Virus record (IMG/VR): IMGVR_UViG_3300017971_000311
Coordinates: 1-27,966 of that record
Source: a virus
Length of the DNA stretch: 27,966 nt
Strand: one strand, 5' to 3'
The notes beneath the pieces were generated by a model, which had not been told where the DNA came from, did no database searches, and was given only the letters and a program-made list of their open reading frames with translations. The translations under genes and the position numbers were made by a program. Below are positions 1 through 27,966 of the stretch, in pieces (within the stretch, counting starts at the first letter, position 1; the number at the start of each line of letters is the position of its first letter).

Positions 1-861
1 GAGGATAAGTCCAAGAAGATTGAGCGCCAGCTTACAAAGGCGGCCACGTGGTTAGACGATGCCAAGTACATCAGAGAGCGCCTAGAGGAGATGGAGAAAC
101 TACCGCGAGGCAAGGTCCGAGAGGCGGAAAAGGATGCTCGTGAGCTACGCATCCGGATGCGTAGAGCCTCCAAATTGATTTCTGAGACAAGCTCAGAGGT
201 AGCGCACTTAGAGAGCAGTGTTGATGAGATACGCCGTCTGCGTAGGCGTGCGACTACTCTGCGCCGCACAATACTTAAACGGGACTCAGTCATAAAGGAA
301 ATTCAGTGCTTAAAGGCGCTCCACAAAGCGTTTGGTTCTGGTGGATTGAAGCATGACCGGTTTCAGTCGATATTGACCGATGCAGCTGAGCGTACTGTTC
401 CATCTTACGCCAACATTTTGTGGCCAAGCAGGAACGTCGAGCTCCAGCTGGATGATCAGGATGGCTCTTTGCAGCTCCAGATGGTCAGAACCGACACCAA
501 CACCATCACCAACAGCAGTCTGCTTTCTGGTGGAGAACGCCACAAGTCTGGGTTGGCCTTCCTCTTCGGGATGCGCGATCTGAAGGAGATGTACACAGGA
601 AGCTCCGCGAACATCTTGGTAGTGGACGAGCCTTTTGGGAACATGGACCCTTTAGGGACCGAGGGTCTTTTGTCGATCTTCTCTATGCTACGTCAGAAGT
701 TTTGCTCGGTCTTCGTGATCAGCCATCGGCCTGAGGTGCTGTCCCACCCAATCTGGGACCAAACTTGGTGGGCAGTCCGCGAGAATAACGATGCTCAGCT
801 TTATTTCAATGAGCTGCCAGCGCGGTATCAGCAAATCGCGAATGAACTTGTAAAACAATAA
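1..861 (+). CDS. Rad50/SbcC-like recombination ATPase, C-terminal part (5' truncated)
   Basis: The reading frame is open from base 1, so the start lies upstream of the window. The first ~110 codons are charged and heptad-like, as expected for the returning arm of an SMC/Rad50 coiled coil. The head half follows: the ABC signature LLSGGE (about nt 520-537), Walker B with ILVVDEP (613-633) and the H-loop histidine in VISHRPE (724-726). This is the layout of SbcC/Rad50 and T4 gp46, which pair with an Mre11/SbcD (gp47) nuclease to process DNA ends during phage recombination. The nuclease partner would be expected upstream, outside the window. The gene leads an apparent operon that continues to the ligase. 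The ATPase assignment is firm; the exact subfamily (gp46 versus SbcC) is inferred from the phage context. Confidence 0.9.
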   Translation, partial: EDKSKKIERQLTKAATWLDDAKYIRERLEEMEKLPRGKVREAEKDARELRIRMRRASKLISETSSEVAHLESSVDEIRRLRRRATTLRRTILKRDSVIKEIQCLKALHKAFGSGGLKHDRFQSILTDAAERTVPSYANILWPSRNVELQLDDQDGSLQLQMVRTDTNTITNSSLLSGGERHKSGLAFLFGMRDLKEMYTGSSANILVVDEPFGNMDPLGTEGLLSIFSMLRQKFCSVFVISHRPEVLSHPIWDQTWWAVRENNDAQLYFNELPARYQQIANELVKQ

Positions 862-869
862 GGTACTCA

Positions 870-1382
870 ATGCTCGCTAGGATTTTTTCGCATTTGATCA
901 CCACACGCAGCGACGTAGCCATCAGCTGGCTGTGTGCTGAGTTGAAAGCAGACAGTGTGGCAGCATTTGGGATGAGCGAGCAGCGTGCGCATCTTACGGC
1001 AATGCGTAATGATGCCTCGAAAGAGTTCTTCTGGGATGACCAGAATTTGCTGCGGCGCCTAGAGGGTTCCAAGCACTCAGCGGCTGCTTTCGCATTGCTC
1101 TGGGAACTATGTCGCATAGCCGATCGCTGCGGCGATCTACATGTAATGGTCCGGTCGTACGTCAAAAAGAAAACAGGCGTGCTCGTAGAATCGGTGCCGT
1201 TTCTTCTTACCCCTGAGGGACTGAATTTGGTTTGTGATAGAAAAAGTTGTAGTGGATCATCAAAAAAGTCCGATCAGGTGCTGATGAGTGTTGACAAAAA
1301 CCGTCTGAGTGTGCTAGTTCCCATAGGTAATAGTGAAATGCATGGGCTGCTCTTCGGACGTCTTCGGAGGATTTCACCATGA
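870..1382 (+). CDS. Unrecognised phage protein, 170 aa
   Basis: ATG start 8 nt after the stop of the Rad50-like gene, with a weak TAAGG upstream. The stop overlaps the next start (ATGA at 1379-1382), which indicates translational coupling. The protein is mixed helical with no motif I recognise. It has a Cys pair (CDRKSC) near residues 122-127 in a basic, serine-rich stretch and a more hydrophobic C-terminus. Its position between a recombination ATPase and a ligase suggests a replication/recombination accessory role, but nothing in the sequence itself shows this. Confidence 0.75.
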   Translation: MLARIFSHLITTRSDVAISWLCAELKADSVAAFGMSEQRAHLTAMRNDASKEFFWDDQNLLRRLEGSKHSAAAFALLWELCRIADRCGDLHVMVRSYVKKKTGVLVESVPFLLTPEGLNLVCDRKSCSGSSKKSDQVLMSVDKNRLSVLVPIGNSEMHGLLFGRLRRISP

Positions 1383-2212
1383 GCGATGCTGTTTCAGTGA
1401 AGGCGGTCGGGTTCGCCTTTTCCAGCCCGGAAGTCATTTTGCTATCGGCAAACCCACACCAGCACTTCCATGTGTATCCCCCGAAGCGTTCCGGGCAGAC
1501 TGTGAAGATGTCCTCCGACGGGCGCCGCAACGTAATGCTGCTGCTTAGCATCGATAAGCTAGGCGCTCTAGAGAAGTGGGCCAAGAAGCTGCATCGTGTG
1601 CTGGTGTTTGCCCGATTAGAAGATCTCGCAGATGTGGGCATCCCGGCACTCGACGCTGATACCGATGAAGATGGCAGGGCAGTGCCAATGCGACGCCAGA
1701 CCGTAGAGGAGCTAAATGGGCGCATCGAAGCCGAGGCCGTGCTTGTATCTGTGAAGCAATCAGTGCCTACTGTGAAGCGTCGAGCTCGCAAAGCAAGGGA
1801 CTCCGTTGCCTACGAGGGCCCAACCTTTCGGGAGCTCCTGCGAGGGATGCGGAAGCTCGTCACTGAATCAGACGAGTTCTCTTTCCAGGAGGATGTGGGA
1901 ATCCCTGCTATCTATCGTCTTATGCACGATACTTCCCAGGAAGATTTCAAGCTCGCGTGCAAAAGGATGATCTCTGTTGGAGAGGCGCCTACGGAGAATG
2001 TGAAGGCGTTCTACCGTTGGATAGAGGGTATCGATGGTCAGGGACCAGAGCTATCGAAGGCTGTTGACGCGCACGCTTATCCGGAAGATGAAGAGGAAGA
2101 GCTTTCTATAGAGGAAGCTGCAGAGAGATTTGGTGTGGATGCCAAAGATGTAGCAGCCGTTGCCAAAGTTTACTCTCGCTTACAGGAAATAGGCAACGAA
2201 GAAGACGAGTAA
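1379..2212 (+). CDS. Unrecognised phage protein with acidic C-terminus, 277 aa
   Basis: Start overlaps the upstream stop (ATGA) and an AGGA lies just before it. Residues 1-75 look like a small beta-rich domain (alternating hydrophobics such as VGFAFSSPEVILLS). The middle is basic (KRRARKAR near residues 137-144). The C-terminal third is helical and strongly acidic (EDEEEELSIEEAAERFG), with a possible short helix-turn-helix at about residues 240-268. I do not recognise a family. Operon position suggests DNA metabolism; this is inference only. Confidence 0.75.
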   Translation: MSDAVSVKAVGFAFSSPEVILLSANPHQHFHVYPPKRSGQTVKMSSDGRRNVMLLLSIDKLGALEKWAKKLHRVLVFARLEDLADVGIPALDADTDEDGRAVPMRRQTVEELNGRIEAEAVLVSVKQSVPTVKRRARKARDSVAYEGPTFRELLRGMRKLVTESDEFSFQEDVGIPAIYRLMHDTSQEDFKLACKRMISVGEAPTENVKAFYRWIEGIDGQGPELSKAVDAHAYPEDEEEELSIEEAAERFGVDAKDVAAVAKVYSRLQEIGNEEDE

Positions 2213-2245
2213 TTTCCAGCAATCCGACACACAGAAGGAGTTGTC

Positions 2246-3157
2246 ATGTCCAGCGATGACACTAAACCGACAGACGGTAACAATGATCTCTTCGAGAGTG
2301 CTTTAGGGCTCGACGACGAAGACGATAACCCAGAAGAGGAGGCATCCCAAGAGGAAGAAGAATCCACCGAAACCTCGCCAGAAGATACTGCCGATCCCAG
2401 CACTCCCACGGAGGAAGAGGCCTCTTCAGAGGATGAGGAAGAGGATGAGGGCTCAGAGGTCACTTACACCGTGCAAAAGGGATTCTCGGTGGAAGGGCGC
2501 ACCTTCAAAAAGGGCGATGTCATCCCTGTGAAGTGCAAGTACTGTGCTCTGTGGAAAGCTGAATGGTTGGGGCGTGTTCGTTGTACTCCAACCAAGGTGA
2601 TGAAGGACACCGGCCGCGCGATGAGCTCCAATCGGTTCTCCTGCCAGAGCTTTTTCATTTGCATGGAGATGAAGCCAGAGCTGGATGCCTTTTTGCGGAT
2701 GAGCCTTCCTGAGGTGCAGACCGTGCGAAAGATGCTCCCTGGCATCAAAAAACTGCTTGTCGTTGATGAGTGGTTGTCTGGGTGGATCGAGAAGCATGAT
2801 TACAAAGAGAACAGTGCCGAAGTTCTCGCTTCCGCCAAGAATTTCGTTACGGCGTTTAGCTCATCTGAGCAGCTGAGCTATATGGATCAGTACATCCGCT
2901 TCTACAGCACCGCCTTGGCCAGGCGGGAAAAGGAGAAGCGGCCCCGCAAACCCAAGTTCGAGGCAGGGGACTGGGTGGACTGGACGGATCTAGAGACCGG
3001 GCAATCGTTCTCTGGTATCATTTTGTCGATGGGTAGAGGCATCATCAACCTTGCTGGTGTGAACGCGCAGATTGGACGTAAGTTTACGTTCAAGCTTGCC
3101 GAGTGGAAAAAGACGCGCAAGCCGAAAATCACGCGCAAGATCGCTGCCGCTGAGTAA
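2246..3157 (+). CDS. Acidic-tail, Cys-cluster protein with SH3/KOW-like C-terminus, 303 aa
   Basis: A good Shine-Dalgarno (AAGGAG) precedes the ATG by about 6 nt. Residues 1-72 are almost entirely Asp, Glu, Ser, Thr and Pro, so this is a disordered acidic tail. A compact Cys-containing region follows (C97, C100, C113, C133, C139) that could bind zinc. Near residues 230-290 there is a beta-rich segment (AGDWVDWTDLETGQSFSGII) that resembles SH3/KOW-type domains, followed by a Lys-rich end. Acidic tails joined to basic or zinc regions are common in DNA-mimic or nucleic-acid-binding phage proteins, but I cannot assign a function. The same strand and close spacing place it in the ligase operon. 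Confidence 0.75.
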   Translation: MSSDDTKPTDGNNDLFESALGLDDEDDNPEEEASQEEEESTETSPEDTADPSTPTEEEASSEDEEEDEGSEVTYTVQKGFSVEGRTFKKGDVIPVKCKYCALWKAEWLGRVRCTPTKVMKDTGRAMSSNRFSCQSFFICMEMKPELDAFLRMSLPEVQTVRKMLPGIKKLLVVDEWLSGWIEKHDYKENSAEVLASAKNFVTAFSSSEQLSYMDQYIRFYSTALARREKEKRPRKPKFEAGDWVDWTDLETGQSFSGIILSMGRGIINLAGVNAQIGRKFTFKLAEWKKTRKPKITRKIAAAE

Positions 3158-3202
3158 TGGGCACCGAATCAGTTCGTTCATGCTGTAAGATAGGAAAAAG
3201 CG

Positions 3203-4843
3203 ATGCCTCGTGAAGGAAACCATCTTGAAGATCTAGATACCGGCACGCTCAAATCTGCTATCCTTGTCCTGGAGGATATAGAAGCGGCTGACGGCAAAAA
3301 CGCGCGAGAAGAGCTGCTCCGCGTCAATAAGGACAACCAAGCTCTGCAGGAGATCCTATACTGCTCCTTGGGAACAGAGAAGTACCATATTCGTCTTCCG
3401 GACAAGATCGATTCCGCGGATAAGCTGCTCAATCCGCTTCTGTCCTTCAAAAAGTTCTTGGTCGTGCTGCAGGTCCTGAATGCTCGAAAGATTAAAAGCA
3501 CGAAGGAGGCGAAGGCCAAGGTAACGGGGTTTTTGCGCAAATGCCATCCCCGTTTGCGCAAGTGGTTTCAGCGTACCATTAATCACAATCTCCGTATTGG
3601 GGTGAGCGGCACCACCGTCGAGAAGGTTTACGGGACAGGGTTCTGGACTGGAGCAAAGGAAGGAGAATTCCATTACCATGGCTGCTCCTTAGCCAAGAAG
3701 ATGGAAGACGCTTATCCTGGAGACAAAGAGCCGGAATTCCCTGTTGCTGTCGAGTTCAAGCTGGATGGCGAGCGCTCGATGCCGTTTGTTTTCTTTGACG
3801 ACGGCGACAACTACCATGTGGAGATCTACACCCGCGGCAAGCTCCGTAAGGAGCAGGTGGAGTCTGTCGAGCCATTGATGCTGCAGTTTCTGGGTGTTGC
3901 CGAGAAGCTGGCAGAAATTAGCGGCATCGAGGATTCCGGGGGCATGTTCCTCGATGGGGAGTTCTTGGCCACGGATTGGAACGAGACATCCAGCGCCGTA
4001 GGGAAGACCGTCAACTTTGACGAAGCCGCTTTCTTGGAGCAGATCAAAGTCATTTTGTTCGACTGGGCGCCCATCAGTGCGTATATGGCGAAGCAATTTG
4101 ACATGCCATGGAAGAAGCGCAAGCAGCTGCTTATGCAGGCTGCCGGCGCCAAGCGTCCTTTCGAAAAAGTTATGCGTATCGAGGACAACGTCTACGTGCT
4201 TGGGCATAAGATAGTCCATAACATGGACGAGCTGGAGGCGTTCCACGCTAGGTCACTTGACGGTGGTTTCGAGGGAAGCATGATCAAGGTGCTCAACGCG
4301 CCTCATGTATTCCACCGTAAGCATAAATGTATCCTTAAGCTCAAGCCGGAAGACGAGGAAACCGGTACCATTACCAGATTGGTCTCTGGTGAGGGGATGC
4401 ACTCTGCCGCTTCCAACGCAGACCGTCAGCGCGTACTGTCGCTCATGCACGATTGGCAGGGAGATGGAACCTGCGATGGCATCGAGAATGATGGATCCTA
4501 TTTTCATGCTATGGGGATAGAGCATCCGGACGAAGCCGTGAAGGAGCTGCGTTCCATAATCAAGGATTCCGTTGACAGGCGTGTGTCCGTGCACCTGGAT
4601 GATGACACTGTTTCGTATCGCTACGGAGAGCGGCTAGGGTTTTTCGAGGTTGACTGGAACGGTGAAACCATTCATGTTGGAGGTGGCCTACGATTCAAAG
4701 CCGGGCAGGATGATCGGATGCGATTCTGGCAAGCTCGCGAAGATCTCGTCGGCACGAAAATAGATTTCAAGGTCCAGAAAGATCAAACAGACGTAGCGAA
4801 AGCAAGGTTCAACAAGTTCGTCAGGTTGAGAGAAGATCTCTAG
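3203..4843 (+). CDS. ATP-dependent DNA ligase, 546 aa
   Basis: Seals 3'-OH/5'-phosphate nicks through an enzyme-AMP intermediate. All the nucleotidyltransferase motifs are visible: motif I EFKLDGER with catalytic Lys186, motif III around YTRGK (209-213), motif IIIa FLDGEF (249-254), motif IV EGSMIK (357-362) and motif V LKLKP (378-382). Upstream, HNLRIGVSGTTVEKVYG (128-144) matches the conserved stretch before the adenylation core in T4-like and archaeal/eukaryotic ligases. The N-terminal ~120 residues fit a small DNA-binding domain and the C-terminus an OB-fold. The length is slightly above that of T4 gp30. Start chosen at the ATG after AGGAAAAA. Located in the replication/recombination operon. 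Confidence 0.95.
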   Translation: MPREGNHLEDLDTGTLKSAILVLEDIEAADGKNAREELLRVNKDNQALQEILYCSLGTEKYHIRLPDKIDSADKLLNPLLSFKKFLVVLQVLNARKIKSTKEAKAKVTGFLRKCHPRLRKWFQRTINHNLRIGVSGTTVEKVYGTGFWTGAKEGEFHYHGCSLAKKMEDAYPGDKEPEFPVAVEFKLDGERSMPFVFFDDGDNYHVEIYTRGKLRKEQVESVEPLMLQFLGVAEKLAEISGIEDSGGMFLDGEFLATDWNETSSAVGKTVNFDEAAFLEQIKVILFDWAPISAYMAKQFDMPWKKRKQLLMQAAGAKRPFEKVMRIEDNVYVLGHKIVHNMDELEAFHARSLDGGFEGSMIKVLNAPHVFHRKHKCILKLKPEDEETGTITRLVSGEGMHSAASNADRQRVLSLMHDWQGDGTCDGIENDGSYFHAMGIEHPDEAVKELRSIIKDSVDRRVSVHLDDDTVSYRYGERLGFFEVDWNGETIHVGGGLRFKAGQDDRMRFWQAREDLVGTKIDFKVQKDQTDVAKARFNKFVRLREDL

Positions 4844-4873
4844 ACGACACAGATCCAGTAAAAGGAGGCAAGT

Positions 4874-5113
4874 ATGCCAAGGAAAGCAGCAAAAGAAGTG
4901 GTGATGATTCCGGTACGTGGTGCCAAGCTGGAAGTGACTGAGGGCACTCTTACGGGCGACTCCGGGGACATGTACGTGCTGGAGGCCATCACGAAGAGTG
5001 GTCGGGGGCGCGGGGTGAAGTATCACAAATCCACCTACTACATCCCGAAGCATCTCATTTCCTACTACAAGACGAAGCCAGAGGAGCTCGACTCCGACGA
5101 CGTTCCAGAGGAT
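4874..5113 (+). other. Folded N-terminal domain of the AT-hook protein
   Basis: Residues 1-80 lack the low-complexity composition of the tail and look like an independent domain, with alternating hydrophobics and an aromatic cluster (STYYIPKHLISYYK). I do not recognise the fold. It may give target or partner specificity to the generic AT-hook tail. Confidence 0.4.
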
Positions 5114-5455
5114 GTCAAGGCTTCAACTACCACCGCAAAAAAGGCCACCAAAACCACCCCCACCGCCAAGCGCAAGCCTGGTCGTCCGAAGAAGACTGAA
5201 GAGGCGGAGGCAGCCCCAAAGAAGCGTGGTCGCCCACCGAAGAAGGATAAGGCGGAGGCCGCTCCCAAGAAGAAGCGCGGTCGCCCACCGAAGAAAGACA
5301 AGGCAGAAGCAGCTCCCAAGAAGCGGGGCCGTCCTCCTAAGAAGAAGACCGAAGCAGCTCCCAAGAAGAAGCGCGGTCGCCCACCGAAGAAAAAAGCGGC
5401 AGCTTCTAAGCCTAGATCGGGCCGCGCTGAAGCGCTCTTCGAGGACGATTTCTAG
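4874..5455 (+). CDS. AT-hook, histone H1-like DNA-binding protein, 193 aa
   Basis: Strong Shine-Dalgarno (AAAGGAGG) before the ATG. Residues 1-80 form a compact folded-looking domain (beta-rich, KYHKSTYYIPKHLISYY). The rest is a Lys/Ala/Pro tail with five AT-hook cores (GRP at 103-105, 119-121, 136-138, 152-154, 168-170), four of the form K-R-G-R-P-P-K-K, in a repeating unit of about 16-17 residues. The last residues are acidic (ALFEDDF). AT-hooks bind the minor groove of A/T-rich DNA; such tails occur in eukaryotic HMGA proteins and myxobacterial CarD, and in some bacterial H1-like proteins. It probably coats or organises phage or host DNA. The repeat units are also similar at the DNA level, consistent with expansion by internal duplication. 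Confidence 0.85.
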   Translation: MPRKAAKEVVMIPVRGAKLEVTEGTLTGDSGDMYVLEAITKSGRGRGVKYHKSTYYIPKHLISYYKTKPEELDSDDVPEDVKASTTTAKKATKTTPTAKRKPGRPKKTEEAEAAPKKRGRPPKKDKAEAAPKKKRGRPPKKDKAEAAPKKRGRPPKKKTEAAPKKKRGRPPKKKAAASKPRSGRAEALFEDDF

Positions 5456-5471
5456 GCCGCGTTATAGTAAC

Positions 5472-5499
5472 ATTACCCATTAATTACCCCCATATTACC
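5472..5499 (+). promoter_or_regulatory. Three ATTACC direct repeats at 11-bp spacing
   Basis: ATTACC occurs at 5472, 5483 and 5494, exactly one helical turn apart. The stretch is A/T- and C-rich and lies in the ~100-bp gap between the AT-hook gene and the putative regulator starting at 5559. Phased direct repeats are typical of operators or binding arrays for cooperative DNA-binding proteins. The neighbouring AT-hook protein or the downstream HTH protein could be the ligand; this is inference. Confidence 0.5.
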
Positions 5500-5558
5500 T
5501 TCCTTTCTCACGTACCGGGTTTTTGTTAACCTTGGTTGTATGCCTGTGGGGGATTCGG

Positions 5559-6407
5559 ATGGCCCGACGAAGGATCCATCGAAAATGTGTGTCCTACCCA
5601 GTTTGTAAGGACTTGCGTGCGCTCCTCAAAAAATTCGGTGTTCCAAGAGACACGGTACAAACCAACTGTGCTCCAGAGGAGGAATGGCCTTGTCATTTCT
5701 TGGTAGACAACGCACGGTTGCTTTATGAATCCATTTTGCCAGAAAACTCAGAGGAAGCCTTGGAATTTATTTCCAAGCTGTTCCTTAAGCAAGAGCACCT
5801 GATCGATGAGAACTTCAAGCGCACTGCGTCGGAGCCGCCTTTCTATTGCCCCGAGCTTGAGCTTGATGTTTACCAGCCATGCAAAGTGTCTTCATGTTCT
5901 TTTCATACACATAACCCTTGGACCCTGAACTGCATTCTTTTTTATCGCTTGCGCCAGGGGCGCGATGCGTTGAATCTGAATGAGCTGTCTTTTTTGCTGA
6001 GCCAGGATGTGAGCGTTTTGCGCTCGCAGCTAAACAAGTCATTTCGGCAGTTGAGTCAGGGAGCTTTAAAGGAGACTATCGATCGTGAAACACGTGAGGA
6101 GCGTATTACCCGGTTGAACCCTCAGCATGTTTGCGTGGTGTGTGAGCGTCGCATAGAGAACAAGCGGAAGCTGGTCAAGAAATCTGGATTCCATTATTGC
6201 AGCCAAGAGTGCGCAAACCTTAAGCCCCCTCCGATAATAAAGCTTGAGCAGGAGTTCAAGCTACCCATCGACAAAATTCTTCACTTGTGTGTAGAGAAGT
6301 TCTCCAACGTTAAGTATATGTGTAGTGCGTTGGGGGTTAGCGCTTCAGCCTTTGAGGCTTGGTGCCAGAAACACCAAGTGAAAATTCCCTCCGCCAAACA
6401 ACGATAA
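5559..6407 (+). CDS. Cys-rich putative transcription regulator with sigma region 4-like HTH, 282 aa
   Basis: Start taken at the ATG at 5559 preceded by GGGGG; a TTG at 5523 is in frame but has no convincing ribosome site. Residues 108-165 contain P-C-x4-C-x-F-H, a later N-C-I-L, then a helix-turn-helix-like segment (LNELSFLLSQDVSVLRSQL). The same order appears in the protein at 21517, whose HTH looks like sigma-70 region 4.2. Residues 192-218 form a CxxC-x18-CxxxC zinc finger. Residues ~245-272 may be a second HTH (VKYMCSALGVSASAFEAW). It probably binds DNA or RNA polymerase; phages of this size often carry divergent sigma-like factors. No exact family is recognised. Confidence 0.7.
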   Translation: MARRRIHRKCVSYPVCKDLRALLKKFGVPRDTVQTNCAPEEEWPCHFLVDNARLLYESILPENSEEALEFISKLFLKQEHLIDENFKRTASEPPFYCPELELDVYQPCKVSSCSFHTHNPWTLNCILFYRLRQGRDALNLNELSFLLSQDVSVLRSQLNKSFRQLSQGALKETIDRETREERITRLNPQHVCVVCERRIENKRKLVKKSGFHYCSQECANLKPPPIIKLEQEFKLPIDKILHLCVEKFSNVKYMCSALGVSASAFEAWCQKHQVKIPSAKQR

Positions 6408-6422
6408 CCTCGTCGTCACATT

Positions 6423-6497
6423 CTGGCGAAATCAAGTTATCTCTAGGTGTAGTTGCGGCTCCGCCCAAGCTGGCTTCGCATGTGCTTTTTTCGCCAG
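6423..6497 (+). terminator. 9-bp inverted repeat in intergenic region
   Basis: CTGGCGAAA (6423-6431) and TTTCGCCAG (6489-6497) are perfect complements, 57 nt apart, just downstream of the regulator gene. A run of T lies immediately before the right arm rather than after it, so a standard intrinsic terminator is not certain. It may instead be a protein-binding site or an RNA leader structure for the gene at 6555. Confidence 0.3.
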
Positions 6498-6554
6498 CTG
6501 CAGGAACCCAAAACATCTTAGACGACCAACCATCTGAATTTGTAGGAGAAGGAA

Positions 6555-7370
6555 ATGTCCGGTTCTATCACAGGACGAATTGCTGCACGGTTCAGCGACA
6601 AAGTCAACCGTAGGGTCGCTAGCACTCGTAGCGGACGCTGGGATCTGAAGCTGGCCGACTACAAAGTGATCAGCGAAAAAGAGGCCCGTATTATGGTGGC
6701 CTACGCCCCTGAGATGGGCGCACCCAAGCGTAGCCAGGTGGATTCCTGGACCACGACTTCGCTCAATGGACATCTGCGGCTGTCTTTGGAGACGTTGCGT
6801 CATTACCCCGACCTGTGTGTCGTGACTGCGGTGGTGGCCCGAAACGAGCGCCTGCGCCCCTTTAACGCGAGCCCACAGAATCCCAGCGTTCCCAAGGGAA
6901 TGATCGCCGTGGCTAGCACACGCTTCATGGATGAGGAAAAAGTCATTTGGGAAGTGATGAGCAACAAGAACGGCGAGCGTTACCTCAGCCGGGCCACCAA
7001 AGATGATCTGGATGAGATTCTGCGTGAGCGCCAGACCCGCGAGCGCACTGCTTCCATCCACCATCGTCTACGCCTGGCCGATCTGGTCACCGCCGGCATC
7101 CATAACCTGGAGCCAGGGGACAAGGTGCGCTTTTCCTACGAAGGCATCTTGCAGCAAGGCGAGGTTTCCAAGGTCGGCAAGGACAACGTTACCATCAAAG
7201 CCAACGGTACCTCCGTGACAGTGGATCGTCTGGCTGTTGTGGACGTGTACGAGAAATCTCCCAAATCGCAAGCCGAGCAGGACAAGTTCCTGAAGGATTT
7301 CTTTGAGCGCGCTTACGGTGACAAGGAGTTCGCCGACAAGCTCGTCGATACCGGCTCCGGCAAGAAATAG
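6555..7370 (+). CDS. Unrecognised phage protein with SH3-like segment, 271 aa
   Basis: Strong AGGAGAAGG before the ATG. The N-terminal 30 residues are basic. Residues ~35-150 are a mixed domain that I do not recognise. Residues ~186-232 form a small beta-barrel-like segment (LEPGDKVRFSYEGILQQGEV) of the SH3/KOW type. The C-terminus is a charged helix ending in a Gly/Lys tail. It precedes the cluster of proteins with the shared I-R-x-x-G-x-x-Y peptide but does not carry that peptide itself. G/C-rich third positions suggest a well-expressed gene; a structural or virion-associated role is possible but unproven. Confidence 0.75.
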   Translation: MSGSITGRIAARFSDKVNRRVASTRSGRWDLKLADYKVISEKEARIMVAYAPEMGAPKRSQVDSWTTTSLNGHLRLSLETLRHYPDLCVVTAVVARNERLRPFNASPQNPSVPKGMIAVASTRFMDEEKVIWEVMSNKNGERYLSRATKDDLDEILRERQTRERTASIHHRLRLADLVTAGIHNLEPGDKVRFSYEGILQQGEVSKVGKDNVTIKANGTSVTVDRLAVVDVYEKSPKSQAEQDKFLKDFFERAYGDKEFADKLVDTGSGKK

Positions 7371-7396
7371 CCTACCTTTAGCAAGGGGATCTAGCA

Positions 7397-7978
7397 ATGA
7401 AAAACCCGAAGTTTATTCGAGTGCATGGCACCCTATACCGTCGGCGTTCTGCTGAAGTTCCCACGGTCATTCGGGTGGGTGGTTACTTCTACAAGCTGTC
7501 GCAGCATAGTGAGGAGCGTGCCAAGGCTTTAGACATGATTGAGGACTTTCAGCAGGCTCTGCAGACCGCCGTCGAATCGGTTCCAGAAGGGGATCAACAG
7601 GCGGATAAGGTACGTGAGCTCTTCAAGAAGATCAACGTTTCTATGGGCAACGTGGCCGCGCGTGTAGCCAATCACGACGATGAGCAAGCCAAAGAGTTCT
7701 GGCGCCGCACCGGAAACGTCCTGCTGCAGGCGATGCCGCTTATGAAGAGGACATTCACCGACGTTGCCGCGCGGTGGTTTGGGAACCTGGCGATCCGCCT
7801 GGACGAGACGTTGGAAGAGCTTTTCCAAGCTGTCGAGTCTGCCGAGCTAGCCAAAGAAGAGGACGCTGAGCCGGAACCGAAGAAGCAGATGCACGCCAAC
7901 TTCGAGCGGCCGAAGCAACGGAAGCACCCGCCGTTCATTCAGGTTAGCGGCAACCTCTACCGACTCAAAGCTGAGTAG
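7397..7978 (+). CDS. Shared-peptide protein, three copies, 193 aa
   Basis: AAGGGGAT precedes the ATG. The protein has three copies of the cluster's peptide: residues 4-15 (PKFIRVHGTLYR), 22-33 (PTVIRVGGYFYK) and the C-terminal end from 178 (PPFIQVSGNLYR). Between them is an all-helical region of about 140 residues. Similar copies occur in eight other proteins between here and 15316. The peptide reads like a short beta-hairpin (I-R-V, turn at G, L-Y-R). I know of no assigned function. Having copies at both ends argues against a simple cleaved N-terminal signal and suggests a small docking module. Confidence 0.8.
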   Translation: MKNPKFIRVHGTLYRRRSAEVPTVIRVGGYFYKLSQHSEERAKALDMIEDFQQALQTAVESVPEGDQQADKVRELFKKINVSMGNVAARVANHDDEQAKEFWRRTGNVLLQAMPLMKRTFTDVAARWFGNLAIRLDETLEELFQAVESAELAKEEDAEPEPKKQMHANFERPKQRKHPPFIQVSGNLYRLKAE

Positions 7979-7981
7979 GTC

Positions 7982-9292
7982 ATGCCTGAGAAGCCGGCTG
8001 CATACCACGTGACGCTCACTGCGGTGCGTCACTATAAGCCTGGATCCGGGCCGCCAGAGAAGCCAGACATTTGGAACTTCTCTCAGATGGTTTGGTCGAC
8101 CAAAGGCTACTCTGGTGCCCTCGTGGAAATGCTCAACAAGTTCTTCGAGTGGTACCCGGATAATGGTGTTATCTTGCCCAACGGCAAGCGTGATAACGTC
8201 GTGCTCACTCCCGAAAACCGCGGACGTGCTTCTGGCTACTTAAAAGGTAAGCCGCAGCACGAGAGCGGAAACTACCGGCTGGAAAATGATGATGCGATCC
8301 TGCATGTCAACAAAATGCGTGCATTGTCAGGAGAAACTCCGCAACGGTTGACTCCAAAGAGCGATAAGGAGTACTCCGACGCTCTGCAGAAAAACATCCA
8401 GTCCATAGATCCCTACTACGAATCGGTGGTGCAGATGCCTTCTCCAATACGCGGAAGCAGCGAAGTCCCCAAATACATCAAGTTGAACGGGTGTCTTTAC
8501 CGGCAGGCAGCCGAGCTTTTCGAGGATGCAACTCTCGAAGACAGCATTGGGGTATTCAATGAGCAAATGGAGGAGGTGACCAAGGAATTGGTCCAAATCT
8601 CCGAGATGCTTATGGATGCTGGTGAGAAGCTGCGTGAGGGCGATACAACATTTCCAGAGGTGATCCAAGAGGCAGCTGTCCGCGTGTACAAGATTCTCAT
8701 GGAAGAGGTGCTTGTTGCACGAGATATGGCTCGCTCTATTAGAGCCAAAATGCCGAAGAAGCAAATGGTGGCCAAGACACTTCAGTACAAGGGCGCCACC
8801 TATGAGCTCGTTGCTCAACCTCACAAAGGAAAGCCTGATGTGAGAGAGGAGCAACAAGAAGAGTTGAGCACAGGTGAGCAGGTAGCCGATTCCCACCTTC
8901 GTGCGGTTATCTCAGATGCGCGTGCAGTGCAAAAAAGAGCACATGAGCTTATGCACTCACTGCACAACATGGGGAAGCAGGCGCGGATTTGTATGGAGCG
9001 TGATGGGGAAATTTCCCCTGAGCATGTTGACGTCATGCAGTCCGACAAGCGGATCGAAGAGCTGTACGCTCCGATGCGTTCCATGGAGAAATCCAACCGG
9101 CAGCTCAATTACACCGTAGACGCCGCGATCTCTTCTATGAAGGGCGTTGTTCACCAGCTGGACGCCATGGTAGATGAGTGGCATGCTGCGCGTGATACCA
9201 TGAATGCTCCAAACACTTCCCGAGAGCTCACGGAGCCGATGCTCCTTTCCGACAACCCGTCCGCGGTGTTTGATGAGCTTGGTGGTCTGTAG
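7982..9292 (+). CDS. Shared-peptide protein, two copies, 436 aa
   Basis: ATG 3 nt after the previous stop, so probably translationally coupled. Residues 1-150 form an unrecognised domain (HVTLTAVRHYKPGSG, then WNFSQMVWSTKGYSGALVEM). The cluster peptide follows at 163-174 (PKYIKLNGCLYR), then a helical segment, then a second copy at 264-275 (AKTLQYKGATYE), then a long helical C-terminus. The alternation of peptide and helical segment matches the architecture of its neighbours. Function unknown; virion-packaged or assembly protein is one possibility from the clustering. Confidence 0.8.
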   Translation: MPEKPAAYHVTLTAVRHYKPGSGPPEKPDIWNFSQMVWSTKGYSGALVEMLNKFFEWYPDNGVILPNGKRDNVVLTPENRGRASGYLKGKPQHESGNYRLENDDAILHVNKMRALSGETPQRLTPKSDKEYSDALQKNIQSIDPYYESVVQMPSPIRGSSEVPKYIKLNGCLYRQAAELFEDATLEDSIGVFNEQMEEVTKELVQISEMLMDAGEKLREGDTTFPEVIQEAAVRVYKILMEEVLVARDMARSIRAKMPKKQMVAKTLQYKGATYELVAQPHKGKPDVREEQQEELSTGEQVADSHLRAVISDARAVQKRAHELMHSLHNMGKQARICMERDGEISPEHVDVMQSDKRIEELYAPMRSMEKSNRQLNYTVDAAISSMKGVVHQLDAMVDEWHAARDTMNAPNTSRELTEPMLLSDNPSAVFDELGGL

Positions 9293-9302
9293 GGTTACTG
9301 TG

Positions 9303-9485
9303 ATGCACAAACAATTCACCAATCCATTTAATAGGCGTATCGAGGGTGCGATGCGTCGACGCATGGCGAAGGGTACTGAGCGGACCACCAAAGAAGATGC
9401 CATCGCAAAGCGCATCCTTGGGGACGAAATCCGCCGAAGGATTGCTGAGTATAAGGAACGGTTTGGCGAGGACCCGGATCTATAG
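9303..9485 (+). CDS. Small basic helical protein, 60 aa
   Basis: ATG 10 nt after the preceding stop; an in-frame upstream extension would overlap the previous gene and is not needed. The protein is highly charged (MRRRMAKGTERTTKEDAIAK, then a second amphipathic helix ending FGEDPDL). It is followed at once by a strong Shine-Dalgarno for the next small gene, consistent with an operon. No family recognised. Confidence 0.6.
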   Translation: MHKQFTNPFNRRIEGAMRRRMAKGTERTTKEDAIAKRILGDEIRRRIAEYKERFGEDPDL

Positions 9486-9493
9486 GAGGTTCC

Positions 9494-9706
9494 ATGCGCC
9501 GTGTCAGACTGAGTAGTCGTGGGGCAATACGTCACGTGAACTATGGTCCAGGGACCGCGGGTACCGGACTAGCCCCTTCTCCGGGTCGCGTAGTGCGCAT
9601 CATTCCTGGTATTCCAGCAAACAATCGAGGCGTACGGCGCCCTTCGCATCCGGTTAACTATTTACCCTTCCATCCTTTCCGTACACATACCCCGGGCTAT
9701 TACTAG
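9494..9706 (+). CDS. Small basic, Pro/Gly/Arg-rich protein, 70 aa
   Basis: A near-perfect Shine-Dalgarno (AGGAGGT, 9484-9490) sits 3 nt before the ATG, which is closer than usual but in a clean operon position. The product is rich in Arg, Pro, Gly and His with no obvious secondary structure (GPGTAGTGLAPSPGRVVRI, ending THTPGYY). It could be a disordered nucleic-acid-binding or virion protein. The next gene starts 3 nt after the stop. Confidence 0.55.
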   Translation: MRRVRLSSRGAIRHVNYGPGTAGTGLAPSPGRVVRIIPGIPANNRGVRRPSHPVNYLPFHPFRTHTPGYY

Positions 9707-9708
9707 TC

Positions 9709-11931
9709 ATGCCCAAATATCTGTTCCATACGACCTCATTACCAGGGTTGCTCTCTATTATGGGCAGCCACTCTGTGCAATCAGAGGCGCCATTTGTATC
9801 TTTTTCTGAGATACCTCATGTGGGCGACATCAGCCACAATGATGTCGTCATTGTCTTCAAGCACTCCAAACTAGCTCCGCAGCTCCTGCAGGTGGACTAC
9901 ACAGAAGACTGGTACAACAAGCATCCCGAACAGGCAGCCTACGTTGCTGGTGAGGGGTGGTTGGAGCAGTTCATCTATCCAGAAGAGTGCATCGACAAAG
10001 ATGGGTTTGAGGACGAAGAGTGCATGGAGGAGGCGTACAAGGAGGGGGAGATTTCTTCCTTCCTATTTAAAAGCGATGAGCGTGAGTGGGTGTCTAAGGA
10101 AGAAGACCATCCAGTAACCTTCGACCCAGAGGCGGTGGACCGGATCTTGGTGGTGGATGAACGTCAGGTGGACGCGGTGAAGGGCGCTCTGGAGGATGCC
10201 AACTTTGATCTTCCTGTGGATGTTCGGCAGGCGGGGGTACGCGTAGCATCGCCATCCCTTCCTTCTGGGGCAGGATTCCTCTTCACCGATGGTATTCGGA
10301 TCCTACTCCTCAAACGCAGCATCGACAACGATGAAGCAGGCACGTGGGGTATTCCTGGCGGTGGTGTTTATAATGGCGAAACCCCACAGGATGGGGCCCT
10401 GCGTGAATGCATGGAGGAGATTGGTTCCGTACCACCGCACAGGATTCTGGATTGGTTTGTCTTCCAGTGCGATGATCCGCACTTCGGTACCTTCGAGTAC
10501 ACCACTTTTCTTGCGCAGGTAGAGCCAGCTTTTGTGGAGGGGTTCCTACCTGTGCTGGATCATGAGAGCACAGGGTGGGGTTGGTACGATGAAGAGGGGG
10601 TCAAAGCGCTCACTCTGCACCCCGGCCTTGACACGTTATTTGAGCACACCACCCCATTTTTCCAGCATATTGACAACCGCACCGCGCAGACAGAAGAAGA
10701 GCTGCAGAAGCTGCCCATCGACGTGCTGGACCGCATGGCTTTTGGGGTAGTGGAGGGCGTCCAAGAACTTCCTGTAGGCGATATCAAGATCAAGTACGCT
10801 GACGACTACAACAACGCTGTGGCAGAGATTGAAGAGGGCTTGTGGGAAGGGAACGAGTCAGCGCTGGAGGAGCCGGTAGAGGTTTCTTTGGAGCGGGGCA
10901 TCTATTGGCTGGAAGACGGTCACCATCGCTATGTAATGGCTAGAGGGTTGGGACGCGATACCATTTTGGCTGATCTGTCCATCAAGGACAATCCCGTGAG
11001 AGCGCTCATGCGACGGAATGCTATCGAGGAATCTGTGCAGTTACCACGTACCATTCGTTACCAGGGAGCAACGTATCAGGCTGTCACCGCAGGCCTTAGC
11101 ACCGTATTATTGAACAGGGCTGTATCGGATGCTCAGAAGAAGCAGGAGCTGCGTCCGTACGTCGACCTGTTCATGAAGCAGTTAGGCCGAAAGGAATCCT
11201 ACAAAAAGAATGCGGATAAAATCCTGTCTGCAGTAGAGGCCCTTTTAATGGCACCCTTCGCTCCGGCTGCAGAGTCTTCGGTGCATAGCGTGAAGGAATC
11301 AGTCAAGGCTTATGATCATCTGCAAAACCAAGTGAATGCCCTAGAGGCGTCCATGGGGGACGATCCCCAAGAGGCGATCAGTAAGATACAGAAGCTATTC
11401 GACGACTTCTACGCTGAGACGCTCCCCAAAGTCCCAGCTTGGCATAAGGCATTTGGCGAGACCGCCAAGGATTTACTTATCGAACCAGGACTGCTCCCAG
11501 CCTCCGCTCGGATGTTGTACTACCTGAAAAAGGCTTTAAAGGAAGCAGAGCGGCTCAAGCTCCTGAGTGATGAGGGAGAAGAGGTCGACAAAGATGAAGT
11601 CCGCGAAGCCTTGGATGAGATTCTGCGTGAGCCTGTTTGGGTGAAGGAAAAGCAGAAAGAAGAAGCTCGGCGTAAAAAAGAGCAAGCTCCAGCGAAAGTG
11701 CAGCAGGAGCTGGAGGGGTTGTTCCCAACAAAGGAGAAGGGAAAAGAGGCCCCGGTACCGCTAACGAAGCGGAAAGAGGAAGCACCCGTCCCGCTTGTTC
11801 GCCGTAAGAAAACTCCTCCTGAGCCAGTTCCTGCTAAACAGGAGCGCGTGCCCGAACCACAACCGGTAGCAGAGGGTGGTGGTTTCCTTAAGCTCGACCC
11901 AGCAATTGTTAGGAGGCTGGTTAATGTCTAG
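9709..11931 (+). CDS. ADP-ribosyltransferase-like / Nudix / ParB-like fusion with shared peptide, 740 aa
   Basis: Residues ~1-155 open with KYLFHTTSLPGLLSIMGS and VSFSEIP and end with EREW...VDRILVVD, the order of His, Ser and Glu landmarks seen in ADP-ribosyltransferase-like domains (moderate confidence). Residues ~185-300 are a Nudix hydrolase with a complete box: G218-x5-E224-x7-R232-E233-x2-E236-E237-x-G239; Nudix enzymes cleave nucleoside diphosphate-X compounds such as ADP-ribose or NAD. Residues ~395-432 (YWLEDGHHRYVMARGLG) match the D-G-x-H-R core of ParB/sulfiredoxin-like domains. The cluster peptide follows at 446-457 (PRTIRYQGATYQ). The rest is helical, then a Lys/Pro tail with two APVPL(T/V)(K/R)RK repeats. 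The start is the ATG 3 nt after the previous gene, with a weak ribosome site. Confidence 0.8.
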   Translation: MPKYLFHTTSLPGLLSIMGSHSVQSEAPFVSFSEIPHVGDISHNDVVIVFKHSKLAPQLLQVDYTEDWYNKHPEQAAYVAGEGWLEQFIYPEECIDKDGFEDEECMEEAYKEGEISSFLFKSDEREWVSKEEDHPVTFDPEAVDRILVVDERQVDAVKGALEDANFDLPVDVRQAGVRVASPSLPSGAGFLFTDGIRILLLKRSIDNDEAGTWGIPGGGVYNGETPQDGALRECMEEIGSVPPHRILDWFVFQCDDPHFGTFEYTTFLAQVEPAFVEGFLPVLDHESTGWGWYDEEGVKALTLHPGLDTLFEHTTPFFQHIDNRTAQTEEELQKLPIDVLDRMAFGVVEGVQELPVGDIKIKYADDYNNAVAEIEEGLWEGNESALEEPVEVSLERGIYWLEDGHHRYVMARGLGRDTILADLSIKDNPVRALMRRNAIEESVQLPRTIRYQGATYQAVTAGLSTVLLNRAVSDAQKKQELRPYVDLFMKQLGRKESYKKNADKILSAVEALLMAPFAPAAESSVHSVKESVKAYDHLQNQVNALEASMGDDPQEAISKIQKLFDDFYAETLPKVPAWHKAFGETAKDLLIEPGLLPASARMLYYLKKALKEAERLKLLSDEGEEVDKDEVREALDEILREPVWVKEKQKEEARRKKEQAPAKVQQELEGLFPTKEKGKEAPVPLTKRKEEAPVPLVRRKKTPPEPVPAKQERVPEPQPVAEGGGFLKLDPAIVRRLVNV

Positions 11932-12382
11932 CCCCAAGAAAATACGATTCCGCGGCGCCATTTATGAGGCAGTTGAACTTCCCCTCGATCTCCTTCATGC
12001 TGAACTTGTTGAGGCAGCTGGTGCCGCTCCGAGAAGCAAAGAGGAATGGCAGGAATTTGCCAGCGACGTCTTCGATTTCTACAAGAATCAGCTAAGCGAA
12101 ATGGGCGCCCTACGCGAGCTGGAAGATGGTATGGGTTCCTTGCGCGAGCTTCTTGCTTCTGCAAAGAAAGATTTCCGAAAAGCAAAGCACAGCAAGAACG
12201 TTCTGGACATCTTGCAGGCGCTTGTATCCGCGCGCTACCTAGCTGGAACAACTTCACAGTCATCGAGTTTGGTTAAAGGACTAAAGTCCATAAAGAAATG
12301 GGCCAAGCAGCACGAGAAGCTCAAGAAGAAGATGGAGAAGATGCGTCAGCCCAAGCAGAAAATCAAGAAGTGGTTCAAGTAG
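11924..12382 (+). CDS. Shared-peptide protein, 152 aa
   Basis: ATG at 11924 overlaps the end of the fusion gene and has AGGAGG (11911-11916) 7 nt upstream; the longer in-frame reading has no such site. The peptide is at residues 4-15 (PKKIRFRGAIYE). The remainder is helical, with a very basic C-terminal coiled segment (KKMEKMRQPKQKIKKWFK). Function unknown. It is one of the simplest members of the set: N-terminal peptide plus a helical body. Confidence 0.75.
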   Translation: MSSPKKIRFRGAIYEAVELPLDLLHAELVEAAGAAPRSKEEWQEFASDVFDFYKNQLSEMGALRELEDGMGSLRELLASAKKDFRKAKHSKNVLDILQALVSARYLAGTTSQSSSLVKGLKSIKKWAKQHEKLKKKMEKMRQPKQKIKKWFK

Positions 12383-12390
12383 GTGCCGCG

Positions 12391-13020
12391 ATGTCGATGA
12401 AGAACCCCACGAAACTGCGCTATATGGGTGCTACCTACGTGCGAGCGGATGCTTTGGACGTAGGGGAGCTGAGCTCGAAAATAGAAGAGACCAAGGATTA
12501 TGGTGTGGGGGAGTCAACAATTTATCCTCCACCCGCTGCAGGTAAGAAAGAGCAGGACCGCATAGCAGCCGCGCTGGATAAGTACCCAGACATCACCAAG
12601 ATGACAAACCCGGTGGTGCAGCGTATGCGCCAAGAGCTCTCGGACATGCAGCGCCTGGCTGCTGAGTCCGCGTCAATTTTGACGAAGCTGTCACGGTTTA
12701 TAGCTACAGCAGAGGCCGAAGATGTGGACATGCCAAAGAATCCAGAGGAGTCCCCTTTTCGGACATTTGCTGCCTTCCCAGGGGTCATCGATGCTGTCAC
12801 CTTGGGTGGGGAGCTCCCCGAATACCTGAGCGAGCTTGGGTTTGACATCAACACCCTAGCGTCCAAATCCAAGGCGCTACGTGAGCTCGGGCAGAAGGTG
12901 GCCGTAGACGCCCAGAACGCGATCACCGGCGCACTGAAGGAAACAAAGGAACCCAAAGACAAAGAGGAGACGGGTGGCCCAGAGCGCACACTTGAGATGC
13001 CGGAACCAGCAGCTGCTTGA
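12391..13020 (+). CDS. Shared-peptide protein, 209 aa
   Basis: ATG at 12391, 8 nt after the preceding stop, with AGGTG 6 nt upstream. The peptide is at residues 6-17 (PTKLRYMGATYV), again at the N-terminus. The body is mostly helical with a Pro/Gly-containing centre, and the tail (KETKEPKDKEETGG) is acidic and disordered. It is the last clear gene of the + strand cluster before the convergent region. Function unknown. Confidence 0.75.
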   Translation: MSMKNPTKLRYMGATYVRADALDVGELSSKIEETKDYGVGESTIYPPPAAGKKEQDRIAAALDKYPDITKMTNPVVQRMRQELSDMQRLAAESASILTKLSRFIATAEAEDVDMPKNPEESPFRTFAAFPGVIDAVTLGGELPEYLSELGFDINTLASKSKALRELGQKVAVDAQNAITGALKETKEPKDKEETGGPERTLEMPEPAAA

Positions 13021-13065
13021 CATTTGGCTGCTGTGATGTACAAATACTCCCCGAGGTTAGAAACC

Positions 13066-13209
13066 ATGCACGAGACACGCGAACATAAGTGGATGCCGTT
13101 GGAGGCCCAAGGAGCCTCAACGCCCTCGTGTCTCCCAGGGATTGAGGTCTCCATGACCGCGAATCTGTTCAGTGGTTATGCACTCGATCCCAAAGAGCCT
13201 GGCGGCTAA
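13066..13209 (+). CDS. Possible small protein, 47 aa
   Basis: Starts at an ATG with GAGG about 9 nt upstream (an ATG at 13036 is in frame but lacks a ribosome site) and stops just before the intrinsic terminator at 13237. The peptide is neutral, with one Cys and no recognised motif. The position between gene and terminator fits a real last gene of the operon, but the evidence is thin and it may be non-coding 3' sequence. Confidence 0.3.
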   Translation: MHETREHKWMPLEAQGASTPSCLPGIEVSMTANLFSGYALDPKEPGG

Positions 13210-13236
13210 CCTTGTAACCCGAGAGGATCACACGAG

Positions 13237-13273
13237 AAAGGCCGCCCGGCAACGAAGCTAGGCGGCCTTTTTT
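13237..13273 (+). terminator. Rho-independent terminator of the + strand cluster
   Basis: A 10-bp stem, AAAGGCCGCC (13237-13246) with GGCGGCCTTT (13261-13270), 14-nt loop, followed by a T run to 13273. It is a strong intrinsic terminator ending the + strand transcripts before the convergent minus-strand operon. In the opposite direction the stem is followed by only three T, so it should mainly work rightward. Confidence 0.85.
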
Positions 13274-13469
13274 ATTGCGCGAGCTCCCATAGACCGTAGG
13301 GACACAGGTTGGAGTTGGAGTAGCAGGTCCTACGGTTTGGGGTGAGACTAGACCCAGTTTCGGATCTCATCTGATTCTGCGGCTTTTCAATAGCAAGCTC
13401 CCGCATGCCATCGTGGGGCCGCTCCTTTCAGTCTTTGACAACTGAATAGCAAACGATGAAAACGCCTCC
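13274..13469. other. Non-coding convergent region with inverted repeats
   Basis: No convincing gene. It contains ACCGTAGG-G-AC and GTCCTACGGT (about 13292-13338), a 10-bp stem with one bulged G, and TTCAGT/ACTGAA around 13428-13446. A TTGACA at 13435 has no matching -10 at 16-18 bp. The stems could belong to a small RNA or be protein-binding sites. Confidence 0.4.
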
Positions 13470-13526
13470 CAGGTGGGGGAGGGCAGACGTAGTCCGCGTC
13501 AATTATTACACGTCCTCCCCCACCTG
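13470..13526 (-). terminator. 13-bp perfect inverted repeat at operon convergence
   Basis: CAGGTGGGGGAGG (13470-13482) and CCTCCCCCACCTG (13514-13526) are perfect complements with a 31-nt loop. The right arm begins 7 bp beyond the stop of the minus-strand gene at 13533. On the + strand the stem is followed by ATATTTTTA; on the minus strand a T4 run appears about 8 nt later. It probably acts as a bidirectional terminator, though the long loop is unusual and leaves a protein site possible. Confidence 0.55.
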
Positions 13527-13532
13527 ATATTT

Positions 13533-13853
13533 TTACTTGTAGAGTCCTTGCCTGCGGAGATCGTTGGCGAAGTAAGTGACAAGAGTTTGGAAGTGTCTGT
13601 AGTTGGCTTCAAGCTCGGAATTGTTTTCTTTTGAGCTCAAAGCTTCGCGGGCCACATCCGCCGCGATCTGAAAGAGATCGAAGAGCCTGATAAGCGGGGA
13701 CTGGTCTATTTCTTCCTGCGGCACGTACTCAAGCAGGTCTTCTACTGCATCCTGCATGCGTTCCACACCAGCGGCCATCTGGTCTCTATCAGACGCACAC
13801 CTGTACAGGTGGCCTTGCACCCTGATGAACTTAGGTGGTTGTTTCTTCTTCAT
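13533..13853 (-). CDS. Shared-peptide protein, 106 aa (minus strand)
   Basis: Start at the ATG at 13853 because AAGG lies 8 nt upstream of it; a GTG at 13862 would sit directly on that site. The peptide is at residues 7-18 (PKFIRVQGHLYR) after a Lys-rich start (MKKKQP). The rest is a helical bundle-like body (AAGVERMQDAVEDLLEYV). Last gene of a four-gene minus-strand operon, followed by the inverted repeat at 13470-13526. The helical body is similar in character to the 193-aa protein at 7397, with which it also shares the closest version of the peptide. Confidence 0.75.
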   Translation of the reverse strand: MKKKQPPKFIRVQGHLYRCASDRDQMAAGVERMQDAVEDLLEYVPQEEIDQSPLIRLFDLFQIAADVAREALSSKENNSELEANYRHFQTLVTYFANDLRRQGLYK

Positions 13854-13867
13854 CACGCGCACCTTTT

Positions 13868-14209
13868 CTATTCTGGGCCGCCGGGCTGCGGAATGTATTC
13901 ATGGAGAGGGTATAGACGGTCGAGGAGAGCTATCCAGCCAGTACGCTCGGTACCATATTGGACGCCATAGTAAATCTTGTCGAGCATCTCTACAAAATCC
14001 CTGAAGCGCTTTTTGTCTTCAGGTTTCTCGTAACCATACTCTTCGAGCAGCTTCACTATTTCCTGTAGAGCAGTGTGGGCTTCTGTGAGATGCTTCTCGA
14101 AGCGCTCGCGCGGCTCATAAACCGCTTTTTGGAACGCTTTTGTTTTCTCATCGTACTGAGCTTGTACGTATATGCGACCGCTGAAGCGGATCTTTTTTGG
14201 TGCGCCCAT
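13868..14209 (-). CDS. Shared-peptide protein, 113 aa (minus strand)
   Basis: ATG with CGGAG 8 nt upstream. The peptide is at residues 4-15 (PKKIRFSGRIYV), almost identical in its first half to the + strand protein at 11924 (PKKIRF). The body is charged and helical (ERFEKHLTEAHTALQEIVKLL), ending in a Pro/Gly tail. It is separated from the following gene by only 14 nt. Function unknown. Confidence 0.75.
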   Translation of the reverse strand: MGAPKKIRFSGRIYVQAQYDEKTKAFQKAVYEPRERFEKHLTEAHTALQEIVKLLEEYGYEKPEDKKRFRDFVEMLDKIYYGVQYGTERTGWIALLDRLYPLHEYIPQPGGPE

Positions 14210-14230
14210 GTTATATACTCCGGTTTCTTA

Positions 14231-14315
14231 GGTAGCGTACCCAAGCGGCTTACGGGGCCCGCCTGCTAAGCGGGTGCACGGAAACGTGCCGTGGGTTCGA
14301 ATCCCACCGCTACCT
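14231..14315 (+). tRNA. tRNA-Ser(GCT)
   Basis: Full class II cloverleaf: acceptor GGTAGCG/CGCTACC, anticodon stem CCCGC/GCGGG around loop CTGCTAA, long variable arm with a GAAA loop, T-arm GTGGG-TTCGAAT-CCCAC. No CCA is encoded. It lies on the + strand between two minus-strand genes, abutting the stop of one. Discriminator base is T, whereas bacterial tRNA-Ser normally has G. Confidence 0.93.
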
Positions 14316-14807
14316 CTACTTTGCAGCTTTAAGCATGCGATCTGCCATACCGTCAAAAGCCTTCGCCACACCCATAGCGTTCGCGTAGTCCTTCTCCAAT
14401 CCAAGTCGCTTTAGGAATGGAGCAAGGGCTCTGATGTCCATAGCGATGTCTGCAGCAGCCTGCATCGCCTGCTCAGCATTCATCTGTGCTTTTTTGTACA
14501 CCTTTCCGGCGATACGTACTTCATCAGAATCGTCCAGGCGCTTGTACAGAACGCCTCCCACCTTGATCTGCTTCGGAGGAGCTTCTGGCTGCACGAGCTT
14601 GTACAAGTGACCACCCATCTTGATCTTCTTCGGAGGAGGCGTGGATGCCTTAGTTTCTTTTCCCTTGGTGGATAGAGCATCCATAGTCTTCTCGACGGTG
14701 CCCTCTGGATCTTTGGCGGTTTCAGGATCGTCCTTCTTTTGCTTGGCTTCCCACTCTTTGACTTCTTTGCCCACTTCAGATTTCTTGTTGTCTTTTTCCT
14801 TTGCCAT
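14316..14807 (-). CDS. Shared-peptide protein with three tandem copies, 163 aa (minus strand)
   Basis: GAGG 6 nt before the ATG. Residues 1-55 are Lys/Glu-rich and probably disordered. Three consecutive copies of the cluster peptide follow: 59-70 (PKKIKMGGHLYK), 78-89 (PKQIKVGGVLYK) and 94-105 (SDEVRIAGKVYK), spaced about 16-19 residues apart, then a short helical domain. The tandem arrangement shows that the peptide is a self-contained repeat unit and not part of a larger fold. Its stop codon directly abuts the 3' end of tRNA-Ser(GCT) on the other strand. Function unknown. Confidence 0.8.
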   Translation of the reverse strand: MAKEKDNKKSEVGKEVKEWEAKQKKDDPETAKDPEGTVEKTMDALSTKGKETKASTPPPKKIKMGGHLYKLVQPEAPPKQIKVGGVLYKRLDDSDEVRIAGKVYKKAQMNAEQAMQAAADIAMDIRALAPFLKRLGLEKDYANAMGVAKAFDGMADRMLKAAK

Positions 14808-14839
14808 GAGGTGCCTCGAATATTAGTTGTGGGTGAGAA

Positions 14840-15316
14840 CTACTCACCAGGGGTTTCTTCGGTCTCGCAGAGGGATTTCAAGCTGTCCGCGAGTGTGCAG
14901 ATTTGGTCGACTGTGATTCCAGCGCCGCCCAAAACCATTTTGATTACTTCAGCAGCGTCGGGAGGTATATCGGTGGCAGCGAACTTTTCTTTCCACAGCT
15001 GCGGGTAGTCCACGCCAAACCGTGCGGCAAGCTCCTCCGCTTTTGCCCGCGTGTCTTTTAGAGGATCGCCGATAATCCCAGGCATTGGGGTTGTCTTGCT
15101 AGGCAGCGCGGACTTAGCCCTGTACACCCATTGAAGGTTTGCGTAGTCCTCTTTCTCCAGCTGCCCGTCGTCTCTTTTTCTTTCCATCGCACGGGCCAGG
15201 TTGTGCAATAGGACACCAAGCACACGCTTTTCGAGGTCGAATCTGCTAGGTTCTTGTGGATCCGCCTGTACATACAGCTGGCCTTTGTAGCGAATACGAG
15301 AAGGTGGTTTGGTCAT
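14840..15316 (-). CDS. Shared-peptide protein, 158 aa (minus strand)
   Basis: Start at the ATG at 15316, with GAGGG 6 nt upstream; a longer in-frame reading would run into tRNA-Ser(CGA) sequence. The peptide is at residues 5-16 (PSRIRYKGQLYV). The body is helical with a Pro-rich middle (LPSKTTPMPGIIGDP). It is the first gene of the minus-strand operon; the 62 bp between it and the divergent tRNA at 15379 must hold its promoter, but I cannot identify clear -35/-10 boxes. Confidence 0.75.
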   Translation of the reverse strand: MTKPPSRIRYKGQLYVQADPQEPSRFDLEKRVLGVLLHNLARAMERKRDDGQLEKEDYANLQWVYRAKSALPSKTTPMPGIIGDPLKDTRAKAEELAARFGVDYPQLWKEKFAATDIPPDAAEVIKMVLGGAGITVDQICTLADSLKSLCETEETPGE

Positions 15317-15378
15317 ACTGATCCCTCTTACACAGCTTTTGGGGGTTGCATAGGATTCAGTAATAGATAACTTGTTTC

Positions 15379-15464
15379 GGTGAGTTGGCCGAGATGGTTT
15401 AAGGCGGTGCACTCGAACTGCACTGTACCGAAAGGTACCAAGGGTTCGAATCCCTTACTCACCT
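15379..15464 (+). tRNA. tRNA-Ser(CGA)
   Basis: Acceptor GGTGAGT/ACTCACC, anticodon stem GTGCA/TGCAC with loop CTCGAAC, long variable arm (GTACC-GAAA-GGTAC), T-arm AAGGG-TTCGAAT-CCCTT. No encoded CCA. Discriminator T, unusual for Ser. First tRNA of the main + strand array. Confidence 0.93.
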
Positions 15465-15549
15465 TACCGGATAAGCGACGGCCGGTAGGCTTGGCCAGCC
15501 AAATCACCTAACTGGGTCACAGAGATCTTTTGGTGGTACGTCGCGCAAA
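15464..15549 (+). ncRNA. Putative structured RNA, copy A (three-way junction)
   Basis: Lies between tRNA-Ser(CGA) and tRNA-Tyr. Outer stem GCGACG (15475-15480) with CGTCGC (15539-15544); hairpin GGC/GCC (15488-15490, 15498-15500, 7-nt loop); second stem CACC (505-508)/GGTG (532-535). A second copy with the same stems and diverged loops is at 15641-15716. Function unknown; it may guide tRNA processing or be a phage small RNA. Confidence 0.5.
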
Positions 15550-15552
15550 TCT

Positions 15553-15640
15553 GGCGGGGTGTCCGAGTGGTTGAAGGAGCCGGGCTGTAAACTCGGTGCC
15601 GCAGTGCTAAACATCGTAGGTTCGAATCCTACCCCCGTCA
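15553..15640 (+). tRNA. tRNA-Tyr(GTA)
   Basis: Class II tRNA: acceptor GGCGGGG/CCCCGTC (one G-T pair), anticodon stem CCGGG/CTCGG with loop CTGTAAA, long variable arm, T-arm GTAGG-TTCGAAT-CCTAC, discriminator A. No encoded CCA. Confidence 0.93.
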
Positions 15641-15716
15641 TACCGGACAGCGACGGCCGGGAGGCCCTTTACGCCAAACCACCTACCTAGGCTATGGGTG
15701 GTACGTCGTGCGCCAT
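15641..15716 (+). ncRNA. Putative structured RNA, copy B (three-way junction)
   Basis: Follows tRNA-Tyr directly. Outer stem GCGACG (15650-15655)/CGTCGT (15704-15709), hairpin GGC/GCC with the same 7-nt loop length but different loop bases, and CCACC (679-683)/GGTGG (697-701). Relative to copy A, the paired bases are kept or changed to G-T or C-G pairs while the loops differ, which supports RNA structure. Confidence 0.5.
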
Positions 15717-15799
15717 GGTAGCGTCGCTCCATAGACGTGACGGCGCGTGGTCGGCAGAGAGTAGAGGATCGCAACCTCGATTTCTGTCCGATCACGAAC
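15717..15799 (+). other. Inter-tRNA spacer with hairpins and tRNA 3'-end duplicate
   Basis: No gene. It contains GTCGCTCCAT (15723-15732), identical to the acceptor 3' end of the tRNA at 15800 (15864-15873), and a hairpin GAGG/CCTC flanked by TCGG-CAGA/TCTG-T-CCGA. The duplicate could be a remnant of a lost tRNA copy. Confidence 0.35.
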
Positions 15800-15872
15800 G
15801 GAGCGATAGTACAAATGGCAAGTGCACCGGGTCGTAACCCCGCAAATCTAGGTTCGAATCCTAGTCGCTCCA
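15800..15872 (+). tRNA. tRNA-Thr(CGT)-like with abnormal anticodon loop
   Basis: Acceptor GGAGCGA/TCGCTCC, D-arm GTAC/GTGC and T-arm CTAGG-TTCGAAT-CCTAG are intact and the total length is 73. The anticodon arm reads CCGGG-TCGTAAC-CCCGC: either a 7-nt loop with C instead of the near-universal T33 (anticodon GTA) and a C-C mismatch at 27:43, or a 6-nt loop with CGT in register and a C-C mismatch at 28:42. It may be non-functional or a non-standard decoder. Confidence 0.6.
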
Positions 15873-15886
15873 TTTCCTACGCAGTC

Positions 15887-15897
15887 TTGTAAAATAC
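15887..15897 (+). promoter_or_regulatory. TTGTAAAATAC motif, candidate phage promoter element
   Basis: One of three near-identical copies in the window (also 20685 and 22777), each 14-15 nt after a tRNA 3' end. TAAAAT resembles a -10 box, but no good -35 is present at the usual distance, so it may be a phage-specific promoter. Confidence 0.4.
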
Positions 15898-15902
15898 AGG
15901 GG

Positions 15903-16949
15903 ATGCCTATTTACGCTGGAATAGGGAGCAGGAATCCGTCTAGCAGTGTTTCTGCTTTGGCCCGAAAAGTAGCCCGATACCTCGCTGTTAGCGGGCATAC
16001 CCTACGAACAGGCGCCGCAAAAGGAATCGACCAGATCATGGCCGAGGCAGCCTTGGAGGTAGGCGGCCCCGTAGATCTCTGCCTTCCATGGGATACTTTT
16101 TCGAGAGATTGGGTGCGGCGCATACGTGATCGGTTTGGATCGCTGGTCCAGCTGGAACCGTTGCTTAGTAGCGATGAAGAAGCATTCCACTCGGTACAAG
16201 CATTCCACCCAAATCCCGACGCACTGAAACGCAACGGTCTTCGGTTGCACGCCAGGAATTACCGAATTCTACATCCAATCGGAGGAGGGCTTGTACGTTG
16301 CGTGGTAGCCGCACCTCGGAATAATAGTGGCGGTACCATGCAAGGCGTACGGATCGCCGAGACATTGCAGGTACCTGTTGTGCGGTTGGACCTAGTCCCA
16401 GCTATGGACGTCAAACGTTGGTTGGACAAACGCCTTGGAATGAAGAAGCCAAAAGGTGCAACTCTGCTACAGGCACAGCGCCATGTGCAAGAAGCACTAA
16501 AACCTGGCGCCGGGGCAATTGATTGTCCCTGCTGTAAACAGCGGGTCCAGCTCTACAGGCGGCGCTTAAACAGCGAGATGGCGCGCTGGCTGATCCTTCT
16601 ATCCAGGGTGTTCCTGTCTAATGGGCGTAGGTGGGTAAGCGTTAAGGATTCACCTCTTAAAGAGACCCGCGGAGGGGACTACGCCAAGCTGCAGCACTGG
16701 GGTTTAATCGAGCAGCGCCCAAACACTGATGAGAAGAAACGTACCTCAGGGTATTGGCGCCCAACTACAAAAGGGGTCAATTTCGCGAAGAACCGTACCA
16801 GGGTTCCTTCTCATATCTACATCTTCAACAACACAGTTTACGGGCAATCAGAAGAAACCGTTTCCATAGTAGACGCGCTAGGCGTGAAGTTCGACTACCG
16901 GGATGTAGTGCGCACAGCATTGAAGAGTAATACAAAGGAAAAGAAATGA
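15903..16949 (+). CDS. SLOG-domain protein fused to zinc/winged-helix phage domain, 348 aa
   Basis: Residues 1-175 match the SLOG (YpsA/DprA-related) nucleotide-binding Rossmann family: YAGIGSR (4-10), LRTGAAKGID (34-43), LPW (62-64) and a glycine turn later. SLOG proteins bind nucleotides or NAD-derived ligands. Residues ~205-315 begin with CPCC (209-212), then YRRRLNSEMARWLILL, GGDYAKLQHWGLI and W-R-P-T-T-K-G, a winged-helix-like domain I recognise from many phage hypotheticals. The start is the ATG directly after the TTGTAAAATAC motif; the only ribosome site (GGGG) touches it, so the message may be leaderless or weakly translated. The next gene overlaps its stop (ATGA). Confidence 0.8.
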   Translation: MPIYAGIGSRNPSSSVSALARKVARYLAVSGHTLRTGAAKGIDQIMAEAALEVGGPVDLCLPWDTFSRDWVRRIRDRFGSLVQLEPLLSSDEEAFHSVQAFHPNPDALKRNGLRLHARNYRILHPIGGGLVRCVVAAPRNNSGGTMQGVRIAETLQVPVVRLDLVPAMDVKRWLDKRLGMKKPKGATLLQAQRHVQEALKPGAGAIDCPCCKQRVQLYRRRLNSEMARWLILLSRVFLSNGRRWVSVKDSPLKETRGGDYAKLQHWGLIEQRPNTDEKKRTSGYWRPTTKGVNFAKNRTRVPSHIYIFNNTVYGQSEETVSIVDALGVKFDYRDVVRTALKSNTKEKK

Positions 16950-17152
16950 ACATTCAGGAGCGGGTTTGGCCTCCACAGGAATTGGAAATCGGTCCGATCG
17001 AGACTAGTTGGTGGACCTCTTTTACTTCCTACGAGAAGGAAGACGCTGTACCTACTACAGGTATAACGTTATCCTTTCCTAAAGGGTGGAAACCTGCTTT
17101 GCAGCTCTATTTCTGGAGATGGTCCGTTCAGTTAGGCTGGTTTATTGAGTGA
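16946..17152 (+). CDS. Small Trp-rich phage protein, 68 aa
   Basis: ATG overlaps the stop of the SLOG gene (ATGA), so it is probably coupled. It is rich in Trp (seven) and aromatic residues (PIETSWWTSF, LYFWRWSVQLGWFIE) and looks like a small beta fold. Its stop ends at 17152 and the first base of the split tRNA-Ser follows at 17153. No function assigned. Confidence 0.65.
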   Translation: MNIQERVWPPQELEIGPIETSWWTSFTSYEKEDAVPTTGITLSFPKGWKPALQLYFWRWSVQLGWFIE

Positions 17153-17190
17153 GGCAGGTTGTCCGAGAGGTTTAAGGTGGTGGCCTTGAA
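17153..17190 (+). pseudogene. 5' half of a split tRNA-Ser(TGA)
   Basis: GGCAGGT acceptor strand, class II D-arm and the anticodon 5' strand (GTGGC) followed by loop bases CTTGAA. The sequence then leaves tRNA identity. The matching half (AAAGCCAT, T-arm, ACCTGCC) is at 18103-18152. Joined at TTGAA, the two give a perfect tRNA-Ser(TGA). Confidence 0.85.
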
Positions 17191-17243
17191 CAACTGGTTT
17201 GTAGTTATGTTCTAATAACAAAATTATATACCAGGAGTTCAGC

Positions 17244-18026
17244 ATGGACGCAAAAAGCAAGGCTGAGTGGCTACGGAAGCACAGATACTGGTCATACAAA
17301 GAAATCTCTGTCCACCTTGGAGTTCCTAAGTCTACTGTTTGTTACTGGCTACGCGACATTCAGCTTACGGCGGTGGAGCAGGCAGAGATTGGCGCTAGAA
17401 CTAAGGAGCTAGTTAAGCATGCTGCGATTGCATCAAACAAGCGCAGAAAGGGAGAGAAAAGGCGTTACGCGCGCAGACGTTCTAGTGCTACTCGTGGGCC
17501 CAGCCACGCAGAGCGTGCTAGGGAGAACAGGCAGCATTTATTGACCAAAAGTAGGGAGCGTGTAAAGTTGCATGGATTACAGATGACCCAAGATTCCTTG
17601 GCTTTAGTAGGAGCTGCTATTTACTGGGCTGAGGGGGAGAAAATCGGCAGTATGGCTTTATCCAACTCCGACCCTGCGCTCCTACAGTTGTATGTTCGTT
17701 GGTTGACTACTATTTTACGTGTTGATCCAAGAAGGTTATCTTTTAGGGTGTCCGCTCACTTAGATTGCTCCTTTTCTCACAGTGAGCTGGAAGAATACTG
17801 GCGTACTGTACTGTCTATGCCTAAGGCTGTATTTGAGAAGCCGTATTCGATTCCTATTAAAAATAAGAAGAGGAGAAAAAAGTTGAAGCATGGAATGCTT
17901 CGTGTGCGCGTTTCGCGCCCATTGCGTAGTCTTGCTAAGTATTACTCGGTAGCTGAGATCCTTGGTGTGGACGCCGAGTCCTTGTTTGTAAACCGTGTAT
18001 CACCATTACACGTTTTGGAGGAGTGA
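17244..18026 (+). CDS. LAGLIDADG-like homing endonuclease with N-terminal HTH, 260 aa
   Basis: CCAGGAG lies 7 nt before the ATG. Residues ~17-38 form a helix-turn-helix (YKEISVHLGVPKSTVCYWLRD), followed by a basic linker (KRRKGEKRRYARRRS). The core at ~120-250 has AAIYWAEGEK (124-133), NSDP (141-144), YVRWL and conserved spacing to KLKHGMLRVRV. This matches the degenerate LAGLIDADG-type family often annotated as HTH protein, where the acidic residue of AEGEK is the likely catalytic position. Codon use is more A/T-rich than in its neighbours, consistent with recent arrival. Its stop TGA lies inside the 5' acceptor region of the following tRNA-Ser(TGA). Confidence 0.75.
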   Translation: MDAKSKAEWLRKHRYWSYKEISVHLGVPKSTVCYWLRDIQLTAVEQAEIGARTKELVKHAAIASNKRRKGEKRRYARRRSSATRGPSHAERARENRQHLLTKSRERVKLHGLQMTQDSLALVGAAIYWAEGEKIGSMALSNSDPALLQLYVRWLTTILRVDPRRLSFRVSAHLDCSFSHSELEEYWRTVLSMPKAVFEKPYSIPIKNKKRRKKLKHGMLRVRVSRPLRSLAKYYSVAEILGVDAESLFVNRVSPLHVLEE

Positions 18027-18101
18027 CCGAATTGGCGAAAGTGCTTGGCTTGAAACCAAGTGTACCGAAAGGTACTGGGGGTTCGAATCCCTCCTCCTCC
18101 G
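18017..18101 (+). tRNA. tRNA-Ser(TGA), intact, inside the cassette
   Basis: Acceptor GGAGGAG/CTCCTCC, anticodon stem CTTGG/CCAAG with loop CTTGAAA, variable arm GTACC-GAAA-GGTAC, T-arm GGGGG-TTCGAAT-CCCTC, discriminator G. It overlaps the last 10 nt of the endonuclease gene. It has the same anticodon as the tRNA split by the insertion and could replace it. Confidence 0.92.
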
Positions 18102-18102
18102 T

Positions 18103-18152
18103 TTGAAAGCCATTGGGCGAAAGCCCCGGGGGTTCGAATCCCTCACCTGCCG
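18103..18152 (+). pseudogene. 3' half of the split tRNA-Ser(TGA)
   Basis: TTGAAAGCCAT, variable arm GGGC-GAAA-GCCC, T-arm GGGGG-TTCGAAT-CCCTC and acceptor ACCTGCC with discriminator G. The acceptor pairs with GGCAGGT at 17153-17159, 950 nt upstream, and not with anything nearby. Confidence 0.85.
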
Positions 18153-18166
18153 TTAAGGAGGCGAAG

Positions 18167-18604
18167 ATGAAAAAGGTATGGATCGCAATCATTGTGCTGT
18201 TTGCTCTCGTCATGGCTTGTGAGAGCGACTGGTGTCAGGGTACGAAGGTACACAAGCCGAAATCGTACACAGAGACCAAAGGTAAAACGGAGCCCTACTA
18301 CGAGATGGGCAAAAAACCCTTCTATATCCCCATGGGCTGCAGCTCCTACGAGTGTAGCTTCAATGCTCAGGTTTACGTGAACCTGTTCAATCCTACGAAG
18401 CGTGAGGTGAAGGCCGACGTTGAGTGTGGATTCAAGCAGGGCGACTACTTGGCGGGAACCAGCAAAAAGGATAATATCACTATCCCCGCTGCGACCGACT
18501 TGAAAGGTACTATGCGTCGGGTCGACATGACGCAGCAGTTGAGCGTGCAGAAAGGATCCGACCCAGAACACCTGGAGATATCCTGCCATGCGACGTTCCA
18601 TTAG
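18167..18604 (+). CDS. Putative lipoprotein, 145 aa
   Basis: Start at the ATG after AAGGAGG; a longer reading would run through the tRNA half. A short basic start (MKK), a hydrophobic stretch and a lipobox-like VMAC with Cys18 indicate a signal peptidase II lipoprotein. The mature part has four further Cys (CQGT, CSSYEC, CGF) and beta-rich segments (AQVYVNLFNPTKREVKADVEC), compatible with a small disulfide-bonded periplasmic domain. The next gene starts inside its end. Phage lipoproteins often block superinfection, which is a possible role here. Confidence 0.75.
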   Translation: MKKVWIAIIVLFALVMACESDWCQGTKVHKPKSYTETKGKTEPYYEMGKKPFYIPMGCSSYECSFNAQVYVNLFNPTKREVKADVECGFKQGDYLAGTSKKDNITIPAATDLKGTMRRVDMTQQLSVQKGSDPEHLEISCHATFH

Positions 18605-19151
18605 CCTCCTCGCAATCTTTGCGTTGCTTTTGGTTGGGTGCCCACGGAAGGGGTACCGCAGCTGGTTCTCCAACGTCACCAACTATAAGTACGACGTAAA
18701 GAAGGCCAAAAAGACACCTGCTGGCGTGCGTTACTTTGCGCCGGCTAAGGACGACACACAAGCCTTTCGCGATAAGCTGGACGTGCTTACACACGAGCTC
18801 GCTGCTTGCCTCCCAAAGATCGACCCGAAGTGGCAGGTACGTCGAGACTGGTTCGTGGTTTTCGTTCCTCCCGACTGGTACGTGTCTACTTGTAGCAAGC
18901 AGCAGCTTGTTCCGTCTACTCCTCCTTGCAGGGGTTGCCGCAAGAAAGGGTTGGACATTCCAGACAAGTGCTGTGGTCTTAGGAAACCCACAGCTGAGTG
19001 TCCATGCGTCTGCAACATGAGAGCGGTGGTGCAGGACAACTACGTAATAGTCACTTCACCAAACCTGCTCCTTTACAAAGCAGAGCTCGCACGGTTGATT
19101 ACGAATAACAATAACGTGTGGGGGCACGAGCAGATTCGAAAATGCCTGTAG
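18588..19151 (+). CDS. Cys-rich putative lipoprotein, 187 aa
   Basis: The ATG overlaps the last 17 nt of the preceding lipoprotein gene. The signal peptide (MRRSISLLAIFALLLVGC) has a clear lipobox LVGC with Cys18. Residues ~100-145 are packed with Cys (CSKQQ, CRGC, KCCG, CPCVC), pointing to disulfides or a metal site. No family recognised. The pair with the preceding lipoprotein suggests a shared envelope function. Confidence 0.75.
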   Translation: MRRSISLLAIFALLLVGCPRKGYRSWFSNVTNYKYDVKKAKKTPAGVRYFAPAKDDTQAFRDKLDVLTHELAACLPKIDPKWQVRRDWFVVFVPPDWYVSTCSKQQLVPSTPPCRGCRKKGLDIPDKCCGLRKPTAECPCVCNMRAVVQDNYVIVTSPNLLLYKAELARLITNNNNVWGHEQIRKCL

Positions 19152-19187
19152 CTCTATTTATTTCACCGGTGCCAAGGAGGTGCAACT

Positions 19188-19343
19188 ATGCTCGACTTCC
19201 TGGTGATTATTATCCTCATGGGGATTCTACTTTGGATGACCCGTCCGTCTAAACAGGGAACGTACTACCTGAATAAAAGCATAGATACCCTACTGTTGCG
19301 CCAAAAGAAGAAACGTCGTGGAGAGGACAAAGATGAGCAATGA
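19188..19343 (+). CDS. Small single-pass membrane protein, 51 aa
   Basis: AAGGAGG (19174-19180) lies 7 nt before the ATG. Residues 3-16 are hydrophobic (DFLVIIILMGILLW), followed by a basic cytoplasmic-type tail (RQKKKRRGEDKDEQ). It overlaps the next start by 11 nt. The size and form resemble small phage membrane proteins of unknown or lysis-related role. Confidence 0.7.
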   Translation: MLDFLVIIILMGILLWMTRPSKQGTYYLNKSIDTLLLRQKKKRRGEDKDEQ

Positions 19344-19584
19344 ACCGTTCAATCCAGGTTGCCCGAAGTGCTTTGACCAGCATCCTGTGGTGGTGAAGTC
19401 GGCAGATGGGAAAAAGACTTACGCTCGCTGTCGCTGCGGCAAGTCTGAGGTAGCCACCGATCATCCTCTAGCGTCCATTAGAAAGGCGTGGAATGAGGAG
19501 CTCACGCGGGACGACAAAGAGAAGGAGTTCCTCCGGCGCAGTTGCAAGAAAACGCGAAGGAGTCGGTTCCTTTCTGGAGACTAG
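19333..19584 (+). CDS. Lar-like zinc-ribbon protein, 83 aa
   Basis: Start at the ATG at 19333, with GAGG upstream inside the previous gene. The pattern CPKC near the N-terminus, then CRCG, then A-x3-WN (IRKAWNEEL) is that of the Lar restriction-alleviation/zinc-ribbon family found on phages and prophages. Lar of Rac prophage modulates type I restriction-modification; whether this distant relative does so is unknown. The C-terminus is very basic (RRSCKKTRRSRF). Confidence 0.55.
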   Translation: MSNEPFNPGCPKCFDQHPVVVKSADGKKTYARCRCGKSEVATDHPLASIRKAWNEELTRDDKEKEFLRRSCKKTRRSRFLSGD

Positions 19585-19593
19585 GGGTGCAGA

Positions 19594-19887
19594 ATGATTT
19601 TCACCATCGGGCATACCATTTCTTACGCGACTGCATTCCGAGAGGAGCCAGAGCTTTTGAAGCTCGGTCGTACCGATGAGCACCCCGGAGGCGGCGTTTG
19701 GGAAACTCGGCAAGCTGCGCAGGACTTTTTGGACAGCATGCCAAATGAATACTGCCCAAACTGGCAAGCCAAGGACTTCTCTGTTTATGGTGTAGACGCC
19801 GATTGGGAGGAGGACACCTACGAGGATTTCTTCACTCCTTGGCGACTGCTCAAAAGAGATGCCCAGTTAATAAAATTATCAGATTAG
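19594..19887 (+). CDS. Small phage protein, 97 aa
   Basis: ATG 9 nt after the Lar-like gene. The sequence (TISYATAFREEPELLKLGRT, then GGGVWETRQAAQDFLDSM) contains a G-G-x-V-W-x-T-x-x-A-A segment that I have seen in small conserved phage and bacterial hypotheticals. It looks like a compact alpha/beta fold. No known biochemical function. Confidence 0.65.
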   Translation: MIFTIGHTISYATAFREEPELLKLGRTDEHPGGGVWETRQAAQDFLDSMPNEYCPNWQAKDFSVYGVDADWEEDTYEDFFTPWRLLKRDAQLIKLSD

Positions 19888-19905
19888 GCAGCAGGAGGTT
19901 TACTT

Positions 19906-20169
19906 ATGCCTGTGACACGACGTGGATTTTTAGGCATTGGGGCAGCCATTCTTGGGAGTGCGTTGCTTCCCTCAGTGGAATCAGACTACGATCCGGAGCA
20001 CGAGGTGCTCCTCACTCATCTGGAGAAGGAGGGCTTACGTGATGGTCCTCCGCAGTTCGAGAAGCTTGGGAAGTTGATCGCTGAAGAGATTATGGCGACT
20101 ATGGAACGTCCAAGTTTTACCGACCGAATTTTTGGGAAGCTTGACATCCCTGCCGAGATTCCCTGCTAG
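19906..20169 (+). CDS. Small protein with twin-arginine (Tat) signal, 87 aa
   Basis: CAGGAGG precedes the ATG by about 9 nt. The start MPVTRRGFLGIGAAILGSAL has the R-R-x-F-L core of a Tat signal followed by a short hydrophobic segment, so it may be exported folded. The remaining ~60 residues are acidic and helical. Tat signals are rare on phage proteins. A tRNA-Ser follows 16 nt downstream. The alternative is a simple membrane-anchored peptide. Confidence 0.65.
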   Translation: MPVTRRGFLGIGAAILGSALLPSVESDYDPEHEVLLTHLEKEGLRDGPPQFEKLGKLIAEEIMATMERPSFTDRIFGKLDIPAEIPC

Positions 20170-20185
20170 TAAATTATCAGATTGA

Positions 20186-20274
20186 GGTGGGTTGTCCGAG
20201 TCTGGCTTAAGGTGCTGTCTTGGAACGGCAGTGCACCCTAACTGGTGCCGGGGGTTCGAATCCCTCACCCACCG
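20186..20274 (+). tRNA. tRNA-Ser(GGA)
   Basis: Acceptor GGTGGGT/ACCCACC, anticodon stem CTGTC/GGCAG with loop TTGGAAC, long variable arm, T-arm GGGGG-TTCGAAT-CCCTC, discriminator G. No encoded CCA. Together with GCT, CGA and TGA it completes coverage of the six Ser codons. Confidence 0.92.
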
Positions 20275-20304
20275 TACAAGCCCAATTATGCTACGAGGCT
20301 TTTT

Positions 20305-20532
20305 ATGAACACTTTATACTTGGTCATGCAAAAAGAAGTGTACCACATTATTGTTTTGAATTCTGGGGAGCATGGTGACCGTACCGCATGTGGAATTGAG
20401 ACCTACACAAAAGACGGTAACACCAGCTATGGAACGCGCCCCTCCTACGTTTCGGAAGAGCTCCCCACCGAAAGTCGCTTTTGCAAAGCTTGCGCTAAAG
20501 CTTTGGTGAAGCACACCCCCGCGCCCCTGTAG
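20305..20532 (+). CDS. Small phage protein with Cys pairs, 75 aa
   Basis: ATG with CGAGG 7 nt upstream; a longer reading would begin inside the tRNA. It has C-G near residue 29 and a C-terminal CKAC, possibly a small zinc site, with a beta-rich N-terminal half (LYLVMQKEVYHIIVL). Its TAG stop is the TAG inside the 5' end of tRNA-Thr(GGT). Confidence 0.6.
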   Translation: MNTLYLVMQKEVYHIIVLNSGEHGDRTACGIETYTKDGNTSYGTRPSYVSEELPTESRFCKACAKALVKHTPAPL

Positions 20533-20595
20533 CTCAGTCGGCAGAGCATCTCCTTGGTAGGGAGGAGGTCGCTGGTTCAATTCCAGTCGGGGGCT
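20523..20595 (+). tRNA. tRNA-Thr(GGT)
   Basis: Acceptor GCCCCTG/CGGGGGC, D-arm GCTC/GAGC, anticodon stem TCTCC/GGAGG with loop TTGGTAG, T-arm GCTGG-TTCAATT-CCAGT. Discriminator T. Overlaps the end of the upstream gene by 10 nt. Confidence 0.92.
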
Positions 20596-20598
20596 TCT

Positions 20599-20670
20599 GG
20601 TCCCGTAGTCTAGCGGTCAGGACACCGGCCTCTCACGTCGGAAGCCCGGGTTCAATTCCCGGCGGGATCA
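20599..20670 (+). tRNA. tRNA-Glu(CTC)
   Basis: Acceptor GGTCCCG/CGGGATC, anticodon stem CCGGC/GTCGG with loop CTCTCAC, T-arm CCCGG-TTCAATT-CCGGG-like, discriminator A. Three nt after tRNA-Thr(GGT), so probably co-transcribed and processed from one precursor. Confidence 0.92.
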
Positions 20671-20684
20671 TTTCCAATCACATA

Positions 20685-20695
20685 TTGTAAAATAA
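20685..20695 (+). promoter_or_regulatory. TTGTAAAATAA motif, candidate phage promoter element
   Basis: Second copy of the motif found at 15887 and 22777. It lies between tRNA-Glu and tRNA-Gly(TCC), 6 nt before the tRNA-Gly start, which would make the transcript begin at or near the mature 5' end. Confidence 0.4.
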
Positions 20696-20701
20696 GGCTA
20701 T

Positions 20702-20774
20702 GCGGGAGTAACTCAATTGGTAGAGTGTCAGCCTTCCAAGCTGAACGTTGCGGGTTCAAGTCCCGTTTCCCGCT
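20702..20774 (+). tRNA. tRNA-Gly(TCC)
   Basis: Acceptor GCGGGAG/TTCCCGC, D-arm ACTC/GAGT, anticodon stem TCAGC/GCTGA with loop CTTCCAA, T-arm GCGGG-TTCAAGT-CCCGT, discriminator T as usual for Gly. Confidence 0.93.
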
Positions 20775-20790
20775 CTACGTTGGATGGGCC

Positions 20791-21045
20791 ATGTCAGAGG
20801 TATTCTCCAAAGAGGAATCCGATCGTTTCTTCTCGCTGAGAAAGAAGGGATGGCGGGAGTGTACCTACCGAGAACTAAGTTGGGCGCGTAAGCTGCTTTT
20901 ACGTATAGTAGAGGCTAAAGCTGTCCATCGATTCTATGGCAGCGAGGAGGCACTGACGTGGGCTTTTCCTCTCGATTTCGCGTCCCTTGATAATCTTGTG
21001 CGCGACGCAAGGGAAACCTTCCAGCGGAAGGTGAAGCTTGTTTAA
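20791..21045 (+). CDS. Small helical phage protein, 84 aa
   Basis: ATG chosen after GGATGGG, just downstream of the tRNA-Gly; the ribosome site is weak. The protein is helical and charged (FSKEESDRFFSLRKKGWREC, SWARKLLLRIVEAKAVHRFY). No recognised family. Followed by a strong Shine-Dalgarno for the next gene. Confidence 0.55.
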   Translation: MSEVFSKEESDRFFSLRKKGWRECTYRELSWARKLLLRIVEAKAVHRFYGSEEALTWAFPLDFASLDNLVRDARETFQRKVKLV

Positions 21046-21065
21046 TTACGGAGGCAGCATTATCC

Positions 21066-21353
21066 ATGGCAACTGTCAAAATGATCACAGCTCCTGAGAA
21101 CAAAATCTCCGTCAACGGCTACTACGACAAAGTTGTTGATGGTGGGTGGGTTACTTTTGAGCCAGAGGCAGCGATAGAGATCCGCCGGGATCCACATCTT
21201 CCGAAAGAAGTACCTACTGTGATCATACATGAGGGAAACGAAAAAATCGATTTGGTGCGACGTCTTAAACTCTACGAACACGCGTTTATCGGGCTAGCGT
21301 TGTGGTGCACTGCACTCACAGCCGTGGCGGTAATTCTATTTTTGCGGGGGTAG
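21066..21353 (+). CDS. Small tail-anchored membrane protein, 95 aa
   Basis: GGAGG about 11 nt before the ATG. Residues 1-65 are soluble with a beta-rich segment (VNGYYDKVVDGGWVTFEPE). Residues ~72-92 form a single hydrophobic helix (AFIGLALWCTALTAVAVILF) at the very C-terminus. The TAG stop is the TAG inside tRNA-Gly(GCC). Function unknown. Confidence 0.7.
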   Translation: MATVKMITAPENKISVNGYYDKVVDGGWVTFEPEAAIEIRRDPHLPKEVPTVIIHEGNEKIDLVRRLKLYEHAFIGLALWCTALTAVAVILFLRG

Positions 21354-21416
21354 CTCAGTTGGCAGAGCGACGGCTTGCCAAGCCGTAGGTCGCGGGTCCG
21401 AATCCCGTTCCCCGCT
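21344..21416 (+). tRNA. tRNA-Gly(GCC)
   Basis: Acceptor GCGGGGG/TCCCCGC, D-arm GCTC/GAGC, anticodon stem ACGGC/GCCGT with loop TTGCCAA, T-arm GCGGG-TCCGAAT-CCCGT, discriminator T. Overlaps the stop of the membrane protein gene. Confidence 0.93.
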
Positions 21417-21516
21417 CAACTTTTCCGGCAAAGCTGCGAAGTAACTTACTTTCTAAATAATAGGCTAAATCGTATGTTTGTGTTTAGTCACCTTTTATTC
21501 AGTTAGGGGACTCACG

Positions 21517-21924
21517 ATGAAAGCCGGGAATGGCGGTAATAATGGAACCCAATCAAAGGCAGTGACCGTGGACTTTGAGAGCAACCTCAAAGTCTTGCAT
21601 AGACCGAGAAATTGTCCGTCGTCGCGTCCGTGCCGACGCCTGGAGTGTCGTTATCACTTGGCAATTGATGCGGTATCTAGGCGTAGGCGCCCAACGTTTC
21701 GACATAATTTTCCGGGGGTACCTCTTGAGGATCTCCAAGAAACCTGCGCATTAGAAGCAGCGGAGCGAAACGGTGGCTTAACTCACGCAGAGATTGCTGT
21801 TCTCATGAACACGTCCACGGAACAGATTAAACAGATAGAGCAAGTAGCGCTCAAAAAAGTGAGTATCAAACTCCGGGAGCTTAGGAGTACTGGTGATCTT
21901 TATCCCTCACTTTTGTTAGTGTAG
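21517..21924 (+). CDS. Sigma-70 region 4-like HTH protein with Cys motif, 135 aa
   Basis: ATG at 21517 after AGGGGA. It has C33, C39 and C44 (RPCRRLECRYH) and C77 (ETCALEAAE), then residues 88-115 LTHAEIAVLMNTSTEQIKQI, which follow the sigma-70 region 4.2 pattern (T-x-x-E-I-x-x-x-x-x-x-S/T-x-E-x-I/V-x-Q-I-E). I recognise this Cys-plus-region-4 arrangement from small phage and deltaproteobacterial proteins. It probably contacts DNA or RNA polymerase. About 100 bp of A/T-rich sequence precedes it. The larger protein at 5559 has the same layout. Its TAG stop lies in the tRNA fragment that follows. Confidence 0.75.
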   Translation: MKAGNGGNNGTQSKAVTVDFESNLKVLHRPRNCPSSRPCRRLECRYHLAIDAVSRRRRPTFRHNFPGVPLEDLQETCALEAAERNGGLTHAEIAVLMNTSTEQIKQIEQVALKKVSIKLRELRSTGDLYPSLLLV

Positions 21925-21949
21925 CTCAGCAGGTAGAGCACCTCCTCGT
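21915..21949 (+). pseudogene. 5' tRNA fragment, truncated in the anticodon arm
   Basis: GTTAGTG-TA-GCTC-AGCAGGTA-GAGC is a clear acceptor 5' strand and D-arm, followed by ACCTCCTCGTGG, an incomplete anticodon arm. No T-arm or matching acceptor 3' strand (CACTAAC) follows; tRNA-Thr(TGT) begins 16 nt later. A relic of a tRNA, or a remnant left by recombination. Confidence 0.7.
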
Positions 21950-21965
21950 GGTTATTGGTCTTGAT

Positions 21966-22050
21966 GCCCGGGTCGCCTAGTTGGTCGATGGCACCGGATT
22001 TGTAATCCGGAAGCTTTAAGCTCACGCAGGTTCGAATCCTGTCCCGGGCT
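21966..22050 (+). tRNA. tRNA-Thr(TGT) with class II-like long variable arm
   Basis: Acceptor GCCCGGG/CCCGGGC, anticodon stem CCGGA/TCCGG with loop TTTGTAA, T-arm GCAGG-TTCGAAT-CCTGT, discriminator T. The variable region is 15 nt with its own AGCT-TTA-AGCT stem and the D-arm is of the 3-bp Ser/Leu/Tyr type. Thr tRNAs normally have 4-5 nt here. Confidence 0.85.
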
Positions 22051-22067
22051 TTTCCTTGGAGGACGCT

Positions 22068-22343
22068 ATGGGATCAAAAACAGCAGAAGGTTACGTTTGC
22101 ATAAAGAACGTGACAGACTTGCTGAAGATTGCAGAGGACCACCCAGGAATAAACACCGTGCGTTACTACGATAGTCTGGCTTTTGGGGATCTCATTCAAG
22201 TGTATCTGTGGGATTCAGGGAACCATCGAGGGCACGGTGGGTTGTGCTTAACGAAAGACCAGTTTGAGCTGTTTAAGAAAAAAGCACCTAATTTGCATTT
22301 TGTTAATTATGCCCATACGGGGGGTATTAAATGCAACCTTTAA
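22068..22343 (+). CDS. Small phage protein, tandem paralogue 1, 91 aa
   Basis: ATG with TTGGAGG 5 nt upstream. The core (DLLKIAEDHPGINTVRYYDS, later GGLCLTKDQFELF) aligns with the following gene: D-x2-K-(I/L)-x-E-x-(H/N)-P-x-I-x2-V-x-Y, then I-x-V-x-L-x-D-S and GG-x-x-L-T-x-x-x-F. A small alpha/beta fold of unknown function. The next gene starts inside its last codons. Confidence 0.65.
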   Translation: MGSKTAEGYVCIKNVTDLLKIAEDHPGINTVRYYDSLAFGDLIQVYLWDSGNHRGHGGLCLTKDQFELFKKKAPNLHFVNYAHTGGIKCNL

Positions 22344-22549
22344 CGTCCGATGATATAGTGAAGCTTATAGAAGCGAACCCTGAGATCGAAGTCGTCCAAT
22401 ACGAGTCCCTGCATTTGAATGGTCAAATTCACGTGGAGCTTCTGGACAGCAATCGTCAATATATTATCGGCGGTGCCGTGCTTACTAGCCAGGATTTCTC
22501 TTCGATACAAACGCAACTTGGAGGACGGGTGAGATTTTTGCCAGCGTAG
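22331..22549 (+). CDS. Small phage protein, tandem paralogue 2, 72 aa
   Basis: ATG overlaps the upstream gene by 13 nt, after GGGGGG. Same pattern as its neighbour (DIVKLIEANPEIEVVQYES, GGAVLTSQDF). The pair arose by tandem duplication with strong divergence. The TAG stop is inside the 5' end of tRNA-Thr(CGT). Confidence 0.65.
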   Translation: MQPLTSDDIVKLIEANPEIEVVQYESLHLNGQIHVELLDSNRQYIIGGAVLTSQDFSSIQTQLGGRVRFLPA

Positions 22550-22611
22550 CTCAGGCGGCAGAGCAGTGGTTTCGTACTCCACAGGTGCCGGTTCGACTCC
22601 GGTCGCTGGCT
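22540..22611 (+). tRNA. tRNA-Thr(CGT)
   Basis: Acceptor GCCAGCG/CGCTGGC, D-arm GCTC/GAGC, anticodon arm GTGGT-TTCGTAC-TCCAC (T-T mismatch at 31:39), T-arm GCCGG-TTCGACT-CCGGT, discriminator T. Unlike the tRNA at 15800, T33 is present and CGT is in register. Confidence 0.88.
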
Positions 22612-22613
22612 CT

Positions 22614-22687
22614 TGTCGGGGTAGTTCAGCAGGCCGAACAGCTGGCTCATATCCAGTAGACGCGGGTTCGAATCCCGCCCTCGACAT
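22614..22687 (+). tRNA. tRNA-Met(CAT), elongator type
   Basis: Acceptor TGTCGGG/CTCGACA with a T1-A72 pair, anticodon stem GCTGG/CCAGT with loop CTCATAT, T-arm GCGGG-TTCGAAT-CCCGC, discriminator T. The paired 1:72 position and absence of three G:C pairs next to the loop indicate an elongator; a CAT anticodon could also be an Ile2 tRNA if modified. Confidence 0.85.
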
Positions 22688-22690
22688 TTT

Positions 22691-22762
22691 GAGCGGGTAG
22701 TCAAGTGGTTTGGCGCGGCTCTGCAAAAGCCGTTTACGTGGGTTCAAATCCCATCCCGCTCT
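22691..22762 (+). tRNA. tRNA-Cys(GCA)
   Basis: Acceptor GAGCGGG/CCCGCTC, anticodon stem CGGCT/AGCCG with loop CTGCAAA, T-arm GTGGG-TTCAAAT-CCCAT, discriminator T as expected for Cys. Followed by a T5 run and the third TTGTAAAATAC motif. Confidence 0.93.
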
Positions 22763-22776
22763 TTTTGCCACGCGTC

Positions 22777-22787
22777 TTGTAAAATAC
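22777..22787 (+). promoter_or_regulatory. TTGTAAAATAC motif, candidate phage promoter element
   Basis: Third copy; G-T-C-TTGTAAAATAC is identical to the one at 15887 including three upstream bases. It lies 29 nt before the start of the EF-Tu domain-2-like gene, a normal leader distance. Confidence 0.45.
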
Positions 22788-22815
22788 GGGAGAGTTGTCA
22801 GCACAGGAGATTTCT

Positions 22816-23139
22816 ATGCCAGGCGCAGACGTAGTGGTGGACACATTCACATACCAGGATTTTCATGAAGTAAAGGATCGTGGTTTGGTGGTGACGGGAA
22901 CGCTCGATAATGATGCCAGGCTTATTGAGGCAGGTATGCACCTGAAGACGCGCTTCCGTGAGTTTGAGATCACGGGTGTTGAACGTCGAGCTACCATGCG
23001 ACGCACTACGGTGGTCGGCTTCCTTCTCAAGGGCCTACGTGAGGAGCATCTAGCCCGTTTTCGCAAGGGGGACAGGTACTCGGTCCTGTCTGATATGGAT
23101 CACATGTCCACCGCGCATTTCTATGGCACATCGTTGTAG
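22816..23139 (+). CDS. EF-Tu domain 2-like stand-alone beta-barrel, 107 aa
   Basis: ATG with CAGGAGA 7 nt upstream. Residues ~21-90 follow domain 2 of translational GTPases: R-G-x-V-V-T-G (22-28), an acidic/charged turn, x-A-G-x-x-L (39-43), I-T-G-V-E (52-56), V-G-F-L-L-K-G-L (67-74) and K-G-D (84-86). In EF-Tu this barrel helps hold the aminoacyl end of tRNA. No G-domain is present. The next gene is a release-factor-like GGQ protein and tRNAs flank both, so a translation role is likely. Similarity is by eye; other small barrels (RimM-like or GTPase-linked) cannot be excluded. Confidence 0.6.
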   Translation: MPGADVVVDTFTYQDFHEVKDRGLVVTGTLDNDARLIEAGMHLKTRFREFEITGVERRATMRRTTVVGFLLKGLREEHLARFRKGDRYSVLSDMDHMSTAHFYGTSL

Positions 23140-23159
23140 GGATTTAGGGTACCACCGTA

Positions 23160-23615
23160 ATGGGCAAGCTGCTTTTCAAAGTGACGCGTAAGGACCTGAA
23201 GGTCGAATTTTTTCGTGCCGGCGGTAAAGGCGGTCAGCATCAAAACAAGACCTCGTCTGCGTGCCGCATCCGGCATCCTCCCTCTGGGGCTGTAGGGGAG
23301 TCCAGAGAGGAGCGTAGCCAGCATCAAAATAGACGCATCGCCTTTAAGCGGATGGCGCAGTCCAAAAAGTTCCAGAATTGGGCCAGAGCTCAAGCTGCTG
23401 CTATTGAGCAGGGCTACCGAGACACGGAACAAAAAGTGTCTCAGATGATGGCGTCTGATAATGTAAAGATCGACTACGTCACCACTTGGGAATGTGATGG
23501 TTGTGGGAAGACCGAGACCATCACAGCTTCCGATCCCAACAAGAAGCCCGAGTGGTTAGCTATAGGAGAGCTCCAAGAAGAGGAGCACTTGTGCACTAGA
23601 TGCGCAGGCAAGTAA
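23160..23615 (+). CDS. Release-factor-like GGQ protein with zinc ribbon, 150 aa
   Basis: Residues 10-60 match the catalytic domain of class I release factors and ArfB/PrfH relatives: V[15 protein letters not shown] with the GGQ at 24-26, followed by [11 protein letters not shown] (48-58). The Gln of GGQ positions water to release the peptide from tRNA. The codon-recognition domains of RF1/RF2 are absent. A C-terminal CDGC and CTRC pair forms a zinc ribbon instead of the basic tail of ArfB. It may rescue stalled ribosomes or act on phage-modified ribosomes. Single-domain GGQ proteins are known in large phages. Confidence 0.85.
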
Positions 23616-23619
23616 TTAA

Positions 23620-23693
23620 CGGGGATGTGGTGTAACCCGGTAACACGCGTGCTTTGGGAGCACGAGTTCGAAGTTCAAATCTTCCATCCCCGA
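23620..23693 (+). tRNA. tRNA-Pro(TGG)
   Basis: Acceptor CGGGGAT/ATCCCCG, anticodon stem CGTGC/GCACG with loop TTTGGGA, T-loop TTCAAAT, discriminator A. The C1-G72 pair is typical of tRNA-Pro. No encoded CCA. Confidence 0.92.
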
Positions 23694-23714
23694 TCGCACA
23701 GGAGGCATTAGACT

Positions 23715-24218
23715 ATGGCCCAGCAAGTGAAGAAATCAGACATCAGGATCACTCGTTTCCGTCTTCCAGATGAGGACCTCCGTACGCAAGGGTCCGGCTG
23801 CTTGATCTACCACATCCCAACGAAGCAGAGCTTTGTAAAGGAGACAGAGCAACCATTCCCCTCTAACAAGAAAGACGCGATGAGCCAGTTGTGCTCCGCT
23901 CTTGGTACCACTGTGGAGGCCCTTGAGCAGCAAGAGGACCGCACAGTATTTCCTGAGTGGACTACCACGGAGCTGTACACCCGGGACTACGGTTTGTTCA
24001 TTATCACGGTCTTCTTCCTTAAGGGAGAGGAAGACCCCGAGCTCGAAGGGTGGACGTGGGGGCTAGAGAGTTCCAGGAACTGGGTGCACGATCCTGGCAT
24101 CTACGAGACGTCAGAGGGAGCTATCCGCGCAGCGGAGAAGTGGGCGTCCGAAATGTTGGAAGAAGAAAACTCCGACGACAAAAAGGATGAGAGCAAAGCA
24201 AAAAAGCCGAATGGGTGA
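23715..24218 (+). CDS. Unrecognised phage protein, 167 aa
   Basis: AGGAGG about 10 nt before the ATG. The N-terminal part is beta-rich (ITRFRLPDEDLRTQGSGCLI), the middle has Trp-rich segments (LEGWTWGLESSRNWVHD) and the C-terminus is an acidic/Lys tail (EEENSDDKKDESKAKK). No family recognised. A short gene overlaps its stop (GTGA). Confidence 0.7.
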   Translation: MAQQVKKSDIRITRFRLPDEDLRTQGSGCLIYHIPTKQSFVKETEQPFPSNKKDAMSQLCSALGTTVEALEQQEDRTVFPEWTTTELYTRDYGLFIITVFFLKGEEDPELEGWTWGLESSRNWVHDPGIYETSEGAIRAAEKWASEMLEEENSDDKKDESKAKKPNG

Positions 24219-24349
24219 TCCCAGAGATCACCCCGGAGATAGCTAAGCAGCTGGCACAGGAATGCCGCGAAATTCGTGCTGAGCATCATAAGATACTCAA
24301 GAGGATGTGGCACATCCCCCTTCATGAACGGCTTGCGGTGTCTAGGTAA
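24215..24349 (+). CDS. Small helical protein, 44 aa, GTG start
   Basis: GTG overlaps the upstream TGA (GTGA), a common coupling signal, and the frame stays open to TAA just before the GGGAGG of the next gene. The peptide is helical and charged (ITPEIAKQLAQECREIRAEH). The tight fit between neighbours is the main evidence. Confidence 0.5.
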   Translation: MIPEITPEIAKQLAQECREIRAEHHKILKRMWHIPLHERLAVSR

Positions 24350-24364
24350 AGGGAGGCAGAGATT

Positions 24365-24604
24365 ATGATGGACGATAAACTCATCGAGCGTTTGCAGGAT
24401 CGCTTGGATGCTTACCACGATTTGTCCAAGTTCCGGGAAGCGGTAAATCAATCTCCTCAACTAGCTGCGCAAGTCGGAGGATTCCAACACGCAGACGCCG
24501 TCATGGATTTTATGAATAAGTGCCAAACGCATCTAGCAAAGCTCGTTTTTCTGCAGCTTCGTGAGCTAGATCGGGAGCTCTCCCCTAATGTCGATAGCGC
24601 GTGA
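24365..24604 (+). CDS. Small helical phage protein, 79 aa
   Basis: GGGAGG 9 nt before the ATG. All-helical by appearance (LIERLQDRLDAYHDLSKFRE), with no motif recognised. The last codons overlap the start of the next gene by 17 nt. Confidence 0.65.
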   Translation: MMDDKLIERLQDRLDAYHDLSKFREAVNQSPQLAAQVGGFQHADAVMDFMNKCQTHLAKLVFLQLRELDRELSPNVDSA

Positions 24605-24926
24605 AGAAGCAGAGCGCCTCGGCCTGCAGATAGAGCGACTGCTCACCTGGGATTTCGGAAAAGGTATGGCACGCCGTTTGGCAGAGGGTGAGCTCCCCGA
24701 CCGTATTCTTTACGGCCTTGATGAGCTTGAGATCTCCAACAAACTCGTGGCGCGTGGGGACCAAGAATTCCCTGAAGACATTGTTACTTGTGAGCAAACA
24801 GGGCTTCCTCTGCGTCCCCTTTATATTCACCTTCCCAGTGGGAGGATAAAACGCGCTGTACCTATTAGTTGGGGCGAGGGCGTCGATTACTATGATTACC
24901 GAGACCTCGCAGGAGCAAGCAAGTGA
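24588..24926 (+). CDS. Unrecognised phage protein, 112 aa
   Basis: ATG inside the end of the preceding gene, with GGGAG about 10 nt upstream. N-terminal helices (REEAERLGLQIERLLTWDFG) are followed by a beta-rich second half containing a lone Cys and several Pro. Its TGA overlaps the GTG start of the phosphatase gene, so the two are probably made together. Confidence 0.65.
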   Translation: MSIAREEAERLGLQIERLLTWDFGKGMARRLAEGELPDRILYGLDELEISNKLVARGDQEFPEDIVTCEQTGLPLRPLYIHLPSGRIKRAVPISWGEGVDYYDYRDLAGASK

Positions 24927-25327
24927 TCAAGCATGTAGATTTCTTTCCGGAAGACGTTCTTGTGAACATGCCAGGGGACGAGTACACCGGTGTTATTTCC
25001 ATCTGCGATATCGATCACAACGTTGATAGGCTTTTTGACCACCGGTGGGCACAAGTGCTTCGGTTGAAATTCGACGACATCGATCACCCGCGTCCACACT
25101 ATCACCTTTTTACGGAGACCCAAGCAAGGCATATTCTACAGTGGCTAGAAAAACATGCTGGCTCGTTGTTGGCCATTTACGTGCATTGCTGGGCAGGAGT
25201 TTCACGCTCCGCTGCTGTGGCACGATTCATTGCGCGTAAGTATGGATTACCATTTGACGAGGCGAAAGGAAAGTCGTACAATCGCTACGTTTACTCGATG
25301 CTAGAGAGCGTAGACGCGCAGAGATAA
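24923..25327 (+). CDS. Protein tyrosine / dual-specificity phosphatase-like, 134 aa
   Basis: GTG start overlapping the upstream stop (GTGA), with CAGGAG 9 nt before. Residues 88-96 are HCWAGVSRS, the H-C-x5-R-S P-loop, with nucleophile Cys89 and Arg95. An upstream loop DDIDHPRP (51-58) can supply the general-acid Asp. Short length and lack of extra domains match compact dual-specificity phosphatases found on phages and in bacteria. It may remove phosphates from host proteins, RNA ends or nucleotides; substrate not predictable. Upstream overlaps indicate an operon of small early-type genes. Confidence 0.85.
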   Translation: MIKHVDFFPEDVLVNMPGDEYTGVISICDIDHNVDRLFDHRWAQVLRLKFDDIDHPRPHYHLFTETQARHILQWLEKHAGSLLAIYVHCWAGVSRSAAVARFIARKYGLPFDEAKGKSYNRYVYSMLESVDAQR

Positions 25328-25334
25328 AATATAC

Positions 25335-25404
25335 GGCGGCAGTTGGGAAAGGCCAGCCTTTCCCCCTCCCCAGTCCCCCTTTGGTCTATTACCTCCTTGC
25401 CGCC
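25335..25404 (+). terminator. Nested hairpins between phosphatase and tRNA-Ala
   Basis: Outer arms GGCGGCA (25335-25341) and TGCCGCC (25398-25404) enclose a perfect hairpin GGGAAAGG-CCAG-CCTTTCCC (25345-25364). The outer right arm ends 4 nt before tRNA-Ala(GGC). There is no strong T run, so it may be a processing or stability element rather than an intrinsic terminator. Confidence 0.5.
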
Positions 25405-25408
25405 ATTT

Positions 25409-25482
25409 GGGGCCATAGCTCAGCTCGGGAGAGCGCTTGACTGGCAGTCAAGAGGTCGTGGGTTCGATCCCCACTGGCTCCA
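25409..25482 (+). tRNA. tRNA-Ala(GGC)
   Basis: Acceptor GGGGCCA/TGGCTCC with a G3-T70 wobble, the standard Ala identity element. Anticodon stem CTTGA/TCAAG with loop CTGGCAG; T-arm GTGGG-TTCGATC-CCCAC, discriminator A. Confidence 0.94.
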
Positions 25483-25502
25483 TCACACAGAGGAATTACA
25501 CG

Positions 25503-25718
25503 ATGACTAATGAGCAAATCGATAAGCTCACCGACATTATCTGCACGATGATGCTAGACTTTCAAAGCCGTACACCCGACAATCCCATCACCCGCGAGGA
25601 TATTCGAGGCTACGTCGTGAAGGTGAACGAGGTCGAAGAGCCAGAGAAAGAAGAGCTCCCCGACCGCGAGCCCACGTACATCACCTTTCCTGTTGGGCAC
25701 ACCGCCAGCACTTGGTGA
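25503..25718 (+). CDS. Small acidic phage protein, 71 aa
   Basis: AGAGGA about 10 nt before the ATG. Two helices (NEQIDKLTDIICTMMLDFQS, then DIRGYVVKVNE) and a disordered acidic/Pro end. No family recognised. It sits between two tRNA-Ala genes. Confidence 0.6.
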   Translation: MTNEQIDKLTDIICTMMLDFQSRTPDNPITREDIRGYVVKVNEVEEPEKEELPDREPTYITFPVGHTASTW

Positions 25719-25726
25719 AATTTTAA

Positions 25727-25800
25727 GGGGCCATAGCTCAGTTTGGGAGAGCACCGCCCTTGCAAGGCGGGTGTCGCCGGTTCGAGCCCGGCTGGCTCCA
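25727..25800 (+). tRNA. tRNA-Ala(TGC)
   Basis: Acceptor GGGGCCA/TGGCTCC with G3-T70, anticodon stem CCGCC/GGCGG with loop CTTGCAA, T-arm GCCGG-TTCGAGC-CCGGC, discriminator A. Acceptor and D-arm nearly identical to the Ala(GGC) gene, so the pair probably arose by duplication. Confidence 0.94.
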
Positions 25801-25849
25801 TTATTCACCTCCTCTGCGCAGCATTGGAGCTGCGAAGGAGGATATAGCC

Positions 25850-26095
25850 ATGAGGCTAAGCATTGGAAGTCACGTTGTGTTTATCGACACCCATTACCAG
25901 GAGCACGAAGCGCTGATCACCGCCATTCACGGTGACCCCGCATCCAAGCCGTGTGTGAACCTGCTCTACGTTTCTAAGCAGACGGGGAAGCAGGACCAAT
26001 ACGGCCAGCAGATCGAGCGCCCCTCTTCGGTGGTCCACATCAAGGACAACACCGCGGGTGGGTACTGCTGGAAGTTCCCTGGAGAGGAGAAGTAG
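25850..26095 (+). CDS. Small phage protein, 81 aa
   Basis: GAAGGAGG about 8 nt before the ATG; a longer reading would start inside tRNA-Ala. The sequence is beta-rich (IGSHVVFIDTHYQEHEALIT, then VNLLYVSK and SSVVHIKDNT), resembling a small SH3/KOW-like barrel. No known function. Confidence 0.65.
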   Translation: MRLSIGSHVVFIDTHYQEHEALITAIHGDPASKPCVNLLYVSKQTGKQDQYGQQIERPSSVVHIKDNTAGGYCWKFPGEEK

Positions 26096-26096
26096 C

Positions 26097-26156
26097 GTGA
26101 CAGCCGTGGCTGGGGCCGAGCAGGCGCCTGCCCCCACGGGTTCTAGTGCTGCGTAG
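26097..26156 (+). CDS. Possible 19-aa peptide, GTG start
   Basis: GTG right after the preceding stop, with GGAGAGGAG 9-17 nt upstream. The product is Ala/Pro-rich (VTAVAGAEQAPAPTGSSAA). Too short to judge; the spacer also contains GGCGCC-type self-complementarity and may be non-coding. Confidence 0.2.
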   Translation: MTAVAGAEQAPAPTGSSAA

Positions 26157-26167
26157 AGGAGGCGTAA

Positions 26168-26278
26168 TTGCCCTTATCCATGAAACTTACCTTGGCACTA
26201 TTCAGCGCGCTCGTATTCACCTACGGTTGCGTGCGCTTGCTTCTGCATTTGCTACTGACCCCGTTCTGTGGGCGATAA
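26168..26278 (+). CDS. Small hydrophobic peptide, 36 aa, TTG start
   Basis: AGGAGG (26157-26162) lies 5 nt before a TTG, while the in-frame ATG at 26180 would be 17 nt away, so TTG is the likely start. The peptide has a hydrophobic core (LTLALFSALVFTYGC) with a weak lipobox-like TYGC and a second hydrophobic stretch. It might be a small envelope peptide. The next gene follows after 12 nt. Confidence 0.45.
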   Translation: MPLSMKLTLALFSALVFTYGCVRLLLHLLLTPFCGR

Positions 26279-26290
26279 GGAATCGGAGCA

Positions 26291-26497
26291 ATGACACAAG
26301 TTCGCACAACTACCCTGTTTGCTGTGGTGGATGAAACAGGAGCAACTGCGCCTCTTTACCTGGGTGGTGACAATGATGGCCTCAGCGTCTTTTTGACGCG
26401 GGAGCGCGCAGAGTACTTCAAGAATGAGTACCAACAGCTTTTTCCCGAAAAAGAGTTTGTGATACAGGAATTCGGAGTCCTTCCAGACGAAGAATAG
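26291..26497 (+). CDS. Small phage protein, 68 aa
   Basis: AAGGAATCGGAGC upstream of the ATG. The sequence (TTLFAVVDETGATAPLYLGG, FLTRERAEYFKNEY) looks like a small alpha/beta fold with a strand, turn and helix. No family recognised. Confidence 0.65.
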   Translation: MTQVRTTTLFAVVDETGATAPLYLGGDNDGLSVFLTRERAEYFKNEYQQLFPEKEFVIQEFGVLPDEE

Positions 26498-26520
26498 CTC
26501 AGCAAAGGAGGCGAGCAAAA

Positions 26521-27180
26521 ATGAGGAACGTACAGAGAGCTGCAGTAGCAATTGTGGCGTTAGCCCTTGTGGCCGGATGCCCACCACCTGATCCAAACAA
26601 CCCAGCTAGCAAGTATCAGCCAGGCTACACGACTGTGACCATTGCTAAAGCGGTGCTCAACGCCGGTTACGCAACTTTCATGGGTGTGGAAGCCAATGTG
26701 CGCGAGGGATGCACCAAGAAGATCTGCGTTAAGCTGCATCCTGATCAAGGCAGCCAAGCATTCAAGGATTGCATGGGGAAGGATCACTCCGCTGCCCCAG
26801 AGTTCAAAACGTGTTATGGAAAGATGGCTCAAGCTAAGGCTATCATCGATAAGGTTCATCCTCTAGCAATATCGGTGATCGACGAGGTGAAGGCAGCTTT
26901 AGATTTTGTAGTGCAATATGAAATTGCGAAACTGGCCAAGGAAAATGCGAAAGATCCAGCGAAACTCAAGGAATTCTGCGACAAGGTGTTCCCTGCAAAA
27001 TCGGGCGAAGAGTATCAGAAGTGCATCGCTGGTCAGCCATTAAAAAAGGGAGATTGGGACGGCCTCTTGAAAAAGGGATCCTGCTTGGTGTACAATGGTC
27101 TGGCCTTTTTCCCAGATCAGTACGCCAAGTACGTGATGCCTGTGCGTATCTGGTTCAAGGGTTACGGCGGATGTAAGTAG
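26521..27180 (+). CDS. Cys-rich putative lipoprotein, 219 aa
   Basis: AAAGGAGG about 8 nt before the ATG. Signal peptide with lipobox LVAGC (Cys20) followed by Pro/Asn-rich linker (PPPDPNNPAS), typical of outer-membrane lipoproteins. The mature domain is helical with paired Cys (EGCTKKIC, KDCMGK, KTCYGK, EFCDK, QKCIAG, GSCLVY and a final GGCK), suggesting multiple disulfides. Third lipoprotein of the window. No named family; superinfection exclusion or envelope remodelling are possible roles. Confidence 0.78.
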   Translation: MRNVQRAAVAIVALALVAGCPPPDPNNPASKYQPGYTTVTIAKAVLNAGYATFMGVEANVREGCTKKICVKLHPDQGSQAFKDCMGKDHSAAPEFKTCYGKMAQAKAIIDKVHPLAISVIDEVKAALDFVVQYEIAKLAKENAKDPAKLKEFCDKVFPAKSGEEYQKCIAGQPLKKGDWDGLLKKGSCLVYNGLAFFPDQYAKYVMPVRIWFKGYGGCK

Positions 27181-27229
27181 CCACAACGCCTTCCCTCCGC
27201 GATCCAGCCTTTATGGAAAGAGCGCAACG

Positions 27230-27727
27230 ATGAGCAGTGGGAAAAACACGAGTTGGCACTTTGTGGATGGGGAGCCTCATAAGGGGACTCCAGAAGATTG
27301 CGCCAAGTGTGCTCGTATAAAAAAGCGCGGTGGCTTGACCAAGAGGCAGCTTTCCAAACGTAATGGGCGTCGTGGAGGGAAGGCAAACAATCGAAACGCT
27401 ACTCGGCATTGTGCCTGTGGTGCTGTCATTAAAAGCACGAACAAGACAGGAAAATGTCGTAAATGCTGGAACCATTGGCGAAGCAAGCAGAGCCAGTCAC
27501 AGGTATCCAAAAAATCTTCTGGCGAAAAATTCTGTGTGGAGTGCGGTAAAGGAGTGTCCGACCAAAATGTGAGCGGTTACTGTGTGAAGTGCTGGAGGAA
27601 ATCGGCTGCTTGGAAGAAGACTCGCGATGAACACAGTCGGTGGTTAATTACTATGCGCCATCAGAAAGAGGAGGTAAGAGAAACCGAGATACTGGCTCCT
27701 CTTGACAAGAGTAGGCTGTTGGATTAG
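27230..27727 (+). CDS. Double zinc-ribbon basic protein, 165 aa
   Basis: GGAAAGAG about 8 nt before the ATG. It has two similar zinc modules: C61-x-C63-G...G-x-C76-x2-C79-W and C102-x2-C105-G...G-x-C118-x2-C121-W, each ending G-x-C-x-K-C-W, so an internal duplication. A lone CAKC sits at 24-27. A basic linker (KRQLSKRNGRRGGKANNRN) lies before the first module. The zinc ribbons plus basic charge suggest nucleic-acid or ribosome binding. Confidence 0.7.
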   Translation: MSSGKNTSWHFVDGEPHKGTPEDCAKCARIKKRGGLTKRQLSKRNGRRGGKANNRNATRHCACGAVIKSTNKTGKCRKCWNHWRSKQSQSQVSKKSSGEKFCVECGKGVSDQNVSGYCVKCWRKSAAWKKTRDEHSRWLITMRHQKEEVRETEILAPLDKSRLLD

Positions 27728-27743
27728 ACTCCTTAACGTTTGT

Positions 27744-27819
27744 TGCGGAGTAGGGAAGTCAGGCCGTTCCCGCCGGGCCCATAACCCGGAGATCGCAAGT
27801 TCAAATCTTGCCTCCGCTA
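27744..27819 (+). tRNA. tRNA-fMet(CAT), likely initiator
   Basis: 76 nt: anticodon arm CCGGG-CCCATAA-CCCGG with three consecutive G:C pairs next to the loop, a T1-T72 mismatch at the end of the acceptor (TGCGGAG/CTCCGCT), a purine11:pyrimidine24 pair in the D-stem (GGGA/TCCC) and discriminator A. These are the hallmarks of bacterial initiator tRNA. Confidence 0.85.
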
Positions 27820-27841
27820 TTTTTCCCGAGGAGAGTTTCTC

Positions 27842-27966
27842 GTGGATCCCAACTATAAAGCCGTCGCTAACGCCGGATTTAATGCATGGTTAGAGTCGCT
27901 GCCAGCGGATGATTGGGGAGACTCCTTCGATAATTGGGTACCTGTATATTGGGATGAAGAGAAAAG
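27842..27966 (+). CDS. Unrecognised protein, 5' part only (runs off window)
   Basis: GTG start with GAGGAG about 8 nt upstream, open to the end of the window (41 codons). The visible part is acidic and Trp-rich (WLESLPADDWGDSFDNWVPV). No family recognised. Confidence 0.55.
   Translation, partial: MDPNYKAVANAGFNAWLESLPADDWGDSFDNWVPVYWDEEK

Follow-up and report, generated by a model that had tools for sequence, protein, structure and literature searches.

The same short peptide on ten otherwise unrelated proteins of a giant phage suggests an address label for loading into the virus particle

In a giant phage, ten proteins that are otherwise unrelated have one short peptide in common. Nine of these are encoded in the window, the whole 27,966-nucleotide stretch of virus DNA analyzed here (positions 1 to 27,966 of record IMGVR_UViG_3300017971_000311). 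The peptide, hereafter the tag, recurs and is modular; two related phages carry it, each on a different set of cargo, and in one of them it lies mostly between the portal and head maturation protease genes. Because enzyme-like tagged cargo lies beside head genes in the relative, G002, we suggest that the tag is an address label for loading proteins into the virus particle. Its consensus is a hydrophobic residue, Arg or Lys, an aromatic residue or Val, any residue, a turn Gly, any residue, often Leu, then Tyr and often Arg, Lys or Val. In an alignment of 22 copies, all have the Tyr and 21 have the turn Gly, a constancy that partly reflects selection, as copies were picked for likeness to the motif.

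The original prediction was that a unit of about 12 residues occurs 14 times in nine proteins, and every start coordinate, strand and copy was found again, with several copies weak when taken singly. On the plus strand, C1 (7397..7978, 193 aa) has two N-terminal copies (copy 1, 7400..7453, residues 2-19; copy 2, 7454..7507, residues 20-37) and a C-terminal one that forms its final 18 residues (copy 3, 7922..7975). C2 (7982..9292, 436 aa) has two internal copies (copy 4, 8462..8515, residues 161-178; copy 5, 8765..8818, residues 262-279), and C3 (9709..11931, 740 aa) has one (copy 6, 11038..11091, residues 444-461), placed after a NUDIX domain (189-310) and a ParB-like domain (about 329-435) and followed by a region with no family. 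Single N-terminal copies occur in C4 (11924..12382, 152 aa; copy 7, 11927..11980, residues 2-19) and C5 (12391..13020, 209 aa; copy 8, 12400..12453, residues 4-21). The minus strand encodes three further carriers with one N-terminal copy each, C6 (13533..13853, 106 aa; copy 9, 13788..13841, residues 5-22), C7 (13868..14209, 113 aa; copy 10, 14153..14206, residues 2-19) and C9 (14840..15316, 158 aa; copy 14, 15257..15310, residues 3-20), as well as C8 (14316..14807, 163 aa) with three copies in tandem (copy 11, 14586..14639, residues 57-74; copy 12, 14529..14582, residues 76-93; copy 13, 14481..14534, residues 92-109). No family scored above cutoff for C1, C2 or C4 to C8, and C9 matched no Pfam family at E<=1. 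The tag had been described as usually lying within the first 18 residues, which is true per protein (in six of nine, a copy begins at residue 2-5) but not per copy (6 of 14); internal, C-terminal and tandem placements are all seen among the 14, as had also been proposed. An untagged gene directly before the carriers (6555..7370, plus strand) has a homologue in G002 (32% identity) that likewise precedes a carrier, there with a degenerate tag.

To search for further copies we built an 18-position HMM from the 14 copies. Against the ORFs from all six frames of the 60-kb record it returned exactly the nine carrier ORFs (E 1.9e-21 to 1.9e-5; next best 0.034). On G001, a 260-kb contig nearly identical to the window's phage, it returned the 14 copies and one new copy in a tenth protein, C10 (E 0.0018), followed by noise at E 0.12 and 0.45, giving a total of 15 copies in 10 proteins. 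A regular expression, composed after the copies had been seen, matched 15 times among 346 called ORFs of G001, compared with 0.36 on average in shuffled sequences (maximum 3; 300 shuffles), and had no match among 295 ORFs of four other phages. The HMM had no match at E<=10 across 5.0 Mb of sequence from 18 further phage records, in a run where the positive controls G001 and G002 gave 17 rows (two of them noise) and 3 rows, and among 177,635 distinct PDB sequences it matched one at E<=10 (E 1.5). The pattern is therefore commoner in this phage than in unrelated proteins, as the original prediction required of a search across the whole genome and other phages. When each carrier was left out of the profile in turn, nine of ten still scored better than any non-copy in the same run, the exception being C3 (E 0.17 against 0.07). 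Held-out copies varied in strength: copy 1 of C1 scored a per-copy E of 0.0042, and five were weak singly, namely the second and third of C1 (2.5 and 1.4), both of C2 (1.5 and 1.3) and the third of C8 (about 1300). The tag unit matched no known family in Pfam, PHROG, NCBIfam or PDB.

Searches for the tag beyond these two phages gave negatives of differing weight. A DNA pattern for one N-terminal form of the tag had no match across 84,980 bacterial and archaeal genomes. The tag was not found in phages with related portals (PaBG, NCTB, GR7B, JA11 and PhiXhv-15), part of these searches having run without a positive control. A genome profile search for PF18760 missed a G002 domain that hmmscan detected, so negatives from searches of this kind are soft. 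Scanning viral contigs for neighbor proteins recovered G001 and G002 only, and the same scan of a bacterial and archaeal genome collection found no relative. A protein in locus L025 that lies, judged by eye, between portal-like and capsid-like genes was matched by a DNA pattern for an N-terminal tag. This family has 19 loci, and we compared the N-termini of 16 of them, leaving out the partial matches L045, L048 and L049. The motif was present in L025 alone (equivalent to L031), L032 having no more than a vague trace of it, and we discounted this scaffold-like protein as support for the tag. Three further matches of the L025 pattern all represent one T4-like protein, matched internally, and the sole match of another DNA pattern outside G002 fell inside a 17-residue frame.

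The copies are not a simple DNA repeat, as had been noted. Where two copies share a residue, the codon is identical in 160 of 422 cases, compared with 165.6 expected, which places synonymous codons at chance level and rules out recent DNA duplication as the source. Since synonymous codons are randomized and no further similarity among the carriers was detected, the tag is an old signal conserved at the protein level only, as opposed to a set of recent repeats.

The claim that the carriers are otherwise unrelated was also upheld, in that with the tag masked they had no convincing homology and were not homologous over their full length. The best of 45 masked pairs, C1 and C3, reached E 0.024 with composition correction off. 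One ordinary domain as the source of the peptide was rejected in the main, both because masked homology was unconvincing and because tags occur on unrelated folds. Among window carriers, NUDIX in C3 is the only domain above cutoff, and eight of the nine have no recognizable enzyme domain. In C3 the significant NUDIX domain is accompanied by a candidate ParB-like one (a weak PHROG match); most carriers consist of one part only. The carriers of G002 include ART-PolyVal (PF18760, 34.2 bits against a cutoff of 31.2), DUF5662 (76.8 bits against 27) and HAD_SAK_1 (71 bits against 25.6), along with a 1,129-aa protein that has an HExxH motif by eye and no significant family match. Some tagged proteins have domains that, by sequence, are of the injected-effector type.

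Comparison with untagged homologues indicates that the tag is modular. The ParB-like domain that is tagged in C3 also exists in G002 as a protein by itself, untagged and 64% identical. For the peptidase-like, HAD and DUF5662 tagged regions, homologues align outside the tag only; no tag was detected in the records with those homologues (LR745208, LR756502 and SP-15), in runs of which part included positive controls. In all, four tagged regions have untagged homologues elsewhere. In the 1,129-aa carrier, copies lie near residues 2, 355 and 937, the third directly after region 511-931, which is a stand-alone protein in LR745208.

In G002 the gene order preceding the carriers matches that of the window's phage. 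This relative has eight tags in six proteins, and its cargo differs, with no convincing homologue of any G001 carrier outside the tag; in a seven-protein database, C7 weakly matched one G002 carrier beyond the tag (E 0.008). Five of the six carriers lie between the genes for the portal (phrog_16240, 5e-82) and the head maturation protease (phrog_18299, 1.6e-42), and the terminase was also identified (phrog_17415, 1e-96). As portal and protease genes adjoin in PhiXhv-15, the carriers between them in G002 look like an inserted cargo island. In the window's phage the tagged cluster is not in a head module: it has replication genes on one side and a tRNA-rich stretch on the other, and the portal-like ORF (G001 258863-259741, 292 aa), itself 0.3 kb from the contig end, is about 49 kb away. 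An earlier assignment of the portal to L011:15166-17277 was wrong. The search of G001 detected neither terminase nor head protease, an absence that is soft given that the same run missed the portal-like ORF.

AlphaFold2 models suggest a shape for the unit. Two of them, one of C8 and one based on an alignment with copy 9 as query, agree on a beta-hairpin with low to moderate confidence, so the tag, about 12 residues long, is probably a tiny two-stranded beta-hairpin, a shape that had been anticipated. In the C8 model copy 11 forms a hairpin of 61-64/67-70 and copy 12 one of 81-83/86-88, copy 13 is mostly helix, and a helical part follows the tags. Within 9 residues of the turn Gly we found no second strongly conserved position besides the hairpin itself, and no conserved acidic column of the kind expected for a T4-like cut site.

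We hypothesize that the tag is a modular hairpin that addresses effectors to the head for ejection, a proposal we consider evenly balanced between right and wrong. We infer that the hairpin would be recognized by a receptor on the inner side of the head as it grows (the core/scaffold or the portal being the likeliest), that tagged proteins would co-assemble into the prohead and be ejected with the DNA into the next host, and that this cargo would act early, on the RNA, nucleotides or proteins of the host. The earlier suggestions, a sorting tag for capsid packaging, a docking hairpin and a membrane or nucleus import signal, are in part supported: packaging gains independent support from the portal-protease context in G002 and the injected-effector domains, with packaging itself still at the level of proposal. 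In weighing it we counted in favor the specificity of the tag, the G002 context, the cargo domains, modularity, the same tag on different cargo, the age of the signal and the precedents of T4 and the polyvalent proteins. Counted against were the position of the window cluster away from head genes, the eight of nine window carriers without an enzyme domain, the lack of an acidic column near the turn, internal and C-terminal copies unlike the T4 capsid targeting sequence (CTS), and the related-portal phages without the tag.

The closest precedent is T4, whose internal proteins are reported to enter the prohead via an N-terminal CTS of about 10 residues (PMC7697877). That peptide is described as common to small internal proteins and the ADP-ribosyltransferase Alt and as addressing cargo to the head (PMC7697877, PMC5694885, PMC9391042), and the likeness of one short peptide on several differing proteins of one phage holds here (15 copies in 10 proteins of G001). 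These sources place the T4 CTS at the N-terminus and describe its removal by the head protease, whereas the tag is also internal, C-terminal and tandem, is modeled as a hairpin and has no acidic column nearby, even though G002 has a head maturation protease gene. The tag profile had no match at E<=10 in T4 (NC_000866). As proposed, the tag would work like the T4 CTS while being unrelated to it. Phage polyvalent proteins have been proposed to be packaged (Iyer et al. 2017, PMC5512222), and tagged proteins resemble the repertoire described there in having ART, ParB-like and metallopeptidase (motif only) domains. Of that repertoire, ART-PolyVal is above cutoff in a G002 carrier; in the window NUDIX alone exceeds its cutoff. 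In contrast, the portions of PMC5512222 consulted describe no shared short address peptide, and many carriers here are small, with zero or one recognized domain. Tagged genes accompany virion genes in G002 (five of six carriers), while the cluster in the window's phage does not. For SPN3US and phiKZ ejection proteins, head-targeting regions have been suggested to be T4-CTS-like, and the SPN3US authors infer targeting via long propeptides (PMC5694885). Those propeptides are given as mostly longer than 100 residues and cleaved (PMC5694885), whereas the tag is about 12-18 residues, repeated and without a sign of cleavage.

Four other explanations were weighed against packaging. In one, the hairpin docks tagged proteins onto a common hub of a non-virion assembly, such as a replication, host-takeover or transcription complex or a phage-built compartment. 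The window cluster does adjoin replication and recombination genes as opposed to head genes, and N-terminal, internal, C-terminal and tandem copies would fit an interaction motif whose avidity is set by number; the placement of five of six G002 carriers between portal and head protease speaks against it, and we regard it as unlikely. A BLAST search found no nuclear-shell or PhuZ homologue, and phiKZ gp54, the query for a chimallin-type shell, had no match in G001 or G002, though this counts little because the shell search also missed its intended positive control, SPN3US, a member of the nucleus-forming group. With that same caveat, the tag as a nucleus import signal is not supported.

Alternatively, the hairpin might mark a boundary beside a cut site, where the head maturation protease or another protease separates multi-domain precursors. 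The copy at about residue 937 of the 1,129-aa carrier, directly after a stand-alone-type region, and the C3 tag, after the ParB-like domain, would fit such an element. In many carriers, however, the tag lies at one end of a small, single unit, so that cutting would free little else, and beyond the hairpin itself no second strongly conserved position lies near the turn; this makes the explanation quite unlikely. Descent with divergence, in which one helical ancestor gave rise to all carriers as very diverged paralogues and the hairpin is their best-conserved part, could draw on the weak masked matches given above (C1-C3 and C7 with a G002 carrier), but the tag varies in position, occurs with unrelated enzyme folds (NUDIX/ParB-like, ART, HAD, DUF5662) and is carried by proteins that lack convincing homology once masked, and we find it very unlikely. 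Short Gly-turn hairpins are common among proteins generally, which would suit a generic structural cap or linker spread by recombination with no need of a receptor. The retention of Tyr and the turn Gly (partly selection), the absence of the tag from the 18 other phage records and the unmatched N-terminal DNA pattern render this last explanation highly improbable.

Returning to packaging, we more tentatively speculate that a position-independent, repeatable beta-hairpin serves as a head cargo code, in which carriers would be loaded and ejected, effectors swapped freely and one receptor kept, and in which other huge phages would use other codes for the same effector domains. A homologue of a tagged region in LR745208 has a different short motif, V-A-x-R-(Y/F/H)-L, near its N-terminus. 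To our knowledge, how jumbo phages choose the proteins loaded into their heads is little understood. If the address-label reading is true, injected effectors would become listable from sequence alone, including small proteins without a recognizable domain, and the tag could serve as a second sequence-based means of bringing foreign proteins into phage heads.

All 14 units of the original prediction are present in the window, as are the nine proteins that carry them (C1 to C9), with their starts and strands as predicted. We built an 18-position HMM on these 14 copies and ran it against six-frame ORFs of the 60-kb record to which the window belongs. The nine carriers matched at E 1.9e-21 to 1.9e-5, with nothing else in that range; the next-best match, at E 0.034, is by eye the start of a helix-turn-helix-like protein. 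A near-identical phage is represented by the 260,067-base contig IMGVR_UViG_3300017963_000190 (G001), where 277 of 279 100-base blocks from the window occur exactly and C1, C3 and C8 are 100% identical. There the HMM recovered all 14 plus an additional copy on the minus strand at 58660-58704 (E 0.0018), followed by matches at E 0.12 and 0.45. This 15th copy lies at the N-terminus of a tenth carrier, C10, a protein of 113 amino acids. C3 is the one window carrier of the nine to score above a Pfam cutoff, for NUDIX (7.4e-16), and further along the protein it shows a weak ParB-like match in PHROG. The window also holds 18 tRNA genes within 13.6 kb (14231-27820), dispersed among small genes and including four tRNA-Ser and two tRNA-Tyr.

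To gauge the strength of the motif, we removed the copies of each of the ten carriers in turn and compared the held-out protein with the best non-copy of that run. Nine of the ten outranked it, and C3 did not (E 0.17 vs 0.07). Held out singly, copies 2 and 3 of C1 (per-copy E 2.5 and 1.4), both copies of C2 (1.5 and 1.3) and the third copy of C8 (about 1300) are weak; C1, C2 and C8 stand out by having several copies each. A regular expression derived from the copies themselves matched 15 times in the ORFs of G001 (shuffle mean 0.36), 13 times in the 20 kb that contain the tag cluster (0.04 shuffled) and 5 times in the relative G002, described below (0.10 shuffled), with 0 matches in 295 ORFs from four other phages (0.36 shuffled). 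At E<=10, the profile found no tag in a further 18 phage records totalling 5.0 Mb; in that run the positive controls gave 17 rows for G001, two of them noise, and 3 for G002. A wider profile from window and G002 copies found nothing at E<=1 in 10 of these 18 records, and nothing at E<=10 in phages SP-15 and LR756502, while both positive controls matched. Across 177,635 distinct PDB sequences, one chain appeared at E<=10 (E 1.5).

Such a recurrence could reflect repeated DNA or one shared domain. The copies were originally judged not to be a simple DNA repeat, and codon usage bears this out: identical residues share a codon in 160 of 422 comparisons, where 165.6 are expected from codon usage. 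Sharing at this chance level leaves no trace of recent duplication, which we therefore rule out as the source of the copies, and the unit is thus maintained by selection at the protein level. For the most part, the carriers also do not behave as full-length homologues whose best-conserved part is the peptide, since with the tags masked and composition correction off the best of 45 pairs reached only E 0.024.

A search with C3 led to one further contig, IMGVR_UViG_3300017971_000344 (G002; 53,582 bases). Three DNA patterns for the N-terminal tag, which capture some but not all variants of the motif, likewise led to one carrier contig, G002. Other pattern matches were rejected: the motif at locus L025 is not conserved in its family, another match is internal to one T4-like protein and a further one lies in a 17-residue frame. 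One such pattern was absent from a collection of 84,980 bacterial and archaeal genomes. Gene order in G002 follows that of the window's phage, from sigma-factor and UvsX-like genes to a homologue of window 6555-7370, with 24-43% protein identity across the collinear block. A similar basic protein is seen by eye at the place matching window 4874-5455, which encodes tandem KKRGRPPKK-type (AT-hook-like) repeats; BLAST listed no match for this pair. Beyond the block the gene content of the two phages differs, and the tag is present in both. G002 has eight copies over six proteins: N-terminal in D1 (degenerate), D3 and D4, internal in D2, C-terminal in D5, and three in D6. The profile from window copies alone recovered D2, D3 and D4; the D5 tag is weak (E 0.049 and 0.031 with two profiles, neither trained on D5). 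We found no convincing homologue of any G001 carrier outside the tag among the G002 carriers. The best such alignment pairs C7 with D1 (E 0.008 with a database of only seven proteins), and what aligns in several pairs is the tag.

The tagged proteins carry varied domains. D4 matches ART-PolyVal (PF18760; 34.2 bits, cutoff 31.2), D2 matches DUF5662 (PF18907; 76.8 bits, cutoff 27) and D5 matches HAD_SAK_1 (PF10307; 71 bits, cutoff 25.6). D3 and D6 have no significant family match; by eye only, both contain ART-like stretches, and D6 a HEMGHH motif. G002 also encodes a stand-alone, untagged protein with 64% identity to the ParB-like domain of C3, and the huge phage LR745208 encodes a stand-alone homologue of D6 region 511-931, after which one D6 tag starts at ~937. 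Alignments with the HAD homologues of LR745208 and LR756502 fall within residues 2-148 of 184 and exclude the tag at ~171; the alignment with the SP-15 homologue of DUF5662 covers 72-210 and excludes the tag at ~243. Profile searches found no tag in these three phages. Such homologues argue that the tag has been added to, or is absent from, a given domain phage by phage.

In LR745208 (L072 and L073, two 50-kb stretches) we noted that another short motif, (V/I/L)-A-x-(R/K)-(Y/F/W/H)-(L/V/I/M), matches 8 times in 113 ORFs, where 300 shuffles give a mean of 1.3 and a maximum of 6, using an expression picked after examples had been seen. It often lies near protein ends, among them the N-terminus of the protein homologous to a tagged G002 region, and may be the address tag of another phage. 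The protein at L073:27348-27899 begins MPADVDRYVQEGKDQGMPEDKAWAIAWSRFCRK, a start resembling those of some other huge-phage proteins.

Structure prediction supports the suggested hairpin at low to moderate confidence. With AlphaFold2, C8 alone (mean pLDDT 67; about 53-67 across the first two tags) is drawn with two-stranded hairpins at copies 1 and 2; copy 3 is mostly helical. C6, modelled with a ten-tag N-terminal alignment (mean pLDDT 74; 87 for block 11-20), has strands at 9-12 and 15-18, Gly in the turn and a helix after. Tyr is present in 22 of 22 aligned copies and the turn Gly in 21, in a set picked for motif likeness.

The proposal of a packaging tag gains from one phage and loses from the other. 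G002 encodes a terminase (phrog_17415, 1e-96), a portal (phrog_16240, 5e-82) and a head maturation protease (phrog_18299, 1.6e-42), none of which scores above its Pfam cutoff. Five of its six carriers (D2-D6) fall in the interval of about 16 kb that separates portal from protease. These two genes are neighbours in Xanthomonas phage PhiXhv-15, with which G002 shares these proteins. In G001, however, the tag cluster lies about 49 kb before a portal-like ORF, and this is what weighs most against a packaging role. That ORF (L019:18863-19741, G001 258863-259741) matches the G002 portal (36%, E 1e-30), is only 292 amino acids long and stops 0.3 kb short of the contig end; it may be a disrupted gene or reflect an error in the sequence. 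A search of G001 for terminase and head protease gave neither but also missed the portal-like ORF, making this a soft absence. Directly downstream of C10 is what by eye is an AAA+ ATPase (G001 56155-57810, minus strand); passages in PMC7824862 propose BCS1-type translocases for head-packaged proteins of jumbo phages.

Phage T4 offers a comparison. As passages in the sources describe, its internal proteins reach the prohead via an N-terminal capsid targeting sequence (CTS) of ~10 residues that makes encapsidation of virtually any protein possible (PMC7697877), and they are injected, one of them inhibiting a host restriction system (PMC9391042). Alt, an ART, is likewise packaged (PMC5512222) and bears such a propeptide (PMC5694885). 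The hairpin is not itself a CTS, since it differs in position and sequence and lacks the acidic column. We found no repeated hairpin tag of this kind in the open-access literature searched. By analogy, the hairpin may nonetheless act in a CTS-like manner. We hypothesize that, as the prohead assembles, a protein of the head core, portal or shell would bind it, that this binding would carry the tagged protein into the prohead, and that copy number may set the level of loading.
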